A stretch of DNA of 60,536 bases, taken from NCBI RefSeq assembly GCF_002270485.1, contig NZ_NQOG01000016.1, positions 1 through 60,536 of the forward strand. The letters run 5' to 3'. Below, one piece after another: positions 1 through 60,536 of the stretch. Numbering within the stretch: the first letter of the stretch is position 1; each line of letters starts with the position of its first letter. The notes under the pieces were generated by a model. The model saw nothing but the letters and a program-made list of their open reading frames with translations, was not told the origin of the DNA and ran no database searches. The translations under genes were made by a program, and so were the position numbers. Origin of the DNA: Anaerostipes hominis (ex Lee et al. 2021). Its GTDB lineage: Bacteria > Bacillota > Clostridia > Lachnospirales > Lachnospiraceae.

Positions 1-190
1 TGCAGACACAGTCAATACCCACCCGTTCCAGTTCAGCCTTTACCTGTTTTACTGGAAATGTAAATGGATTGGAAATCGCAAAGTCAATGACTTCAAATCC
101 CAGTTCTTTTGCCTTTGGGATGATCCATAAATCTTTTTCAAAAAAGGATTCAGTCCAAATAAAACTGTCAACTCCAAATTTATTTCTCAT
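1..190 (-). CDS. Sugar phosphate isomerase/epimerase, TIM-barrel (partial)
   Basis: Only the first ~63 codons lie in the window; the gene continues past base 1. Translation from the ATG at 188-190 begins MRNKFGVDSFIWTESFFEK and continues with LGFEVIDFAI. This resembles the N-terminal strands of the AP-endonuclease-2-like barrel family that holds D-tagatose/D-psicose 3-epimerases and related sugar epimerases. A GGAG-type ribosome site lies just upstream (AAAGGAGCTTTT read on the minus strand). It follows the cupin isomerase gene by 15 bases, so the two are probably co-transcribed with the DUF4432 gene as a three-gene minus-strand operon. The substrate cannot be judged. I infer a ketose or ketose-phosphate epimerase serving the divergent PTS/aldolase locus. 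Confidence 0.72.
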   Translation of the reverse strand, partial: MRNKFGVDSFIWTESFFEKDLWIIPKAKELGFEVIDFAISNPFTFPVKQVKAELERVGIDCVC

Positions 191-205
191 AAAAGCTCCT
201 TTCAG

Positions 206-1402
206 TTAGATGCTGGCTGGTACTTCAGGATTGTTATTTGCATAGTTTTGAAGAATTACCAGGGATTCATAAGAACTGGTGTTTTTAACTATAACGCCGT
301 TTTTTGCGGCTTTTTCAGAAACAAAAAATTCATCACCGGAAATATCGTCAAAATGGAGCAGCCCCGGAGCCTCGCATTCAAAACAGCCGAAAGTTCCGTG
401 GCCCTGTGTGATCACAGCACCATATGCAGCCTGATCAGTGAGAGTATAAGTTTGTCCAGGAAGTATAGTGACTTCTTTCGCAGCGACAAAATCATTTGCA
501 TAGGCAACCCACTTTTCAATAGCTCTATTTGATTCTGTCTTGATTTTCGGCATACGGAAGTAGGTTTCTTTATAATCAGGGCGTGTGCTTTCCTCCCAGT
601 CAATCTGAGCAAAAATAGCATCCAGGTCATTTTTTTCTTCTTCCGGAGCGCAGTCGGTCAGAAGATTATGTGGGTTTACTTCACCCATGGTTACATTTTC
701 CATGATAGTATTTACATCACTGTTCCACTGGGGTTCAAAGGTTACCACAGAGGCCGGGGCATGGATAACACCGGCCGGAGTATACCATCCTGTCCCTAAT
801 TTAATACGGTAGGCTCTGGAAAGTTCTGTGATTCTTGTATCTTTCACGTCGTAATTTTTAAGACAGTCCATAACCTCTTCTTTGGTTGTGGACGGATCAA
901 AACCAAAATAAGTCAGAGGGAATCTTCCCAGATAAGAAGAGTTATATTGCGGTGGGAAGTAGTAGGCTTCTGGCTTTCCGTGCATTCCGATTTTATTTGC
1001 GCGCTCTTCTGTCAAATGCAAATGGTGGAATAGAGGCTTGTCATAGTCATACAATTTTGCAAAAACAGGCCAGGTTCCGTACTTTTCCATCAATGTTTCC
1101 CCGATCAGGGAAGAACCCAACTCATCTACAAACTCTGAGAGAAGTATTTTTTCTTTTGTTTTTTTATCTGCAAGCACGTAGCTCATGCCTTCTGTCTCCC
1201 CGGTCTCAGGACCATTGAGAGCCTTTGTTATGGAACCGAGCCAGCGTTCGCAGATTCCTCCGCGGCTCATGCCGAGTGCATAATAGTCATCGGGATGAAG
1301 ACGAAGCCTGTGTCCCGGTTCGTTGAATCCTCTTGGCACCCAGGTTGGTGTAAGCTGTAAAATACCTTTTCCTGCTTCAAATACTTTCTTAATTGTTGAC
1401 AT
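206..1402 (-). CDS. Cupin-type sugar isomerase (mannose-6-phosphate isomerase-like)
   Basis: A protein of about 398 residues. It contains HHLHLTEER near residue 128 and the stretch GTGWYTPAGVIHAP near 205, which is typical of the metal-binding cupin core of class I mannose-6-phosphate/lyxose isomerase-like proteins. A second cupin half follows (ITQGHGTFGCFE). The reading frame opens at an earlier ATG (1406-1408). I prefer the second ATG because the AAGGAGG site lies only 2 bases from the first but 8 from the second. It sits between the DUF4432 gene (161-base gap) and the partial epimerase (15-base gap) on the minus strand, divergent from an aldolase/PTS operon. The likely role is interconversion of an aldose and a ketose (or their phosphates). 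The exact sugar is unknown. Confidence 0.72.
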   Translation of the reverse strand: MSTIKKVFEAGKGILQLTPTWVPRGFNEPGHRLRLHPDDYYALGMSRGGICERWLGSITKALNGPETGETEGMSYVLADKKTKEKILLSEFVDELGSSLIGETLMEKYGTWPVFAKLYDYDKPLFHHLHLTEERANKIGMHGKPEAYYFPPQYNSSYLGRFPLTYFGFDPSTTKEEVMDCLKNYDVKDTRITELSRAYRIKLGTGWYTPAGVIHAPASVVTFEPQWNSDVNTIMENVTMGEVNPHNLLTDCAPEEEKNDLDAIFAQIDWEESTRPDYKETYFRMPKIKTESNRAIEKWVAYANDFVAAKEVTILPGQTYTLTDQAAYGAVITQGHGTFGCFECEAPGLLHFDDISGDEFFVSEKAAKNGVIVKNTSSYESLVILQNYANNNPEVPASI

Positions 1403-1563
1403 TCTCATTACCTCCTTAAAAGATGAATAGTTTCTTTATGTCATAGGAAATCCCTGTGGAACCTCCTACAGCTTATCGTGCGCAGCACACAAATGTGTAA
1501 GGAAATTATTTAACCTCGTTAAATTACATTTGGCGCTCAAAGTGAGCAAGCCCGCTTTGTTCT

Positions 1564-2568
1564 TTATAAATAGGATTCCCATTGAGCCTTATTGGTGAAT
1601 AAATTGACCGTAACGGAAAATTCCTTCGATTCTCCAGGGGCTAATGAAAGGATATTCCCTGAGTTCTTTACCTGGTGACGGCCGTCTAAGGACGCAGTAC
1701 AAGGTTCCAGTCCCAAAACATAATCACGTTCTCCCATCATTTTCCATTGGATACTTTGAGGGAACTGGCAGGTAGGAAATTGAATCTGTATGCCTTTTTC
1801 AATTTTGGTGTTATAGACCATCATGTTTGCAGTATCCGTATTGTAAGTATGGTAAAAACATTGTTCAGAAAAATTCGGTGTGGGAGGAAGTATTTGATTC
1901 CAGGAGCTTAACCCTTTTTTTGACGTCTCATCTCTCGGTGAGACATGGGCTGAATTTATGTAGATTTCTGCATGTTCATCTAACAGCGGATAACCAAGAT
2001 TTATGTGGTAAAGATACATCAGAGGTTCTGTTTTTGAACCTTCATTCAGGATATTATCCTTCAATATAATCTGATTGGATATTTTTGAAATAGTAAAAAC
2101 GCGTTTTAATGTGAATTTTGCTCCAAAGATCTCATGATCTTTTATCAGTGCGTGAACCTCTATTTGCTTATCATTTTCAGTGTGATAGATGTAATCGGAA
2201 GGTGTATTTCCAATATTTCCATGGAGACCATGCATTTTCCCCTCATCTTCATTGGGAGAGCCAATGTTGTTAAAGCCGCATGTTGTGAGAAAACCGCAGT
2301 TAAATGATTTTAGAAAGCCGAAACCATCCTGCCCCAAAGTATAGTAAGATGGGGCTACTTCTCCTGCCACGGAAGTATAGCTTAAATTTTTCCCATCCAG
2401 GCAAAGCCGGGAAATGTCGGCGCAGCGGTCAGCGTTAATTACCAGTTCCATGCCTAATCCATTCCGTATGTGAAGCATATGCATATGATCACCTTTTCCG
2501 TGCATCAGCCGGTATTCTTCTACACCCATGATCTGTGAAGGGTGTCCAATATAGTTTTTCTGCTGCAT
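1564..2568 (-). CDS. DUF4432 / aldose 1-epimerase-family protein
   Basis: 334 residues, beginning MQQKNYIGHPSQIMGVEEYR. It has the features of the DUF4432 branch of the galactose-mutarotase-like superfamily: NADRCADIS early, GLHGNIGNTP near residue 115 (a conserved His in the mutarotase fold), and GLEPCTAS near 285. Such proteins sit in many bacterial sugar operons and are thought to bind or epimerise aldoses at C1, though few have been assayed. A strong AAGGAGG site lies 7 bases before the ATG. It is the first gene of a minus-strand operon divergent from the class II aldolase gene. The 302-base gap between them holds a palindrome and a good promoter on the opposite strand. Confidence 0.75.
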   Translation of the reverse strand: MQQKNYIGHPSQIMGVEEYRLMHGKGDHMHMLHIRNGLGMELVINADRCADISRLCLDGKNLSYTSVAGEVAPSYYTLGQDGFGFLKSFNCGFLTTCGFNNIGSPNEDEGKMHGLHGNIGNTPSDYIYHTENDKQIEVHALIKDHEIFGAKFTLKRVFTISKISNQIILKDNILNEGSKTEPLMYLYHINLGYPLLDEHAEIYINSAHVSPRDETSKKGLSSWNQILPPTPNFSEQCFYHTYNTDTANMMVYNTKIEKGIQIQFPTCQFPQSIQWKMMGERDYVLGLEPCTASLDGRHQVKNSGNILSLAPGESKEFSVTVNLFTNKAQWESYL

Positions 2569-2628
2569 AAAAACCTCCTTAATATATTTAAAGTAATATT
2601 AACCAGATAAAAGCTACAAAAGAAAGAA

Positions 2629-2648
2629 TATTTCTTGTATAAGAAATA
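2629..2648. promoter_or_regulatory. Palindromic candidate operator in the divergent promoter region
   Basis: A perfect 8-base inverted repeat, TATTTCTT-GTAT-AAGAAATA, lies in the very AT-rich 302-base gap between the divergent DUF4432 and aldolase genes. Its size and place suit a dimeric regulator acting on the minus-strand operon. No regulator gene is present next to it in the window. Confidence 0.45.
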
Positions 2649-2746
2649 ATATTTTATATAAGCTCTGGATTTAAATGAATATTAGCATATTTTTTGTAAT
2701 TTGTATATAAAAAAATAAAAATATAAAATAATATTTCATAAAAAGA

Positions 2747-2775
2747 TTGACAAATATCATAAGCAAAGTTAATAT
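2747..2775 (+). promoter_or_regulatory. Sigma-70-type promoter for the aldolase/PTS operon
   Basis: TTGACA at 2747-2752, a 17-base spacer, then TAATAT at 2770-2775 (with TATAAT directly after). The transcript would have a leader of about 90 bases before the aldolase ATG. That leader holds an inverted repeat, ACAAAGG ... CCTTTGT (about 2793-2825), which could form a hairpin. Confidence 0.7.
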
Positions 2776-2870
2776 TATAATATCAAAATCAACAAAGGTA
2801 AGATGCATCTATAAAATTCCTTTGTGAAGAGTTGCTAGAACATCCATCAAATTCAAAAGGAGATTTCATT

Positions 2871-3749
2871 ATGTTATTGAACATGAAAGATTTATTGGCA
2901 GTCGCAAATGAGAAGAATTTCGCTGTACCGGCATTTAATATTGGTACCGGACAGATTTTGAACGCAGTTGTTGAATGCTGTGAGGAAAAACAGGCGCCGG
3001 TTATTCTGGCGATTCATCCGAATGAATTGGAATTTCAGGGCGACAGCTTTATTGAAATGTGTAAGGACAAGGCTAACAAAACCCGTGTTCCTATGTGTAT
3101 CCATTTAGATCATGGTGAGACGATGGAGCAAGTACAGAGAGCTATCCGCTGCGGATTTACTTCTGTTATGATTGATGCATCAAGCAAATCATTTGAAGAT
3201 AATATTTCCATTACAAAAGAGGTGATTAAAGTCGCCCACCCGTTAGGCGTATCTGTAGAAGCTGAGCTTGGAACCATTGGGGATATCAAAGAGGATTCAG
3301 GAAACCGTGAGATCGGAGCAAAAGAGATCGTATTTACACAGCCGGAAGACGCAAAGAAATTTGTTGAGGAAACAGAATGCGATACGCTGGCCATTGCGAT
3401 TGGTACGGCTCATGGTATTTATCCGAAAAATTTTGTACCGCACTTGGAGCAGGAATTGCTGACGGAGATCAAAAATATAGTTTCTATTCCATTGGTACTT
3501 CACGGAGGTTCAGCAAACCCGGATTTAGAAATTGCAGAAGCAGTAAAACGGGGTGTTAATAAGATTAATATATCTTCTGATATTAAAGATGCTTTTTATC
3601 AGCAGACAAGAAAAACTTTGGCGGATGATGTTGTCATCAGAGAACCCTTCGATCTGTATGTTGACAGTATTGCTGCCATGAAGAAGGTTGTAAATCAAAA
3701 AATTGACTTGTTTGATGATGCGGATAAAATGAAATATTACAAATTATAA
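2871..3749 (+). CDS. Class II fructose/tagatose-bisphosphate aldolase family protein
   Basis: 292 residues from the ATG at 2871, chosen because AAAAGGAGA lies 7 bases upstream; the frame opens earlier at 2832 without such a site. Hallmarks of the zinc-dependent class II aldolase family are visible: VPAFNIGTGQIL at the N-terminus, the metal-ligand motif HLDHGE near residue 80, VEAELGTIG near 135, AIAIGTAHG near 175, LHGGSA near 208 and a NISSD phosphate-binding loop. It would cleave a ketose 1,6-bisphosphate or ketose-1-phosphate to DHAP and an aldehyde. It is the first gene of an operon with a fructose-family PTS (22 bases before the EIIA gene), so it most likely processes the sugar that the PTS brings in. 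Confidence 0.88.
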   Translation: MLLNMKDLLAVANEKNFAVPAFNIGTGQILNAVVECCEEKQAPVILAIHPNELEFQGDSFIEMCKDKANKTRVPMCIHLDHGETMEQVQRAIRCGFTSVMIDASSKSFEDNISITKEVIKVAHPLGVSVEAELGTIGDIKEDSGNREIGAKEIVFTQPEDAKKFVEETECDTLAIAIGTAHGIYPKNFVPHLEQELLTEIKNIVSIPLVLHGGSANPDLEIAEAVKRGVNKINISSDIKDAFYQQTRKTLADDVVIREPFDLYVDSIAAMKKVVNQKIDLFDDADKMKYYKL

Positions 3750-3771
3750 TATTTTTTGAAAGGAAGAAGCC

Positions 3772-4221
3772 ATGGATATTAAGAGTGTTTTAGACGACAG
3801 AGTGATCCGTTCCGATCTTTTCGCAGTCAATAAGGAAGATGCGCTTAAAAAAATGACAGAAATGTTGCAAAAGGCAGGATATGTTGATGATGCAGCCGGA
3901 TTTATTGCAGATGTTATGCAAAGAGAAAGTCTGGGTTGTACAGGAATTGGGAATTACGTGGCCATCCCCCATGGAAAAAGTCCATCCGTATCAAAAGTTG
4001 GGATCGCCATCGCAAAGCTTCAAAATGAGATTGAGTGGGAAACCAATGATGGAAAGGGAGTCAGGGTCATCTTTTTGTTCGCAGTTGGAACTGATAATGA
4101 GAATGCTATGCAGCATTTAAAACTGCTTGCACAAGTAGCAGGAAAACTGGGAAATGACGAAGTTGTTGAAAAGCTCTTAAATGCAGGTTCTGTTGAAGAG
4201 ATCAAAACGATATTTGAATAA
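3772..4221 (+). CDS. PTS EIIA component, fructose family
   Basis: 149 residues. The fold signature of fructose/mannitol EIIA is clear, with the phospho-acceptor histidine at residue 67 in AIPHGKS, preceded by MQRESLGCTGIG. Phosphoryl groups from HPr pass to this His and then to the EIIB cysteine. A GGAAG-type ribosome site (AAAGGAAGAAGCC) precedes the ATG. It is a stand-alone domain, unlike the fused FruA type, with separate EIIB and EIIC genes directly downstream, 13 and 25 bases apart. Confidence 0.9.
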   Translation: MDIKSVLDDRVIRSDLFAVNKEDALKKMTEMLQKAGYVDDAAGFIADVMQRESLGCTGIGNYVAIPHGKSPSVSKVGIAIAKLQNEIEWETNDGKGVRVIFLFAVGTDNENAMQHLKLLAQVAGKLGNDEVVEKLLNAGSVEEIKTIFE

Positions 4222-4234
4222 GAAAGGAGCACCT

Positions 4235-4540
4235 ATGAACATTGTTGGAGTAGCGGCATGTACGGCTGGAATTGCCCATACATATATTGCCAAAGAAAAG
4301 CTTGAGAATGCTGCCCGAAAGAGAGGACACAAGATTCATATGGAAACACAAGGGGTGATCGGAGTTGAGGATGCGTTAAGTTCCGGTGAGATTGAGACGG
4401 CTGATGTCGTCATTCTGGCGACGGATGTAAGCATTTCCGGAAAAGAGCGGTTTGAGGGAAAAAAGGTGGTAGAAGTGCCTACAGAGACAGTGGTCATGTC
4501 TCCTAATAAATTAATAGAGAAAATAGAGGAGCTTGTATAA
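4235..4540 (+). CDS. PTS EIIB component, fructose family
   Basis: 101 residues from the ATG at 4235, which follows AGAAAGGAG by 8 bases; the frame is open further upstream, overlapping the EIIA gene. The N-terminus MNIVGVAACTAGIAHTYIA is the classic fructose-type EIIB loop, with the phosphocysteine at residue 9 and the AHTYIA motif. It phosphorylates the sugar carried by the neighbouring EIIC at the inner face of the membrane. Confidence 0.9.
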   Translation: MNIVGVAACTAGIAHTYIAKEKLENAARKRGHKIHMETQGVIGVEDALSSGEIETADVVILATDVSISGKERFEGKKVVEVPTETVVMSPNKLIEKIEELV

Positions 4541-4565
4541 AATATCATAGAAGGAGATATATAAT

Positions 4566-5648
4566 ATGAAAGAACTGCAAATAAAAAAACATATGCTCAC
4601 GGCAATTTCATATCTGATCCCATTTGTATGTACCGCAGGTATGCTGATGGTGATCGGTAACATTGCAGGAGGAAGCTCTGTAGAAGACTTTACAAAACAG
4701 CTTGCTTTCCCTGACTTTTTGACAACCATCGGTGGAACTGCACTGGGATTTCTCCCGATCGTTATTTCCACAGGGATATCTTATAGTATAGCAGATAAAG
4801 CCGGTATTGCTCCTGGTATCATCCTTGGACTGCTCTGTAAAGATGCGGGATTTGGTTTTTTAGGGGGGCTAATCAGCGGTTATCTGGTCGGATATCTGAC
4901 TGTTTATCTGTTAAAAGTTATGAAAGTACCAAAATGGGTTGCAGGATTGTTGCCTCAGTTAATTCTTCCCCTGATCGGATCCCTGGCGGTAGGGCTGGTC
5001 ATGAAATATGTGATCGGAATTCCGATCAATGCGCTGACCAATGCGATTACAGATCTTTTGGTGAATATGCAGAACAATGCGGGTATGATCATCCCATTTG
5101 GAATATTGGTTGGAATATTGTCGGCGGTTGATTACGGCGGCCCGATCAACAAAGTTGTTTTTGTTTTTGCATGTGGTGTTATGGCAGAGGGAATCGGTGG
5201 GCCCATTGCGATTTTGATGCAGGCATCAATGATAGCGCCTTTTGGCCTGACGATTGGATATTTCTTATCTAAGATCATGAAGAAAGATATTTTTTCTAAG
5301 GAAGAAGTAGACAACTTGAAATCAGCATTTGTCATGGGATGCTGTATGATAACAGAGGGATCTTATCCCATCATTTTAAATGACTTGATTCGGATTACAA
5401 TTTGTACCGGTGTAGGTGCCGGCGTGGGTGGTGCTGTATGTGCGGCTTTGAACGTTACATCCAAGGTTCCCACGGGAGGGCTCTTTGCACTTCCGGGATT
5501 TAACCATCCGCAATACTGGCTTTTGGCATTATTGATCGGTTCCTGTGTATTTGCGGTGCTGCTTCAGTTCCTTAAAAGAAAACCTGTCAAAGGAAATGTT
5601 GAAATTGAAGAAAAAGAAATTGATTTGTCATCATTAAAGATTAGTTAA
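4566..5648 (+). CDS. PTS EIIC component, fructose family
   Basis: 360 residues, mostly hydrophobic, with about eight to ten membrane segments. Family motifs include SYLIPFVCTAGML at the N-terminus, ISYSIADKAGIAPG near residue 72, a GGPINK loop near 193 and ITEGSYP (the substrate-site ITEG-like motif) near 263. The C-terminus is acidic and cytoplasmic (about residues 340-360). A GGAG site lies 9 bases before the ATG. It is the last gene of the aldolase-EIIA-EIIB-EIIC operon. No terminator is obvious before the Pho box that follows. Confidence 0.9.
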   Translation: MKELQIKKHMLTAISYLIPFVCTAGMLMVIGNIAGGSSVEDFTKQLAFPDFLTTIGGTALGFLPIVISTGISYSIADKAGIAPGIILGLLCKDAGFGFLGGLISGYLVGYLTVYLLKVMKVPKWVAGLLPQLILPLIGSLAVGLVMKYVIGIPINALTNAITDLLVNMQNNAGMIIPFGILVGILSAVDYGGPINKVVFVFACGVMAEGIGGPIAILMQASMIAPFGLTIGYFLSKIMKKDIFSKEEVDNLKSAFVMGCCMITEGSYPIILNDLIRITICTGVGAGVGGAVCAALNVTSKVPTGGLFALPGFNHPQYWLLALLIGSCVFAVLLQFLKRKPVKGNVEIEEKEIDLSSLKIS

Positions 5649-5660
5649 CCAAATAAAGTT

Positions 5661-5715
5661 TAACGTTAATTTTACAAGGATTTAACATTATTCTCCACGA
5701 AAATCATGTAAAATA
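5661..5715 (+). promoter_or_regulatory. Pho box and promoter of the Na/phosphate cotransporter
   Basis: Three hexamers, TTAACG (5661), TTTACA (5672) and TTAACA (5683), recur at an exact 11-base period with 5-base spacers. This is the spacing known for PhoP-binding TT(A/T)ACA direct repeats in Firmicutes. A TAAAAT -10 element at 5710-5715 sits about 21 bases after the last repeat. The downstream gene is a phosphate transporter, so PhoP control under phosphate limitation is likely. Confidence 0.7.
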
Positions 5716-5768
5716 AAATTGCTGTTAAGTTATGGTGAAATGATTGTGAGACAAAGGAGAATAAAAAT

Positions 5769-7409
5769 ATGAATACAACGATTGTATTAGGACTGCTGGG
5801 AGGACTTGCCCTGTTCCTGTACGGTATGCAGATGATGGGCTCCGGCCTGGAGGCAGCTGCGGGCAACCGGATGAAACGGATCTTAGAGAAACTGACGTCT
5901 AACCGCTTTCTAGGAGTCGCCGTAGGGGCAGGAATCACAGCCGTCATTCAGTCGTCTTCCGCTACGACTGTCATGGTCGTAGGATTTGTAAATTCAGGGC
6001 TTATGACGTTGAATCAGGCAGTCTGGATCATTATGGGGGCCAATATTGGGACAACCATTACCGGGCAGCTGATTGCTCTGGATGTAGGGGCCATGGCACC
6101 GATCTTTGCTTTTGCAGGAGTTGCGATGGTCTTGTTTTTGAAAAAGCCAAAGATCCAATACATAGGACAGATCATCGCGGGCCTGGGTGTGCTGTTCATC
6201 GGAATGGACATGATGAGCACAGCCATGATGCCGCTTAGGGATGCACCTGCATTTATTAACCTGATGACAAAATTCTCGAATCCGTTGATCGGTATCCTGG
6301 CAGGGGCAGGGTTTACAGCTCTGATCCAGTCTTCCTCCGCATCTGTGGGTATCCTGCAGGCCTTGGCAGCCAGCGGACTGATCGGATTTAATAGTGCGGT
6401 GTTTGTACTGTTCGGACAGAATATTGGTACCTGCATCACGGCGATCCTTGCAGCTATCGGTACAGGGCGAAGCGCCAAAAGGACTACGGTGATTCATCTG
6501 CTGTTTAATATTATTGGTACTATTATTTTTACAACCATATGCCTGACACTTCCATTGAGTGATCTGGTTGCATCCTGGACACCGGGAAATGCGCCGAGAC
6601 AGATCGCGAATATGCATACACTGTTTAATCTTGCCACAAGTTTTCTGCTCATCCCATTTGGAAACCAGCTGGCATCTCTTGCGGTGAAGATCCTGCCGGA
6701 GAAGGAAGAAGAAAAACAGAAACAGAAGCATTTGAAATATTTAAGGACTTGGGATGCGGGTCTGGATCCCAGGATCGGAGGCGCTGCCATTCATATGGAA
6801 GAAGTGGGCAAAGAGATCCAGAGAATGCTTGAGATGGCAAAAGAAAATGTGGACGAAAGCTTCCAGTCCTTCTTAATTGGAAACAGCCACAAGTTAAAGG
6901 AAGTGGAGGAGAGAGAGGCATATATTGACTACCTCAACAAAGAAATTTCCGGGATCATTTCCAAGATGATGGTGACTGAGACCAATGAGAAGACTTCTGA
7001 GATCATCAGTCTATACTTTAAGATGACAGGAAATATCGAACGGATCGGTGACCATGCCGTCAATATATGTGATTACACAAAGATCATTGAGGAGAAGGAG
7101 ATCAAGTTTTCCCGCCAAGCCAGGGCGGAGTTAAAAGAGATGAAACAGATCTGCCACAATATGTTCCGGTATTTCCAGAGAGAGATCCAGGATACAAAGA
7201 AATGGCTTGAGGATCTTCACGAGATGGAGCGTTTTGTGGATGCAAAGACACAAGAGTTTTACGACAGCCATCTGAGAAGGATGAAGAGGGGAGAATGTAA
7301 CGACGAGGCTTGCATCATCTACTCTGAGATGCTGGTAGACTTTGAACGGATTGGGGACCACCTGTGGAATATGGCCAAAGCCATGAGGGAAATTGCAGAA
7401 GAAGTTTAG
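5769..7409 (+). CDS. Na/Pi cotransporter family protein with C-terminal PhoU-like domain
   Basis: 546 residues. The first ~310 hold two copies of the NptA/NaPi-IIb transport repeat, each with the QSSSA motif (AVIQSSSATT near residue 60 and ALIQSSSASV near 183). The last ~200 are helical and PhoU-like, with the paired signatures GNIERIGDHAVNI and VDFERIGDHLWNM. Proteins of this build import phosphate with sodium and are common in Firmicutes. GGAG lies 9 bases upstream of the ATG. A Pho box stands upstream and a terminator hairpin follows the gene, so it is a single-gene unit. Confidence 0.92.
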   Translation: MNTTIVLGLLGGLALFLYGMQMMGSGLEAAAGNRMKRILEKLTSNRFLGVAVGAGITAVIQSSSATTVMVVGFVNSGLMTLNQAVWIIMGANIGTTITGQLIALDVGAMAPIFAFAGVAMVLFLKKPKIQYIGQIIAGLGVLFIGMDMMSTAMMPLRDAPAFINLMTKFSNPLIGILAGAGFTALIQSSSASVGILQALAASGLIGFNSAVFVLFGQNIGTCITAILAAIGTGRSAKRTTVIHLLFNIIGTIIFTTICLTLPLSDLVASWTPGNAPRQIANMHTLFNLATSFLLIPFGNQLASLAVKILPEKEEEKQKQKHLKYLRTWDAGLDPRIGGAAIHMEEVGKEIQRMLEMAKENVDESFQSFLIGNSHKLKEVEEREAYIDYLNKEISGIISKMMVTETNEKTSEIISLYFKMTGNIERIGDHAVNICDYTKIIEEKEIKFSRQARAELKEMKQICHNMFRYFQREIQDTKKWLEDLHEMERFVDAKTQEFYDSHLRRMKRGECNDEACIIYSEMLVDFERIGDHLWNMAKAMREIAEEV

Positions 7410-7412
7410 TGT

Positions 7413-7442
7413 AAAGGGGAAGAGCTTTTCTTCCCCTTTTTT
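7413..7442 (+). terminator. Rho-independent terminator after the Na/Pi cotransporter
   Basis: AAAGGGGAAG, a short loop, then CTTCCCCTTTTTT: a GC stem followed by a T run, directly after the stop codon at 7409. Confidence 0.85.
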
Positions 7443-7503
7443 CTCTGAGGATATGTTATAATACTACTGTTAGAGTATTAGTGGATAAAAAGGAGAAGGT
7501 AGC

Positions 7504-8160
7504 ATGGAATACATTTTATCGCCGTCGATTTTATCGGCAGACTTCAAGACACTTGGTGACGATATCAGAAAAGCAGATGCCGCTGGGGCCCAGTGGATCC
7601 ATATCGATGTGATGGATGGAGACTTTGTGCCGAATATCTCATTTGGTATGCCGGTCATCAAAAGCATCCGCAGCGTAACGGACAAGGTATTCGATGTCCA
7701 TCTGATGGTAGAAGAGCCGGGCAGATTTATTGATGAATTTGCGGCATGCGGGGCAGACTATATAACAGTACATGCAGAGGCATGCACTCATCTTGGCCGT
7801 GTGATCCAGCAGATCAAACAAAAGGGCCGTAAAGCGGGAGTTTCGCTGAATCCTGCAACTCCGCTGAGTGTTCTTGACTATGTGCTGGATGATCTTGATA
7901 TGGTACTCATTATGTCGGTGAATCCAGGTTTTGGAGGACAGTCTTATATAGAAGCAATGGATCAGAAGATCAGGGATCTGAGAAAAATGATTACAGACAG
8001 AGGACTCGATGTGGACATTCAGGTGGACGGAGGAGTGACAGCTGATAATATCGCTCACATCAAAGACTGCGGCGCCAATGTATTCGTAGCCGGATCTGCC
8101 GTATTCAACGGAGATATTGAACAAAATATACAGAATTTATTTAAGGCAATGGAGGTATAG
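7504..8160 (+). CDS. rpe: Ribulose-phosphate 3-epimerase
   Basis: 218 residues, the usual length. All family motifs are present: [10 protein letters not shown] at the start, [14 protein letters not shown] (metal-binding His and catalytic Asp), [16 protein letters not shown] near residue 140, and QVDGGV near 177 with the second catalytic Asp. It interconverts ribulose-5-phosphate and xylulose-5-phosphate in the pentose phosphate pathway. A TATAAT element lies at 7457-7462 and GGAG 9 bases before the start. The Mrp gene begins 2 bases after its stop, so the two are translationally linked. Confidence 0.95.
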
Positions 8161-8162
8161 AG

Positions 8163-8984
8163 ATGAGTGAGTGTACTCACGACTGCAGCAGCTGTGTGGA
8201 AAGCTGTTCTGACAGAACGCAGTCACAGACAGATTTTATGGAACCATTATATAAAGACAGCAGTGTAAAAAAGGTCATCGGAGTTGTGAGCGGCAAAGGC
8301 GGCGTGGGGAAATCTTTGACCACAGCCTTGCTTGCGGTGGCGGCAAACAGAAAAGGTCTCCACACAGGTATTCTGGACGGAGACGTGACAGGACCATCCA
8401 TTCCTCAGGCCTTTGGTCTGCATGAGAGACTTTTGGGCAATCAGGAAGGGATTATTCTCCCTGCGCTCACAAACTTCGGCATCGAGGTGGTGTCAGTGAA
8501 CCTGATGCTGGAAGAGGAGACTCAGCCGGTGATCTGGAGAGGCCCGGTGGTGGCCGATGTGGTCAAACAGTTTTGGGGTAAGACATTATGGCGTGACATC
8601 GACGTAATGTTCGTGGATATGCCGCCGGGAACAGGGGAAGTGCCTCTGACGGTATTCCAGTCCGTGCCTCTGGATGGGATCGTTGTGGTAGCTACTCCTC
8701 AGGATTTGGTTGGAATGATTGTTGAAAAAGCAGTCAATATGGCTAAGATGATGAACATTCCAATCCTCGGAATCGTGGAAAATATGAGTTACATCAAATG
8801 TCCGGACTGTGGAAAAGAGATTTCTATTTTTGGAGAGAGCCATATAGACGGAATTGCCGAAAAGTACCAGATCCCAGTGCTGGGAAAACTTCCGATTGAT
8901 CCAAAGCTTACAAAAGCCTGTGATGAAGGCCTGATCGAAGATGTAGAAGAGCTGTATTTGGACGGAGTGATCGAAACTCTTTAA
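8163..8984 (+). CDS. Mrp/NBP35-family ATP-binding iron-sulfur carrier protein
   Basis: 273 residues. It has a cysteine-rich N-terminus (CTHDCSSCVESC, residues 4-15), the deviant Walker A GKGGVGKS near residue 41, DGDVTGPS, VDMPPGTGE near 157, and a C-terminal CPDCG pair near 218 that binds a bridging cluster in this family. Mrp/ApbC proteins carry Fe-S clusters to target enzymes. Clostridial versions often accompany hydrogenase or other Fe-S systems, though here it simply follows rpe. The ribosome site GGAGG lies inside the last codons of rpe. Confidence 0.92.
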   Translation: MSECTHDCSSCVESCSDRTQSQTDFMEPLYKDSSVKKVIGVVSGKGGVGKSLTTALLAVAANRKGLHTGILDGDVTGPSIPQAFGLHERLLGNQEGIILPALTNFGIEVVSVNLMLEEETQPVIWRGPVVADVVKQFWGKTLWRDIDVMFVDMPPGTGEVPLTVFQSVPLDGIVVVATPQDLVGMIVEKAVNMAKMMNIPILGIVENMSYIKCPDCGKEISIFGESHIDGIAEKYQIPVLGKLPIDPKLTKACDEGLIEDVEELYLDGVIETL

Positions 8985-9060
8985 ATAGCTGTTTTTAACA
9001 TAATGTCGAATTCTTTTTTTAGTTATCAGATTTTAAGTTAATATAGAATAGTATTCAATA

Positions 9061-9097
9061 AAAAAGAGATGAATCCCATGGATTTGTCTCTTTTTTT
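9061..9097 (+). terminator. Rho-independent terminator in the mrp-3D gene gap
   Basis: AAAAAGAGATGAATCC, a tight loop, GGATTTGTCTCTTTTTTT. The long stem has G-T pairs and a T7 run. It lies about 75 bases after the mrp stop and ends the rpe-mrp transcript. The rest of the 321-base gap holds only the promoter of the next gene. Confidence 0.75.
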
Positions 9098-9163
9098 GTA
9101 ATATATTCGTAATATTAATTTGGGGATATCTGGTGAAATCATGTTCTTTTTTTAATACAACGG

Positions 9164-9192
9164 TTGACAAATCGTTAATTGTTAAGTAAACT
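9164..9192 (+). promoter_or_regulatory. Promoter of the 3D-domain protein gene
   Basis: TTGACA at 9164-9169, 17 bases, TAAACT at 9187-9192. It implies a ~105-base leader before the ATG at 9306, in which GGTTATACAGTAACC could form a small hairpin. Confidence 0.65.
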
Positions 9193-9305
9193 AGCACTAA
9201 GTTGTTACGAAAATATTTCAAATATTTAAAAAGTAAGAATAAATCTTAAAAAACTATCATAGGTTATACAGTAACCAAAATGATTTGCTTTAGAAAGAGG
9301 ATATT

Positions 9306-9719
9306 ATGAAGATTTTAAAAATAGCAGCAAAGAAAAAGTTTTTACTGCTTGCCATGATGGCAGCAGTAGTGACGGGTGCACTGTTTACCGGTTCATCATC
9401 TACAGAAGCTAAGGCTAAAAAAGTACAGTATTTAGGAAAATATAAATTGACCGCATACTGCGGATGCAGAAAATGCAGCGGAGGCTATGGAAACAAAACC
9501 GCTACGGGAAGAAGAGCCAAACAGGGACGTACGATTGCCGTAGATAAACGAAAGATTAAACTGGGAAGTAAAATTAAGATCAAGGGAAAAACATATGTAG
9601 CCGAAGACGTGGGCGGCGGAGTAAAAGGAAAACACATCGATGTTTATTTTAATTCCCACAAAAAAGTAAAAAAATTCGGACGCAAAAACAACGTCAAAGT
9701 ATATAAGATCAAAAAATAA
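9306..9719 (+). CDS. Secreted 3D-domain protein (cell-wall associated)
   Basis: 137 residues. A signal peptide with lysines then a hydrophobic core (residues 1-37, ending near SSSTEAKA) precedes a compact 3D domain. The domain shows KLTAYCGCRKCSG, GRTIAVD and a C-terminal GGGVKGKHIDVYF that carries the conserved Asp residues. This domain is the catalytic type of MltA/Rpf/YabE and lytic transglycosylases; many short clostridial versions exist. It likely acts on or binds peptidoglycan outside the membrane. The mature protein is very lysine-rich. It is a single-gene unit between its own promoter and a strong bidirectional terminator. Confidence 0.85.
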   Translation: MKILKIAAKKKFLLLAMMAAVVTGALFTGSSSTEAKAKKVQYLGKYKLTAYCGCRKCSGGYGNKTATGRRAKQGRTIAVDKRKIKLGSKIKIKGKTYVAEDVGGGVKGKHIDVYFNSHKKVKKFGRKNNVKVYKIKK

Positions 9720-9724
9720 AAGAG

Positions 9725-9767
9725 AAACTGCTGTACTTCATGTAAGAACGTACAGCAGTTTTTTTTT
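9725..9767. terminator. Bidirectional terminator between convergent genes
   Basis: AAACTGCTGTAC ... GTACAGCAGTTT is a 12-base perfect stem with T8 on the plus side and an A/T-rich tail on the other. It separates the 3D protein gene from the convergent nucleotidyltransferase gene. Confidence 0.88.
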
Positions 9768-10680
9768 AAAACTGTTCCGGATACAGACCTTCAGATCTCA
9801 TGGCTTTCAGAGCATCCATGACATGCTGCTTGTCCTCTTTATATGTCACACCATACCATTGATCTCTGGAGACCAAAACGTCCATTGTAGCTTTTCCTTC
9901 CTTCATCAGCAGGCTGGCCACGCTTGGTATAAAATATTCACATTTTAATGGATTCTCTTTTAGAGAAGCAGAGAGGAATTTTGAAAAACCGGTTTCCAAT
10001 TCGTCTATGATCATAGGGCGGAATCCAAAAAAGTTCATAGATACAAGGGTGTCAAACGGAAGAGATGTCCAGGTATTTCCGTCATCTTCTGTAAACTCGG
10101 CGTGATCTCCGCGCTTTTCAATATGAGTCCGCTCTGTGATGGAGAGCAGCTGATGATTTTCATCAACTTTACAAATTCCTCTGGATACATATCCGCTGTC
10201 TGTCACAGTATTTCCAAGATGGTATCCGACCATTGCAAATTTTGCTTTGGCGGAAGAAGACTCTTTCATAAGAAATTGGGCCATAGCCTGATAGCCGTGG
10301 ATGCCGTAATAATCATCGGCATTGATAACGGCAAATGGTTCCTCAATAAATGGTTTGGCACAGAGAACCGCATGGGCGGTACCCCATGGCTTTATCCTGC
10401 CTTCCGGGACAGAGAAGCCAGCAGGAAGGCTGTCCACTTCCTGAAATGCATAACAGACTTCCATTCCGTCCGGAATCCGGGAACCTACCGTCTCCTTAAA
10501 ATCTGTTTCAATCTCTTTTTTAATTATAAACACTACTTTTCCGAAACCGGCCCGTTTTGCATCATAAATAGAATAATCTATAATTGCATGTCCCTGGTCA
10601 TCCATAGGGTCCATCTGTTTCAGCCCCCCGTAACGGCTGCCCATGCCGGCGGCAAGAATCACTAACGCTGGTTTTTTCAC
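9766..10680 (-). CDS. Sugar-phosphate nucleotidyltransferase family protein
   Basis: 304 residues with a GTG start at 10678-10680, preferred because GGAGG lies 8 bases before it; the open frame reaches 10695 from a TTG that overlaps this ribosome site. The N-terminus has the nucleotide-binding signature LVILAAGMGSRYGGLKQ, followed by DADDYYG-like AVINADDYYG near residue 122 and later a mixed beta-helix-poor C-terminus. Related proteins are nucleotidyl transferases of the glucose-1-phosphate/NDP-sugar pyrophosphorylase family. The specific sugar and nucleotide are unknown. It stands alone, with no capsule or cell-wall genes beside it. Confidence 0.82.
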   Translation of the reverse strand: MKKPALVILAAGMGSRYGGLKQMDPMDDQGHAIIDYSIYDAKRAGFGKVVFIIKKEIETDFKETVGSRIPDGMEVCYAFQEVDSLPAGFSVPEGRIKPWGTAHAVLCAKPFIEEPFAVINADDYYGIHGYQAMAQFLMKESSSAKAKFAMVGYHLGNTVTDSGYVSRGICKVDENHQLLSITERTHIEKRGDHAEFTEDDGNTWTSLPFDTLVSMNFFGFRPMIIDELETGFSKFLSASLKENPLKCEYFIPSVASLLMKEGKATMDVLVSRDQWYGVTYKEDKQHVMDALKAMRSEGLYPEQF

Positions 10681-10710
10681 TTTTGATACCTCCAAATCAA
10701 TTTCTGAACA

Positions 10711-10832
10711 ACATTATACCTTATCGCGCAAAGCGCGTCCATCCGAAGGGTATAAAATACGGTGTGCCCTGTGGGTATAACATACCTTATCATATGAAGC
10801 ACGTTCATTCGAAGGGGATAAAATAAGGTGTG
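10711..10832. repeat. Tandem imperfect ~53-base intergenic repeat
   Basis: Two similar units, at about 10711-10766 and 10780-10832, share ACCTTATC...GAAGC(G/A)CGT(C/T)CAT(C/T)CGAAGGG(T/G)ATAAAATA(C/A)GGTGTG. Each unit is itself an imperfect palindrome (CCTTAT near one end, ATAAGG or similar near the other). A fragment with the look of the first half (CTTATCGTGCGCAGCACA) occurs near 1470, which suggests a dispersed small element. Confidence 0.5.
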
Positions 10833-10914
10833 AAAAGTACAGAGTGGCTGTTGAGTTTCCCAACCCCGAAACAGGGAAAAACCCTGAGAAGCGGCGTGAA
10901 ATGGCGAATTAGAC

Positions 10915-11029
10915 TTAGTTTAAGCTGGGAAACACAAAAAAACAAATTAGTTGGGAAAAAACAAAGGAAACGTTGATTTTATCAGGAAAACTGGCTATAA
11001 TAAAAAACAGAAATGGCTTAAAAGCGTTG
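10915..11029 (+). promoter_or_regulatory. Probable CRISPR leader
   Basis: An A-rich non-coding stretch directly before the first perfect repeat, containing GGCTATAATA (a -10-like TATAAT at about 10994-11000). Leaders usually sit on the side away from degenerate repeats. Here the degenerate repeats are at the far (3') end, which supports this polarity. Confidence 0.55.
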
Positions 11030-11447
11030 GATAAACAATAACAAGAGTTGTATTGAAATAGCGGCAAGCTCACAAGATTACCGCCAATCCGTTCAGATAA
11101 ACAATAACAAGAGTTGTATTGAAATGACGGAATAAATTGACCGGGGATGAGCTGAGAGGTAGATAAACAATAACAAGAGTTGTATTGAAATGGTAGTTTC
11201 GTATAGATACCTGCATAGGTAAGAAGATAAACAATAACAAGAGTTGTATTGAAATGATCCGTCTGCATCTCATTATTATTGTTGAAAAAAAGATAAACAA
11301 TAACAAGAGTTGTATTGAAATTCGGTGTCACCGGTCACGCACCTTTTTAGCTCATGATAAACAATAACAAGAGTTGTATTGAAGTTTAAAACTTCTCTTT
11401 TAGTGTTCCGCTAATTGGATAAACAAAAACAGGAGTTGTCCTAAAAA
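11030..11447 (+). CRISPR. CRISPR array, 7 repeats (6 good, 1 degenerate), probable type I-B repeat
   Basis: The 30-base repeat reads GATAAACAATAACAAGAGTT plus GTATTGAAAT. Copies start at 11030, 11096, 11162, 11226, 11292, 11356 (one mismatch, GAAGT) and 11418 (about seven changes). The six spacers are 36, 36, 34, 36, 34 and 32 bases and all differ. The ATTGAAA(T) end is typical of class I-B repeats. The repeats contain a short dyad (ACAA-GAG-TTGT). The lost fidelity at the 3' end marks the old end of the array. No cas genes lie within this window, so the array depends on Cas proteins encoded elsewhere or is a relic. Confidence 0.95.
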
Positions 11448-11506
11448 CAATAGTGAAGTTCAACAAAACAATATTCTGCTTAAATTCAACAATCTTTCTT
11501 TTACCC

Positions 11507-11531
11507 AAAGATCCGGTCTCCCCGGATCTTT
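11507..11531 (+). terminator. Hairpin after the CRISPR array
   Basis: AAAGATCCGG-TCTCC-CCGGATCTTT is a perfect 10-base stem followed by a T/A-rich tail. It would end the pre-crRNA transcript before the regulator gene. The ~170 bases from here to 11701 hold only the regulator's presumed promoter. Confidence 0.65.
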
Positions 11532-11701
11532 ATTATATATTATATAAATACAAGAATCCCAGGTATGGTATATGGTCTTTGATACAATCCTGCTTTACCT
11601 GCGGCAGACCCGCTTATTATCAGTTGCGGAATAGGATACTGTTAAGGTATAATGATATATATGACCAGCGGATATAAAAGTAACACAAAAGAGGGATTTG
11701 A

Positions 11702-13630
11702 ATGTTTAACCAACGACAAATTGAAATTTTATTAGAATTCTGCAATCACTCCGATGAGTTCCTGACAGCGTCCCATTTTGCAAAGAAACTGGACGTGAGC
11801 CTACGGACGGTTCAGGGGGACATGAAAGTGATCCGGAAGGAACTTGCGGATGAGACGTGTGCGGAATTGGTTTCCAAGGCTTCCAAGGGAAGCTGTATCC
11901 AGGTGAAAAACTATGATGAATTTTCCGCATTCGTGAATTCTCTGTACCAGCAGTACACAACGGTATCTCTCAATTACCCTACAAGCCGCATCAGCAAGAT
12001 ACTGCTTTTGCTCCTGAACAGACACCGGGCCGTATCTGTTATGGAATTGGAAGACAAGTTTTATATTTCGAGATCCACACTGCAGAATGATTTGAAGAAA
12101 GTAGAGGAAATCCTTGAAAAGTTCCAGCTGGAACTATTAAAAAGCAGCAATAAAGTCATGATCGACGGATATGAGATCAATAAGAGACGATGTCTGGCGG
12201 AACAGGACCTCTATCTGGCCCATATCAAAAATGAACAGGGCATGGTATATATTGATGAGAGACAGCTGGCAAAGATTAAAAATATACTGACTGATATTTT
12301 TGTGAACTATAAGTATCATATTATGGACACCGACTTCAACAATGCGATTCTGTTTTTGAATATCATGATCTGCCGGATGGGCGAAGGATTTTACATACAG
12401 CCGGGCGAACTGGATATTTCGGAACAGCTGGGCAATGAGTACGAGATTGCCAAAGCAGTCTTTGGAAAAATCAGCCGGAGATTTTTCATAAAAGTGCCGG
12501 ATGAGGAGATACGGTATTTTTCTCTATACCTGAAGGGACAGGGCAATAACAGAGATTCAGATACGATTACCCAGGAGATGGATAATTTTATTTCTGAAGC
12601 TTTTGAAGAGATCCGGCGGAACTTTGGAGTGGATTTTACTGACAACATAAATCTGCGGATCACATTGGCACTGCACTGTATGTCTTTGAGTATCCGGATC
12701 AAATATGACATGCAGGTAAAGAATGATATGCTCAACTATATCCGGGAGACCTTCCCGCTTGGATATGATATTGGAGCTTATTTTGCATTTCTGCTTCATC
12801 AGCAGTATGGAAAGCGGGTGTCGGAAGATGAAGTGGCGCTCCTGGCCGTCCATTTTTACAGCAGCCTTTTGGAGCTGAACAGCCGCCAGGGAAATAAAAG
12901 GATTCTCGTGATCTCCGCTTTGAAAAACAGTATGACGCTTTTGATGAAACAGACCCTGCTAAAATGGTTTTCGGAGTATGTTTCAGTCATAGACTTCATG
13001 AATCCTATGGATGTGACAGAAGACATGCTGGATGAATACGATATTTTTCTGACCACAGAAAAAGAAGAATTTTTTGAGAAGGGACTGGCGATGTATGTGG
13101 ACACATTCCCGAATCAGCATGATTATATGAATATTAAGCTGAATATTGATGGATTTAAGGATATAGAAGATGTGGCAGATATTTTTCATCCGGAGCTGTT
13201 TTCCAGCGTGAAGTCATCGAATAAGGAAGAAGTGCTCAGTATGCTCTGCGAAAAATCCACTGCTTATTTCCAGGTAGAAAATCTTCATTTACAGGTTTTA
13301 CAGAGGGAAGAAATCGGCAGTACCTTTTTCAGCAAACAGATCGCAGTGCCTCATCCGATGTATGCGGTTTCATCCGATACGTTTGTGGCAGTGTGTGTAT
13401 CGAAAGAACCTATCATTTGGGATGAAGAGAAAAATGAGGTACACTTAGTGATGCTGATGCACATCGGAAAAAATAATCCGCAGGCATTTCAGCTTTGGGA
13501 CTATTTTTCCAAAATGTTCGCCGATAAGTCTCTGGTGGAACGTCTGGTGGAAGATCCGTCTTATCCTAATTTTATCCGGCTGGTAAAAGGGGCTCTGGAG
13601 ACAGGCATCAACAGTACGGAGACAATTTAA
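11702..13630 (+). CDS. PRD-domain transcriptional regulator (BglG/MtlR type) with EIIA-like domain
   Basis: 642 residues. Order of domains: an HTH near residues 5-45 (FAKKLDVSLRTVQGDMK), a second Mga-like HTH near 100-135 (YISRSTLQNDLKKVE), PRD1 about 185-285, PRD2 about 295-400 (ALHCMSLSIR, LLAVHFYSSL), an EIIB-like region near 400-490 and a C-terminal EIIA domain with AVPHPM near 548. The EIIB-like loop (RILVISALKNSM) has no cysteine, and PRD1 lacks the usual first His. Such proteins activate PTS operons according to phosphorylation by HPr and EIIB. It ends in its own terminator, so its target is uncertain. It may control the galactitol-type operon, or it may be a paralogue of the regulator next door. 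Confidence 0.88.
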   Translation: MFNQRQIEILLEFCNHSDEFLTASHFAKKLDVSLRTVQGDMKVIRKELADETCAELVSKASKGSCIQVKNYDEFSAFVNSLYQQYTTVSLNYPTSRISKILLLLLNRHRAVSVMELEDKFYISRSTLQNDLKKVEEILEKFQLELLKSSNKVMIDGYEINKRRCLAEQDLYLAHIKNEQGMVYIDERQLAKIKNILTDIFVNYKYHIMDTDFNNAILFLNIMICRMGEGFYIQPGELDISEQLGNEYEIAKAVFGKISRRFFIKVPDEEIRYFSLYLKGQGNNRDSDTITQEMDNFISEAFEEIRRNFGVDFTDNINLRITLALHCMSLSIRIKYDMQVKNDMLNYIRETFPLGYDIGAYFAFLLHQQYGKRVSEDEVALLAVHFYSSLLELNSRQGNKRILVISALKNSMTLLMKQTLLKWFSEYVSVIDFMNPMDVTEDMLDEYDIFLTTEKEEFFEKGLAMYVDTFPNQHDYMNIKLNIDGFKDIEDVADIFHPELFSSVKSSNKEEVLSMLCEKSTAYFQVENLHLQVLQREEIGSTFFSKQIAVPHPMYAVSSDTFVAVCVSKEPIIWDEEKNEVHLVMLMHIGKNNPQAFQLWDYFSKMFADKSLVERLVEDPSYPNFIRLVKGALETGINSTETI

Positions 13631-13643
13631 GATCGTTTAATAT

Positions 13644-13688
13644 AATCAGGGCAGAAATTCGTTTTTTGGGATTTCTGCCCTGATTTTA
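13644..13688 (+). terminator. Rho-independent terminator after the first PRD regulator
   Basis: AATCAGGGCAGAAAT, a T-rich loop, ATTTCTGCCCTGATTTTA: a 15-base stem directly downstream of the stop codon. Confidence 0.85.
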
Positions 13689-13814
13689 TGTTATAGGGAG
13701 AAGGTCCGGCAGTTTTTAAATTAACCCAATTTCACGTTTTTCTATTGCATCTGATTGGACTTTTTTGTTGAATCAAATGGATTTAGAATAGAACTAAGCT
13801 CAAGGAGGAGAAAA

Positions 13815-15920
13815 ATGAACAGGAGAAGCAATAAGATTCTGAAGGATCTGATCCTCGGTATTCATGCAGACGTTTCCGGATTAGAGGAGAAATATAATAT
13901 ACAGGAGAGAACGATACGGGCAGATATAAAAGAGCTGAATAAAGATCTGGAAGCATATGAGCTGCCGGTGATCGCCTCGGATCTTGACGGAAAGCTGTGG
14001 ATTGACACAGATAAAAAAGTGGATATCCGGGCCTATGAGAAATTTATATCGGAGTACGACTTTTATACTTATTACCTTTCAAAAAAGGAACGTTCCACCA
14101 TTCTTGCAATGATCCTTCTGAATGCCAGCGGATATGTGACGGTGGACCAGCTGAAAGAAAAGATCGGGGTCAGCCGCAATACCCTGCTTCAGGATCTTCA
14201 GGAATTGAAAATCTGGTTTAAAGAAAATGGAATGACGCTGGTATCCCAGGTAAGGAGGGGATATATTATTGAGGCATCGGAGCTGGATGTACGGAAAGGC
14301 ATCTTAAAGCTTCTGGAAGTAAATGGCGATGACAATTACTATAAGAACGGATATGATCTGAGTGTTTTTTGGAATCTTCTGTTAAAAGAGGCAGACAGCC
14401 TGGAGATTTATGAGAAGATGAAAAACTGCATCCTGGAAGAAGAGGAAGAGACACAGATATTTTTTGCCGACTATTCTTTTTTTGAGGCTGTGACAGAGCT
14501 CACCATTGTAGCCAACCGGATCGTACGGAAGCATTTTCTTCCGGGGTATTTCACCAACGAATGGAAATATTTAAAAGAAGGCTCCAAATACACGTTCAGC
14601 AGAGGGCTGTTCGGGAAAATTTCAGACATGTTTCAGATGGATGTGCGTGAGGTCGAAATCCTCTACTACACGGAGTGTCTGAATGGAAAAAGTTGTTTAA
14701 AGGACGATGCACAGAAAACTAATGCGCTGGAACTCAGAGTCATGATCGCGGAAACCATCTATCAGATCTCCAGCTGTTTTGGAATCGACTTTTATCTGGA
14801 CTTTACTCTTTATGATTTGCTGGTGGCTCATATGCGGTCCGCGGTGCACCGGCTGAAAAACAGTGAAGTTCTGGTAAACCCGCTGAAGGATACGCTCATG
14901 CAGGATTATCCGAAGATTTTTGAGAGTGTGAAACAGCATCTCGGCTCACTGGAAGATTATGTGGGCCAGAAATTTTCAGAAGATGAAATGTCTTTTATGG
15001 TGCTGTATTTTGCCTCGGTGATGGAAAAAGAAAAGGCAGAGACAGAAAAGAGCAGGAAAGTAAAAGTGGCTCTTGTATGTGCAACCGGAAGAGGGACGGC
15101 ACAATTTATGCTGGCGAAGCTGAAGACGCTGGATGATATGATCGAGATCGTCAGTATCTCTTCTTTCCATAATATGAGGGAGATCGAGAAAAACGGAACC
15201 CAGATGATCATCTCAACAATCCCGTTAGATAATGTGAAGATTCCATATGTGGAAGTGCGGTCGCCTATGCTTGAGAAAGACGATATCCTGGATATTCAGA
15301 GAAAGGTCCTGGAAATACGGGAGGGAGACGGCGGAGACAGTAAAGAACGGGAGCCGGAAATCACAAGTCCGCCGGATGTCAATATTCAGGGTGCGTTCTA
15401 TGATCTGCTGAATGAGGAGAGGATTCAGGTGGGATACGAGGCCAAAGATTGGGAAGATGCGGTTCGCCAGTCGGGAAATCTGCTTCTTTCTACAGGTGCG
15501 GTAGAGCCTGGATACGTGGACGAAATGGTAATGAATATCAAAAAGAACGGTCCTTATATTGTCGTCTGCCCGGAAACGGCGCTGCCTCATGCAGATACAG
15601 AAAAGGGGGTAATCAAAGAGGCAGCTTCACTTCTTAGATTAAAGCATCCCATCGATTTTCACAGTGGAGTTAATGATCCGGTTCGATATGTGATTGGAAT
15701 GAGCATTCAAAGTGCGGAAAGCATTAACCGGGCAATTTATGATTTAATGATGATTTTTGGAAATGAGACGATAAAGAAAAAATTAGATCAGATGGCGGAT
15801 ACAAAAGCGATGTTAAATGCAATCAAACAACTGGAAAATAATTATAACAAGGAGAAAGATAATGAAAAAAATAATTGGCAAAGCAGACAAAAATTATCTG
15901 GCAGTGTCTTTATCAGGTGA
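13815..15920 (+). CDS. PRD-domain transcriptional regulator with EIIB and EIIA domains
   Basis: About 701 residues from the ATG at 13815, which follows AAGGAGGAG; the open frame begins at 13755. It has an N-terminal HTH (KYNIQERTIRADIKE), a second HTH (KIGVSRNTLLQDLQE), two PRDs (LLVAHMRSAVHRL in PRD2), an EIIB-Gat-like loop with cysteine (VALVCATGRGTAQ, near residue 420) and an EIIA domain with ALPHAD near 595. It is the likely phosphorylation-controlled activator of the galactitol-type PTS operon directly downstream. Its last ~20 codons run through the ribosome site and start of the EIIA gene (59-base overlap), giving a tail (NNWQSRQKLSGSVFIR) that is not typical of the family. This tail may mark a recombination or frame change. 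Confidence 0.85.
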   Translation: MNRRSNKILKDLILGIHADVSGLEEKYNIQERTIRADIKELNKDLEAYELPVIASDLDGKLWIDTDKKVDIRAYEKFISEYDFYTYYLSKKERSTILAMILLNASGYVTVDQLKEKIGVSRNTLLQDLQELKIWFKENGMTLVSQVRRGYIIEASELDVRKGILKLLEVNGDDNYYKNGYDLSVFWNLLLKEADSLEIYEKMKNCILEEEEETQIFFADYSFFEAVTELTIVANRIVRKHFLPGYFTNEWKYLKEGSKYTFSRGLFGKISDMFQMDVREVEILYYTECLNGKSCLKDDAQKTNALELRVMIAETIYQISSCFGIDFYLDFTLYDLLVAHMRSAVHRLKNSEVLVNPLKDTLMQDYPKIFESVKQHLGSLEDYVGQKFSEDEMSFMVLYFASVMEKEKAETEKSRKVKVALVCATGRGTAQFMLAKLKTLDDMIEIVSISSFHNMREIEKNGTQMIISTIPLDNVKIPYVEVRSPMLEKDDILDIQRKVLEIREGDGGDSKEREPEITSPPDVNIQGAFYDLLNEERIQVGYEAKDWEDAVRQSGNLLLSTGAVEPGYVDEMVMNIKKNGPYIVVCPETALPHADTEKGVIKEAASLLRLKHPIDFHSGVNDPVRYVIGMSIQSAESINRAIYDLMMIFGNETIKKKLDQMADTKAMLNAIKQLENNYNKEKDNEKNNWQSRQKLSGSVFIR

Positions 15921-16326
15921 AAATGACAAGGAGATTCTTGGCCAAATGGCAGATGTTATGTTTCAGGAAGGTTATGTAAATGAGGGATTTCATAATGCCA
16001 TTATTCGAAGAGAAGAAAACTTTCCCACGGGTCTTCCTACAGGAGAAATTAATGTAGCTATTCCTCATACGGATCCTGAATATGTAAATAGACCAGCGGT
16101 ATGTTTAGGAATTTTAGACAGTCCGGTCAAATTTAACGTTATGGGAATGGAAAATGAAACAGTTTTAGTTTCTGTTCTCTTCATGCTGGCAATTAAAAAG
16201 AAAGAAGATCAGTTAGGACTGCTGCAGAAATTAATTGCAACATGTCAGGATCAAGAAATGTTAAAGGTAATTCAATCTGGTGATAAAAAGAAAATAGATG
16301 AAGTATTAGGAGAGCTAGTGAAGTAA
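15862..16326 (+). CDS. gatA: PTS EIIA component, galactitol/fructose type
   Basis: 154 residues from the ATG at 15862, which follows AAGGAGAAAGAT; it starts inside the regulator's 3' end. The phospho-acceptor His is at residue 69 in VAIPHTDPEY, and the LPTGEINVAIPHTD context is that of GatA-type EIIA proteins. It accepts phosphate from HPr and passes it to the EIIB encoded 43 bases downstream. The gene is clearly more AT-rich than the regulator body. The gat symbol reflects family only; the sugar need not be galactitol. Confidence 0.85.
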   Translation: MKKIIGKADKNYLAVSLSGENDKEILGQMADVMFQEGYVNEGFHNAIIRREENFPTGLPTGEINVAIPHTDPEYVNRPAVCLGILDSPVKFNVMGMENETVLVSVLFMLAIKKKEDQLGLLQKLIATCQDQEMLKVIQSGDKKKIDEVLGELVK

Positions 16327-16369
16327 AAAGGGTAACAATTATTTATTTAAATAAAAGGAGAAGATGATT

Positions 16370-16654
16370 ATGAAAAGAATTTTAATTGCGTGTGGTTCAG
16401 GAGTATGTACATCTACAGTTGCTAATCAAAAAATTTCGGATTTTCTAAATGAAAATGGATACGAAGGTCAGTACAAAATGGAACAATGCAAAGTTACTGA
16501 AATTGTGGCAAAATCAGAGAATTTTGATTTTTGCATCTCCACTACAGCAGCACCAGCGGGTGCAAAGTGTCCGGTATTAGCAGGATTGCCGTTGCTTACA
16601 GGAATGGGAATGGAAAAACTTTATCAGGATATTTTAGAACAAATGAAAAAATAG
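16370..16654 (+). CDS. gatB: PTS EIIB component, galactitol type
   Basis: 94 residues. I chose the ATG at 16370 because AAAAGGAG lies 9 bases before it; an in-frame ATG at 16364 is only 3 bases from that site. The N-terminus MKRILIACGSGVCTSTVA is the P-loop of galactitol-type EIIB, with phosphocysteine at residue 8. It hands phosphate to the sugar on the neighbouring EIIC. Confidence 0.88.
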   Translation: MKRILIACGSGVCTSTVANQKISDFLNENGYEGQYKMEQCKVTEIVAKSENFDFCISTTAAPAGAKCPVLAGLPLLTGMGMEKLYQDILEQMKK

Positions 16655-16677
16655 TTTGAAAGGAAGGTATGAATATT

Positions 16678-18048
16678 ATGGGAGCATTACAAGGTGTATT
16701 AAAAGTATTCGATTTTATTTCTGGTTTAGGAGCAACGGTAATGATGCCGATTCTGCTTACGATATTTGGGTTAATACTGGGTGCAAAATTTGGAAAAGCA
16801 CTTCGTGCAGGTTTAACAGTTGGAATTGGTTTTGTGGGATTAAATCTTGTCATTGGAGCGATGGGAGACAGTCTGGCTCCGGCAGTACAGACAATGACAG
16901 AAAGATTTGGATTGACATTATCCACAGTTGATGTTGGATGGCCTGCGGCAGCAGCAATTGCATTTGGGTCTAAAATCGGAATGATTATGATTCCATTAGG
17001 ATTAGTGATTAATATCATAATGCTGATTACAAATACAACACAGACCATTGATGTGGATATTTGGGATTACTGGCATTTTGCTTTCACAGGAGCATTAGCA
17101 GCGGCTTTAACAGGGAGTTTTACCATTGGACTGATTATTACGATTGCAAATATGATTATTGTTATGGTAATTGGAGATTATACTGCTCCGAAGGTAGAGG
17201 AAACCTTAGGAATGCCGGGTGTGTCATTGCCTCATGGGTTTACAGGAGCATTTGTCCCGATTGCAATTGTCATTAATAAGATTATTGATTTGATCCCAGG
17301 AGTTCGTGATATTGACATTAATATTGAAAAGCTTCAAAAACGTTTTGGTGTATTTGGTGAACCAATGTTAGTAGGTACCGTATTAGGTGCGGTCATTGGA
17401 GCATTGGCAGGATATGATATTGCAAAGATATTGCAGACAGGTATTACATTAGGTGCGGTACTGGTTTTGATTCCTAAGATGGCAGCTCTGCTGATGGAAG
17501 GATTGATGCCAATTTCAGAAGCAGCATCTGAATTTGTAAAGAAAAGATTTAAAAACAGAGGAAAGATTTATATTGGATTAGATTCTGCAGTAGGTGTAGG
17601 GCATCCAACCTGTTTAACGGTATCTTTAATTTTAGTACCATTGTCAGTTCTTTTGGCTGTAATTCTGCCTGGAAATACTGTTTTACCAATGGCTGATTTG
17701 GCAGTTCTTCCTTATATTTTTGTATTGGTTGTACCGTTAGTGAATGGAAATGGATTTAGAACTTTAATTACTGGTATTTTATGTCTGGTATTTGGATTTT
17801 ATATTGCAACAGATTTGGCACCAATGATTACAACTGTTGCGAAATCTGTAAATTTCGCAATTCCAAACGGAGCAACAACTATTTCCTCCATTTGTGATGG
17901 AGCGAATCCTTTAACATGGGTTTTGGTAAGATGCAATAATTTTGGTGCTGTCGGAGTAGCAATTTTCGTAATTATAGCATTGGCACTGGCAGTATTGAAT
18001 AGAAAACGTATTTTAAAAGAAGCAGAGGCAATGCATTCTGAAGGATAA
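16678..18048 (+). CDS. gatC: PTS EIIC component, galactitol type
   Basis: About 456 residues from the ATG at 16678, 10 bases after AAAGGAAGG; an in-frame ATG at 16669 lies next to that site. It is a very hydrophobic protein with ten or more membrane segments. GatC-family features include GLGATVMMPILLTIFGLILG at the start, an LTVGIGFVGLNLVIGAM segment, DVGWPAAAAIAFG near residue 85 and a late NPLTWVLVRCN motif. It forms the membrane channel of the third PTS component. Sequence is strongly AT-rich. Confidence 0.9.
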   Translation: MGALQGVLKVFDFISGLGATVMMPILLTIFGLILGAKFGKALRAGLTVGIGFVGLNLVIGAMGDSLAPAVQTMTERFGLTLSTVDVGWPAAAAIAFGSKIGMIMIPLGLVINIIMLITNTTQTIDVDIWDYWHFAFTGALAAALTGSFTIGLIITIANMIIVMVIGDYTAPKVEETLGMPGVSLPHGFTGAFVPIAIVINKIIDLIPGVRDIDINIEKLQKRFGVFGEPMLVGTVLGAVIGALAGYDIAKILQTGITLGAVLVLIPKMAALLMEGLMPISEAASEFVKKRFKNRGKIYIGLDSAVGVGHPTCLTVSLILVPLSVLLAVILPGNTVLPMADLAVLPYIFVLVVPLVNGNGFRTLITGILCLVFGFYIATDLAPMITTVAKSVNFAIPNGATTISSICDGANPLTWVLVRCNNFGAVGVAIFVIIALALAVLNRKRILKEAEAMHSEG

Positions 18049-18063
18049 AAATGGAGGAAAATT

Positions 18064-18738
18064 ATGTTTGAACATGAGAAGGCTCAAATGATTAAAACCG
18101 GAACAAAAATGGACCGATATGGTTTAATTGCTTTATCAGGCGGGAATGTGAGCCAGCGTATGCAGACAGGAGAGATACTGATTACACCATCTGGAATGAT
18201 TTATGAGGATATGGTACCAGAAGATATTTTAGTAATGAATTTGGAAGGAAACGTAATCGAAGGGACCAGGAAGGCTTCATCTGATACAGAAGGTATTTTA
18301 TACATCTTTAAAAATAGAAAAGATATAAATGTGGTAATTCATACGCATCAGCCGTATGCAACAGCTATAGGACTGGTTCAGGATAAATTTGAAGTCAATT
18401 TAACAACATTGGCAAATGCCTGCGGCGGGGATGTGGCAGTAACACCATTTAGTTCAGCAGGCAGTGTTGATATGGGGAAGGATACTGTGAAATATTTAGG
18501 AAATTCTCTAGCTGTCATTTTATCAAATCATGGGGTTATGGCAGTAGGAAAAGATTTGAAACAGGCTCTTTGTTCTGCGGTATATCTGGAAGAAGCAGCG
18601 AAAACATTTTTGGCGGCTAAATCTGTTGGAGAACCGAAAAAAATGTCAAGGGAGCAGGTAAAACAAGCAGTAGAATTGTTCCATTATTATGGACAGGGAA
18701 CGCCAGAGATTCCAAAAGAATTAGTCAAAAGAATATAA
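18064..18738 (+). CDS. Class II aldolase/adducin family protein (fuculose-phosphate-aldolase-like)
   Basis: 224 residues. It has the class II aldolase/adducin fold signatures: IALSGGNVSQR near residue 22 (phosphate and substrate loop), ITPSGM, VVIHTHQPYATA near 93 with two zinc-ligand histidines, and ILSNHGVMAVG near 154 with the third. Relatives cleave L-fuculose-1-phosphate or L-rhamnulose-1-phosphate, or epimerise L-ribulose-5-phosphate. Being in a galactitol-type PTS operon, it could split a ketose phosphate to DHAP and an aldehyde. It starts 15 bases after gatC. Confidence 0.85.
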   Translation: MFEHEKAQMIKTGTKMDRYGLIALSGGNVSQRMQTGEILITPSGMIYEDMVPEDILVMNLEGNVIEGTRKASSDTEGILYIFKNRKDINVVIHTHQPYATAIGLVQDKFEVNLTTLANACGGDVAVTPFSSAGSVDMGKDTVKYLGNSLAVILSNHGVMAVGKDLKQALCSAVYLEEAAKTFLAAKSVGEPKKMSREQVKQAVELFHYYGQGTPEIPKELVKRI

Positions 18739-18752
18739 ACGAAAGGGAAGCA

Positions 18753-19262
18753 ATGATGAAACATTATGTATATAGACCATCCCATTTTTGCATTCAAATG
18801 ACAATACCGGGTTTATTTACTGGGCTGATAGGAATTTTTTGTTTTATCCGGTTTCTTTCAGAGGGACGAAATCCTGTATATTTGATGATTTTATGTTTAT
18901 GTATTTATAATGTTTGGAATGTATTTATTTCTGTCAGTAATCCTTCAGAAATTATGATAAGGAATGGAATCATTGAATTTTACGCCTATGGAAAAAGTCA
19001 TAAATATAAGATTGATCAGATTCAAAGCTATCATATGAGACCTTTGGCAGGAAATACGAGAATGTATATGACGTTTAACAATGGAGGGATTTTAAAAGGG
19101 AGATATTGGATAAGAATATCTGAATTTTCAAATAAAAAAGAACTGGAAAATTATTTCTATGATTTAGATAGTAAAATTAATCCAGATTCTCTTGTGACAG
19201 AGGCAAGAATACAGGGGAGAAAAAGATTGAAGACAGTTTTACAGGAGGAAACAAAATGTTAG
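18753..19262 (+). CDS. Small membrane protein of unknown function
   Basis: 169 residues. Two adjacent hydrophobic segments (about residues 15-35 and 43-62) form a hairpin, followed by a soluble, basic domain with IMIRNGIIEFYAYGKSHKYKIDQI. The pattern resembles the small PH-like membrane proteins (DUF5673/YcxB-like), but I do not recognise a family with confidence. It starts 14 bases after the class II aldolase gene and overlaps the next aldolase gene by 7 bases, so it belongs to this operon. Either of two adjacent ATGs could be the start. Confidence 0.7.
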   Translation: MMKHYVYRPSHFCIQMTIPGLFTGLIGIFCFIRFLSEGRNPVYLMILCLCIYNVWNVFISVSNPSEIMIRNGIIEFYAYGKSHKYKIDQIQSYHMRPLAGNTRMYMTFNNGGILKGRYWIRISEFSNKKELENYFYDLDSKINPDSLVTEARIQGRKRLKTVLQEETKC

Positions 19263-20128
19263 TTACATTAAAGGAATTGCTGGATCAGGCCAAAATTGAG
19301 AAAAAAGCGGTTGGTGCTTTTAACGGAACTACGTTGGAGTCCATTCGTGGCATCATTCAGGCCGCAGAAGAATTAAATTGTCCTGTGATTCTTCAACATG
19401 CACAAAGTCATGATGACATGATTGATCTGGAGGAAATTGGACCAGTTATGTTGTATTATGCGAAACGTGCAAAAGTACCAGTTGCACTCCATTTAGATCA
19501 TGGAAGCAGTTTTGAGCGGTGTGTGCAGGCACTTCGTTTAGGATTTACTTCTGTTATGTATGATGCATCATCAAAAAGTTTTGAAGAAAATGTGGAAGAA
19601 ACAGCAGAAATCGTTAAAATAGCTCATGCGGTTGGAGCAAGTGTAGAGGCTGAATTGGGACATATCTTTACTTCTGAAGTTGTCCAGGGAGAGGGAACAA
19701 GTTCTGACAGCACAGATGATTATGAAGACTTGAATGATATTTATACTGACCCTCGGGCTGCAAAAGAGTTTGTAGAAAAAACAGGCGTTGATTGTTTGGC
19801 AGTTGCATTTGGTACAACACATGGAGTATATCTGACAGAACCTAAACTAGATCTTCCGCGAGTTGCAAGAATTAGTGATGCAGCAAATGTGCCATTGGTA
19901 ATGCATGGAGGTTCTGGTGTATCTGATGCGGACTATAGAATTGCCATTGAAAATGGAATCTGTAAAGTGAATTACTATACATACATGAATACAGCAGGTG
20001 GAAAAGCATCAAAAGAGTACTGGAAAGATGAAGAGACTCCTTTATTTTATGATTCCATGTCTTTAGCAGCGACAGAGGCAATCAAAGAAGATGTAAAAAG
20101 AGCAATTCAGGTATTTCAGAAATTGTAA
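19256..20128 (+). CDS. Class II fructose/tagatose-bisphosphate aldolase family protein
   Basis: 290 residues. Class II aldolase motifs: VGAFNGTTLESIRG, LHLDHGSSFE near residue 80, VEAELGHI near 135, AVAFGTTHGVY near 182 and VMHGGSGVS near 215. Compared with the aldolase at 2871 it has an extra acidic loop after the VEAELGH motif (about residues 145-160), as in the tagatose-bisphosphate aldolase branch. It overlaps the upstream membrane-protein gene by 7 bases. It probably cleaves the phosphorylated product of the galactitol-type PTS, alongside the fuculose-type aldolase encoded two genes earlier. Confidence 0.86.
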   Translation: MLVTLKELLDQAKIEKKAVGAFNGTTLESIRGIIQAAEELNCPVILQHAQSHDDMIDLEEIGPVMLYYAKRAKVPVALHLDHGSSFERCVQALRLGFTSVMYDASSKSFEENVEETAEIVKIAHAVGASVEAELGHIFTSEVVQGEGTSSDSTDDYEDLNDIYTDPRAAKEFVEKTGVDCLAVAFGTTHGVYLTEPKLDLPRVARISDAANVPLVMHGGSGVSDADYRIAIENGICKVNYYTYMNTAGGKASKEYWKDEETPLFYDSMSLAATEAIKEDVKRAIQVFQKL

Positions 20129-20148
20129 ATTTAGGAGGAGAGTCAAAT

Positions 20149-20670
20149 ATGGCAGTATATAAAGAAACGATTAAAGTGGAATCTCATGGGAAAACACCAA
20201 CTTATATCAATATTACACCTGAGGTAAAAAGAGTTATTGAGGAAAGTGGAATTCAGAATGGAATTTGTACTGTGATTTCTCCGCATACGACCTGCTCCGT
20301 ATTTTTTGAGGAATTTGTCCACGATTATAATGAGGATGGAGACGAATTTTTGCAGGAAGACTTAAACAATGCTCTGGCAAAGATCATTCCGGATCATATA
20401 AGTGGGGACCAGTACAATTATCCGGGAGAGGAACACTACAAAGAAGTGGAAACCTGGCCGGATGTAGATTTCTGGCTTCCGGGAGGAGACAGGACCGCTT
20501 TATTCAACGGAGATGCCCATCTGAGATCTACGATTCTCGGGTCCAGTGAAGTCTTCGATGTGGAGGACGGAAAATTAGGAGTCGGTGTTACAGGATATGT
20601 CTATTTTGTAGACTTTGACCGTACGCGTCCCAGAGAAAGAAAATGTAAAATAGTTGTCATTGGAGAGTAA
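20149..20670 (+). CDS. YjbQ family protein (UPF0047)
   Basis: 173 residues. The family pattern is clear: NITPEVKRVIEESGIQNGICTV, then SPHTTCSVFFEE near residue 45, and HLRSTILGSSEV near 125, with conserved His residues. YjbQ proteins are annotated as secondary thiamine-phosphate synthase enzymes because some rescue thiE mutants, but their true role is unclear. This copy is longer than the usual ~140 residues, with an insert near residues 90-115. Its 5' third has the AT-rich composition of the upstream operon and the rest the higher GC of the downstream gene. Confidence 0.85.
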   Translation: MAVYKETIKVESHGKTPTYINITPEVKRVIEESGIQNGICTVISPHTTCSVFFEEFVHDYNEDGDEFLQEDLNNALAKIIPDHISGDQYNYPGEEHYKEVETWPDVDFWLPGGDRTALFNGDAHLRSTILGSSEVFDVEDGKLGVGVTGYVYFVDFDRTRPRERKCKIVVIGE

Positions 20671-20680
20671 GGAGGAGAAT

Positions 20681-21370
20681 ATGGGAAACATGCAGTCACC
20701 GTTTTTGATTGTAAATCCAAAGTCATATTTATACGGAAACGAGAGCCTTAAATTGGCGAAGGCCGCGGATCAGGCGGCTAAAGATACCGGCCTTACGATC
20801 ATCTTCACATGCCCGTATGCAGATGTGAGAATGATTCGTGAAAATACGGAAAACATCATTGTCTGCGTACAGTCTATGGACCCGCTGGTACCCGGACGCG
20901 GAATGGGGCATGTACTTCCGGAATCTTTGAAGGAAGCAGGAGCAGACGCAGTATTTCTGAACCATGCCGAAAATCCTAAGACGCTGTCCGACCTGCATGC
21001 ATGTATCCGGCGTGCAGCCGAGCTTAACATGACTTCTATCGTATGTGCGGACACTATCACGGAAGCAAAAGCCGTAGCGTGTATGAACCCGGATGTTGTC
21101 CTGGCGGAACCGACGGATCTCATCGGAACCGGTCAGGTAGCAGACGATGCTTATACAATTGAAGCAATCGATCAGGTACGAAAAGTAAATCCTGATGTAC
21201 TGGTGGTGGTTGCTTCCGGAGTCAGTACGGCGGAGGATTGTTACAACATGGTACGGCTTGGGGCTGATGGCACGGGAGGAACGTCCGGGATTTTGAATGC
21301 CCCTTCCCCGGCTGTCAGGATTAAAGAAATGGCAGAGGCAATTGTGAGGGCAAAAAAGGACACTGTTTAG
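20681..21370 (+). CDS. Triosephosphate isomerase-like protein
   Basis: 229 residues from the ATG at 20681, 6 bases after GGAGGA; the frame opens earlier at 20654. It is a short, archaeal-style triosephosphate isomerase: LIVNPKSY replaces the usual N-x-K motif, FLNHAENP holds the catalytic His, VLAEPTDLIGTG near residue 144 holds the catalytic Glu, and GADGTGGTSGIL the phosphate loop. It would interconvert DHAP and glyceraldehyde-3-phosphate released by the two aldolases of this operon. Some related proteins act on other three- or four-carbon sugar phosphates, so strict TIM activity is not certain. Confidence 0.8.
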   Translation: MGNMQSPFLIVNPKSYLYGNESLKLAKAADQAAKDTGLTIIFTCPYADVRMIRENTENIIVCVQSMDPLVPGRGMGHVLPESLKEAGADAVFLNHAENPKTLSDLHACIRRAAELNMTSIVCADTITEAKAVACMNPDVVLAEPTDLIGTGQVADDAYTIEAIDQVRKVNPDVLVVVASGVSTAEDCYNMVRLGADGTGGTSGILNAPSPAVRIKEMAEAIVRAKKDTV

Positions 21371-21515
21371 GCGATTTGAAATTTTAATATTACATTGGAT
21401 AAAAATCTTTCAAAGACAAATACTGATTTTGTGGCAGGATTGGTTTTACTATGCAATAGACAAAAGCATATAAATCTGTCTCATTAAAGTAAAAGAACTG
21501 GAGGTAACAGACCCA

Positions 21516-21668
21516 ATGGCAAAGGCTGGTATGAGACGGCCGGATCCCAAAGAACCGCATGGTACAGAAAGTAACCATAAGGCACATAACCCAAAAAATG
21601 ATGTGCCTCCTGTACCGGAGATTCAGGGTAAGGCAAAGTCAGGGAACAAGAAAGCAAATCCCATGTAA
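21516..21668 (+). CDS. Small basic protein, 50 residues
   Basis: A 50-codon frame beginning MAKAGMRRPDPKEPHGTESN and ending in GNKKANPM, with GGAGG 11 bases before the ATG and a strong terminator 14 bases after the stop. It is hydrophilic and rich in Lys, Pro, Asn and His, has no membrane segment, and ends with VPPVPEIQGKAKSG. The clean ribosome site, sensible composition and terminator argue for a real gene. I do not recognise a family with certainty and give no function. Confidence 0.65.
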   Translation: MAKAGMRRPDPKEPHGTESNHKAHNPKNDVPPVPEIQGKAKSGNKKANPM

Positions 21669-21681
21669 CTATAATGACATG

Positions 21682-21722
21682 AAAAAACATCTATTCACTT
21701 TAGCTGAATAGATGTTTTTTTG
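21682..21722. terminator. Bidirectional terminator
   Basis: AAAAAACATCTATTCA, a 7-base loop, TGAATAGATGTTTTTTT. It lies between the small protein gene and the convergent aldolase gene and carries A and T runs on either side. Confidence 0.88.
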
Positions 21723-21748
21723 AGATATATTAAATTCCCTCAAAGGGA

Positions 21749-22588
21749 TTATTCATTAATGATGGATACCAGTTCTGCTGCCTTTTTGCTGACATTTTCT
21801 ATGGACTGAATGCTAAGTCCGATAACGTTCACTTCGTTATGATTCTGTTCATACGCTTCCCCAAAGGTAGAAATAAAAGCTTTTCTTAAATCAGATCCGT
21901 AATTTACCTTCAACAAGTTAAATTTCCTTGCCTTCTGGATCGTCTCAAACGGAATCCCGGAACCACCATGCATAACAAGCGGCACGGGAGAAACCTTTGA
22001 AATTTCTTCTAATAACGGAAGATCGACTTTTGGAGTCAGATCCAGGCCGTGTACATTTCCAACGGATACAGCCAAAAGATCACAGCCGGTTCTCTCGACA
22101 AAATCTGCCACCATGGAAGGATCCGTTTTGCTGTCTGCTTCGTTTACGATATCCTCCTCTTTCCCCTGGAGGGCCCCCAATTCTGCCTCAACAGGAACTC
22201 CGTAGAAGTGGCAGTACTGTACTGCGCGTTTCACCTCCTGAATGTTTTCTTCAAACGGAAGATGAGAGGCATCGATCATAATAGAAGTAAATCCAGCATC
22301 CACACATGCTTTCACATGTTCGTAAGATTTTCCGTGATCAAGGTGAAGACCCACCGGCACATCACTGTCCTTTAAGGCATCTTTCGCAAGATATGTGATT
22401 GTGTCCGGGCTTGAGAGTCTTAAGTTATTAGAAGATATCTGAATATATCCGGGAAGTCCTGCCTTGTTCAATCCTTTGGCGATGGCATAAGTCATTTCCA
22501 GGTTTGTCGTGTTAAATGCAGGCAGGATATAATGATGGTCTTTTGCATATTTCATCAGGTCAAATCCATTTACAATTTTCATTTCCAT
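21749..22588 (-). CDS. Class II ketose-bisphosphate aldolase family protein
   Basis: 279 residues. Motifs of the class II aldolase family: YILPAFNTTNLE, GLHLDHGKSYE near residue 82, FTSIMIDAS, VEAELGALQGKE near 134, AVSVGNVHG near 178 and VMHGGSGIP near 208. It is transcribed away from the mannose-family PTS operon and likely serves it, cleaving a ketose bisphosphate. The start is unusual. The only GGAGG (22616-22620 on this strand) lies about 27 bases before the ATG, with a GCGGC/GCCGC hairpin in between (22592-22613). The hairpin may bring the two together or may gate initiation. The second ATG (MKIVNG) is an alternative start. Confidence 0.87.
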   Translation of the reverse strand: MEMKIVNGFDLMKYAKDHHYILPAFNTTNLEMTYAIAKGLNKAGLPGYIQISSNNLRLSSPDTITYLAKDALKDSDVPVGLHLDHGKSYEHVKACVDAGFTSIMIDASHLPFEENIQEVKRAVQYCHFYGVPVEAELGALQGKEEDIVNEADSKTDPSMVADFVERTGCDLLAVSVGNVHGLDLTPKVDLPLLEEISKVSPVPLVMHGGSGIPFETIQKARKFNLLKVNYGSDLRKAFISTFGEAYEQNHNEVNVIGLSIQSIENVSKKAAELVSIINE

Positions 22589-22715
22589 ATAGCGGCGGGG
22601 TTAAAAAAGCCGCTTCCTCCTATCTAATCTGAAATTTTTCATTTTTACCGTTCACCAGTACGTACTAAGCTTGATTCGATTATAACAGGGAAAAAGTCTG
22701 TAACTGTTTCGGTTA

Positions 22716-22826
22716 TTGCACGAATCATGCCGCAAAATCCATTCCGGAAGAAAGAAGCTTCTGCGTAATAAATTGCGCAGTTAATCATGCAAAATGCTGG
22801 CAGAAACTGCGGCAATGATTGTGCAA
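22716..22826. promoter_or_regulatory. Repeated operator-like sites between divergent aldolase and mannose-PTS genes
   Basis: Three related boxes occur in the 314-base gap: TTGCACGAATCATGC (22716), TTGCGCAGTTAATCATGCAA (22773) and, inverted, CAATGATTGTGCAA (22813-22826). They share TTGC(A/G)C...ATCAT and suggest a dimeric regulator. A TATACT at 22857-22862 could be the -10 of the PTS operon. The remainder of the gap shows nothing else I can name. Confidence 0.45.
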
Positions 22827-22902
22827 ATGTCTGTGAAAAACCCGGAAAGCGGCGTGGTATACTTCAATTACATCAAAGGCCAGATGAAAAGGAGGGAAAA
22901 GG

Positions 22903-23313
22903 ATGAAGGTCATTGCAGTATCCCACGGCAGCTATTCAAAAGGGCTGGTGGAAAGTACCCAGATGCTCGTGGGCGAACAGGAGGATTTGGTAGCATATGG
23001 GCTGTTCCCCGAACAGACAGTAGCAACTTTAACGGAAAAACTGAAAGCGGAGATTGATCAAACCGGAGATGGAGAAGAGATCCTGTTCGTATCTGATCTG
23101 TTCCACGGAAGTCCGTTCAATGCGATTGTTTCTTTAATGGAGCATCATGACATATATCATGTGACGGGAATTAACCTGCCATTAATGGTAGAGGTAATGA
23201 TGGGGCGCTATGCGGGAAAAAATGCGGCAGAGATTTGCGCAGGGCTCATAGAAGCGGCGCCGGGAACAGTAAAAGACGTAAGAAAGTTATTTGAGGAGGT
23301 AGATGAGGAATGA
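22903..23313 (+). CDS. PTS EIIA component, mannose family
   Basis: 136 residues. The phospho-acceptor His is at residue 8 (MKVIAVSHGSYSKGL), and LFVSDLFHGSPFN near 60 is the mannose-type EIIA core. Phosphate goes from HPr to this His and then to a His (not Cys) on EIIB. AAAAGGAGG lies just upstream and the stop codon overlaps the EIIB start. First gene of an eight-gene operon. Confidence 0.9.
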   Translation: MKVIAVSHGSYSKGLVESTQMLVGEQEDLVAYGLFPEQTVATLTEKLKAEIDQTGDGEEILFVSDLFHGSPFNAIVSLMEHHDIYHVTGINLPLMVEVMMGRYAGKNAAEICAGLIEAAPGTVKDVRKLFEEVDEE

Positions 23314-23795
23314 AAAATGTCGTGTTAGCCAGAGTCGATGACAGGCTGATCCATGGAGAAGTTGTCTCTGTATGGACTCCGAGCTTAAATGTCAACAGGA
23401 TCATCGTAGTGGATGACGAAGTTGCGGCAGACAAATTCAACAAACGAGTCATCAAAGCCCTTGCTCCAAATGGTGTTAAGGTAAATGTATACGGGACCGA
23501 AAAAGGAGCGGAGGTTCTTAAAAAAGATCCGAAGGAAGCAGGAGAGAGGGTTATGATCCTCACAAAAACACCCATTACATATGACCGCATGACGGATCTG
23601 GGTCTTGAGATTAAGGACGTTAACCTCGGCGGAATGGGACTTAGAGGAGAAAGAACACCGTTTATCAAAAATGTAGCCTGTGATCCGGATGAGATCACCG
23701 CGATTAAAAACCTGATGACAAAGAACGTGCATGTTTATTATCAGCTCGTCCCTGAACAGCAGGTGATTGAAGTTACCGGATACTTGGATAAATAG
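23310..23795 (+). CDS. PTS EIIB component, mannose family
   Basis: 161 residues, full-length for the family. The phospho-acceptor His is at residue 15 in RVDDRLIHGEV, the standard mannose-type motif. IIVVDDEVA and NLGGMG follow. Its start overlaps the EIIA stop by 4 bases (ATGA), so translation is coupled. It phosphorylates the sugar imported by the EIIC/EIID pair. Confidence 0.9.
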   Translation: MKNVVLARVDDRLIHGEVVSVWTPSLNVNRIIVVDDEVAADKFNKRVIKALAPNGVKVNVYGTEKGAEVLKKDPKEAGERVMILTKTPITYDRMTDLGLEIKDVNLGGMGLRGERTPFIKNVACDPDEITAIKNLMTKNVHVYYQLVPEQQVIEVTGYLDK

Positions 23796-23810
23796 AAGGA
23801 GGAAGTATAT

Positions 23811-24605
23811 ATGGAAAAGATGACCATCATACAGGCAGCCTTATGCGGGGTTGTTTACTGGCTGGCAGTTGGAAACCTGCCGTTTGTAGGCCTTTGGTCC
23901 TTACAGAGACCGCTGGTCTGCGGTATGATCACCGGCTTAATTCTGGGCCATCCGGTACAGGGAGCCGTGATCGGTGCAACCATTAACTTAGTTTATTTGG
24001 GATTCATGTCGGCGGGAGGAAGTATGCCTGCAGATATGGGACTGGCAGGAGTCTTGGGAACAGCCTATGCGATCGTCGGCGGTTTGGACACCGATACCGC
24101 TTTGGCGCTGGCAGTACCGATCGGTATTCTTGGAACGATTGTCTGGGCAGGACGTATGACCTTTGACTGCTTCTTTGTACATATTGCAGATAAGTATATA
24201 GAAAAAGAACAGTATAACAAAATCTGGCGGGCAAATGTCTTATTTCCTCAGATCATGTGTTTTCTCATGACGGCAATCCCGTGTGCTCTCGCCGCATACT
24301 TTGGGTCTAACTATATCCAGGGAATCCTGAATATGTTAAGCGGAAAAGTACTGACTGTCTTCCAGATCATCGGTGGTTTAATGCCTGCACTCGGAATTGC
24401 GATTACACTGCAGTACATCTTCAAAGGGGAATCAAAAGTATTTCTGTTTGCAGGGTTCTTACTGGCTGTATACTCAAAGCTTCCATTACTGACATTGGGT
24501 ATCATCGCATTGCTCGTGGCAGTTGTATACGTTCAGGTCACCTCTGCTATGGAACCGGCAGAAGCAGCAGTTATTGATGATGAAGATGATGAGGAGGACG
24601 ACTAA
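23811..24605 (+). CDS. PTS EIIC component, mannose family
   Basis: 264 residues, a membrane protein with seven or more hydrophobic segments. The family block GLILGHPVQGAVIGATINLVY lies near residue 42, and GGSMPADMGLAGVLGTA near 64. The C-terminus ends in a short, very acidic run (residues ~255-264). It forms the channel with EIID, encoded immediately downstream. Confidence 0.9.
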   Translation: MEKMTIIQAALCGVVYWLAVGNLPFVGLWSLQRPLVCGMITGLILGHPVQGAVIGATINLVYLGFMSAGGSMPADMGLAGVLGTAYAIVGGLDTDTALALAVPIGILGTIVWAGRMTFDCFFVHIADKYIEKEQYNKIWRANVLFPQIMCFLMTAIPCALAAYFGSNYIQGILNMLSGKVLTVFQIIGGLMPALGIAITLQYIFKGESKVFLFAGFLLAVYSKLPLLTLGIIALLVAVVYVQVTSAMEPAEAAVIDDEDDEEDD

Positions 24606-24606
24606 G

Positions 24607-25446
24607 ATGGAAAATAAAAAGAAAAGTTTGATCCCAAAGGCCGCCTTGATCAAAGCCTGGTTCATTTGGGAGACATTTCCCCAGACATGCTATAACTATG
24701 AAAGAATGATGGGGCAGGTTGTTGCCCACATGTTTTCGGCAATCATTAATTTCCTGTATAAAGATAACCCGGCAAAGCGCAAAGAGGTCATGAAACGGGA
24801 AATTGAATTCTTCAATGTACATATTGAGTTCGGTGCATGTATCCTTGGTATGGCGGTTGCCCTGGAAGAACAAAAGGCCATGGGTGAAGAGATACCCGAT
24901 GAATTTATCACGAACTTAAAAACTTCTCTGATGGGGCCTTTAGCCGGTATGGGTGATACCATCTGGCAGGGCGTGGTAATCCCGATTCTTTTAGCGGTAT
25001 GTATCGACTTAACCCGTTCCGGAAGCGGAAATATATGGGGAGCCATCATATACGCAGTTGTGATTATTGCAGCCGCATATGGCCTGAGTTACTGGAACTT
25101 TATGTTCGGCTATAAAGCCGGAAGTGAGGCAATCATGGACTTCCTTGAAAAGGGAATCCTCAATAAATTGATCAAAGGTGCTTCCATCATGGGATGCATG
25201 GTAATGGGCGGCCTGGTGGTCAACTATGTAAAGGCAAGCTGCGGACTTAAAGTGGTAAGTTCCACATCTACTTATGACATTCAGACGAGCTTTCTGGACG
25301 CGATCTGCCCAAGCATCCTTCCGCTTGCAGTGACCATGCTCGTTTACTATCTGATGAACAAGAGAAGATGGTCTTCACTGAAAATCATCGGGCTGATCGT
25401 TGTAATCGGTGTGGTAGGCGGAGCGACCGGAATCCTGGCATATTAA
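24607..25446 (+). CDS. PTS EIID component, mannose family
   Basis: 279 residues from the ATG at 24607, 1 base after the EIIC stop, with GAGGAGG upstream inside the EIIC end; the frame opens earlier at 24523. EIID features: FIWETFPQTCYNYERMMGQ near residue 20, FFNVHIEFGACILGMAVALEE near 65, and GPLAGMGDTIWQG near 105, then C-terminal membrane segments. EIID is found only in the mannose family and helps build the transport channel. Confidence 0.9.
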   Translation: MENKKKSLIPKAALIKAWFIWETFPQTCYNYERMMGQVVAHMFSAIINFLYKDNPAKRKEVMKREIEFFNVHIEFGACILGMAVALEEQKAMGEEIPDEFITNLKTSLMGPLAGMGDTIWQGVVIPILLAVCIDLTRSGSGNIWGAIIYAVVIIAAAYGLSYWNFMFGYKAGSEAIMDFLEKGILNKLIKGASIMGCMVMGGLVVNYVKASCGLKVVSSTSTYDIQTSFLDAICPSILPLAVTMLVYYLMNKRRWSSLKIIGLIVVIGVVGGATGILAY

Positions 25447-25466
25447 GTTCAGAAAGAGTGAGAAAG

Positions 25467-26513
25467 ATGAAAGCAATCATATTAAATCAACCAAAAGATT
25501 TTGCCGTCAAAGAGATTGAATTACCGGAGTTAAAAGAAGGCGAGGTGCTGATCCGGATCAAGGATTCCGGCATCTGTACCAACGATGTACGGGACTTTAA
25601 TGGAGACTGCAGTTACAGCTACCCAAGGATCGGCGGACATGAGTACTGCGGAGTGATCGAGGAACTTGGAAGCGGAGTCAATAAGAAACGTTTCTCTAAG
25701 GGACAGAAAGTGGTCCAATATATCATTGACGACTGCAGGGAATGTTTCTTCTGCAAGCATGGGGAAGAAAACATCTGTGAAGAACATCCGAAGAGCAAAA
25801 TTTTCACAAACCCGGACGGATTGTCAGGATACGGCGGATTTGCAGAATTTGTTGTGGCAAAAGCAGAAGACCTGTTTGTATATCCGGACAGTACATCGTT
25901 TGAAAAAATGGCATTTACGGAGCCTTTGGCATGTGTAGTCAACAGTATCACCCGTACAAATATTCAGTTTGGAGATGATGTGGCTGTCATCGGAGGCGGT
26001 ACCATGGGCATGCTTCACGTAATGCTTGCCAAATTAAAGGGAGCCAGAGTGATTTTAAGTGAGCCGCTTAAGGAGCGAAGAGACAGGGCGCAGAAGCTTG
26101 GATGTGACGATGTAATCGATCCGATGGCGGAGGATGCCGCTGAAAAGGTAAAAAAACTCACCGGCGGCAGAGGTGCCCAGGTGGTATTCAATACGACAGC
26201 GATCCCGGCCATTGCGGCTCAGGCTGTGGAAATGACTTCCCCCGGAGGCATGAGCGTCATGTTCAGCTCCATGCATCCAAACGATCCAGTGCCGGTAGAT
26301 ATGGGAGCCGTGCATTCTTACCAGAAGACAGTCACAGGCGCCGTTAGTCCGACCATTACATCTTTCCACCAGGCGGTACAGCTGATTGGAAAAGGGCTGA
26401 TCGACCCAACCGTTCTGACGGAACAGATTTTTGATTACCGGGACTTTGGCAAAGCCATTGAGGCGGCAATGAAACCGGATACATATAAAGTGATCCTCAG
26501 ATTTGGAGAATAG
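25467..26513 (+). CDS. Zinc-dependent medium-chain dehydrogenase (sorbitol dehydrogenase-like)
   Basis: 348 residues from the ATG at 25467; the longer open frame overlaps EIID. It is a medium-chain dehydrogenase: ICTNDVRDF holds the first catalytic zinc ligand, GGHEYCG the His-Glu pair near residue 58, and CRECFFCKHGEENIC near 90-104 the structural-zinc cysteines. AVIGGGTMGM near 167 is the NAD-binding Rossmann turn. It would oxidise a polyol, or a polyol phosphate, at a secondary hydroxyl. In this operon, between a mannose-type PTS and a sugar kinase, a phosphorylated hexitol or sugar acid is plausible. The kinase starts 3 bases after its stop. Confidence 0.86.
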   Translation: MKAIILNQPKDFAVKEIELPELKEGEVLIRIKDSGICTNDVRDFNGDCSYSYPRIGGHEYCGVIEELGSGVNKKRFSKGQKVVQYIIDDCRECFFCKHGEENICEEHPKSKIFTNPDGLSGYGGFAEFVVAKAEDLFVYPDSTSFEKMAFTEPLACVVNSITRTNIQFGDDVAVIGGGTMGMLHVMLAKLKGARVILSEPLKERRDRAQKLGCDDVIDPMAEDAAEKVKKLTGGRGAQVVFNTTAIPAIAAQAVEMTSPGGMSVMFSSMHPNDPVPVDMGAVHSYQKTVTGAVSPTITSFHQAVQLIGKGLIDPTVLTEQIFDYRDFGKAIEAAMKPDTYKVILRFGE

Positions 26514-26516
26514 CAA

Positions 26517-28004
26517 ATGGAACAGTATATTGGAATTGATATAGGGACTTCTTCTGCAAAGCTGACGCTGATCGACGGAGCGGGAGAGATCAGGAGAGAA
26601 AGCAGCAGAGAGTATGAAATTTCACAGCCAAAACCGGGATGGAAGGAGATTGATCCCGAAATCTGGATGAATGCGGTGGAAGAAGCCATGGCGGAACTTC
26701 TTTCAGGAGAAGATCCGGAGCACATCGGAGCCATTGGTGTCACGGGACAGATGCATACCGCAGTATTTCTTGGATTGGACGGAGCGCCTATACGCCCGGC
26801 ATTGATGTGGAATGACACAAGGACCATGGATCTTGTAAAGGAAACAAAAGAAAAGATCCATAAGGTCCCGGAAGTTTCCTATATCTCCAATATCATTTCC
26901 ACCGGAAGCCCGGCAATTAACCTGCTGTGGCTGAAGAAAAATGAACCGGAACATTTTCAGAAGATGAAGACATTTTTGATCGGACCGGATTATATCGTTT
27001 TTCGGCTTACGGGGCAGTGTCAGACTGATTATTGTGAGGCATCCACTTCTTCTCTATTTGATTTAAAGACAGGAACATGGTCTTCGGAGATCCGGAAAAT
27101 CTTAGGGTTTCCGGAGGACATTTATCCAAAGGTAAAAGGAAGCGGAGAGACGGCAGGATATGTGGCCGAAGTCTGGAGGCGAAAATTCGGCTTCAAAAAG
27201 CAGGTAAAAGTGATTGTCGGCACCGGAGATAATCCGGCAGCAGCCATATCCACAGGATGCTTTTCCAATATGTATCCGGTCCTTTCGCTTGGAACATCCG
27301 GTGTCCTGATGTTCCCGAAGGAAAAGATAGAGTTTGGGGCAAAAGGAAAAAATATTATGTTTTCTGTGGATGGTGAAAACACCGTGATTCTGGTCCAGGG
27401 TGTGGTACAGTCATCGGGAAGCAGTTTTGGCTGGTGGGTCAGACAGATTCTTAAAACAGATGATTTTTCCGCTGAGACTGACGGAGTGGATCTTTCAAAA
27501 CTCGGAGAAAACAATCTGATCTTTTATCCGCACCTTGCAGGTGACAAGACGATCTATGGAGATCCGGCTCTGAGGGGAGCTTTGATCGGCATCGGAACTG
27601 AAACTGCAAGACAGGAGATAACTGCTGCGGTCATGGAAGGGATTTGTTTTGGTGTGAGACAGCTTACAGAAGTCATGCACGTTGGACGGACTGCGCTTCA
27701 GAATCTGAAAGTGACCGGCGGAGGCTCCAAAAATGAAGTATGGATGCAGATTCTTGCGGATGTTCTGAATACGAGAGTAGAACAGCTGGAAAGCGGGACC
27801 GGAGCGGGATATGGCATAGCGCTCATGGCAGCCGCAGCTGCAGGGCAGGACGTAACACTTGAGCAGATGGTTGGCAGGACCGTTCGGATTAAAAAATGTT
27901 TTAACCCAAGAAAATATAATGCGGGGCTTTATGAAATCAAATACCAGAAGTATAAAAAGATATATGGGGCGCTGTCAGAAGTGCTCCGTGAGCAGAAAGG
28001 GTGA
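26517..28004 (+). CDS. FGGY-family carbohydrate kinase (xylulokinase-like)
   Basis: 495 residues, the family's normal length. It opens with GIDIGTSSAKLTLID (phosphate-1 motif) and has GVTGQMHTAVFL near residue 75, MWNDTRT, LGTSGVLMF near 255, and the C-terminal FGGY block LKVTGGGSKNEVWMQILADVL. It resembles xylulokinase (XylB) more than glycerol kinase. It would phosphorylate a ketose. Together with a PTS this could yield a bisphosphate for the divergently encoded class II aldolase, but that order is inference. Confidence 0.87.
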   Translation: MEQYIGIDIGTSSAKLTLIDGAGEIRRESSREYEISQPKPGWKEIDPEIWMNAVEEAMAELLSGEDPEHIGAIGVTGQMHTAVFLGLDGAPIRPALMWNDTRTMDLVKETKEKIHKVPEVSYISNIISTGSPAINLLWLKKNEPEHFQKMKTFLIGPDYIVFRLTGQCQTDYCEASTSSLFDLKTGTWSSEIRKILGFPEDIYPKVKGSGETAGYVAEVWRRKFGFKKQVKVIVGTGDNPAAAISTGCFSNMYPVLSLGTSGVLMFPKEKIEFGAKGKNIMFSVDGENTVILVQGVVQSSGSSFGWWVRQILKTDDFSAETDGVDLSKLGENNLIFYPHLAGDKTIYGDPALRGALIGIGTETARQEITAAVMEGICFGVRQLTEVMHVGRTALQNLKVTGGGSKNEVWMQILADVLNTRVEQLESGTGAGYGIALMAAAAAGQDVTLEQMVGRTVRIKKCFNPRKYNAGLYEIKYQKYKKIYGALSEVLREQKG

Positions 28005-28011
28005 TTTGGAA

Positions 28012-28575
28012 ATGAGGACATGTGATATCTGTGATGCACCTTTGGGAATGTTTAAGAAATTTCGATATGCGGAAGGGTATATCTGCAAAGAATGTTATGA
28101 AAAGGCCAGCAACTATTTTACAGAGACGATCGCAAAGAAAAGTTATGGTGAAATCAGGGAGTTGTGCGAAAGGAAGAGTGAACTTTCAGAGGACTTTGAA
28201 ATTACAGGGCGGATCGGGAATTATATTTTGATGGATGAGAAAAACAGAAAGGTCTGCCTTCTCAATAACCGCATTAACCAAAAGCAGGTTTCAGAGCCGG
28301 AGTTTTATTCGCTGGATTGGATCAGCAGGTGTCGGATCGATTACAGACCTTTTATGTCTCTTGAAGAACTGGAACATAAGATCAAGGCAAAAGAGGCGGG
28401 TACGATTCAATACCTGAAGGTTTTGATCAAACTCCGGGATGGCCGGGAGAAACAGATTTCTTTGTTCTCAAATCCCGTCAGGATCAAAAGCTTTGCAATG
28501 AAACAGTCCTTCTCATTTGCAAAACGGATCGCGGAAGAAATCGAAAGGCTGAGAGGTGAATCTGTCCAGGTATGA
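28012..28575 (+). CDS. DUF4428 domain protein with N-terminal zinc ribbon
   Basis: 187 residues from the ATG at 28012, about 10 bases after AAAGGGTG; a longer open frame begins at 27859 inside the kinase but has no support. The first 30 residues hold two CxxC pairs (CDIC ... CKEC) of a treble-clef or zinc-ribbon type seen in DUF4428 proteins. The rest (residues 35-187) is basic and mixed alpha/beta, with a PH-like stretch (YILMDEKNRKVCLL, QYLKVLIKLRDG). No function is known. Its place between a sugar kinase and HPr in a PTS operon is unusual. Confidence 0.75.
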   Translation: MRTCDICDAPLGMFKKFRYAEGYICKECYEKASNYFTETIAKKSYGEIRELCERKSELSEDFEITGRIGNYILMDEKNRKVCLLNNRINQKQVSEPEFYSLDWISRCRIDYRPFMSLEELEHKIKAKEAGTIQYLKVLIKLRDGREKQISLFSNPVRIKSFAMKQSFSFAKRIAEEIERLRGESVQV

Positions 28576-28590
28576 TCAGGGAGGAAAAAG

Positions 28591-28848
28591 ATGAAGCAGT
28601 TTGATTTTGAGGTGCAGTCACCCGTTGGGATCCATGCGCGTCCGGCTGTACTGCTGGTGGAGAAGGCGCGGACGTACCAGAGCAAAATAACTCTGGAAAA
28701 GGGATCTCAGAGAGCGAATGCCAAAAATATGATATCTCTTCTGACACTCAGGGCTCATCAGCATGAAGTAGTAACCTTTATCATAGATGGTGCGGATGAG
28801 AAAAAGGCAGAAGAGGAATTGAAAGAATTTTGTATTCATAATCTCTAA
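28591..28848 (+). CDS. HPr-family phosphocarrier protein lacking Ser46
   Basis: 85 residues, the standard HPr length. The active-site His is exactly residue 15 in VGIHARPAVLL. The usual regulatory Ser46 is Asn (ANAKNMISLLTL, Asn at 46), so HPr kinase could not phosphorylate it in the normal way, although a Ser lies at residue 49. That is the reverse of Crh, which keeps Ser46 but lacks His15. It ends the mannose-family PTS operon, directly before a strong terminator, and may be a dedicated phosphate donor for this PTS, free of catabolite control. Confidence 0.85.
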   Translation: MKQFDFEVQSPVGIHARPAVLLVEKARTYQSKITLEKGSQRANAKNMISLLTLRAHQHEVVTFIIDGADEKKAEEELKEFCIHNL

Positions 28849-28852
28849 GAAG

Positions 28853-28903
28853 ACAGCATCTTTATCAACGGAATCGGCGGCGTTGATAAGGATGCTGTTT
28901 TAA
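28853..28903 (+). terminator. Rho-independent terminator of the mannose-PTS operon
   Basis: ACAGCATC-T-TTATCAACG, a GC loop, CGTTGATAA-G-GATGCTGTTTT: an 18-base stem directly after the HPr gene. Confidence 0.88.
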
Positions 28904-28955
28904 GTATTTTGTTGTTATAAGTTAAGCATTTATGCCGGAAACTCCCTCTAAATAC

Positions 28956-28984
28956 TTGATAACAATTGATCAAAGTGGTATATT
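28956..28984 (+). promoter_or_regulatory. Promoter and operator of the nadABC operon
   Basis: TTGATA (28956-28961), 17 bases, TATATT (28979-28984). A TTGAT-N8-ATCAA inverted repeat (28956-28973) covers the -35 element and is a candidate repressor site; NAD biosynthesis in Firmicutes is often repressed by NiaR, but no match to its known site can be claimed. Confidence 0.6.
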
Positions 28985-29041
28985 TAATCTTAATATGGAA
29001 TCATATCAGTTGGGATAATTCCCTTGCTAAGGAGGAAAAGG

Positions 29042-29950
29042 ATGGATAACCTCGCAAAAGAGATTGAAGATTTAAAAAGAGAAAGAAATGCGGTCTTATT
29101 GGCCCATTATTATGTAGATGATGCTGTACAGGCAATTGCGGATTATGTTGGGGATTCGTATTACCTCGCAAAGGTAGCGCTGAATGAGTCGAAAGATGTG
29201 ATTTGTTTTGCCGGTGTAAGCTTTATGGGAGAAAGTGCAAAGATCCTGAATCCTGACAGGACTGTGATCATGCCGGACCAGCTGGCTGACTGTCCGATGG
29301 CCCATATGGTAGACTTGGACAAGATCCGGAAAGTAAGAGAAGAGTATGATGATCTGGCAGTGGTCTGTTATATAAATTCTACGGCAGAGATCAAGTCTTA
29401 TTCGGATGTCTGTGTGACATCTTCCAATGCCATGAAGATTGTAAAGGCTCTGCCTCAGAAGAATATTTTCTTTATTCCAGATGAAAACCTGGGAAGATAT
29501 ATCGGATCAAAAATACCGGAGAAGAACTTTATTTACAATGACGGATTCTGTCATGTACATACAAGCATTACCGCAGACAATGTTAAGAAAGCCAAGGAAG
29601 CACATCCGGATGCAGAGATCCTTGTACATCCTGAGTGTACGATGGATGTAGTGGAACTGGCCGACTATGTAGGGAGCACATCCGGGATCATCGATTATGC
29701 CACTGCATCTGATGCGGACAAGTTTATCATCTGTACAGAGATGGGGGTATTATACGAACTTAAGCAGAAGAATCCGAACAAGACGTTTTATTCTGTGGGA
29801 CACAGACAGTTCTGTCCGAACATGAAGAGGATCACCCTTGAAAATGTCAGAGACACACTCAGAGATATGAAAAACCAGGTGGAATTGGATGAGACACTGC
29901 GTCTTGACGCAAAGAAAGCGTTGGATAAGATGCTGCGTATCGCTCAGTAG
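29042..29950 (+). CDS. nadA: Quinolinate synthase
   Basis: 302 residues from the ATG at 29042, 6 bases after AAGGAGG; the frame opens at 29024. NadA condenses iminoaspartate with DHAP to quinolinate and binds a [4Fe-4S] cluster. The three cluster cysteines are visible in ADCPMAH (near 85), HPECTMD (near 200) and QFCPNMK (near 259), and LAHYYVDDAVQ is the N-terminal triad region. First gene of nadA-nadB-nadC. Confidence 0.96.
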   Translation: MDNLAKEIEDLKRERNAVLLAHYYVDDAVQAIADYVGDSYYLAKVALNESKDVICFAGVSFMGESAKILNPDRTVIMPDQLADCPMAHMVDLDKIRKVREEYDDLAVVCYINSTAEIKSYSDVCVTSSNAMKIVKALPQKNIFFIPDENLGRYIGSKIPEKNFIYNDGFCHVHTSITADNVKKAKEAHPDAEILVHPECTMDVVELADYVGSTSGIIDYATASDADKFIICTEMGVLYELKQKNPNKTFYSVGHRQFCPNMKRITLENVRDTLRDMKNQVELDETLRLDAKKALDKMLRIAQ

Positions 29951-29994
29951 ATAAAAAGCAGCCGTTTATCCGGGGGAAAGGATTATTTTTAATT

Positions 29995-31302
29995 ATGAGA
30001 TCAGCAGATGTAATTGTGGTTGGAACCGGCGCTGCGGGATTGTTTCACGCTCTGTTCCTTCCAAAAGATTACAGAGTCATTATGATTACCAAGACAGAAG
30101 TAGAGGAAAGTGATTCCTTTCTGGCGCAGGGAGGAATTTCCGCACTGCGCAATGAAGAAGATTACGACTTGTACTTTGAAGACACCATGAAGGCAGGACA
30201 CTATGAAAATGACAGAGCAGCCGTGGATAAGATGATCACCCGTTCCAGGGAAATCATCCATGAGCTTATCGGATTCGGTGTTCAGTTTGATCAGAGAGAT
30301 GGGGAGACTGAGTATACCCGGGAGGGGGGACATTCCATTTTCCGGATTCTTCATCATGATGATGTGACAGGAAAAGAAATTACGGGCAAGCTCTATGAGG
30401 AAGTGAAACGGCGGGATAACATTGAGATCCTTACTCACTCTACGATGATCGACCTGATTGAGGAAAAAGGGGCCTGCCGGGGAGTTGTCTATGTGACATC
30501 CAAAGGAGATGTGGACTGCATCTATGCAGGAAAGACCGTACTCGCAACGGGAGGAATGGGAGGACTGTTCAGACATTCCACCAATTACAGACATCTCACC
30601 GCAGATGGGTTGGCAATCTGCCTGCGCCATAACGTGGAGATCCAGAATATCAATTACATACAGATTCATCCGACTACTTTTTATTCTGACAAGCCGGGCA
30701 GGAGCTTTTTGATCTCGGAGTCTGTCAGAGGGGAAGGAGCCTATTTATACAATAAAGGCGGGGAACGGTTTATAGATGAGCTGCTGCCCAGAGATATTGT
30801 GACCGCGGCCATCCGTGAGCAGATGGAGAAAGATAGGACCGATTATGTGCGGCTGTCTGTGACTCATCTGGACGGAGAGCGGATAAGACAAAGATTTCCT
30901 AACATTTATAAGCAGTGCCTGGAAGAAGGATATGACATGACGAAGGAATGGATTCCGGTGACTCCCGCACAGCATTATTTTATGGGAGGAATCAAGGTAG
31001 ATTTAAGAAGCCGTACATCCATGGAGGATTTATATGCAGTGGGAGAAACCAGCTGCAATGGAGTCCATGGAAAGAATCGGCTGGCAAGCAATTCTCTGCT
31101 GGAATCTCTTGTTTTTGCCCTGGAATCAGCCGAGGATATTGCAAAGGCACCAAAAAAGCCTTCAGAATGCCAGGTTGATTTAGCAAAGTATCATGATATT
31201 TTCGGTATTCAGGAGGAGAACAAACGTCTTGTGCTGGAAGAGATCAAAAGAAAGGATGGGGATTTCTATGATAAATGGTGTAACAATGGCGGTAAATATT
31301 GA
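29995..31302 (+). CDS. nadB: L-aspartate oxidase
   Basis: 435 residues, rather short for the family because it lacks most of the C-terminal helical extension. The FAD-binding motif VIVVGTGAAGLFHAL lies at residues 5-20, ESDSFLAQGGIS near 37, REGGHS and GEGAYLYN in the middle, and HYFMGGIKVD ... GVHGKNRLASNSLLE near 350 close the active site. It oxidises aspartate to iminoaspartate, under anaerobic conditions using fumarate or another acceptor. Its last 35 bases overlap the nadC start. Confidence 0.95.
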   Translation: MRSADVIVVGTGAAGLFHALFLPKDYRVIMITKTEVEESDSFLAQGGISALRNEEDYDLYFEDTMKAGHYENDRAAVDKMITRSREIIHELIGFGVQFDQRDGETEYTREGGHSIFRILHHDDVTGKEITGKLYEEVKRRDNIEILTHSTMIDLIEEKGACRGVVYVTSKGDVDCIYAGKTVLATGGMGGLFRHSTNYRHLTADGLAICLRHNVEIQNINYIQIHPTTFYSDKPGRSFLISESVRGEGAYLYNKGGERFIDELLPRDIVTAAIREQMEKDRTDYVRLSVTHLDGERIRQRFPNIYKQCLEEGYDMTKEWIPVTPAQHYFMGGIKVDLRSRTSMEDLYAVGETSCNGVHGKNRLASNSLLESLVFALESAEDIAKAPKKPSECQVDLAKYHDIFGIQEENKRLVLEEIKRKDGDFYDKWCNNGGKY

Positions 31303-32125
31303 TGAGTATCTGCTGAATGCGTTAAAAGAGGACATCACCGGAGAGGATGTCAGCACCAATGCTGTCATGCCAGAACCAAGACAGGGACAGGTCGAGCTGA
31401 TCTGTAAAGAGGACGGAATTGTCGCAGGCCTGGAAGTGTTTCACCGCGTATTCACACTTCTGGATGAACACGTAACTTTCGAGACAAAGCTGAGCGATGG
31501 AGACGAGATCAAAGCCGGTCAGCTTATGGGAGTGCTCAGAGGAGACATCCGGGTCCTGCTGTCAGGAGAGAGGACGGCGCTGAATTATCTTCAGAGAATG
31601 AGCGGGATCGCAACGTTTACCAATTCCCTCGTAAAAGAATTAGAAGGTTCCTCCACACAGCTTCTGGATACGAGAAAGACAACACCGAATATGCGTCCGT
31701 TTGAGAAATATGCGGTAACGGTCGGAGGCGGCAAGAATCACCGTTATAATCTCTCTGACGGGGTGATGCTGAAAGACAACCACATCGGCGCTGCCGGAGG
31801 GGTCCGGGAGGCAGTCTATGCGGCAAGAGCGTATGCTCCATTTGTGCGGAAGATTGAAGTAGAGACCGAAAATCTTGCCATGGTGAATGACGCCCTGGAG
31901 GCAGGTGCAGATATTATTATGCTGGACAACATGTCGGATGAAATGATGAAGGAAGCAGTTAAAATCATCGGAAGCCGTGCTCTCACAGAGTGTTCCGGCA
32001 ATGTGACTAAGGAACGGTTAAAGAAGATCAAAGAGATTGGAGTGGATTTCGTATCTTCCGGGGCATTGACCCATTCGGCTCCGATCCTGGATATTTCACT
32101 GAAAAACCTGAAACCAACAGAATAA
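31268..32125 (+). CDS. nadC: Nicotinate-nucleotide pyrophosphorylase (carboxylating)
   Basis: 285 residues from the ATG at 31268 (AAAGGA 11 bases upstream); ATG at 31286 is an alternative. The frame itself opens earlier at 31193. QPRTase motifs: LKEDITGEDVST, SGERTALNYLQRMSGIAT, LDTRKTTPNMRPFEKYAV near 140 and the VMLKDNHIGAAGG block, then DIIMLDNMS. It makes nicotinate mononucleotide from quinolinate and PRPP. Last gene of the nad operon. Confidence 0.95.
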   Translation: MINGVTMAVNIDEYLLNALKEDITGEDVSTNAVMPEPRQGQVELICKEDGIVAGLEVFHRVFTLLDEHVTFETKLSDGDEIKAGQLMGVLRGDIRVLLSGERTALNYLQRMSGIATFTNSLVKELEGSSTQLLDTRKTTPNMRPFEKYAVTVGGGKNHRYNLSDGVMLKDNHIGAAGGVREAVYAARAYAPFVRKIEVETENLAMVNDALEAGADIIMLDNMSDEMMKEAVKIIGSRALTECSGNVTKERLKKIKEIGVDFVSSGALTHSAPILDISLKNLKPTE

Positions 32126-32142
32126 TAAAAGAGTGATATGGG

Positions 32143-32178
32143 AAGGCCAGAAAATACAGGATATTTTCTGGCCTTTTT
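32143..32178 (+). terminator. Rho-independent terminator of nadABC
   Basis: AAGGCCAGAAAATA-CAGG-ATATTTTCTGGCCTTTTT: a near-perfect stem and T run 17 bases after nadC. Confidence 0.9.
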
Positions 32179-32222
32179 CAGTGGTTTTTACTGATAGTGG
32201 AAGGGATGCCTTTAAGTGAGCG

Positions 32223-32251
32223 TTGACAGAAATCATAGGAAAGTCTAAAAT
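32223..32251 (+). promoter_or_regulatory. Promoter of the third PRD regulator gene
   Basis: TTGACA (32223-32228), 17 bases, TAAAAT (32246-32251). It is followed by AATAATAAATAATATATA, which recurs before the glycyl radical enzyme gene, and by AATAAACAATGATAAA, which recurs with one change before the epimerase/PTS operon. Confidence 0.68.
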
Positions 32252-32305
32252 AATAAATAATATATATCAATAAACAATGATAAAAAGTAATAAAAAGGAG
32301 TTCCT

Positions 32306-34279
32306 ATGCTTTCCAAGACTGCACAAAAAATAATGAAAGTGCTGATCCATCAGGATGATGATTTTATCACCTATGAGAGAATTGCAGGGATGCTGGAGAT
32401 TTCTGAGCGGAGTGTACATAATTATATGAAAGAGGCAGCTGAATTTTGTGAAGAGAATGGATATCAGCTTGTCCGCCGGAGGGGAAGAGGGGTCTGTCTT
32501 CAGGCAGGGCTGCACAGAAAAGAATTGGAACACTTATTTCCGAAAGACCATATCCCCTGCGAAACAAGAAAATACCGGATGCGCTATATTGTCAGGACTC
32601 TGATTGAAAATGGGGAGCCTTACACGGCGTCTTTGTTTGCGGAGGAGCTGTTTGTCTCCAAATCCACGATCCGCACAGATATCGAGAAGGCAAATAAGAT
32701 TTTAGAGCCGGACAGAGTATGTATCAGGCAGATCGTGGGAAAAGGAATTGTCATACAGGGCCGGGAATTTGACCTGAGAAAAGTTCTGGTATGCCAAAAT
32801 CAGAAAGTTTATCTGGAGGAGGCTCCGAAGTCAGCCACAGTGCCGGATTACAGAATCGATCCGGTGACATATGCAAGATTTTTATCTCAGTACAGAAAGA
32901 GCACAGCCGATAAGGTAATTTCCTGTATTCAGCAGCTGGAGAGACAGATCGGCATGCAGTTTAATGATTATACATTTTGTATGCTGGCCGAATATACGAG
33001 CAGTCAGATGAATCGGCTGAGAGGAGGACATTGTCTGGAAGAGTCTATGATCAGCAGACTTACACTGGTAGAGGAGATCGCCGACTGGACCGACATACTC
33101 ACAGGACTTCTGAACAGACAATTCCGGATGAACATTGACCCGAGGGAGGGATTGTATCTATATCTTCTGCTTCTCGGAGCGGAAGTACAGAACAGCAGCC
33201 GCATTGTTAATAAAAAATTTCTGATCGAAAAAGAGATAGATATCGAAGACGCCGCCCAGAACATGATTCAGTACATTTCTTCCATTGTGGGGAGAGATTT
33301 CAGGGAAGATCCTCTGCTAAAGACAAGTACAGCCTTATTTCTGAACAGTTCCTTCATAAGAGTAAAGTTTGGGTTTGAGATTAAAAATCCTTTTCTGGAA
33401 GAGATAAAGAGGACGTACTCAGCCATATTTTCAGCCTGTTTTACGGCAAGCAAAGAATATGAAAGCCTTGTGGGCGCATTTCCGACGGAAGATGAGATCT
33501 CATATATGGCAATTCTCTTTGGCGGGGCCATGGTTCAGAATAAGAGGGACATCAATACAGTCGTTATCGGCAGCGGCGGAGTGGGGATCGCTCAGATCAT
33601 TACCAGGAAGATCGAACATAAGATTATGGATATCAATGTTACATCTGTACTCCCGGCAAATGCAGGAGTCATGATCGATGAGAGTCAGTATGACCTTGTG
33701 ATCACCACGGTTCCCTCATTGAAGATCAAACACCCTTATGTGGTTTACACGACTCCGCTTGTGGGAGAGCAGGATGTCTTCAGGATCAAGAAAATTTGTC
33801 ATGAGATGAAAGAAGAGAAAAAGAATCTGGAAAAACGATGGACCATTAAGAATTTGATGGAGGACGAACTGATTTTTCTGGAGTCGGGGACATTGACGAA
33901 AAAAGCCCTGTTACATAAGGTGTGCAGAAAGCTGCAGGACGGGGGCTATGTAAAGGACGGCTTTTATGAGGATGTACTGAGTAGGGAAGAGATCAGCGTA
34001 TCCGTGCTGGGAGGAGGCGTTGCGGTTCCACATGGCATGGCAAATCTCGTTGAAAAGCCGGCTGTGGCGATCATAAAGACGGACCATAAAGTTGAGTGGG
34101 ATGAGGGAAGCGTGGATGTGATATTTTTACTGGCGCTGAATTTTGAAGACATTCAGTCCACCAGAGCATTTTTTGAAACATTTTACGAAATGACGATGGA
34201 AAAGAATGCGGCAAAACTCATAAGGAAAGCGGGTAATAAAGAAGAGATCAAGAATATTATCATGATGAATTCGGATTAA
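32306..34279 (+). CDS. PRD-domain transcriptional regulator with EIIA domain
   Basis: 657 residues, starting 7 bases after AAAAAGGAG. It has an N-terminal HTH (ERIAGMLEISERSVHNYM), a second HTH (EELFVSKSTIRTDIEKAN), two PRD-like regions (about 195-400) in which the usual phospho-acceptor histidines are not obvious, an EIIB-like region (TVVIGSGGVGIAQII, no cysteine) and a C-terminal EIIA domain with VAVPHGMANL near 578. Signal input may therefore come mainly through the EIIA histidine. It is the probable activator of the epimerase-PTS and glycyl-radical-enzyme operons downstream. Confidence 0.87.
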   Translation: MLSKTAQKIMKVLIHQDDDFITYERIAGMLEISERSVHNYMKEAAEFCEENGYQLVRRRGRGVCLQAGLHRKELEHLFPKDHIPCETRKYRMRYIVRTLIENGEPYTASLFAEELFVSKSTIRTDIEKANKILEPDRVCIRQIVGKGIVIQGREFDLRKVLVCQNQKVYLEEAPKSATVPDYRIDPVTYARFLSQYRKSTADKVISCIQQLERQIGMQFNDYTFCMLAEYTSSQMNRLRGGHCLEESMISRLTLVEEIADWTDILTGLLNRQFRMNIDPREGLYLYLLLLGAEVQNSSRIVNKKFLIEKEIDIEDAAQNMIQYISSIVGRDFREDPLLKTSTALFLNSSFIRVKFGFEIKNPFLEEIKRTYSAIFSACFTASKEYESLVGAFPTEDEISYMAILFGGAMVQNKRDINTVVIGSGGVGIAQIITRKIEHKIMDINVTSVLPANAGVMIDESQYDLVITTVPSLKIKHPYVVYTTPLVGEQDVFRIKKICHEMKEEKKNLEKRWTIKNLMEDELIFLESGTLTKKALLHKVCRKLQDGGYVKDGFYEDVLSREEISVSVLGGGVAVPHGMANLVEKPAVAIIKTDHKVEWDEGSVDVIFLLALNFEDIQSTRAFFETFYEMTMEKNAAKLIRKAGNKEEIKNIIMMNSD

Positions 34280-34311
34280 GAAGGTGTCTTTTGGGCACTT
34301 TCTTTTTTTAT
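34280..34311 (+). terminator. Terminator after the third PRD regulator
   Basis: GAAGGTGTC, a short loop, GGCACTTTCTTTTTTT: a 9-base stem with two G-T pairs and a long T run. Confidence 0.7.
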
Positions 34312-34345
34312 ATAATGAAGAGAGACTGAACGCTATGTCATAAAC

Positions 34346-34465
34346 TGCAGTTGTTTACCCGCAATTTTTGGTTTTGCCTCGGTGCAGTGCAGCGTTTTTG
34401 CAGATATACAACTGCAAAAAGAGAACAAAAGAGATATTGAATAATAATATAAATAAATATAAAAT
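34346..34465 (+). promoter_or_regulatory. Inverted repeat and promoter of the epimerase/PTS operon
   Basis: TGCAGTTGT (34346) and ACAACTGCA (34408) form a 9-base inverted repeat upstream of a promoter TTGAAT-N17-TAAAAT (34437-34465). An AT-rich block with AATAAACAAGGATAAA follows. The repeat could be a distant two-part operator. Confidence 0.5.
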
Positions 34466-34505
34466 AATAATAAACAAGGATAAATAATAAAAAGAAAGGA
34501 AAGCT

Positions 34506-35225
34506 ATGAAAAGAGCAGCGGAAAAGGAACTTATGGTTTCTGCATCTGTTTCCTGCATGGATCTGTGTCATCTGGCAGATGCCGTAGAGGAAGCCGAGGA
34601 AGCGGGAATCTCGTTTTTTCACTATGATATGGTGGATGGAAGGTTTAATGATTGTTTCATATTATCGGAAACACTCTTAAAACAGATGAGAGGCATAACC
34701 AGCCTCCCCATAGAAGCTCATCTGGCCGCTTATGAGCCAGAGCGCTATATCGGCATGTATGCCGATGCGGGAGCAGATTACATAGCGGTACACTATGAGG
34801 CGATGAAAGAACCTCTCAGGGTGCTTGAACAGATCAGGAAAGCGGGTGTCCAGCCGGTATTGGCATATAAATCCACGACACCCCCGGGGGAGAATTTCAT
34901 CACACTGGCAGGTGAAGCGGCCTGGATCTTAAAACTCACAGTCGACCCCGGGTTTTCAGGACAAAAGATGCAGGAGGGGGCCCTCGGTCACATCAGGCAG
35001 ATGAGGACGATGCTGAACGATACAGGACTGAAGACGAAGATTCAGGCAGACGGCAACATCAATCAGGATACGATTCCGAGAGCGGTAAAAGCCGGGGCAG
35101 ACATCTTAACCGGAGGAACATCGGGATTGTTTCTTAAAGGAAAGACAGTAAAGCAATGCTGTGAAGACATGCTAAAAGCGGCAGAAGAAGCAAAAGGAGT
35201 AAAGAACTATGGAATTAATGAATGA
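34506..35225 (+). CDS. Ribulose-phosphate 3-epimerase-like protein (sugar-phosphate epimerase)
   Basis: 239 residues. It is clearly related to ribulose-phosphate epimerase but diverged: FFHYDMVDGRFND replaces the HIDVMDG motif, PIEAHLAAYEPERY the DVHLM motif, LTVDPGFSGQKM the VNPGFGGQ motif, and IQADGNI the VDGG motif. Metal and catalytic Asp/His residues are kept. Relatives include D-allulose-6-phosphate 3-epimerase and uncharacterised PTS-linked epimerases. It overlaps the EIIA gene by 17 bases and so is part of the PTS operon. It likely epimerises the imported sugar phosphate. Confidence 0.82.
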   Translation: MKRAAEKELMVSASVSCMDLCHLADAVEEAEEAGISFFHYDMVDGRFNDCFILSETLLKQMRGITSLPIEAHLAAYEPERYIGMYADAGADYIAVHYEAMKEPLRVLEQIRKAGVQPVLAYKSTTPPGENFITLAGEAAWILKLTVDPGFSGQKMQEGALGHIRQMRTMLNDTGLKTKIQADGNINQDTIPRAVKAGADILTGGTSGLFLKGKTVKQCCEDMLKAAEEAKGVKNYGINE

Positions 35226-35637
35226 AGGACTGATCGTATTTGACCTGGAAGCGGCGTCACCGGAAGAAACAGTCTCTAAGATTGCCGGAGTAATGGAAGA
35301 ACAGGGACGTTTGAATGACAGGGCGGCATATGTGGCGGATGTTATAAAGAGAGAGGAGGGAGCGCCGACAAGTATAGGATTTCTGATCGCCACACCCCAT
35401 GCGAAATCGGTCCATGTAAAGGAACCGTCTCTGGCATTTGCAAGGCTGAAAGACCCGGTGCAGTGGGCGAATGAAAAAGTCCAGATGGTCTTTCAGATCG
35501 CAGTTCCGGACCCGGGACAGGGAGATAAGCATCTGGAGATTCTGGCGAAATTGTCAAGAAAGATCATCCATGATGACTTCAGAGAGCAGCTCATGAATGT
35601 AACCAATGAAAAAGAAGTGTTGGAACTGATACTATAA
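35209..35637 (+). CDS. PTS EIIA component, fructose family
   Basis: 142 residues. The phospho-acceptor His is residue 64 in LIATPHAKSVHVKEP, a good fructose-type EIIA loop, preceded by IKREEGAPTSIG. GGAG lies 9 bases upstream inside the epimerase gene. It passes phosphate to the EIIB encoded at the end of the operon. Confidence 0.88.
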   Translation: MELMNEGLIVFDLEAASPEETVSKIAGVMEEQGRLNDRAAYVADVIKREEGAPTSIGFLIATPHAKSVHVKEPSLAFARLKDPVQWANEKVQMVFQIAVPDPGQGDKHLEILAKLSRKIIHDDFREQLMNVTNEKEVLELIL

Positions 35638-35651
35638 GGAGGAGAGAGAAG

Positions 35652-36718
35652 ATGAACGAACTTGCAGGTATTTTTAAAGATACAAGAAAACATCTGATGA
35701 ACGAGTGTCCCATATGATTCCGTTTGTAGTGACCGGAGGTATTTTAATGGCAGTTGCCGTCATGGCATACGGGCAGGGAGGTGTTCCGCCGGAAGGGACC
35801 TGGATGGCAACTTTATGGAACTTTGGTTCTACCGCGCTGAATTTGATGGTACCGGTTTTGTCAGCATATATTGCGGCATCCATCGCAGACCGTGCGGGTA
35901 TTTGTCCCGGATTTGTTGGAGGAATGATCTCCATCAGTGTCGGAGCCGGATTCCTGGGAGGAATCGTAACAGGACTTCTTGGCGGAATTGTATGCTACTA
36001 TTTAAAAAAGATCAAAGTGCCGAAAGCATTGAGCTCCATCATGCCCATCATGATCATTCCGATCGTCGGTTCTTTAGTAACCATGGGATTTATGCAGTAT
36101 GTCCTTGGAGCACCGATCGCAGGAATTATGGACGGAATGACAAAGGTTATGGAGCATTTGGGAAATGGGAATAAAGTAATTTTAGGTGCAGTATGCGGAC
36201 TGCTAGCAGGCTTTGACTTTGGCGGACCATTTAATAAGGTAGCATATACCTTTGGCGTGGCTACGGTAAGTGCCGGCGTGTATACATATGCAGGGCCTAT
36301 GGCTGTGACAATGACAGCACCGCCGCTTGGATGTGCTCTGGCAGCATTTTTAGCAAAGAAAAAGTTTACCCAGGAAGAGAGAGAAGCAGCAAAGAGTGCA
36401 GTTGCCATGGGCTGTGTAGGGATTACTGAGGGAGCTATTCCGTTTGCGGCCAACGACCCGCTGCGTGTCATTCCATCGACCATGATCGGTTCGGCTGTAG
36501 GCGGAGCCGTGGGTTATCTGTTCAATATTACAAATCCTGTTGCCTGGTCCGGCCTGATTATGATTCCTGTCCTTGGAAATCCAATTGGATTTCTTGTATC
36601 CCTTGCCATTGCCGTCGGAGTGACTGCGGGGCTGATGATTCTGCTGAAGAAGGATATTACAGAAGAGGCAGCAGGCACAGACGAAGGGGATTTAGACATT
36701 GATCTTTCATTTGAATAA
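35652..36718 (+). pseudogene. PTS EIIC component, fructose family, frameshifted near its N-terminus
   Basis: The natural start is the ATG at 35652, after GGAGGAGAGAGAAG. It gives MNELAGIFKDTRKHLMNE, which matches the start of fructose-type EIIC, then runs into a stop at 35715-35717. The rest of the protein lies in another frame, from GTG 35705 or ATG 35714 (MIPFVVTGGILM...) to 36718. Adding one G near 35703 would rejoin them as ...HLMNGVSHMIPFV, about 355 residues. The stop and a possible restart overlap as ATGA. The restarted part still has all membrane segments, AASIADRAGICPGF, the DFGGPFNK loop and GITEGAIPF. It may be a real lesion, a sequencing error, or be rescued by coupled restart. 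Confidence 0.8.
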
Positions 36719-36752
36719 AGAACATCAGAAAATCTAGAGGAGGTATTCTATC

Positions 36753-37067
36753 ATGAAATTTTTAGCGGTTACGGCATGCCCGTCAGGGGTGGCACATACC
36801 TATATGTCAGCGGAGGCGCTGGAGAAAGCGGCCAGGAAACACGGGATCGAGATTAAAGTGGAGACACAGGGGTCTATCGGGATAGAGAACCAGATTACAC
36901 CGGAAGATCTGATCGGAACGGATGCGGTGATCCTTACGAAGGATATGCCGATCAAGGATGAGGACAGATTTGAAAATATTCCAAAGGTCAAAGTAGGAGT
37001 CAGTGATGCTGTGAAGAAGGCAGAGGCAATCATTACGAAGTTGGAAAAAATGGTGAAGGAACTTTAA
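36753..37067 (+). CDS. PTS EIIB component, fructose family
   Basis: 104 residues. It starts MKFLAVTACPSGVAHTYMSA, with phosphocysteine at residue 9 and the AHTYM motif of fructose EIIB. AGGAGG lies 8 bases before the ATG. It ends the epimerase-EIIA-EIIC-EIIB operon, before a bidirectional terminator. Confidence 0.9.
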   Translation: MKFLAVTACPSGVAHTYMSAEALEKAARKHGIEIKVETQGSIGIENQITPEDLIGTDAVILTKDMPIKDEDRFENIPKVKVGVSDAVKKAEAIITKLEKMVKEL

Positions 37068-37077
37068 ACAAAAACAA

Positions 37078-37107
37078 GGGCGGCTTTCGTAAAGCCGCCC
37101 CCTTTTA
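37078..37107. terminator. Bidirectional terminator
   Basis: GGGCGGCTTT-CGT-AAAGCCGCCC followed by CCTTTT on the plus strand and TTGTTTTTG on the minus strand. It lies between the PTS operon and the convergent ABC transporter module. Confidence 0.9.
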
Positions 37108-37118
37108 TACCGTTTTAT

Positions 37119-38330
37119 CTATCTTGTCTCTGCTTTTTGATAGATCCTGTATAATACAGGCTGAAGAATTAAGCATATGACCGCATATACAGGAATGATA
37201 ACGGCTGCTGTGGTCATGACTTTTCCTCCTAATTCCACAAGTCCGGATTCTTTAATATCTATATATATTTCTAATAACTGATCCGGAAAGAAAGAACACA
37301 CTCCCGGCAATGTAATGATCCTGCTTAAAAAAGGAAGCGCACACAGTACAATGAACGGCACAATGACGGCTGTTGGAGTCGAACGTGTGATTGCCGATAC
37401 AAGCATAGCAAGTATGGAAGCAAACAGCGTACCAATATAACCGCCTGCTGCAATAAATAGATATGCCTGCAGAAAAGAAATATTATAAACACTTCTCCAC
37501 ATGTCCAGCTGAATAGGGCAATTTGCACCGTCTGTGCCCAATACGAAAAGTACAGTCAGAGTATATAAAAACACAAAAACAACATAAAAAACCGTGGTAA
37601 TTAAAAATCCCGCCCACATCTTTGATAAAATCCCTTTACTCCTTCCTAATTTGGCTGAAAAGAAAATAGAATCTGCCTTTGTCTGAAACTCATCTGAAAA
37701 AATACCGGATACCAAAAAACCAATGATTAACGCTAAAATCAGAATAAATGTGGATATGTTTTGCAGCAATGCGCTCCATCCGTCTATATATTCATAGTGA
37801 AAAGGTGTTTCCAGGTTTTTATATTGCCGTATCAAAAATTTTTTTTGTTCATCCGTAAAAGTTTCTTTTCCCGAATCAAGATATTCTTTTAAAGCAGAAA
37901 TTCTTTTTTTGTAAATATTTTTCACATCCCTGCCGGAAACATGGTCAGCCGCAAAACCGTCGTAATCTCTATATTCACTGAATGCACAATTAATAACATC
38001 AAGAATGCCGGTAATATCCTGTATTTTTGCAAATGCTTTATCCTGTTCCAGCAGGTCATCTGACAATGCTTCTTTGGAATTTTTAATTTTCTTATTTTTC
38101 TCCAGCACCTTTTGAAGGACATCCTCGGTAAGATCACCTGCCCATTTGTTCTGGGCTGTTCTAAGGTTTTTTGCCGCTGAGATTCCAGTCGAGCTGTTTC
38201 CGTTATCATCAATATACTCAACTTTGTTAATTGTCAGAATACTGGTTAGAATGAGGGTCACCAATAAAACCAGAACGGCTATCCTGTTTTTAAACTTAGA
38301 AAATATTTTTTTCAGTTCAAATCGCAGCAT
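37119..38330 (-). CDS. ABC-2-type transporter permease
   Basis: About 403 residues from the ATG at 38328-38330; AGGTG lies 6 bases before it inside the ATPase gene, and ATG 38336 is an alternative. The frame itself opens at 38372. One N-terminal membrane segment (FKNRIAVLVLLVTLILTSIL) is followed by a ~190-residue extracytoplasmic domain rich in Lys and Glu, then five to six C-terminal membrane segments from about residue 215. This layout is that of ABC-2 permeases of peptide or lantibiotic export and self-protection systems. It overlaps the ATPase gene, so the two form one transporter. The substrate is not evident. Confidence 0.83.
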   Translation of the reverse strand: MLRFELKKIFSKFKNRIAVLVLLVTLILTSILTINKVEYIDDNGNSSTGISAAKNLRTAQNKWAGDLTEDVLQKVLEKNKKIKNSKEALSDDLLEQDKAFAKIQDITGILDVINCAFSEYRDYDGFAADHVSGRDVKNIYKKRISALKEYLDSGKETFTDEQKKFLIRQYKNLETPFHYEYIDGWSALLQNISTFILILALIIGFLVSGIFSDEFQTKADSIFFSAKLGRSKGILSKMWAGFLITTVFYVVFVFLYTLTVLFVLGTDGANCPIQLDMWRSVYNISFLQAYLFIAAGGYIGTLFASILAMLVSAITRSTPTAVIVPFIVLCALPFLSRIITLPGVCSFFPDQLLEIYIDIKESGLVELGGKVMTTAAVIIPVYAVICLILQPVLYRIYQKAETR

Positions 38331-39204
38331 TTTCATCACCTGCCTTTTCTCCAAAGTAATATAAAAATACATCCTCTAATGATGCTTTTACACATTTGGC
38401 ATTTGTAAACGGCCTTTCCTGAGAAATAATGCGCAAAATAATTCCGTCCGGTTCTGTTTTCATATTGGAAATCCTGTACTTTTTTATAAAATCAGAGACC
38501 ATATTCTTTTCTACAAAACATTCCCATACTGTTTCCGGCATAGAGTTTATGATTTCATCTGCAGATCCTTTGTGCATGAGCTCTCCGTCTTTCATCAGCC
38601 AGATTTCATTGGCTATATATTCAATATCAGAAACAATGTGAGTAGACAGAAGAACCAGTCTTTGCTCTGAGAGTTCACTGATTAAGTTTCGGAAACGAAT
38701 CCTTTCATTTGGGTCAAGCCCTGCCGTGGGCTCATCAAGTATGAGGATTTTTGGATTATTCAGCATTGCCTGTGCAATCCCTGCCCTGCGTTTCATGCCG
38801 CCGGATAATTTTTTCATTTTTTTATGCGCTGCCTTTGAAAGCCCTACTTTAAAAAGTAATTCCTTTACCCGCTCTTTTGCGGCAGCAGGAGGGATTCCTT
38901 TTAATGCTGCAATATAAAGCAAATAATCCTGCACCGAAAATTGTGGGTAAAACCCAAATTCCTGCGGCAAGTATCCTAATAATCTGCGGTATTCGCTGTC
39001 CATTTTGAAAATATCTCTGCCGTCACAGCGGATCGTTCCGCTTGTAGGTTTCAGCAAGGTACACAGCATTCTCATTAACGTAGTTTTTCCTGCTCCGTTT
39101 ACTCCCAACAGACCATATACTCCGTTTTTCATAGTGAGATTTATATGGTTTACAGCAGTAAAATCTCCAAATTTTTTTGTTAAATGATCAAGTTCTAATT
39201 TCAT
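38317..39204 (-). CDS. ABC transporter ATP-binding protein
   Basis: 295 residues from the ATG at 39202-39204 (GGAGG 9 bases upstream). It has Walker A GVNGAGKTTLMR near residue 34, the Q-loop LPQEFGFYPQF near 78, the signature KKLSGGMKRR near 133, Walker B ILILDEPTAGLDP near 153 and the switch His in LLSTHIVSDIE near 187. The C-terminal ~75 residues are of the type seen in BcrA/NatA-like export ATPases. It energises the permease gene that follows. Confidence 0.93.
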   Translation of the reverse strand: MKLELDHLTKKFGDFTAVNHINLTMKNGVYGLLGVNGAGKTTLMRMLCTLLKPTSGTIRCDGRDIFKMDSEYRRLLGYLPQEFGFYPQFSVQDYLLYIAALKGIPPAAAKERVKELLFKVGLSKAAHKKMKKLSGGMKRRAGIAQAMLNNPKILILDEPTAGLDPNERIRFRNLISELSEQRLVLLSTHIVSDIEYIANEIWLMKDGELMHKGSADEIINSMPETVWECFVEKNMVSDFIKKYRISNMKTEPDGIILRIISQERPFTNAKCVKASLEDVFLYYFGEKAGDENAAI

Positions 39205-39949
39205 CAAGCGGCACCTCCAAATATTTATTACAACTTTTTAAAATACGGCAGACAGCAAAGACAAGGAAGAGAATTGCAAATCCCAATAAAGTAAACCAGA
39301 TCGGAACAGCAACGATTTTATATAGACTTTCATTTAAAATGATAAACAGCCATACGGCGCTCCATATAATACATAAAATGATTGCTGCCGTTTCACTGAA
39401 ACAATATTTGCTGCATAATATACCAAAACAAATACAGGCAGTGATGCTCAATGGAAAAAGAAATTGAATGACCAGCTCTGACACCCCAAAATGCAGTCCC
39501 GCTGCAGCAGTCCCGCAAAATACAGTAATCAGAAAGGTATCTATAATGCCAAATAACAGCATACGTGCCGCATATACTTGTTTCAGAGAATAGTAAGAAG
39601 CAGCTTCTATTTCCATACACTCATATGACCTGTTTTTCCATAGTTCAGGAATCATAAGTATTACAAACAGTGACGCCATTACCCCCATACTTTTTTTTGC
39701 GTATATTTCATCGGTTACAGAGGTTAAAAGAATCCACAATGTTACTAGAAGTAAGAACTGGAGAACCCACCACTTTTTTTGTATGATTTTTGTCTGTATC
39801 CATAAAAATTCACGGTAAGACAGCACTCTTTTCCGTTCTGCCGTTAAAAAGGCAGTTTTTGATTTGCGGATTGTTTCTTGTATTCTTTCCTCATGCAGTT
39901 CTGCCTGTACGGTTTCTTTATACCTTTTCATCCTTTCTTCCAAATTCAT
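39188..39949 (-). CDS. Membrane protein, possible anti-sigma factor or ABC partner
   Basis: 253 residues. The first ~55 are soluble and charged (MNLEERMKRYKETVQAELHEER) and the rest holds about six hydrophobic segments. It overlaps both the sigma factor gene upstream (32 bases) and the ATPase gene downstream (17 bases), so all four genes are one coupled unit. The place next to an ECF sigma gene and the cytoplasmic N-terminal helical region fit an anti-sigma role, but no zinc-binding HxxxCxxC motif is present. It may equally be a second permease subunit. I do not recognise a family. Confidence 0.68.
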   Translation of the reverse strand: MNLEERMKRYKETVQAELHEERIQETIRKSKTAFLTAERKRVLSYREFLWIQTKIIQKKWWVLQFLLLVTLWILLTSVTDEIYAKKSMGVMASLFVILMIPELWKNRSYECMEIEAASYYSLKQVYAARMLLFGIIDTFLITVFCGTAAAGLHFGVSELVIQFLFPLSITACICFGILCSKYCFSETAAIILCIIWSAVWLFIILNESLYKIVAVPIWFTLLGFAILFLVFAVCRILKSCNKYLEVPLDEIRT

Positions 39950-40475
39950 AATTTTCCTCCTTTCTCATCCATTCTTCTAACTGCTGCTTGGCTCGTTTTA
40001 AACGGTATTTCACTAATGGGAGACCTATCTGTAATGTTTCAGAAATTTCTCTGAGTTTCAGTTCCTGAAAGTAATAAAGAGTAATTACCTCTCTCAATTC
40101 ATCTGGTAATTGTTTAAGTGCCTGCTCAATAAAAATTTCGTTCAAAACATACTCCATTTGATGCACCGCTTTATGTTCCCTGACGAATTCTGTTTCTTCC
40201 ACAGGTGTTTCTTTTATTTTTTTCAAATAATCCTTACATAAGTTACCTGCTATCGTATATAGATAGTTCAAAGTTTTTCCTCTGTAATGATAATCAGACA
40301 ATTTTATAAAAAAACGTATAAAAGTTTCCTGTGTTAAATCTTCAGCATACTTTTGATCAAAACAATGAGAATGGCAGTAAATTAAAATATTTTTGTAATA
40401 TGTATGAATAAACAAATCAAATGCAGTATCATCGCCTTGTTTCATTTTTCTGATTAATCGAAAATCACTGTGCAC
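39918..40475 (-). CDS. ECF-type RNA polymerase sigma factor
   Basis: 185 residues with a GTG start at 40473-40475, 5 bases after AAAGGAGG; the frame opens at 40520, but the ribosome site lies inside that extension. Region 2 is visible as AFDLFIHTYYKNILIYCHSH and DLTQETFIRFFIKL, region 4 as LKQLPDELREVITLYYFQELKLREISETLQIGLPLVKYRLKRA. It probably turns on its own four-gene operon in response to envelope stress or a peptide exported by the ABC transporter. The gene's own promoter appears to be of the housekeeping type. Confidence 0.88.
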   Translation of the reverse strand: MHSDFRLIRKMKQGDDTAFDLFIHTYYKNILIYCHSHCFDQKYAEDLTQETFIRFFIKLSDYHYRGKTLNYLYTIAGNLCKDYLKKIKETPVEETEFVREHKAVHQMEYVLNEIFIEQALKQLPDELREVITLYYFQELKLREISETLQIGLPLVKYRLKRAKQQLEEWMRKEENYEFGRKDEKV

Positions 40476-40522
40476 AAAATCCTCCTTTCTCATTGCTGGA
40501 ACTTTAAAATACTTATCCACTT

Positions 40523-40551
40523 ATTATATATAACGAATCAGCAGTGGACAA
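40523..40551 (-). promoter_or_regulatory. Promoter of the sigma-factor/ABC operon
   Basis: On the minus strand: TTGTCC (40546-40551), 17 bases, TATAAT (40523-40528). The transcription start would fall near 40516, inside the upstream extension of the open frame, which supports the internal GTG start of the sigma gene. Confidence 0.65.
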
Positions 40552-40599
40552 AGATAGTACGAAGAAAAATTTTTTAATACACTAAATTTGCATTATGTC

Positions 40600-40628
40600 T
40601 TGCAAAACAATAATAAATAATATATAAT
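40600..40628 (+). promoter_or_regulatory. Promoter of the glycyl radical enzyme operon
   Basis: TTGCAA (40600-40605), 17 bases, TATAAT (40623-40628), embedded in AATAATAAATAATATATA, an 18-base block also found before the PRD regulator gene at about 32251. Confidence 0.68.
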
Positions 40629-40681
40629 AATATAAAACAATAAATTTAAATATATAGAACAAAACAGGGAAGGAGCAGTAT

Positions 40682-43036
40682 ATGGAGGGTGTTTTTCAGA
40701 CAGACAGAGTAAAATACTTAAAAGATAAAATGTTATCGGAACCAAGGTATGCTTCCATTGAGCAGGCACTCATTATAACGGACAGCTACAAACGACATGA
40801 GGATCAGCCGAGGATCATTCAGAGAGCGCTGGCATTAAAAGCATCATTGGAGAAGATTAAGATCAGTGCAGAACCGGAGGAACTGATTGTGGGCAACCGC
40901 ACGGCAGGAGTCCGCTATGGGGTGGTCTTTCCGGAAAGCGGAAGCACATGGGTGGATAAGGAGTTTGAGACTCTTCCCACAAGGCCGCAGGATAAGTTCC
41001 ATGTCCATCCGGAAGACATTGAAACATTCAGAAAAGAGATTAAACCTTACTGGGAAGGAAAGTCTCTGGAAGATGTCCTAAATGAGAGATATGGAAAAGA
41101 AATAAACGAGATATCAAAAGTAGTGAAGATTAACCAAAAGGACCATGCCCAGGGGCATATCTGCCCTAACTGCGTGACATGGCTGAAGCTTGGTCCGGCA
41201 GGACTTCAGGAACAGGCAAGAGAGAAACTTACATCCTGCAGTGAGGAGCAGAGAAATTTCTACGAAAGTGTCGTTCTGGTGATGGAAGGCGTCAGAAACT
41301 TTATGCTGCGCTATCATGACCTGATGATGGAGCTTTCAGAAGATCAGGACGATGAAGCCAAGAAAGAATCTATGATCTGTGTGGCAAAAAACTGCAAAAA
41401 GCTGAGTCAGCATCCGGCAGAGACCTTTCATGAAGCGGTGCAGTCTATATGGTTTTTGTTTGTGGTTCTGCAGATGGAATCCAATGCTTCTTCATTTTCA
41501 CCGGGGCGTCTGGACCGCCACCTGATCTCTTACTATGAGAATGACATAAAAGAAGAAAGAATCACAAAACAGGATGCACTCGAAATCATCGAATGTATGT
41601 GGCTCAAATTCAATGAGATCGTTTATATGAGAAATTCTCACGGTGCAAAATATTTCGCAGGATTTCCAATCGGGTTTAATATAGCTGTCGGAGGCCAGGA
41701 TGAGCTTGGAAATGATTATTCCAATGATCTTTCGTTTTTATTCCTGGAGGCCCAGAAACACCTTGGACTTCCTCAGCCGAACCTTTCCGTGAGGCTCCAC
41801 GAGGGCACAGGGGATGATCTTCTATTTGAAGCGGTCCGTGTCGTGTCAAAGGGCAGCGGAATGCCTCAGTTTTTTAATGACAAAGCAGTGATCCCATCCG
41901 TCATGGAGCTTGGGATCGAAGAAAAAGATGCCATGGATTATGCCATCGTTGGATGCGTGGAGCTGACGACACAGGGAAATAACCTCGGATGGAGCGATTC
42001 TGCCATGTTTAATCTGAATAAGGCGCTGGAAGCCGCAATGACCGGCGGAATCTGTCTGCTCACAGGAGAGAAGATCGCTCCTGATTACGGAAGCCTTGAG
42101 ACTTATGAAACGTTTGAGGAACTGGAAGATGCATTCCAAAAACAGATCGATTATTTCATGGACAAAATGATCCTGGCCTGTGAGGAGGTAGAGAAGGCAC
42201 ACATCGACCTGCTGCCGTCTCCGTTTCTCTCAGCATCGATCGACGACTGTATGGAAAGAGGAATAGACGTGACAGCAGGAGGAGCAAAATACAACTTATC
42301 CGGTATCCAGATGATCCAGGTGGCAAATCTTGCAGACAGCCTGGCGGCAGTAAAACAGATGGTCTATGATGATAAGAAAATTGAGCCGGAAAGACTGCTC
42401 CATGCATTAAAGACAAACTTTGAAGGAGATGAGGTCATGAGGACCATGCTCTTAAATAAAGTGCCTAAGTACGGAAACGACGTGGACTGGGTGGACGCCA
42501 TGGGTACAAAATGGGCCGAATATTTTAAAAACCGTCTGCGCACATTTAAAAACTACCGCGGAGGTCCATACCACACGGGAATGTATACAGTCTCAGCCCA
42601 TGTACCCATGGGGGAAAATGTCGGGGCGTCACCGGACGGACGCTACGCAGGAGAGCCTCTTGCCGACGGCGGTATGTCTCCGGTTTATGGAAGAGATATG
42701 AAAGGTCCGACGGCGGTCCTGAAATCCGTATCAAAACTGGATAAAAATCTTACCACAAACGGAGGGCTGCTGAATATGAAATTTCTGCCTGAATTTTTTA
42801 AAAACGAATCCGGTATCCGAAAATTTGCCGGGTTTCTGCGAAGCTTTGTAGACCTGGAAATCCCTCATATACAGTTTAATGTTGTGCGGAGAGAGGATCT
42901 CATAGCAGCAAAGAAAAATCCGGAGCAGTACAGGGGCCTTACGGTCCGGGTGGCCGGATATACCGCATATTTCACAGAACTTGCAGATGAACTTCAGAAT
43001 GAGATCATCGCCCGCACCAGCTACGGAGACATATAA
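40682..43036 (+). CDS. Glycyl radical enzyme, C-O lyase/dehydratase type (PflD/YbiW-like)
   Basis: 784 residues. The radical-bearing glycine is residue 759 in VRVAGYTAYF, and the thiyl-radical cysteine is residue 425 in IVGCVELTTQG. The Cys-x-Glu pair (C425, E427) places it with dehydratase/lyase members rather than true pyruvate formate-lyase, which has two adjacent cysteines. Activase, fructose-6-phosphate-aldolase-like and fructose-PTS genes are near, as in E. coli pflD-pflC-frw-fsaB. From the literature as I know it, E. coli YbiW and PflD open 1,5-anhydroglucitol- and 1,5-anhydromannitol-6-phosphate to 1-deoxyfructose-6-phosphate. I infer a similar substrate here. GGAAGGAG precedes the start. 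Confidence 0.85.
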   Translation: MEGVFQTDRVKYLKDKMLSEPRYASIEQALIITDSYKRHEDQPRIIQRALALKASLEKIKISAEPEELIVGNRTAGVRYGVVFPESGSTWVDKEFETLPTRPQDKFHVHPEDIETFRKEIKPYWEGKSLEDVLNERYGKEINEISKVVKINQKDHAQGHICPNCVTWLKLGPAGLQEQAREKLTSCSEEQRNFYESVVLVMEGVRNFMLRYHDLMMELSEDQDDEAKKESMICVAKNCKKLSQHPAETFHEAVQSIWFLFVVLQMESNASSFSPGRLDRHLISYYENDIKEERITKQDALEIIECMWLKFNEIVYMRNSHGAKYFAGFPIGFNIAVGGQDELGNDYSNDLSFLFLEAQKHLGLPQPNLSVRLHEGTGDDLLFEAVRVVSKGSGMPQFFNDKAVIPSVMELGIEEKDAMDYAIVGCVELTTQGNNLGWSDSAMFNLNKALEAAMTGGICLLTGEKIAPDYGSLETYETFEELEDAFQKQIDYFMDKMILACEEVEKAHIDLLPSPFLSASIDDCMERGIDVTAGGAKYNLSGIQMIQVANLADSLAAVKQMVYDDKKIEPERLLHALKTNFEGDEVMRTMLLNKVPKYGNDVDWVDAMGTKWAEYFKNRLRTFKNYRGGPYHTGMYTVSAHVPMGENVGASPDGRYAGEPLADGGMSPVYGRDMKGPTAVLKSVSKLDKNLTTNGGLLNMKFLPEFFKNESGIRKFAGFLRSFVDLEIPHIQFNVVRREDLIAAKKNPEQYRGLTVRVAGYTAYFTELADELQNEIIARTSYGDI

Positions 43037-43037
43037 T

Positions 43038-43949
43038 ATGAAAGGAACAATCTTTGACATCCGTAGATTTTCAACCCATGACGGGGACGGTATCCGGACG
43101 ACGGTCTTTTTCAAAGGCTGTCCCCTGTCCTGTGTGTGGTGTCAGAACCCGGAGGGGATTTCATTAAGGCGGCGTCCGCTATATTTTGAGAACCGGTGCA
43201 TACACTGTAAAATGTGTGCGGCAAAAAGCGTGAACGGCGGAATGAAATGCAGGGGAGATACGATGCTCATGAATATTGACGCGTCGGAAGACTGGGAATA
43301 TCTTGCAGAATTGTGCCCGTCAGGTGCTATCGCCATGGATTCCAGGGAGTACAGCGTGAAAGAAGTGATGGAAGAGATCAGAAAAGACATGGTATTTTAC
43401 AGGCATGGCGGCGGAGTCACTTTGTCAGGAGGAGAGCCGCTGCTTCAATGGGAGTTTGCACTGGAAATACTGGAGCAGTGCAAAAAAGAAGGAATTCATA
43501 CTGCGATAGAGACTTCCCTGTATGCAGAACAGGAGGTACTTGGAAAACTTTTGCCGTATCTGGATCTGATCTTTGCAGATTTTAAAATAATGGATGGGGA
43601 AAGACACATAAAGTACGTGGGAGTACCAAATCCGAAGATCAAAGAAAATATAAGGTATCTGCTGGAATCGGAAAAGAAAGACCAGGTCATCATACGGACA
43701 CCGATGATCCCGGGCCTTACCGCGTACAGAGATAATCTTACGAAAATTGCCGGATATATCAGCAGGATATATCCCGATGTTTCATATGAAATTCTAAACT
43801 ATAACCCCCTGGCGGAAGCCAAGTATCATTTAATTGGCAAAGAGTTCTGTTTTGCCGAAAATCCAGAGATGTATTCCAAATCACAGATGAGAGAATTTGA
43901 GAGCTGGGCAAGACAGGGCGGTGTAAGCAATACGATCATGGAAATTTAA
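43038..43949 (+). CDS. Glycyl-radical enzyme activating protein (radical SAM)
   Basis: 303 residues from the ATG at 43038, 1 base after the lyase stop, with CGGAG just upstream; the longer frame overlaps the lyase. The radical SAM cysteines are C28, C32 and C35 in GCPLSCVWCQNPEG. A ferredoxin-like insert follows with C54, C57, C60, C71 and C93 (CIHCKMC ... CPSGAI), fewer cysteines than activases with two extra clusters. LSGGEPLLQ is the SAM-binding GGE motif. It uses SAM to place the radical on Gly759 of the enzyme encoded before it. Confidence 0.93.
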   Translation: MKGTIFDIRRFSTHDGDGIRTTVFFKGCPLSCVWCQNPEGISLRRRPLYFENRCIHCKMCAAKSVNGGMKCRGDTMLMNIDASEDWEYLAELCPSGAIAMDSREYSVKEVMEEIRKDMVFYRHGGGVTLSGGEPLLQWEFALEILEQCKKEGIHTAIETSLYAEQEVLGKLLPYLDLIFADFKIMDGERHIKYVGVPNPKIKENIRYLLESEKKDQVIIRTPMIPGLTAYRDNLTKIAGYISRIYPDVSYEILNYNPLAEAKYHLIGKEFCFAENPEMYSKSQMREFESWARQGGVSNTIMEI

Positions 43950-43964
43950 ATAAAGGAGAACAAG

Positions 43965-44645
43965 ATGAAATTTATTATTGATGATGCAGATGTGGAAGCT
44001 ATTAAAAACTTATATGAGTATTTTCCTGTGGAAGGGGTAACTACCAACCCGTCCATCTTAGCCAAGAGCAAACGGCCTCCATATGAGGTGCTTGGTGAAA
44101 TTCGTGAATTTATCGGAAAAGATGCGGACCTTCACGTGCAGGTTGTCTCAAAGAGTGCCGAAGATATGGTCACAGAAGCAAAAGAAATGCAAAAACGACT
44201 TGGAGAGAATACATATATTAAAGTCCCCACTACAAGGGAAGGATTAAAGGCAATGAAACTTCTGTCTGCCAAAGGGGTAAAGATAACGGCCACGGCCATT
44301 TATACTCCGATGCAGGCATTTTTAGCGGCAAAGGCGGGCGCCGCTTATGCAGCGCCATATGTAAACCGTATCGATAATCTGGGGGCCGATGGAATTGAGA
44401 CGGTGAAGAAGATTCACGATATTTTTCAGAACAATGGGCTTAAAACAGAAGTGCTGGCTGCCAGTTTCAAGAATTCGCAGCAGGTATTGGAACTCTGTGC
44501 CTATGGGATCGGTGCTGCAACCATCGCGCCGGATGTCATAGAGGGACTGATCAAAAATGACGCTGTAACCGCCGCAGTAGGCGCATTCACAAAAGACTTT
44601 GAAGGACTGTGCGGCGAAGGAAAGACCATGAAGGATTGTTGTTAA
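43965..44645 (+). CDS. Fructose-6-phosphate aldolase/transaldolase family protein
   Basis: 226 residues, the length of the short FSA/TalC branch. The Schiff-base lysine is residue 86 in YIKVPTTREG. VTTNPSILAKS near residue 25, ITATAIYTPMQA near 110 and AASFKNSQQV near 168 complete the family pattern. FSA-type enzymes split fructose-6-phosphate or 1-deoxyfructose-6-phosphate to glyceraldehyde-3-phosphate and dihydroxyacetone or hydroxyacetone. Coming third after the glycyl radical enzyme and activase, it most likely cleaves the lyase product. Confidence 0.88.
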   Translation: MKFIIDDADVEAIKNLYEYFPVEGVTTNPSILAKSKRPPYEVLGEIREFIGKDADLHVQVVSKSAEDMVTEAKEMQKRLGENTYIKVPTTREGLKAMKLLSAKGVKITATAIYTPMQAFLAAKAGAAYAAPYVNRIDNLGADGIETVKKIHDIFQNNGLKTEVLAASFKNSQQVLELCAYGIGAATIAPDVIEGLIKNDAVTAAVGAFTKDFEGLCGEGKTMKDCC

Positions 44646-44696
44646 AGCAGTATAGAAAAAACAGGGGCCGATTGAGAGCTTTTTCAGTGATTAATA

Positions 44697-44724
44697 AAAG
44701 CGCATGACAAGAGCATGCGCTTTT
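44697..44724 (+). terminator. Rho-independent terminator of the glycyl radical enzyme operon
   Basis: AAAGCGCATG, loop ACAAGAG, CATGCGCTTTT, 50 bases after the aldolase gene. Confidence 0.85.
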
Positions 44725-44734
44725 GTTAATAAAT

Positions 44735-44873
44735 TTATTTTAAGTATTTTTTCAGAATGCCGGTTAATTCTTTTACGTCAACAGGCTTTTTTGCGACCTC
44801 CCAGTTAAGTTCGTTATCTTCAGCAAGCAGGATACGATGGCCGTTCATATCAGGAAGCTTCCAGTCTATAAGC
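44735..44873 (-). pseudogene. Collapsed remnant of a hybrid kinase or response-regulator protein
   Basis: Reading the minus strand from about 44873 to the stop at 44735 gives LIDWKLPDMNG, then HRILLAEDNELNWEVA, then KKPVDVKELTGILKKYLK. These are, in order, the phospho-acceptor region of one receiver domain, the first strand of a second receiver, and the last helix of a receiver, joined without the sequence that should lie between. At least two internal deletions are needed. It directly abuts the IS3 remnant on the plus strand. Confidence 0.65.
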
Positions 44874-45161
44874 TATGGGGTGTCCCCAACACCATCTTCT
44901 AAAAATATAATGAATGCTCTGAATGCAGCAATAGAGATTACATCTGACTGTCCATGTCGTAGAACATTTCATTCAGACCAGGGCTGGGGCTATTAAATGA
45001 AAGCATATGTTCGTACATTGCAGGAACATCGGATTTTTCAGAGTATGTCCCGAAAAGGAAACTGCCATGATAATTCTGTTATGGAAAACTTTTAACGAAT
45101 AAAAGAGAAGCTAGGATGGCTGAGTCCGGTTGAATACAGACTCAGTCTCTTGGCGGCATAA
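44873..45161 (+). pseudogene. IS3-family transposase (OrfB) C-terminal remnant
   Basis: In one plus-strand frame the region reads ...TFHSDQGWGY, a stop (44994-44996), MKAYVRTLQEHRIFQSMSRK, GNCHDNSVMENF, a stop, then IKEKLGWLSPVEYRLSLLAA and a stop at 45159-45161. HSDQGWxY, QSMSRKGNCxDNxxMENF and LSPVEYR are the DDE-integrase end of IS3-family OrfB, and the last part is joined after a deletion of the segment holding the remaining helices. The two internal stops make it inactive. No OrfA or terminal inverted repeats can be recognised. Confidence 0.82.
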
Positions 45162-45169
45162 AAGAAAAA

Positions 45170-45194
45170 TGCGAAGTGGATTTTCCACTTCGCA
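45170..45194 (-). terminator. Terminator of the thiC-transporter operon
   Basis: TGCGAAGTGGA-AAA-TCCACTTCGCA read on the minus strand, followed by TTTTTC. It lies 28 bases beyond the transporter stop codon. Confidence 0.85.
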
Positions 45195-45222
45195 ATAAAG
45201 TCTGACTTTTAGGTGTCACCTA

Positions 45223-46578
45223 TTACACTGTGATAACTCCCATTCCCTGGAATATGGAGAACAGGAGAATGGCTATGATACAGATCGGTGCAAAAAATCT
45301 AATCATTGGAATATATAAATTTTTTCGTTTGAAATCTCCTGAACTTTCCACTTCATCAATGATTTCTTTTGGTTTGATAACATAAGCGGCAAATATGCAG
45401 GTGCAGAATGCTGCAATCGGCATCAAGACGCTGTTGCTCAGGAAGTCGAAGAAATCCAGAAAACTTAAGCCAAGAAGCTTAATATGACCCCATATACCAA
45501 ATCCCAGAGATGACGGCACTGCCATGATCATTGCAATGACAAACATGGTAATGCAGGCTCTGATGCGGGATAAATGAAACTTATCCATTACGATGGAGAC
45601 CAGCGTTTCCAAAAGAGAAATCGCAGAAGTCAGCGCCGCGAAGAAAACTAAAATGAAGAAAACAGCTCCGATGACAGTTCCCAGAGCCATGCTGTTAAAT
45701 ACCTTCGGAAGCATTTTAAACATCAGGGATGGTCCGGATGCAAGCATATCCGCATTGCCTCCTGAAAATACAAAGACCGCAGGAACGATCATAAGCCCTG
45801 ACAGGAATGCAACACCTGTATCAAAAATCTCTACCTGTGAAACAGACTTCTCAAGGTTAGACTTTTTCGGCATATAGGAACCAAATGTAATCATGATTCC
45901 CATAGCAAGGGACATGGAGTAGAACAGCTGTCCCAGAGCAGCAAGGAATGTGGTAGGTGTCAGATCCCTGAGATTTGGCTTGATGTAATACAATACACCT
46001 TCCATGGCACCCTTTCTGGTAATGCAGTATACGGAGATTCCGATCAACAATACAATTAAGACCGGCATCAGGATCGTACTGACTTTTTCAATACCGCCTT
46101 CAACCCCGAGAGCTACGACAATCAATACAAGTCCTGCAAAGATCAGGAGCCATACCATAGGGCTTACGGACTGGCTGATAAAGCCTTCAAAGAAAGTATC
46201 TCCAGCCGCCTGGCTGATATTTCCGCTTATTGAGACAAACAGATATTTTGTTACCCATCCTCCAATGACACAGTAATAAGGGAATATAATAAACGGTATG
46301 ATACTGGTCAGATAACCGATAAACTTATACTTTTTATTAAAATAGGAAAATGCATGTATGGCACTTTTTCCGGTTCTCCGGCCAATGGCAATCTCGGTGA
46401 TCATCAGAGTAAACCCAAAGGTTACTGCAAGTATCAGATAGATCAAAAGGAAGCTTCCTCCTCCGTATTTAGCTGCCAAGTATGGAAATCTCCATATGTT
46501 TCCTAATCCTACCGCTGATCCCGCAGTCGCAAGCACAAAGCCGATTCTGCTGGAAAAGCTGCCTCTTTCTTCATTCAT
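45223..46578 (-). CDS. Sodium-dependent transporter, NSS (SNF) family
   Basis: 451 residues with about eleven to twelve membrane segments. The signature SRIGFVLATAGSAVGLGNIWRFPYLAAKYGGG (residues 8-39, in parts) with its unwound TM1 is typical of the neurotransmitter:sodium symporter family, whose bacterial members carry amino acids or similar small molecules with sodium. AAGGAGG lies 13 bases before the start. It begins only 24 bases after the thiC stop with no terminator or promoter between, so it appears to be in the TPP-riboswitch-controlled transcript. Substrate unknown. Confidence 0.9.
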   Translation of the reverse strand: MNEERGSFSSRIGFVLATAGSAVGLGNIWRFPYLAAKYGGGSFLLIYLILAVTFGFTLMITEIAIGRRTGKSAIHAFSYFNKKYKFIGYLTSIIPFIIFPYYCVIGGWVTKYLFVSISGNISQAAGDTFFEGFISQSVSPMVWLLIFAGLVLIVVALGVEGGIEKVSTILMPVLIVLLIGISVYCITRKGAMEGVLYYIKPNLRDLTPTTFLAALGQLFYSMSLAMGIMITFGSYMPKKSNLEKSVSQVEIFDTGVAFLSGLMIVPAVFVFSGGNADMLASGPSLMFKMLPKVFNSMALGTVIGAVFFILVFFAALTSAISLLETLVSIVMDKFHLSRIRACITMFVIAMIMAVPSSLGFGIWGHIKLLGLSFLDFFDFLSNSVLMPIAAFCTCIFAAYVIKPKEIIDEVESSGDFKRKNLYIPMIRFFAPICIIAILLFSIFQGMGVITV

Positions 46579-46602
46579 AAATCTGTGAAATCCTCCTTTA
46601 GT

Positions 46603-47904
46603 TTATACTACGTCGACATCTTCACCTGCCAACACAGCATTCATATTTCGAACGGAACACATTTTTCCGCACATGGTACATGTATCTTCTCTTTCAGGTT
46701 TTGATTCAGCGCGGTACCTTCTTGCCTTTTCAGGGTCTAAAGCCAGATCAAACTGGGCCTCCCAGTCAAGCTTCTGCCTTGCCTTGGCCATCTGGTTGTC
46801 CCAATCGATTGCTCCTTTTATGCCTTTGGCGATATCCGCCGCATGGGCTGCAATCTTTGAAGCCATAATGCCTTCTTTTACATCGTCTACATTTGGAAGA
46901 CGCAGATGCTCGGCCGGTGTAACATAACACAGGAAGCTTGCACCGGATGCCGCTGCAATGGCACCTCCGATCGCTGAAGTGATATGGTCATATCCAGGGG
47001 CGATATCGGTAACCAGCGGCCCTAACACATAAAAAGGCGCACCTTTGCATATAGTCTGCTGAATTTTCATATTTGCCTGTATCTGGTCCATTGGCATGTG
47101 TCCGGGTCCTTCGATCATTACCTGGACATCCTTTTTCCAGGCCCGGGCCGTCAATTCTCCCAAAGTTACCAGCTCCTCGATCTGAGAAATATCGCTGGCG
47201 TCTTTAATGCACCCCGGACGGCAGGCATCCCCGAGGCTTAGAGTAACGTCATATTCATTACAAATGTCCAAAATCTCATCATAGTATTCAAAGAACGGAT
47301 TTTCACAGCCGGTAGCTTCCATCCAGGCAAAGATCAATGATCCGCCGCGGGAAACAATGTTCATCTGTCTCTTCATGGCCTTAAAACGGTCTGCAGTACT
47401 GCGGTTAATCCCGCAGTGAATGGTCATGAAGTCGACTCCGTCTTCCGCATGCATTTTAAATATGTCGATCCATTCTCTGGATGTGATATCCTTGAGAGCC
47501 TTGTTGTAGTATACGATGGCATCGTAAATCGGAACAGTGCCCAGAATGGCCGGGCATTCAGCCACAAGCTTTCTTCTGAAGGTCTGAGTGTCCCCGAAAG
47601 AAGAAAGATCCATGATCGCTTCAGCACCCATGGAGACAGCCTGGTTTACTTTCTTCATTTCCACATCCATATTCAGACAGTCTCTGGATGTTCCAAGGTT
47701 GACATTGATCTTTGTTTTCAGGGAATTGCCGATGCCGAACGGCTTTAAGCATTTATGATTTTTGTTGGCCGGTATGACGATTGTTCCGGCGGCAACTTCA
47801 TTCATAAGCTTTTGAAGATCCATTCCTTCATAGGCAGCTACAGTTTCCATTTCCTTGGTTGCGATGCCGGCTCTGGCGGCATTCATCTGTGTTGTGTAAG
47901 TCAT
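46603..47904 (-). CDS. thiC: Phosphomethylpyrimidine synthase
   Basis: 433 residues from the ATG at 47902-47904, preceded by GAGGAGGTTGTAAG; the frame opens at 47925. It is the short ThiC form. Motifs include [43 protein letters not shown], and the C-terminal cluster cysteines CTMCGKMC. ThiC turns aminoimidazole ribotide into the HMP-phosphate half of thiamine, using SAM and a [4Fe-4S] cluster. Cysteine spacing here is CX2CX3C, one residue shorter than the textbook CX2CX4C, which I recall seeing in clostridial ThiC. A TPP riboswitch lies upstream. Confidence 0.96.
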
Positions 47905-48013
47905 CTTACAACCTCCTCGTTTCAATCAGTCGGGAGGGAATCTAAAATGCAGTATTTAGTTTTCGGAACATTACTTTTTAATGTACATGCTTCCGTTACA
48001 ATAAGCATCTAAA

Positions 48014-48090
48014 TCCCTACGTTGGCATTACCCAAATCAGGTATGATGGTCGAAGGTTCATCCTTCCTCTCAGCCCGTAAAAGCTCCCAT
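48014..48090 (-). promoter_or_regulatory. TPP riboswitch (THI element)
   Basis: On the minus strand: GGGAGCTTTTACGGGCTGAGAGG, a variable arm, then ACCTGATTTGGGTAATGCCA followed by ACGTAGGGA. CTGAGAGG and ACCTGAT-TGGGTAATGCCA are the conserved core of the thiamine pyrophosphate riboswitch. The ~100 bases down to the thiC ribosome site hold further pairing (CGGAAGCATG...TTCCG) and form the expression platform. Confidence 0.96.
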
Positions 48091-48127
48091 TTTAGTTTCA
48101 AAAACGACCTTAAAGGTCATCTTTCGT

Positions 48128-48156
48128 ATTGTATCATTGTTTATTAGAAAGTGCAA
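48128..48156 (-). promoter_or_regulatory. Promoter of the thiC operon
   Basis: On the minus strand: TTGCAC (48151-48156), 17 bases, TACAAT (48128-48133), about 40 bases upstream of the riboswitch core. On the plus strand of the same gap, TATAAT at 48236-48241 is the likely -10 of the patatin gene, without a clear -35. Confidence 0.72.
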
Positions 48157-48307
48157 TGGTTTGAAAATTGCAATATCAGCCAAAAGAGACAATCAAGTGA
48201 TAAAAACTCATACAATAAGTTTCCAGTTTTTGTGTTATAATAAAGGAAAGGAGAAGCATTTCCGCGGATTACGGGGAGTGCCCAAACGCAGTTAGGAGTG
48301 AGAGAAA

Positions 48308-49138
48308 ATGGCAAGTTTAATATTAGAGGGCGGGACATTCCGGCCTATTTTCAGCGCAGGGGTGATGGATGCCCTGCTGGACTGCGACATTATGTTTCCG
48401 TATGTGATCGGAGTGTCAGCCGGCATCTGTGACGGCTTTTCTTACGTATCCAGACAGAGGGAGAGAAATCTTCAGATCCTTATGAATCACAGAAATGATC
48501 CCAGGTATGTAGGAAGACAGAATCTTATCAAAGAAAGAAGCCTGTTCGGGCTGAATTTTGTTTACAATGTGATCCCAAATAAATTATATCCGTTTGACTG
48601 GGACACCTTTTACAAATATGACGGAAAAATCCTAGTGGGAGTTACCAATGCCCTGACCGGGGAAATCGAGTACAAAGACGGAAAAGACTTGGATGAGGAG
48701 TGCATGATGCTGAGGGCAACCTGCGCACTGCCGCTTATTTTCCCGGCGATCAATCTGGACGGTGTTCCTTATTTCGACGGAGGAATCGCAGATCCGATCC
48801 CGGTTCGCAAAGCGATACGGGACGGCAATGACAAGCATTTGATCGTACTCACAAGACCAAAGGGATATAAAAAGGAGCTCAGCAAAAGCCATAAGGTTAC
48901 ATCAAGGCTGCTGAAAAGAAAGTATCCGAAGCTTCCGGACCTGCTTTTGAACCGTCATGTGGAGTACAACCGCACCGTCCGGTACTGCGAGAGACTGGAG
49001 AGAGAAGGAAAGGCTGTGATTCTCAGGCCGGATCATCCCATTGACAGTTTTGAAAAGGATATCGATGTGCTCAGGGAGACTTATCAGATGGGATACGATA
49101 TGGCAATAGAAAGAATAGAAGAAATCAAAAAACTGTGA
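48308..49138 (+). CDS. Patatin-like phospholipase family protein
   Basis: 276 residues. It has the patatin glycine-rich loop LILEGGTFRPIFSAGV at the start, the nucleophile elbow GVSAG near residue 36, and the Asp of the catalytic dyad in YFDGGIADP near 156. Such proteins are Ser-Asp lipid acyl hydrolases of the cytoplasm. The homologous clostridial family (YjjU-like) acts on unknown lipids. No signal peptide. A 70-base leader follows the TATAAT. The stop lies 30 bases before the next gene. Confidence 0.9.
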   Translation: MASLILEGGTFRPIFSAGVMDALLDCDIMFPYVIGVSAGICDGFSYVSRQRERNLQILMNHRNDPRYVGRQNLIKERSLFGLNFVYNVIPNKLYPFDWDTFYKYDGKILVGVTNALTGEIEYKDGKDLDEECMMLRATCALPLIFPAINLDGVPYFDGGIADPIPVRKAIRDGNDKHLIVLTRPKGYKKELSKSHKVTSRLLKRKYPKLPDLLLNRHVEYNRTVRYCERLEREGKAVILRPDHPIDSFEKDIDVLRETYQMGYDMAIERIEEIKKL

Positions 49139-49168
49139 TACAATAAATTAGAAGAAGAGGTGGTCAGG

Positions 49169-50197
49169 ATGGCAAGAATTTTGTATTCAGAGCGGCCGTA
49201 TGTAGAAGAACTATCTACCAATAAGACAAGAAATTTAATAGTAATCTGTGAACGCCTCTTTCTGCCGGTGCAGGCAGATGCAGCCAAGCTTGAACTGGCC
49301 GGGGAGATCGCCGGCAGACTCATCGATGAGCCCCAGGTTCTTCTCTGGATGCTTCAGTTGGAGGCAATTGAACTTTTGTTTGAACTTTGGGAACAGAAGG
49401 ATGGGCAGTTTGCACTGGAGCCCAATTTTAATGATCTTCAGCAGCTCCGGTATCTGGGCTTCATTCATGTGGAAGAGGACCAGGTGGCTGTTAATATAGA
49501 GGCAAAGGATCTGTTTTATTTTATTTTAAAGAGCCACAAGTCCGGGAAGATCATGGAAAGGCATACAAGATGGGAGCAGGTTATTTTCGGGATGCTGTTT
49601 ACTTACGGTATTCTCGATGTATATTACTGCTATGATATTTTTGTGCAGGTGACAGGGGAGGAGATATCTTATGACGAGATGGAAAGGTTTCTCCTGATCC
49701 GGATCGTATTTTGGCGAAGCGGCATCCTGCTGCGCAATGAGAAAACAAAGCGCCTGTTTATGGTGAGCCGTGAGGTCCTTGACCGGAACGAAGTGTTTGA
49801 CGAGTGGAACGAGTATCAGGATCTTAATTTCAAGGAATATACGGAAGATGAGTATGTGGCGCTTGCCATGGGCAACGGCGTGACCGGATGGCCGGGAGTC
49901 TCCGAGATGTTTACTTATATTCTGGAGGAGATCGAGGACGACCGCTACAAGGCTATGGTCATTATGAAGTCCATTATTTTGATGATTCAGAACGGTGCCA
50001 GTTATCTGGATACGGTTGTAAAAGTATCCAGACTCCTGGATGCCGAAGAAGAGGACGAAAAGATTTTTTTCGATTGTTTGAAAACTGTTTTTTATCATAC
50101 GCCCATTTATGGGAAAAAAGGCCATACGCTCTCGGATATGGCGAAGAAACAGGACGACGTGCCGTTTCAGGTGATCAACGGCGGCAAAAAGATATAG
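49169..50197 (+). CDS. Protein of unknown function upstream of a two-component system
   Basis: 342 residues from the ATG at 49169, 8 bases after AGAGG; a GTG at 49160 opens the frame. It is a soluble, acidic protein, mostly helical by look, with no signal peptide or clear motif. Tryptophan- and aromatic-rich stretches such as FGMLFTYGILDVYYCYDIFVQV and acidic ones (EEIEDDRYKAMV, DAEEEDEKIFFD) stand out. It starts 30 bases after the patatin gene and ends 9 bases before the response regulator, so it belongs to their operon. I do not recognise the family. Confidence 0.72.
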   Translation: MARILYSERPYVEELSTNKTRNLIVICERLFLPVQADAAKLELAGEIAGRLIDEPQVLLWMLQLEAIELLFELWEQKDGQFALEPNFNDLQQLRYLGFIHVEEDQVAVNIEAKDLFYFILKSHKSGKIMERHTRWEQVIFGMLFTYGILDVYYCYDIFVQVTGEEISYDEMERFLLIRIVFWRSGILLRNEKTKRLFMVSREVLDRNEVFDEWNEYQDLNFKEYTEDEYVALAMGNGVTGWPGVSEMFTYILEEIEDDRYKAMVIMKSIILMIQNGASYLDTVVKVSRLLDAEEEDEKIFFDCLKTVFYHTPIYGKKGHTLSDMAKKQDDVPFQVINGGKKI

Positions 50198-50206
50198 GAG
50201 GTATCA

Positions 50207-50908
50207 ATGAAGCAGTCAAATGTGCTTGTAGTAGATGATGAAAAGGAAATCGCTGATTTCATAGAGCTCTATCTGAAAAATGAAAATTATGAGGTGTTCA
50301 AGTACTACAGCGGTGCCGGGGCACTGGAATGTGTGAAACAAGAGCAGATTGATCTGGCAATTCTGGATGTGATGCTCCCGGACATCGATGGTTTTGAAAT
50401 ATTAAAAGAAATACGGAAAGACCATAACTTTCCGGTTATTATGCTGACCGCAAAGACAGCATCTATGGATAAGATCAACGGACTGACCCTGGGAGCGGAT
50501 GACTATATTGAAAAACCGTTTGAACCGCTGGAGCTGATGGCCAGAGTAAAGGCTCAGCTGCGCCGGTTTATCCGCTATAATGACGGCAGCGGACAGAGCA
50601 GCGAAGATACTCTGGAGATTGCCGGACTGGTGCTGAACAGGAATACACACCAATGTCTGTACGGGGAAGAGGAAGTGACACTGACGCCTCTGGAGTTTTC
50701 GATTCTCTGGATACTCACTAAGAATAAGGGCAAGGTGATCAGTTCAGAAAATCTTTTTGAGCAGGTATGGAAAGAAAAGTATTTCAAGAACAACAACAAT
50801 ACAGTTATGGTCCACATCCGCCATCTGAGAGAAAAGCTCGGAGAGGTGATGGGACATAAGGAGCTGATCAAGACTGTCTGGGGAGTGGGATATAAAGTTG
50901 AGGAGTAA
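50207..50908 (+). CDS. Response regulator, OmpR family (VanR-like)
   Basis: 233 residues. The receiver domain has the acidic pair in VVDDEKE, the phospho-acceptor Asp in LAILDVMLPDIDG near residue 49, and KTASMDK and EKPFEP further on. The C-terminal winged helix (about 130-233) ends in the usual VWGVGYKVEE. It is the DNA-binding partner of the kinase encoded next, with which it overlaps by 11 bases. The target genes are not evident; auto-control of this operon is likely. Confidence 0.93.
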   Translation: MKQSNVLVVDDEKEIADFIELYLKNENYEVFKYYSGAGALECVKQEQIDLAILDVMLPDIDGFEILKEIRKDHNFPVIMLTAKTASMDKINGLTLGADDYIEKPFEPLELMARVKAQLRRFIRYNDGSGQSSEDTLEIAGLVLNRNTHQCLYGEEEVTLTPLEFSILWILTKNKGKVISSENLFEQVWKEKYFKNNNNTVMVHIRHLREKLGEVMGHKELIKTVWGVGYKVEE

Positions 50909-52043
50909 ATGGAACAAATACCGGAGCTTAAAGATCAGGATCATGCTCCAGACTCTGGGCATCAGCCTTCTGGTAGGCATCTTTGGTTATCTGTTTATTT
51001 TTGTCTTTGTGGATGGAGTGCTTCAGGCGCCGTTTGCAGACAGTATGGTGCACTTTTTTGAGAAGTTCGGATTCGACAATGAGAGTGCTATTCATCTGTA
51101 CCGTGCGATCTTCTGGGACAATAAGACCATGATTATTTCTACGGGGTTTATCTTTCTGTTTCTCTGCAGTTTTTATCTGGGTATGTCCAGGTTTACAACC
51201 TATTTAAGGCAGATTGAATCCGGAATCGATATGATTCTGACAGACTCCAGCGATCTGATCGAGCTGGAGCCGGAACTGCAGCCTATGGAAAACCGTCTCA
51301 ATGAGATCAAGGCCAATCTGAAGGAACAGCGCAGGCAGACCCAGGAGAGCGAGCAGCGCAAAAACGATCTGGTGGTCTATCTGGCCCATGACCTGAAGAC
51401 ACCTCTGACATCGGTGATTGCATATCTGAGTCTTTTAAGCGAGGCACCGGATATGCCTTTGGAACAGAGGGCAAAATATACACATATTTCTCTGGAGAAA
51501 GCCAAACGTCTGGGGGATCTGATCAACGAATTTTTTGAGATTACAAGATATAATCTTCAGAATATTACTCTGGAAAAGAAGACATTCTATCTGTATGTTT
51601 TGTTAGAACAGGTACTGGATTCTTTTGAACCGGTCTTTCAAGAACGCGGACTGATCTGCCGCACGGAGATCGAAGACTCAATCCTGATCCACGGGGACCC
51701 GGACAAACTGGCCCGTGTCTTTGAAAACCTTTTAAGAAACGGAGTTTCCTACTGTTACCCGAATTCAGCCATCGAGGTCAGCGCGTCGGGAGAAGATAAA
51801 GAGGCTGTGATCAGGATCAGGAACCAGGGAAAAGAGATACCGAAGCATAAACTTGAGAATTTATTTGAGAAGTTTTACCGTCTGGATGAAGCGCGGTCTA
51901 CGGAGACCGGCGGAGCGGGCCTTGGTCTTGCGATTGCCAGAGATATCGTAGAGCTTCATCAGGGAACGATCACTGCGAACAGTAATAAGGATTTCACGGA
52001 GTTTATTGTCAGACTTCCAATGGAACAGAAGGAGGAGCCATGA
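50898..52043 (+). CDS. Sensor histidine kinase (VanS-like)
   Basis: 381 residues with a TTG start at 50898, inside the regulator's end; GTGGGA lies 7 bases before it. Two membrane segments (about residues 15-40 and 75-98) bracket a small external loop. The H-box is YLAHDLKTPLTSV near 162, the N-box LLRNGVSY near 280, and the G-boxes IRNQGKEI and TGGAGLGLAI. The layout is that of VanS-type kinases, which sense envelope-related signals. The next gene starts with an ATGA overlap. Confidence 0.92.
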   Translation: MRSKWNKYRSLKIRIMLQTLGISLLVGIFGYLFIFVFVDGVLQAPFADSMVHFFEKFGFDNESAIHLYRAIFWDNKTMIISTGFIFLFLCSFYLGMSRFTTYLRQIESGIDMILTDSSDLIELEPELQPMENRLNEIKANLKEQRRQTQESEQRKNDLVVYLAHDLKTPLTSVIAYLSLLSEAPDMPLEQRAKYTHISLEKAKRLGDLINEFFEITRYNLQNITLEKKTFYLYVLLEQVLDSFEPVFQERGLICRTEIEDSILIHGDPDKLARVFENLLRNGVSYCYPNSAIEVSASGEDKEAVIRIRNQGKEIPKHKLENLFEKFYRLDEARSTETGGAGLGLAIARDIVELHQGTITANSNKDFTEFIVRLPMEQKEEP

Positions 52044-53674
52044 AAAGTACTTATGTAATCGGGCACAGGAATCCGGATACGGACTCCATCTGCTCTGCGA
52101 TCGCCTACGCGAATCTGAAAAATCAGGTGAACGGAGGGGGATTTGAAGCCCGCAGGGCCGGCAACGTCAATGGAGAGACGAGTTTTGTATTAAAGCAGTT
52201 TCAAGTGAAGGCCCCGGAGTTTTTGAGCGATATCAGGCCCCGGATGAGCGATATCACGCTGCATGAAGTGGAAGGTGTCAGGCAGGATATCTCGATCAAA
52301 GAGGCAGGGGATCGGATGAAGAAGCTGAAACTGGTGGCTCTTCCGGTCCTGGAAAATAACCGTCTGAAAGGCATGGCAACGATCAGTGATATCGCCCATG
52401 CGGACATGGATGTTTATGACAGTGAGATTTTGGCCAAGGCAAAGACTCCATATCAAAATCTGGTCAAAACTCTGGATGGTGTGATGATGGCAGGCAATAT
52501 TTTAGATGTTATTGATCACGGAAAGGTAACAGTATCTGCTGCCAGCATCGACAAGATGGAACAGTTTGTGACAGAGGGGGACTTGGTGATCCTTGCGGAC
52601 AGAGATGATGCCCAAAAGCGTGCTATTGAGATCGGCGCCCAGTGTATTATCGTATGTATGGGCAGCAAAGTGAGCAGGGAGATTCAGGAGATGGCAGAGT
52701 CAAAAGGATGCCGGATCCTAGTGACGCCCTACGACACTTTTACAGCCGGCAGGCTGGTCTGCCAGTCCATGCCGATTTCCTATGTGATGACCAGAGAAAA
52801 TATCATCACCTTTTCTTCCAATGACTATGTGGATGATGTGAAAGCACTGATGGCCAAAAAGAGATTCCGTTATTTTCCGGTCCTTGACCCAAAGGGAGAG
52901 TTTATTGGTCTGGCATCGAGACGGCGTATGCTGGGATTTGAAAAGAGAAAAATGATCCTTGTAGACCACAATGAACTGTCACAGGCCGTGGAGGGACTGG
53001 AAGAGTGTGAGATTCTGGAGATTATTGACCATCACCGTCTGGGCTCTATGGAGACGATGTCGCCTGTCTATTTCAGGAACCAGCCGGTAGGATGTACGGC
53101 AACGATCGTGACACAGATGTATGAAGAACATGGTGTGGAGATCACGAAGCCGATGGCAGGTCTGCTCTGTTCCGCGATCCTTTCCGATACGCTCATGTTC
53201 CGGTCACCGACCTGTACCCCGGCGGATGAGGCTGCTGCCGGAAAGCTGGCAGAGATTGCAGGGATAGAGATAGAAGAATATGCCAAGCAGATGTTCCGTG
53301 CAGGAAGTGACTTGAAAGGCAAAGCTGCCGATGAGATCTTTTATCAGGATTATAAGAAGTTTTCCTCAGGAGATGTCTCCTTCGGAGTGGGACAGATCAC
53401 GTCTTTGGATCAGGGTGAGTTAGAGGAGATCAAAGATAAGATCATACCGTATGCCGAGACAGTCAGAAATGAACAGGGATTGGATATGATCTATTTTATG
53501 CTGACCAATATTCTGGAAGAGACGACTTATCTTATTATGATCGGAGATAAGAGCAGCGGCATCATTTCACAGGGCTTTGGAGCCGAGACAGACGGATGTG
53601 TCGCAAAGCTTCCGGGCGTGATGTCCAGAAAGAAACAGTTAATCCCGAATATACTGAATATTATACAGCAGTAA
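52040..53674 (+). CDS. Manganese-dependent inorganic pyrophosphatase with CBS/DRTGG insert
   Basis: 544 residues. The DHH-type N-terminus GHRNPDTDSICSAIAYANL carries metal ligands. A ~240-residue regulatory insert (CBS domain, DRTGG domain, CBS domain: about residues 70-300) interrupts the catalytic part, which resumes with LVDHNELSQAV and EIIDHHRLG and ends with the DHHA2 domain. Such CBS-PPases are regulated by adenine nucleotides. It hydrolyses pyrophosphate. The start overlaps the kinase stop by 4 bases, an unusual pairing with a two-component system. Confidence 0.93.
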   Translation: MKSTYVIGHRNPDTDSICSAIAYANLKNQVNGGGFEARRAGNVNGETSFVLKQFQVKAPEFLSDIRPRMSDITLHEVEGVRQDISIKEAGDRMKKLKLVALPVLENNRLKGMATISDIAHADMDVYDSEILAKAKTPYQNLVKTLDGVMMAGNILDVIDHGKVTVSAASIDKMEQFVTEGDLVILADRDDAQKRAIEIGAQCIIVCMGSKVSREIQEMAESKGCRILVTPYDTFTAGRLVCQSMPISYVMTRENIITFSSNDYVDDVKALMAKKRFRYFPVLDPKGEFIGLASRRRMLGFEKRKMILVDHNELSQAVEGLEECEILEIIDHHRLGSMETMSPVYFRNQPVGCTATIVTQMYEEHGVEITKPMAGLLCSAILSDTLMFRSPTCTPADEAAAGKLAEIAGIEIEEYAKQMFRAGSDLKGKAADEIFYQDYKKFSSGDVSFGVGQITSLDQGELEEIKDKIIPYAETVRNEQGLDMIYFMLTNILEETTYLIMIGDKSSGIISQGFGAETDGCVAKLPGVMSRKKQLIPNILNIIQQ

Positions 53675-54235
53675 TCTGGCAGTCATGCCCCAGATCACGC
53701 GCTCTTTGAAGCGGTAAAAACAAACCTCATATTTCCCTTTTGCCCACGGATAATTTTCTCCGTTTGGAATATCGGCAAAAGGGAAATTTTTTTGCGGTTT
53801 AGTCATGAGAATGCTGCTGTAATATTCCGGTTCGTTTTCAAGAAAGAAATCAAGAGGGACGGTAAAGACAGAATCCACCTCATCTCTGGAAAACTGTCCG
53901 TGATAGTCATGCAGCTCTGCCAGGAACGGTTCAATCCTCGTCTGATACGGGGTTACGAGATAATCTAAGGCCCCGAAGACTTCAATATGTTCCCTTTGTA
54001 TAAATAATTCTTCTGTCGTCTCCCGGACAGCCGCCTCATAGGTCGTTTCTCCCGGCTCCACTTTTCCACCGGGGAAACAGACTTCGCCCGGCTGTTTATT
54101 TAAATGTCTGGCACGTACCTCAAATAAAACGTGGTACCCATCCTCCTTTTTTATCAGGGGAATGAGTACCGCAAATGACGTTTCCTTTTCTTTACCGATT
54201 CGTTTTGGGATATGATGTCTTAAAGATTCAAACAT
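53639..54235 (-). CDS. NUDIX hydrolase, CoA pyrophosphatase type
   Basis: 198 residues. The Nudix box is GGKVEPGETTYEAAVRETTEELF near residue 57-80 (in parts), and the upstream VCFPGG and downstream TPYQTRIEPFLAEL fit the CoA/NUDT7-type subgroup, which cleaves coenzyme A or acyl-CoA to phosphopantetheine and ADP. AGGAG lies 6 bases before the start. Its 3' end overlaps the convergent pyrophosphatase gene by 36 bases. It follows hydG by 9 bases on the same strand. Confidence 0.87.
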   Translation of the reverse strand: MFESLRHHIPKRIGKEKETSFAVLIPLIKKEDGYHVLFEVRARHLNKQPGEVCFPGGKVEPGETTYEAAVRETTEELFIQREHIEVFGALDYLVTPYQTRIEPFLAELHDYHGQFSRDEVDSVFTVPLDFFLENEPEYYSSILMTKPQKNFPFADIPNGENYPWAKGKYEVCFYRFKERVIWGMTARLLLYNIQYIRD

Positions 54236-54244
54236 GGGGTTCTC

Positions 54245-55663
54245 CTAAAATCTGAAATCACGCTTTCCTTCATGGATATTTTCAATATATTCTTTTGCTT
54301 TTTGCTTTACCACCGGATTTGTAATCGTCTCCAGCGCTTTTTGGATCACTTTTTCTCCTTTTTGTTTTGTATCCTCAGAGGCGTAGTCTTCCAGATACTC
54401 TTTGAGGGTCATCATGGCGTTTGGACCGCAGCAGTTGGCGATCTGGCCTGACTTTACAAGGGACATGAAGCGGTCGCCGGTCCTTCCCTCCCGGTAGCAG
54501 GCAGTACAGAAGCTTGGGATATGGCCCAGGTCAAGAAGCCAGTTTACCACCTCGTCTAAAGTACGGTCGTCACTCCGCTCAAACTGGGCAGAATTGTCTT
54601 CAGGTTTTTCTGGTTCTGCGTATCCGCCCACGCTGGTGGAAGATGCACCGCTGATCTGGGATACACCGACCCTGAGCACTCGTTCCCTGGACTCTTTTGT
54701 CTCTCTGGTGGAGACAATAATGCCGGTGTACGGCACTGCCACACGGAGGATGGCAACGATCTTTTCAAAAATATCATCGTTGATTCCGTTTTCAAACTCA
54801 TCTGGGTCCACATCCTCTGCCGGACGGATTCTGGGAACACTGATCGTATGAGGACCCACGCCGAACCTGGCTTCCAGGTGCTCCGCATGCATCAGAAGTC
54901 CTGCAAAGTCATAGCGGTACATATTCAGGCCGAACAGGACACCGATCCCTACGTCGTCAATCCCGGCTTCCATGGCACGGTCCATAGCTTCTGTGTGATA
55001 AGCGTAATTATGTTTCGGGCCGGTAGGATGCAGAACTTCATAGTTGTCTTTATGATATGTCTCCTGGAATAAAATATACGTTCCGATTCCTGCATCCCGC
55101 AGCTTCTTATAATTTTCTACCGTTGTTGCGGCGATGTTTACATTGACGCGGCGGATCGCTCCGTTTTTATGTTTTATTCCATATATGGTTTTGATACTTT
55201 CTAATACATACTCGATCGGAATATTGACCGGATCTTCTCCGGTTTCCAGTGCAAGACGTTTGTGTCCCATGTCCTGAAGTGCGATGACTTCTTTTTTGAT
55301 TTCCTCCTGGGACAGTTTTTTCCTGCGGATATGTTTGTTTTTATAGTGGTATGGACAGTAAACACAGCCGTTGACACAATAATTTGCGAGGTAGAGAGGC
55401 GCAAACATAACAATCCGGTTGCCATAAAACTCTTCCTTGATCTTGATGGCCAGGTCAAAGACTTTCTGCATCAGCTCTTTATCTTCACATGCCAGCAGGA
55501 CAGATGCCTCTCTATGGCTTAAACCTTTCAGCTTTTTTGCTTTTTCAATAATTGACAGGATCAGTTCCCGGTTATCCTTATTGGCATCTGCGTAGGCAAG
55601 GGTATCCTTGATTTCCTGATCGCTGATGAATTCTTCTGCAACTTTTGAATTTGGCTGGTACAT
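54245..55663 (-). CDS. hydG: [FeFe]-hydrogenase H-cluster maturase HydG
   Basis: 472 residues. A radical SAM motif CVNGCVYC (CX3CX2C) lies near residue 93. The C-terminal auxiliary cluster cysteines are in CTACYREGRTG and, 22 residues on, NCCGP, near 392-418. TLALETGEDPVNI-like ALETGEDP is the SAM-binding region. HydG cleaves tyrosine with SAM to supply the CO and CN ligands of the hydrogenase H-cluster. AAAGGAG lies 7 bases before the start. HydE, HydF and a hydrogenase are not in the window. Confidence 0.95.
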   Translation of the reverse strand: MYQPNSKVAEEFISDQEIKDTLAYADANKDNRELILSIIEKAKKLKGLSHREASVLLACEDKELMQKVFDLAIKIKEEFYGNRIVMFAPLYLANYCVNGCVYCPYHYKNKHIRRKKLSQEEIKKEVIALQDMGHKRLALETGEDPVNIPIEYVLESIKTIYGIKHKNGAIRRVNVNIAATTVENYKKLRDAGIGTYILFQETYHKDNYEVLHPTGPKHNYAYHTEAMDRAMEAGIDDVGIGVLFGLNMYRYDFAGLLMHAEHLEARFGVGPHTISVPRIRPAEDVDPDEFENGINDDIFEKIVAILRVAVPYTGIIVSTRETKESRERVLRVGVSQISGASSTSVGGYAEPEKPEDNSAQFERSDDRTLDEVVNWLLDLGHIPSFCTACYREGRTGDRFMSLVKSGQIANCCGPNAMMTLKEYLEDYASEDTKQKGEKVIQKALETITNPVVKQKAKEYIENIHEGKRDFRF

Positions 55664-55675
55664 AATTTTTCTCCT

Positions 55676-55927
55676 TTATTTTGTTTTTGCAAACATTGAT
55701 TTGACGCTGATTCCATCGATCATTCCCAGTTTGCCGGAAAGAGTGCTGATTGCATTTTCCGGCGCATCCAAAACGATGGATATGATGTTGATGTCCTTTT
55801 CCCGGTAGGGAATGCCCATTCTGCCCACGATAAAATCCCGGTATTCATGCAGCAGCTGATTGGTGGGAGTTATGCCTTTTTCTTCCTCGATGATAATACC
55901 GATCAGCGCGATCCGTGTTTCCTTCAT
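55676..55927 (-). CDS. Iron-only hydrogenase system regulator (TM1266-type)
   Basis: 83 residues from the ATG at 55925-55927, which follows AAGGAGG by 11 bases; a longer frame runs into the terminator hairpin and is not used. The sequence (TRIALIGIIIEEEKG ... GRMGIPYREKDINIISIVLDAP) matches the small ACT-like TM1266 family that accompanies hydrogenase maturation genes. Proteins of this family are thought to be ligand-responsive regulators but have not been assigned a ligand. It starts the operon with hydG, 12 bases apart. Confidence 0.9.
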   Translation of the reverse strand: MKETRIALIGIIIEEEKGITPTNQLLHEYRDFIVGRMGIPYREKDINIISIVLDAPENAISTLSGKLGMIDGISVKSMFAKTK

Positions 55928-55942
55928 ATGATTATGAACCTC

Positions 55943-56096
55943 CTTAAAATAAAAAGGCATATCCCATAGGAATATGCCTGATCATCGCAGTATAAGAACA
56001 GAGTTTCACCTGAGAAACTCTGTGGTTGGCTTATAAAGGATCAATCTTGGCATCGGGCAGTACCCTGGCTTCAGAAAGATGTTTTTCACTGCTTTT
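55943..56096 (-). ncRNA. Structured leader RNA with terminator before the hydG operon
   Basis: On the minus strand the ~160-base leader folds into a candidate aptamer: GCAGT near the start can pair with ACTGC 105 bases later, closing a domain that contains the long stem ACAGAGTTTC/GAAACTCTGT and the loop sequence CAGGGTACTGCCCGATGCC. It is followed by a Rho-independent terminator GGCATATTCC-TATG-GGATATGCC-TTTTT just before the ribosome site (55943-55978). The layout is that of a transcription-attenuating riboswitch. It does not match the TPP, T-box, cobalamin, glycine or FMN cores. Confidence 0.65.
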
Positions 56097-56125
56097 ATAG
56101 TAGCCCAAAACAGGGCAGAAGTCAA
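56097..56125 (-). promoter_or_regulatory. Promoter of the leader/hydG operon
   Basis: On the minus strand: TTGACT (56120-56125), a 17-base spacer, TACTAT (56097-56102). Transcription would begin near 56090, directly at the first stem of the leader RNA. Confidence 0.75.
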
Positions 56126-56179
56126 TCGGCCTTTCCCGTCTCATTAATATGGATAAGACGGGAGCCAAATAAAATTTTT

Positions 56180-57543
56180 CTAATTTTCTTGTTTCACCAG
56201 AGGAAGTGTTATGGTAAAGGCTGTATATCTGCCCTTTTCTGACATGGCCTTTATGGTGCCGCCATATTCCTCCAAAGAGATCCGAACAAAATATAGGCCC
56301 AGGCCCCTGGTGTGATATGAGGCATGTCTTCGGGAGAGATTCCTTCTCCAGTATCAGTAAAAGTGATGACCGCTTCCTTATCAGAGTACTCAGCGGTTAT
56401 GGTCAGGGAACCTTCCGGCAGATGTAAATAGTAATAGATACCGCCAGCGTCTGTGTACGGTTTTGTCTCTGTGTAGACATAGGACAGAAATTCATTGCAG
56501 TCCATGAGACAGGGCGGCTCATGGATCCCGCCCTCACGTATAAAATCAATATAGGTCTTGATGGCCGACACAGGAGCTTTTAAGTCATGGGCGGCGATGG
56601 AAAGAAATTCTTTGCGTTCCTCCAGCATCTTTGACAGGCGGGCTGTCTTTGCCTCCACTTCCTCCTGAAGCTGCTGGGTGAGCTGCTGGTTTTTGACGAT
56701 CAGCCCCCCGGTTATAACGGATGATCAGAACCATAAAGAACAGAACCATGAGAAAACCGCTGTACTCATCTTGCCATCCGAAGCAGAGTGGCTCGTACGC
56801 TCCCCCGGTCCATAAGTCAGTAAAAAGGCCAAACCCAAAGACTGCGTTTCCGGCGAGCAGCCATACAGAGGACTTTTCCTTTACAGCCCCCAGGAAGGCC
56901 AGAAGGATTAAATAGAGGCTGACCATCAGTTTGGAAGTATATACAATGGTTCCATATACATTGACCACACTTGGAAACCCAGGGAACAGTGCATAGGTAA
57001 AAATAACCGGGGACACAGCCATAAGGGCAGTAAACGTATAAACAGACATATGAAGCTTAATCGGCAGAATCCCGCTGCACAGCCGGATTGTCAGCAAAAC
57101 CATACAAGACAGCATTGCAAAATATGACACATCTTCAATGAGATAGGAGATGCCGCCCAGATCCCATCCGGGCCAGTGGATGAATGGGTAGCTGACGTGA
57201 ACAGAAAAAAACAGGCAGACCAGGCTGTATGCCACAAAGACTGGGTCCGGCCTTTTTCGCATTCAGACACCCAAATAACAGCGGCTCCCAGCGGGAAAAA
57301 GCACAAAAGAGCATAAAAAATCAGCTTTTGGGCCAGGGCATTTGTGACCATACCGTTTGTACCAAGTATAAGAGGATAGGTAAGCCCGCTGTAATAATGG
57401 GTATCATTGGCTGTCTGGATGACCAATTCCACACTTCCTGAGGGGAGAGAGACCAGTGTATTTTGTATATGTCTGGAGACGGGTTTCGTGTCCGGGGTGC
57501 CCATCTGGCGGACCAGCTTTTGGTTGACATAGATTCGGCAGGA
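56180..57543 (-). pseudogene. Broken sensor histidine kinase (7TM type)
   Basis: The minus strand holds parts of one kinase in three frames. The 5' part (57543-57250) gives ...CRIYVNQKLVRQMG..., an extracytoplasmic beta domain. The next gives about seven membrane segments (57240-56720). After a one-base shift in a run of six G (near 56711), it continues with EVEAKTARLSKMLEERKEF and the H-box LSIAAHDLKAPVSAIKTYID. The G-box DTGEGI is present, but the N-box region is missing, and a last shift near 56310 leads to RGLGLYFVRISLEEYGGTI and the stop at 56180. At least three frameshifts and deletions make it non-functional. Confidence 0.8.
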
Positions 57544-57544
57544 A

Positions 57545-58494
57545 GATCTTAATAGTACTGGAGGTGTTGTCGCTGAAGGTGTCCTAGGACAACCTGATTT
57601 ATCAATTCCTAGATTTGATTCAAATAATTCTGGCGATGAGATTAAAGATATCAGCAATAGCTTAGAAGGTTATGCGTTAAAAACAGTAACTGCAAAGAAT
57701 GCTGAAGATATGGCGCGAAAGCAAGCAACCGTGATTGTCACAGGAAATAAAGCAAAAAGAGGCGGCGGTATTGGTGCTAATGGCAGTGTCGTCATAGGTA
57801 CAGAAGACAATGGGTATAACCTGTCTGTTAAAAAGAAGTGGAATACGGTATCCGGAACTGTTCCCAAATCTATTGCAGTAGATTTAATAAAAATAGATGA
57901 AAATGATAATAAGACAATATTAGAAACAGTGAAACTAAGCGCAGAGAATCATTGGGAATATACTTTTAAAGATTTGTCAACCCAATATACTTACGTTGTT
58001 AAAGAACACAAGCTGCTGTTACAAAGTCTGTAACGAAGATATGGGATGACAAGGAAGACCAGGACGGTATTCGTCCCAGCGAGATTTTTGTTCAGCTCTA
58101 TGCGGGTGACAAAATAGCCGGAGAAGCAGTGAAATTAAACTCGGATAACAATTGATGTTATACATGGACAGATCTTGCGAAATTTGAAGACGGCAAAGAG
58201 CTAGATTATTCCATTAAGGAAACTGAGATTCCAGATGGCTACACAGGAAAAGTAGAAATTGATAAGGATGGGCACTTCATCTTAACAAATACCCATCAGG
58301 TTAAATCAATAGAGCCAACAGAAGCAAGCGAGCCAGAAGAACCAAGGAAACCAAAAAAAGCAAGTCAGCCAGATAAACTCAAGTACGTATCAAAGAATCC
58401 ACAAACCAGTGACTCTGGTCAGTTCTTAGGATACATATTCCTATGCGGCGTGACAGCCAGTATTTTATTCGTTTCGTTTAGAAAGAAAAAGTGA
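57545..58494 (+). pseudogene. Broken Cna-B cell-surface protein with NPQTS anchor
   Basis: The plus strand from the kinase junction gives D(L)NSTGGVVAEGVLGQPD, then a beta-helix-like repeat (GNKAKRGGGIGANGSV), then LSVKKKWNTVSG and a first Cna-B domain (57800-58010). After a frameshift near 58010 a second Cna-B domain follows (TKIWDDKEDQDGIRPSEI), with an in-frame TGA at 58153-58155 where Trp is expected. The C-terminus has KNPQTSDSG, a hydrophobic segment and RKKK, a sortase signal of the NPxT type. The N-terminal part is missing, lost at the kinase junction near 57540. Confidence 0.8.
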
Positions 58495-58589
58495 AAACAC
58501 TAAAAAAGAAGCGGAAAATATGATATACTGGTAAAAGAATCACAGATATATGAATACCTGTGATTTTAAACAAAACAGGAGGAATTAAG

Positions 58590-59087
58590 ATGAGTGGTAG
58601 AACCAATGTGGAATTGGAAGGTATTACGTTGCTGGGAAATCAGCAGACAAAATATCCGGATGATTATGCGCCGGAAGTGCTGGAGACTTTTCCGAATAAG
58701 CATCCTGACAATGATTATTTTGTAAAGTTTAATGCGCCGGAATTTACAAGTCTGTGTCCTATGACTGGTCAACCGGATTTTGCGACCGTTTATATTTCCT
58801 ATGTCCCGGGGGAAAGGATGGTGGAAAGCAAATCCCTCAAGTTATATCTGTACAGTTTCAGGAATCACGGCGATTTCCACGAGGACTGTATGAATATTAT
58901 CATGAAGGATCTGATCAAACTGATGGACCCGAAATATATTGAAGTATGGGGAAAATTTACGCCGAGAGGCGGGATTTCGATTGACCCGTACTGCAACTAT
59001 GGGAAGAAGGGAACGCCGTGGGAGCAGATTGCTTTTGACAGACTGGCTCACCATGACATGTACCCTGAAAAGGTGGATAACCGGTAG
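58590..59087 (+). CDS. queF: preQ1 synthase (7-cyano-7-deazaguanine reductase)
   Basis: 165 residues from the ATG at 58590, after GGAGGAATTAAG; the frame opens at 58560. It is the short QueF form. The catalytic Cys is in [12 protein letters not shown] near residue 56, followed by the Asp, and the specificity block is [13 protein letters not shown] near 82. GDFHEDC near 103 completes the site. QueF reduces preQ0 to preQ1 with NADPH for queuosine synthesis in tRNA. No preQ1 riboswitch is seen upstream, and no other que genes are near. A small AATCACAG/CTGTGATT hairpin lies in its leader. Confidence 0.94.
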
Positions 59088-59196
59088 TATTTCAGATAAT
59101 AAATTAATTTGGGAGCTATTAACTGCTGTGTTCTTTGCAGTTGGGGGACTTGTGAGATACACAGTAACAAAGACATGATAAAAAGGAGAGAACGTT

Positions 59197-60342
59197 ATGA
59201 GAAGAGCATTAAAAGCCGTTGTGTGCTTAGGGCTGTCCCTTTCGTTGGGATTCAGCACTGTGGCATTTGGAGCGGAGAAGAAGGAAGAAAACAATAAATT
59301 TATCGTACAGGCTGAGAAGAGAGCCAAGGAAACAGTAAAAGAAGCTAAGACTGTCAGCAGGCAAGCAAGGCAAAGTTATTCTACTTCTGGAACAGCAAAA
59401 ATTTGTTATACAGAAAATGATGTTAAAAATGCTAATGGTTATGTAACAAATATGACAGCAGGAAGTCCTAAAACATTTAAGATTACAATGCCTGTTAATG
59501 GAGAGTTTATTCTTGCGGTAGCTTTTTCGGCAGATGGAGGTAAAACTTTTCTTGACGGTGATGCGGTGCTCAAAGATGCAAATGGGTCAAATCGTTGGGT
59601 TTATAATGGGATGTTAAACGTCTATGGTCTAAAGAAAGGCACATATTCCCTTGAGTTAAAGACAAATACTAATTGTGAAGCTGCAATTATTCCTGTCTGC
59701 CTGACAAGTGATCCAACCTCTCTGACAGGAAGCTACCGTCATTTTGTTGGAAATGGTGGAAATGTATATAAGACATTTTCTGTATCTAAGAGAAGCCAGG
59801 TATGGGTAGACTCTTATAATGCTTACAGCTATCTCCAGAAGAAATCAGGAAGTAAGTGGTCTACAGTTTCAGACAAGAAATATTCAAGTACCAGCAGCGT
59901 GAGAAAGTACTATGCTTTAAGCAAGGGTAGTTATCGGGTGGTTTTCCCGGGAACATCAATTTACAGTGAATATGCAGCCAGATATGGAAAGAAAGCTTAT
60001 ACAGGAAAATACGCCACAAAGAAATCCAAATCCAAATCTATCAGCCGTAAAAAATCCAAGACAAATGTGCTGACTGCTTCAGATGCTAAGAAGAAGACCC
60101 ATTGGTACAAGTTTAAAGTTAGCAAACGACGTTCTACACAGTTTAAGGTTACTACATATAACAGTTCAGGAAGTGTGACTGCAACGCTGTACAAGGGAAA
60201 GAAGAAGCTGAGCTCACGTACGGCCTACAGCCCAAGTTATATTACTTTCAAAGGAAAATTATCAAAAGACACCTATTATGTAAAGGTAACCAAAAATACA
60301 AAGAATACAAGCGGAAAATACATAGTCAAATATGTAAAATAA
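59197..60342 (+). CDS. Secreted lysine/serine-rich protein with beta-sandwich repeats
   Basis: 381 residues. A signal peptide (residues 1-27, KAVVCLGLSLSLGFSTVAFGA) is followed by a charged linker rich in Lys, then two beta-rich modules, near 90-180 and 305-381. The last (HWYKFKVSKRRSTQFKVTTY ... YYVKVTKNTKNTSGKYIVKY) resembles the bacterial pre-peptidase C-terminal (PPC) fold. A Lys/Ser-rich region (about 265-290) joins them. GGAG lies 7 bases upstream of the ATG. It is probably exported and binds the cell surface or a polymer. There is no anchor motif and no recognised enzyme domain. Confidence 0.78.
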   Translation: MRRALKAVVCLGLSLSLGFSTVAFGAEKKEENNKFIVQAEKRAKETVKEAKTVSRQARQSYSTSGTAKICYTENDVKNANGYVTNMTAGSPKTFKITMPVNGEFILAVAFSADGGKTFLDGDAVLKDANGSNRWVYNGMLNVYGLKKGTYSLELKTNTNCEAAIIPVCLTSDPTSLTGSYRHFVGNGGNVYKTFSVSKRSQVWVDSYNAYSYLQKKSGSKWSTVSDKKYSSTSSVRKYYALSKGSYRVVFPGTSIYSEYAARYGKKAYTGKYATKKSKSKSISRKKSKTNVLTASDAKKKTHWYKFKVSKRRSTQFKVTTYNSSGSVTATLYKGKKKLSSRTAYSPSYITFKGKLSKDTYYVKVTKNTKNTSGKYIVKYVK

Positions 60343-60343
60343 A

Positions 60344-60392
60344 AAGCTTTGCAGCAGAGCCGACAGACTCTGCTGCAGCTGGCTTTTGCTTT
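60344..60392 (+). terminator. Terminator-like hairpin after the secreted protein gene
   Basis: GCAGCAGAG-CCGACAGA-CTCTGCTGC with A-rich flank on one side and GGCTTTTGCTTT on the other, starting right after the stop at 60342. The ~140 bases to the window end hold an open minus-strand frame that I do not count as a gene. Confidence 0.6.
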
Positions 60393-60536
60393 AAAACATT
60401 TTCTAAGATATAGTCCAGCGGTGATATGTCAAGTATAAATTGAAACTTTTTTGCAGACTTTTTCATATCATATGCTGAAAAAAGGGTAACTTTAACAAGC
60501 CCTGCGATATCTGCTTTTGGAAGCAGGGCATTCATC

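Follow-up and report, generated by a model that had tools for sequence, protein, structure and literature searches.

The 60,536-nucleotide stretch of Anaerostipes hominis DNA analysed here (the window) contains genes for a sugar importer, an epimerase, a glycyl radical enzyme (GRE), an activase and an aldolase that share one control element. Most likely, their products open the ring of anhydro-sugar phosphates and ferment the pieces, in what is most likely a Gram-positive variant of a pathway lately found in Escherichia coli. With a probability of roughly 0.7, we interpret the locus as a regulon that breaks down a 1,5-anhydrohexitol, or a close relative of one, under anaerobic conditions by way of a phosphotransferase system (PTS), a GRE from the sister clade of PflD, and a fructose-6-phosphate aldolase (FSA)-type aldolase.

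Results

Gene layout

Open reading frames for the GRE, the activase and the FSA-like aldolase are found where the first-pass annotation had located them (Table 1). The fructose-type PTS that it had reported near the GRE is present at 35209-37067, but a minus-strand insert of about 3.5 kb lies between the two. This insert, which encodes ECF-sigma and ABC proteins and is outside the pathway, is missing at the same place in G008 and G009, the nearest relatives found with the locus, and occurs at full length only in the present genome among the 11 of the genus that were searched. Apart from the insert, the gene order is identical in two sister genomes. The PRD regulator gene adjoins the same genes in loci L102 and L103, as well as in L028, where the epimerase is absent.

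Table 1. Features of the Anaerostipes hominis locus (window coordinates).
Feature	Position	Strand	Evidence or remark
Operator/promoter-like site 5' of REG	32245..32284	+	24.7 bits, matrix from relatives only
REG, PRD + EIIA-type transcriptional regulator	32306..34279	+	Pfam HTH_11, PRD, PTS_EIIA_2
Operator/promoter-like site 5' of epimerase-PTS unit	34442..34481	+	37.6 bits, leave-out matrix
EPI, RPE-family 3-epimerase, own subfamily beside Rpe and AlsE	34506..35225	+	PF00834
Fructose-family PTS EIIA; start overlaps EPI end	35209..35637	+	TIGR00848, 104.1 vs cut-off 103.5
FrwC-like EIIC, one-base deletion near start	35652..36718 (long open frame 35705-36718)	+	PRK10478, 376 bits; alignment to G008, G009
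FrwB-like EIIB	36753..37067	+	NF007783, 146.9 vs cut-off 135
Terminator-like hairpin 3' of EIIB	37078..37100	+	10 pairs, T-rich tail
Insert: ABC permease, ABC ATPase, membrane-protein-like ORF, ECF sigma factor	37103..40591 (block about 37087-40591), borders about +/-20 bp	-	Missing between EIIB and GRE in L102, L103
Conserved promoter/operator-like element of GRE unit	40605..40644	+	53.3 bits, leave-out matrix
GRE, PflD-sister clade, 784 aa	40682..43036	+	Pfam, curated models, tree, motifs
GRE activase (radical SAM)	43038..43949 (TTG ORF 42981-43949; likely ATG 43038)	+	TIGR02494, 293 vs cut-off 174.35
FSA-type aldolase	43965..44645	+	PF00923; TAL_FSA 193 bits
Terminator-like hairpin 3' of FSA	44690..44730	+	17 pairs

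EIIB scores above the cut-off of its FrwB-type model, and EIIC, read on a shortened frame, scores 376 bits on its best model, PRK10478, below the cut-off of 426. Relative to G008 and G009, the EIIC gene has lost one base near its start, and the long frame therefore opens late, at a GTG codon. This deletion may be real or may be a draft error. Together with the insert, it may reflect partial decay of the locus in this genome.

Operator and transcription units

One 40-bp promoter/operator precedes the GRE, the epimerase-PTS unit and the PRD regulator. With a leave-out matrix built from relatives only, the regulator site ranks third best in the window, the next site scores 4.8 bits, and the window holds no further comparable site. 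Among 67 relatives tested, 34 have a site of at least 15 bits within 1 kb 5' of the GRE. In the 3.33-Mb genome the core pattern occurs at three sites, namely those of the GRE and the epimerase-PTS unit and the promoter of a Gfo/Idh/MocA oxidoreductase gene near a YbiW-type GRE. It is thus strongly indicated that the epimerase shares the GRE operator, which ties it to the GRE and upholds the earlier proposal that it is an addition to the gene set.

The PTS and the GRE look like separate transcription units, because EIIB is followed by a terminator-like hairpin, with a similar one visible by eye in G008, and the GRE is preceded by a conserved promoter-like element. The promoter assignment is based on this conservation and not on a consensus scan, which found 32 promoters against 24.4 +/- 5.7 in shuffles and by itself is no evidence. 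A single operon from the epimerase to FSA, first drawn from gene order, was dropped in favour of one regulon with several units. Riboswitch control of the locus was considered and rejected: in Rfam searches at gathering scores, the sole match in 30000-48500 is a TPP riboswitch 5' of thiC. The first-pass annotation had mentioned neither the insert and the EIIC lesion nor the oxidoreductase and the shared operator.

The glycyl radical enzyme

The predicted Gly radical site, G759, lies within RVAGY, and the predicted active site, C425-V426-E427, within GCVE. The Pfam domains PFL-like (690.2 bits) and Gly_radical (101 bits) are above their cut-offs and the cognate activase is adjacent, which identifies the protein as a glycyl radical enzyme. 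Membership of either the PflD or the YbiW group was not supported, as a careful tree places it in a clade of its own that is sister to PflD (clade support 100/100; clade and PflD joined 100/100; YbiW apart 100/100), whose members are here mostly Bacillota and spirochaetes. The closest sequence match of solved structure is PflD (8yjo, 653 bits; YbiW, 478), and identity to E. coli PflD is 42%. The enzyme scores 755 on NCBIfam PRK09983 (cut-off 1109), a formate C-acetyltransferase equivalog that we take to be the PflD model. As it lies outside the PflD group and under this cut-off, specificity for 1,5-anhydromannitol-6-phosphate (AM6P) should not be assumed.

When set against YbiW-type sequences and three dehydratases, eight diagnostic columns are common to the clade and two PflD sequences (A269, S270, V314, Q396, F398, T531, T636 and H640). 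Three further PflD-type sequences, from G314 and G611, lack some of these: Q396 is replaced by H and F398 by Y in all three, and T636 by S in two. The loop after C425/E427 differs as well, with T430, N433, L435, W437 and S438 in place of the I, R, Y, L and H of PflD. The enzyme falls outside the YbiW group and differs from YbiW in the residues of the compared motifs; it also falls outside the diol/glycerol dehydratase clade (1r8w, 5i2a, 9rco) and does not have the G-H pair of the ESxGHS motif. We read the enzyme as a probable PflD-like lyase from a sister clade, for which AM6P is the leading, though unproven, substrate.

Aldolase and epimerase

The FSA-type aldolase does not reach the cut-off of any of the three curated FSA models (TIGR00875, 221.7 vs 245.95; PRK12653, 228.1 vs 306; PRK12656, 211.3 vs 214). 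Its top solved-structure matches are fructose-6-phosphate aldolases (166 bits), and alignment with FsaA and FsaB reveals D6, Q59, K85 and Y131, which presumably carry the FSA numbering and roles that we ascribe to them. Elsewhere in the genome are a GldA homologue (55%) and, on another contig, a YbiW-type GRE unit in which a degraded FSA remnant adjoins the GRE.

The epimerase is below the curated cut-offs for both AlsE (143 vs 271) and Rpe (152 vs 212.6) and stands in a clade separate from AlsE and Rpe (support 100); a canonical Rpe is encoded at 7504-8160. H39, D41, H72 and D182, which we take to be metal ligands, are invariant in 10 aligned RPE-superfamily sequences.

Related loci

Among 80 named loci of the GRE clade, an activase is present in 77, FSA in 44 and a Frw EIIC in 12; a DeoR-type regulator occurs in 48, a ROK kinase in eight and GldA in one. 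The 36 loci of at least 20 kb include 24 with FSA and six with a Frw-type EIIC. The examined stretch contains a YbiW-type GRE in three of the 80, and in L114 a YbiW-type GRE and FSA come next. The epimerase as a general feature of the clade was rejected (0/80 loci, 36 of them at least 20 kb).

Discussion

According to passages of the review PMC12441222, which draws on Ma et al. 2024, the E. coli pflD-pflC-frwCBD-ptsA-fsaB-gldA genes form the AM6P lyase pathway. The chemistry cited in the first-pass annotation, YbiW acting on AG6P and PflD on AM6P, is confirmed through those passages only. Its comparison with the pflD-pflC-frw-fsaB gene set is sound: a GRE, an activase, a Frw-type PTS and FSA occur together in both, and the diagnostic GRE columns are shared. 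However, the Anaerostipes system has a sister-clade GRE and a PRD regulator, and its operator also precedes genes for an epimerase and an oxidoreductase, whereas gldA and ptsA, both part of the E. coli system, have no match beside the locus in the window. The ybiW-ybiY-fsaA genes (AG6P lyase) are similar in having an adjacent FSA gene and, according to the same passages, the same reaction type, but YbiW belongs to a separate clade and has other residues in the compared motifs.

Two further clusters are comparable. The one in G314 and G611 comprises a GntR regulator, an ABC importer, a PflD-type GRE, an FGGY kinase, a YbiW-type GRE, a ROK kinase and an RPE-family epimerase. It likewise combines PflD/YbiW-type GREs with such an epimerase, although an ABC importer and kinases replace the PTS, the epimerase comes from another subfamily, and no FSA was matched among the ORFs of the stretches examined. 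In Streptococcus anginosus, a table passage of PMC12282319 lists GldA, FsaA, a GRE and a cellobiose-type PTS under neighbouring locus tags; there, the PTS is of the Lac family and the passage includes no epimerase. Among the literature matches listed, with subscription papers and preprints outside the scope, the pathway is treated only in PMC12441222 (itself in the reference list of PMC12507026), and anhydroallitol, anhydroaltritol, 1-deoxy-D-psicose, 1-deoxyallulose and styracitol have zero occurrences. The matches listed for allulose, epimerase and Anaerostipes held nothing pertinent.

In the proposed pathway, the Frw-like PTS would import a 1,5-anhydrohexitol and phosphorylate it at C6. The activase would place the radical on G759, and C425 and E427 would open the ring by C-O cleavage, by analogy with PflD and YbiW, to give a 1-deoxy-2-ketohexose-6-phosphate. 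The FSA-type aldolase may then release glyceraldehyde-3-phosphate and hydroxyacetone, the latter possibly being reduced to 1,2-propanediol by the GldA homologue encoded elsewhere. Judged by its family, the epimerase acts at C3 of 2-ketose phosphates. Its most likely role, put forward tentatively, would be to convert C3-epimeric (allo/altro) intermediates to the FSA-cleavable fructo configuration. With the epimerase and the oxidoreductase, the pathway may also take in C3 epimers or 1,5-anhydrofructose. A bolder and less likely reading is a stereochemical funnel in which the PTS would supply the 6-phosphates of 1,5-anhydrofructose or of anhydro-allulose/allitol-type compounds, the Gfo/Idh/MocA reductase and the 3-epimerase, of a distinct subfamily, would bring them to one form opened by the new lyase clade, and the PflD-sister and YbiW-type lyases of this genome would drain into one shared FSA.

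A possible, if doubtful, alternative is that the regulon degrades 1,5-anhydro-D-fructose, with the PTS forming the 6-phosphate and the oxidoreductase reducing the ketone at C2 to yield AM6P (or AG6P) ahead of the GRE and FSA. The oxidoreductase promoter is one of the three core-pattern sites, and orthologues of 64% lie directly 5' of clade GREs in C. ragsdalei and Pelosinus (L039 and L042). The protein resembles dimeric dihydrodiol dehydrogenase over its full length (86.6 bits), an enzyme described in parts of PMC12441222 as a more efficient anhydrofructose reductase in humans, and the rhizobial reductase mentioned there forms anhydromannitol. However, the superfamily is broad. None of the top matches (144 bits) has an assigned function; the score for glucose-fructose oxidoreductase is 85.7, and the named anhydrofructose reductases align over the N-terminal half with no more than 60-69 bits. 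In G008 the operator site has a weak score of 10.3 bits, inside the shuffle range; no copy of the gene turned up in the region examined of G009, and five other loci have relatives at 27-30% only. In passages of PMC5870813, pneumococcal 'afr' is listed beside a sialidase gene, and no GRE is mentioned there.

Another explanation, which we consider somewhat improbable, is that the epimerase is an allulose-6-phosphate 3-epimerase, so that the same PTS also feeds D-allulose into glycolysis and the enzyme has no part in the radical pathway. Among proteins of solved structure it matches AlsE best (110 bits, against 97 for Rpe) and has the CMDL and GTSGLF motifs in common with it; a member of its subfamily adjoins an rpiB-like gene (named by eye) in L127, and in G308 and G485, which hold members too, nothing matches the window GRE at E values up to 1e-60. 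Against this, an AlsE equivalog is already encoded at another place in the genome (331, cut-off 271), and the epimerase-PTS unit bears the GRE-type operator.

Decay of the locus in this strain, leaving no working pathway, is unlikely. The EIIC deletion, the 3.5-kb insert and the degraded remnant of an FSA gene next to the YbiW-type GRE point that way, but the promoter-like element 5' of the GRE is intact and dN/dS relative to G008 is 0.02-0.06 for REG, EIIA, EIIC (337-aa part), EIIB, GRE and FSA, 0.11 for the activase and 0.22 for the epimerase. That the GRE is a small-diol dehydratase of the glycerol or 1,2-propanediol type is highly improbable: although it belongs to the same PFL2-3 family, has W437 as do three diol dehydratases, unlike PflD, and D439 as do both these and PflD, it groups apart from them in tree and motif and is linked to FSA and, in some loci, to a sugar PTS.

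As portions of PMC12441222 describe, the sugars 1,5-anhydroglucitol and 1,5-anhydrofructose occur both in food and in the body, and two neutropenias involve a build-up of 1,5-anhydroglucitol phosphate. If the proposed breakdown of 1,5-anhydro sugars is correct, more bacteria would be capable of it, by means of a separate lyase clade that many genomes of Gram-positive bacteria and spirochaetes carry, together with a recognisable operator and two additional enzymes. The operator itself provides a concrete handle for finding the remaining members of the regulon.

The glycyl radical enzyme and its relatives

The open reading frames of the locus lie where the first-pass annotation had placed them, and G759, C425 and E427, which it had claimed for the glycyl radical enzyme (GRE), are all present. 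Pfam and NCBIfam identify the GRE as a PFL2-type enzyme with a Gly_radical domain, and the other genes as a glycyl-radical activase, an aldolase of the FSA/transaldolase family (FSA), fructose-type EIIA, EIIC and EIIB, an RPE-family epimerase and a PRD/EIIA regulator. The likeness to E. coli pflD-pflC-frw-fsaB proposed earlier is borne out; that organism has the parallel sets pflD-pflC-frw-fsaB-gldA and ybiW-ybiY-fsaA.

Features of the window, with element scores where available
Feature	Position	Strand	Content
Second fructose-type PTS region	2832-8160		Fructose-type PTS, class II aldolase, Na/Pi symporter-like protein, canonical Rpe
Mannose-family PTS region	22903-28004		EIIA, B, C, D; zinc dehydrogenase; FGGY kinase
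Element, regulator	32245		24.7 bits
PRD/EIIA regulator	32306-34279		
Element, epimerase-PTS	34442		37.6 bits
RPE-family 3-epimerase	34506-35225		
PTS	35209-37067		EIIA-EIIC-EIIB
Insert	37087-40591	-	Between PTS and GRE: ECF sigma factor, membrane-protein-like ORF, ABC ATPase, permease
Element, GRE	40605		53.3 bits
GRE	40682-43036	+	
Activase	43038-43949		
FSA	43965-44645		
thiC with TPP riboswitch	46603-48100	-	Riboswitch upstream of thiC, 69.3 bits

Among solved structures, the GRE is most similar in sequence to PflD (8yjo, 653 bits; 8id0, 617 bits), with YbiW at 478 bits. A quick tree of 62 rows unites it with 44 relatives in one clade (support 100), beside PflD (99) and apart from YbiW (98). 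In a careful tree of 30 rows, with the long CutC branches left out, the clade and its join with PflD each have 100/100 support, as does YbiW, and the PflD group has 94/91. Of the affinity to PflD and YbiW suggested by the first-pass annotation, the link to PflD holds, but as a neighbouring group that does not include the window enzyme. Another GRE gene of this genome lies in two frames on a short contig (C38, 5585 bases).

When a clade column is counted as shared if kept in at least 95% of clade rows, A269, S270, V314, Q396, F398, T531, T636 and H640 are common to the clade and two PflD sequences, and differ in YbiW-type rows and in three diol dehydratases. Thirty-nine columns set the clade apart from PflD and the others, including T430, N433, L435 and S438 directly after C425/E427; W437 is leucine in PflD, but matches the dehydratases. 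This simple picture is weakened by the PflD-type rows of G314 and G611 (two genomes of one genus), all three of which have H/Y at positions 396/398, and two of which have S at 636. Because of the tree and the column pattern, these exceptions included, the GRE is best described as PflD-like, not demonstrably a PflD.

Neighbourhoods were compared by tblastn and clustering in 80 named loci out of 116 relatives. The activase occurs in 77, a DeoR-type regulator in 48 and FSA in 44. Frw-type EIIC is present in 12, as is Frw-type EIIB, a ROK kinase in eight and GldA in one (L026); a homologue of the window epimerase was found in none of the 80. In the 36 loci of at least 20 kb, FSA occurs in 24 and Frw-type EIIC in 6. 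Seven of the eight ROK-kinase loci are spirochaete records (L072, L075, L080, L083, L086, L093 and L094) with a GRE of the same clade, and no Frw-type PTS was found in their fetched stretches; a kinase replacing the PTS would fit a sugar-like substrate that needs phosphorylation. A YbiW-type GRE lies within the fetched stretch of three loci (L042, L048 and L101), and at locus L114 a PflD-sister GRE is followed by a YbiW-type GRE and FSA. Such co-occurrence fits a common product of the two lyases.

The epimerase

The epimerase scores under the cut-offs for both Rpe and AlsE. H39, D41, H72 and D182 are retained, and the CMDL and GTSGLF motifs are shared with AlsE. A quick tree with long branches places it, with a support of 100, in a separate clade together with relatives in two other genomes and a paralogue (58%) on contig C11 of the same genome. 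Homologues are rare in the two genome sets sampled, occurring in one of 245 other genomes of the order (E <=1e-40) and in one of 397 others of the phylum (E <=1e-50). In the window and in G008 and G009, the nearest relatives found with the locus, the gene adjoins the PTS, its end overlapping EIIA. The paralogue (L124:9332-10015) lies near a PTS that by eye is mannose-family-like, a zinc alcohol dehydrogenase and a class II aldolase.

RPE-family enzymes catalyze C3 epimerisation beside a C2 ketone, an arrangement found in a 1-deoxy-2-ketohexose-6-phosphate and perhaps also in 1,5-anhydrofructose-6-phosphate. G314 and G611 encode on one strand a PflD-type GRE, an FGGY kinase, a YbiW-type GRE, a ROK kinase and then an RPE-family epimerase of a different subfamily, possibly an independent support for the link between epimerase and radical lyase. 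These clusters (L172 and L174), which bring a pair of radical lyases together with an epimerase, also contain a GntR regulator and an ABC sugar importer.

A shared promoter/operator-like element

An AT-rich 40-bp promoter/operator-like element upstream of the GRE is common to the window and the seven relatives examined. A matrix derived solely from five relatives, leaving out the sites of the window, G008 and G009, gave three strong hits across the 60.5 kb of the window; the fourth-best score was 4.8 bits and the maximum over 100 block-shuffled versions of the window 10.6. The same three places carry sites in G008 (GRE 55.0, regulator 39.6, epimerase 24.2 bits) and G009 (57.0, 35.6 and 16.4 bits). 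The scan of relatives covered 67 of the 80 loci, after removal of four training loci and nine with no full-length GRE frame or less than 300 bases upstream. In 34 of these 67, which include kin of training rows (e.g., L024 and L036), the element reached at least 15 bits in the 1 kb that precedes the GRE; this score was attained in 3 of 458 control stretches and in 4 of 1340 shuffles. At several loci it precedes a DeoR-type gene that itself precedes the GRE. When the full 3.33-Mb genome was searched with a 27-base core pattern, allowing three mismatches at most, there were five placements at three sites (GRE, epimerase-PTS and contig C23), versus one for the backward control pattern; the core pattern did not recover the regulator site. 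The element may be the operator of either the PRD protein or a DeoR-type regulator.

The site on C23 lies upstream of a Gfo/Idh/MocA oxidoreductase, close to a YbiW-type GRE (L115:7188-12151). Orthologues with 64% identity stand directly upstream of the GRE in L039 and L042, the order in L039 being EIIA-EIIC-EIIB-oxidoreductase-GRE-activase-FSA; five other loci have relatives at 27-30% only. Against membership of the regulon count the weak G008 counterpart of the element (10.3 bits) and the failure to find the gene in the fetched G009 region. The protein has full-length similarity (86.6 bits) to dimeric dihydrodiol dehydrogenase, which in humans, according to the review PMC12441222, reduces anhydrofructose more efficiently. 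This is suggestive of an anhydrofructose reductase but not specific, because the best matches (144 bits) have no assigned function and glucose-fructose oxidoreductase reaches almost the same score as the dehydrogenase (85.7 bits, over the N-terminal part).

State of the locus and proposed pathway

The insert of about 3.5 kb between EIIB and the GRE is absent there in G008 and G009, and a search of 10 other genomes of the genus found it nowhere in full length, with partial matches in five. The start region of EIIC has a one-base deletion relative to G008 and G009. Compared with G008, the regulator, EIIA, EIIC (337-aa part), EIIB, GRE and FSA have dN/dS values of 0.02-0.06; the activase reaches 0.11 and the epimerase 0.22. 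On C23, only a remnant of the FSA next to the YbiW-type GRE is left, broken by stops and a large gap, whereas the G008 match there is full length; the window FSA therefore probably serves both lyases of this genome.

Gene content, clade, residue pattern and shared element are direct observations on this locus, and a pathway can be proposed beside them. The PTS would phosphorylate the substrate at the 6-position. By analogy with YbiW and PflD, whose ring opening is described in the review PMC12441222, the GRE would open the ring by radical chemistry to a 1-deoxyketohexose-6-phosphate. FSA would split this into glyceraldehyde-3-phosphate and hydroxyacetone, and reduction by GldA, of which a homologue (55%) lies on contig C26, would follow. 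A 2024 study of the E. coli pathway reportedly includes the FSA and 1,2-propanediol steps. We regard this as a new form of the already known radical anhydro-sugar pathway in a Gram-positive setting, set apart by a lyase clade of its own and by a regulon with a separate 3-epimerase subfamily and a candidate oxidoreductase.
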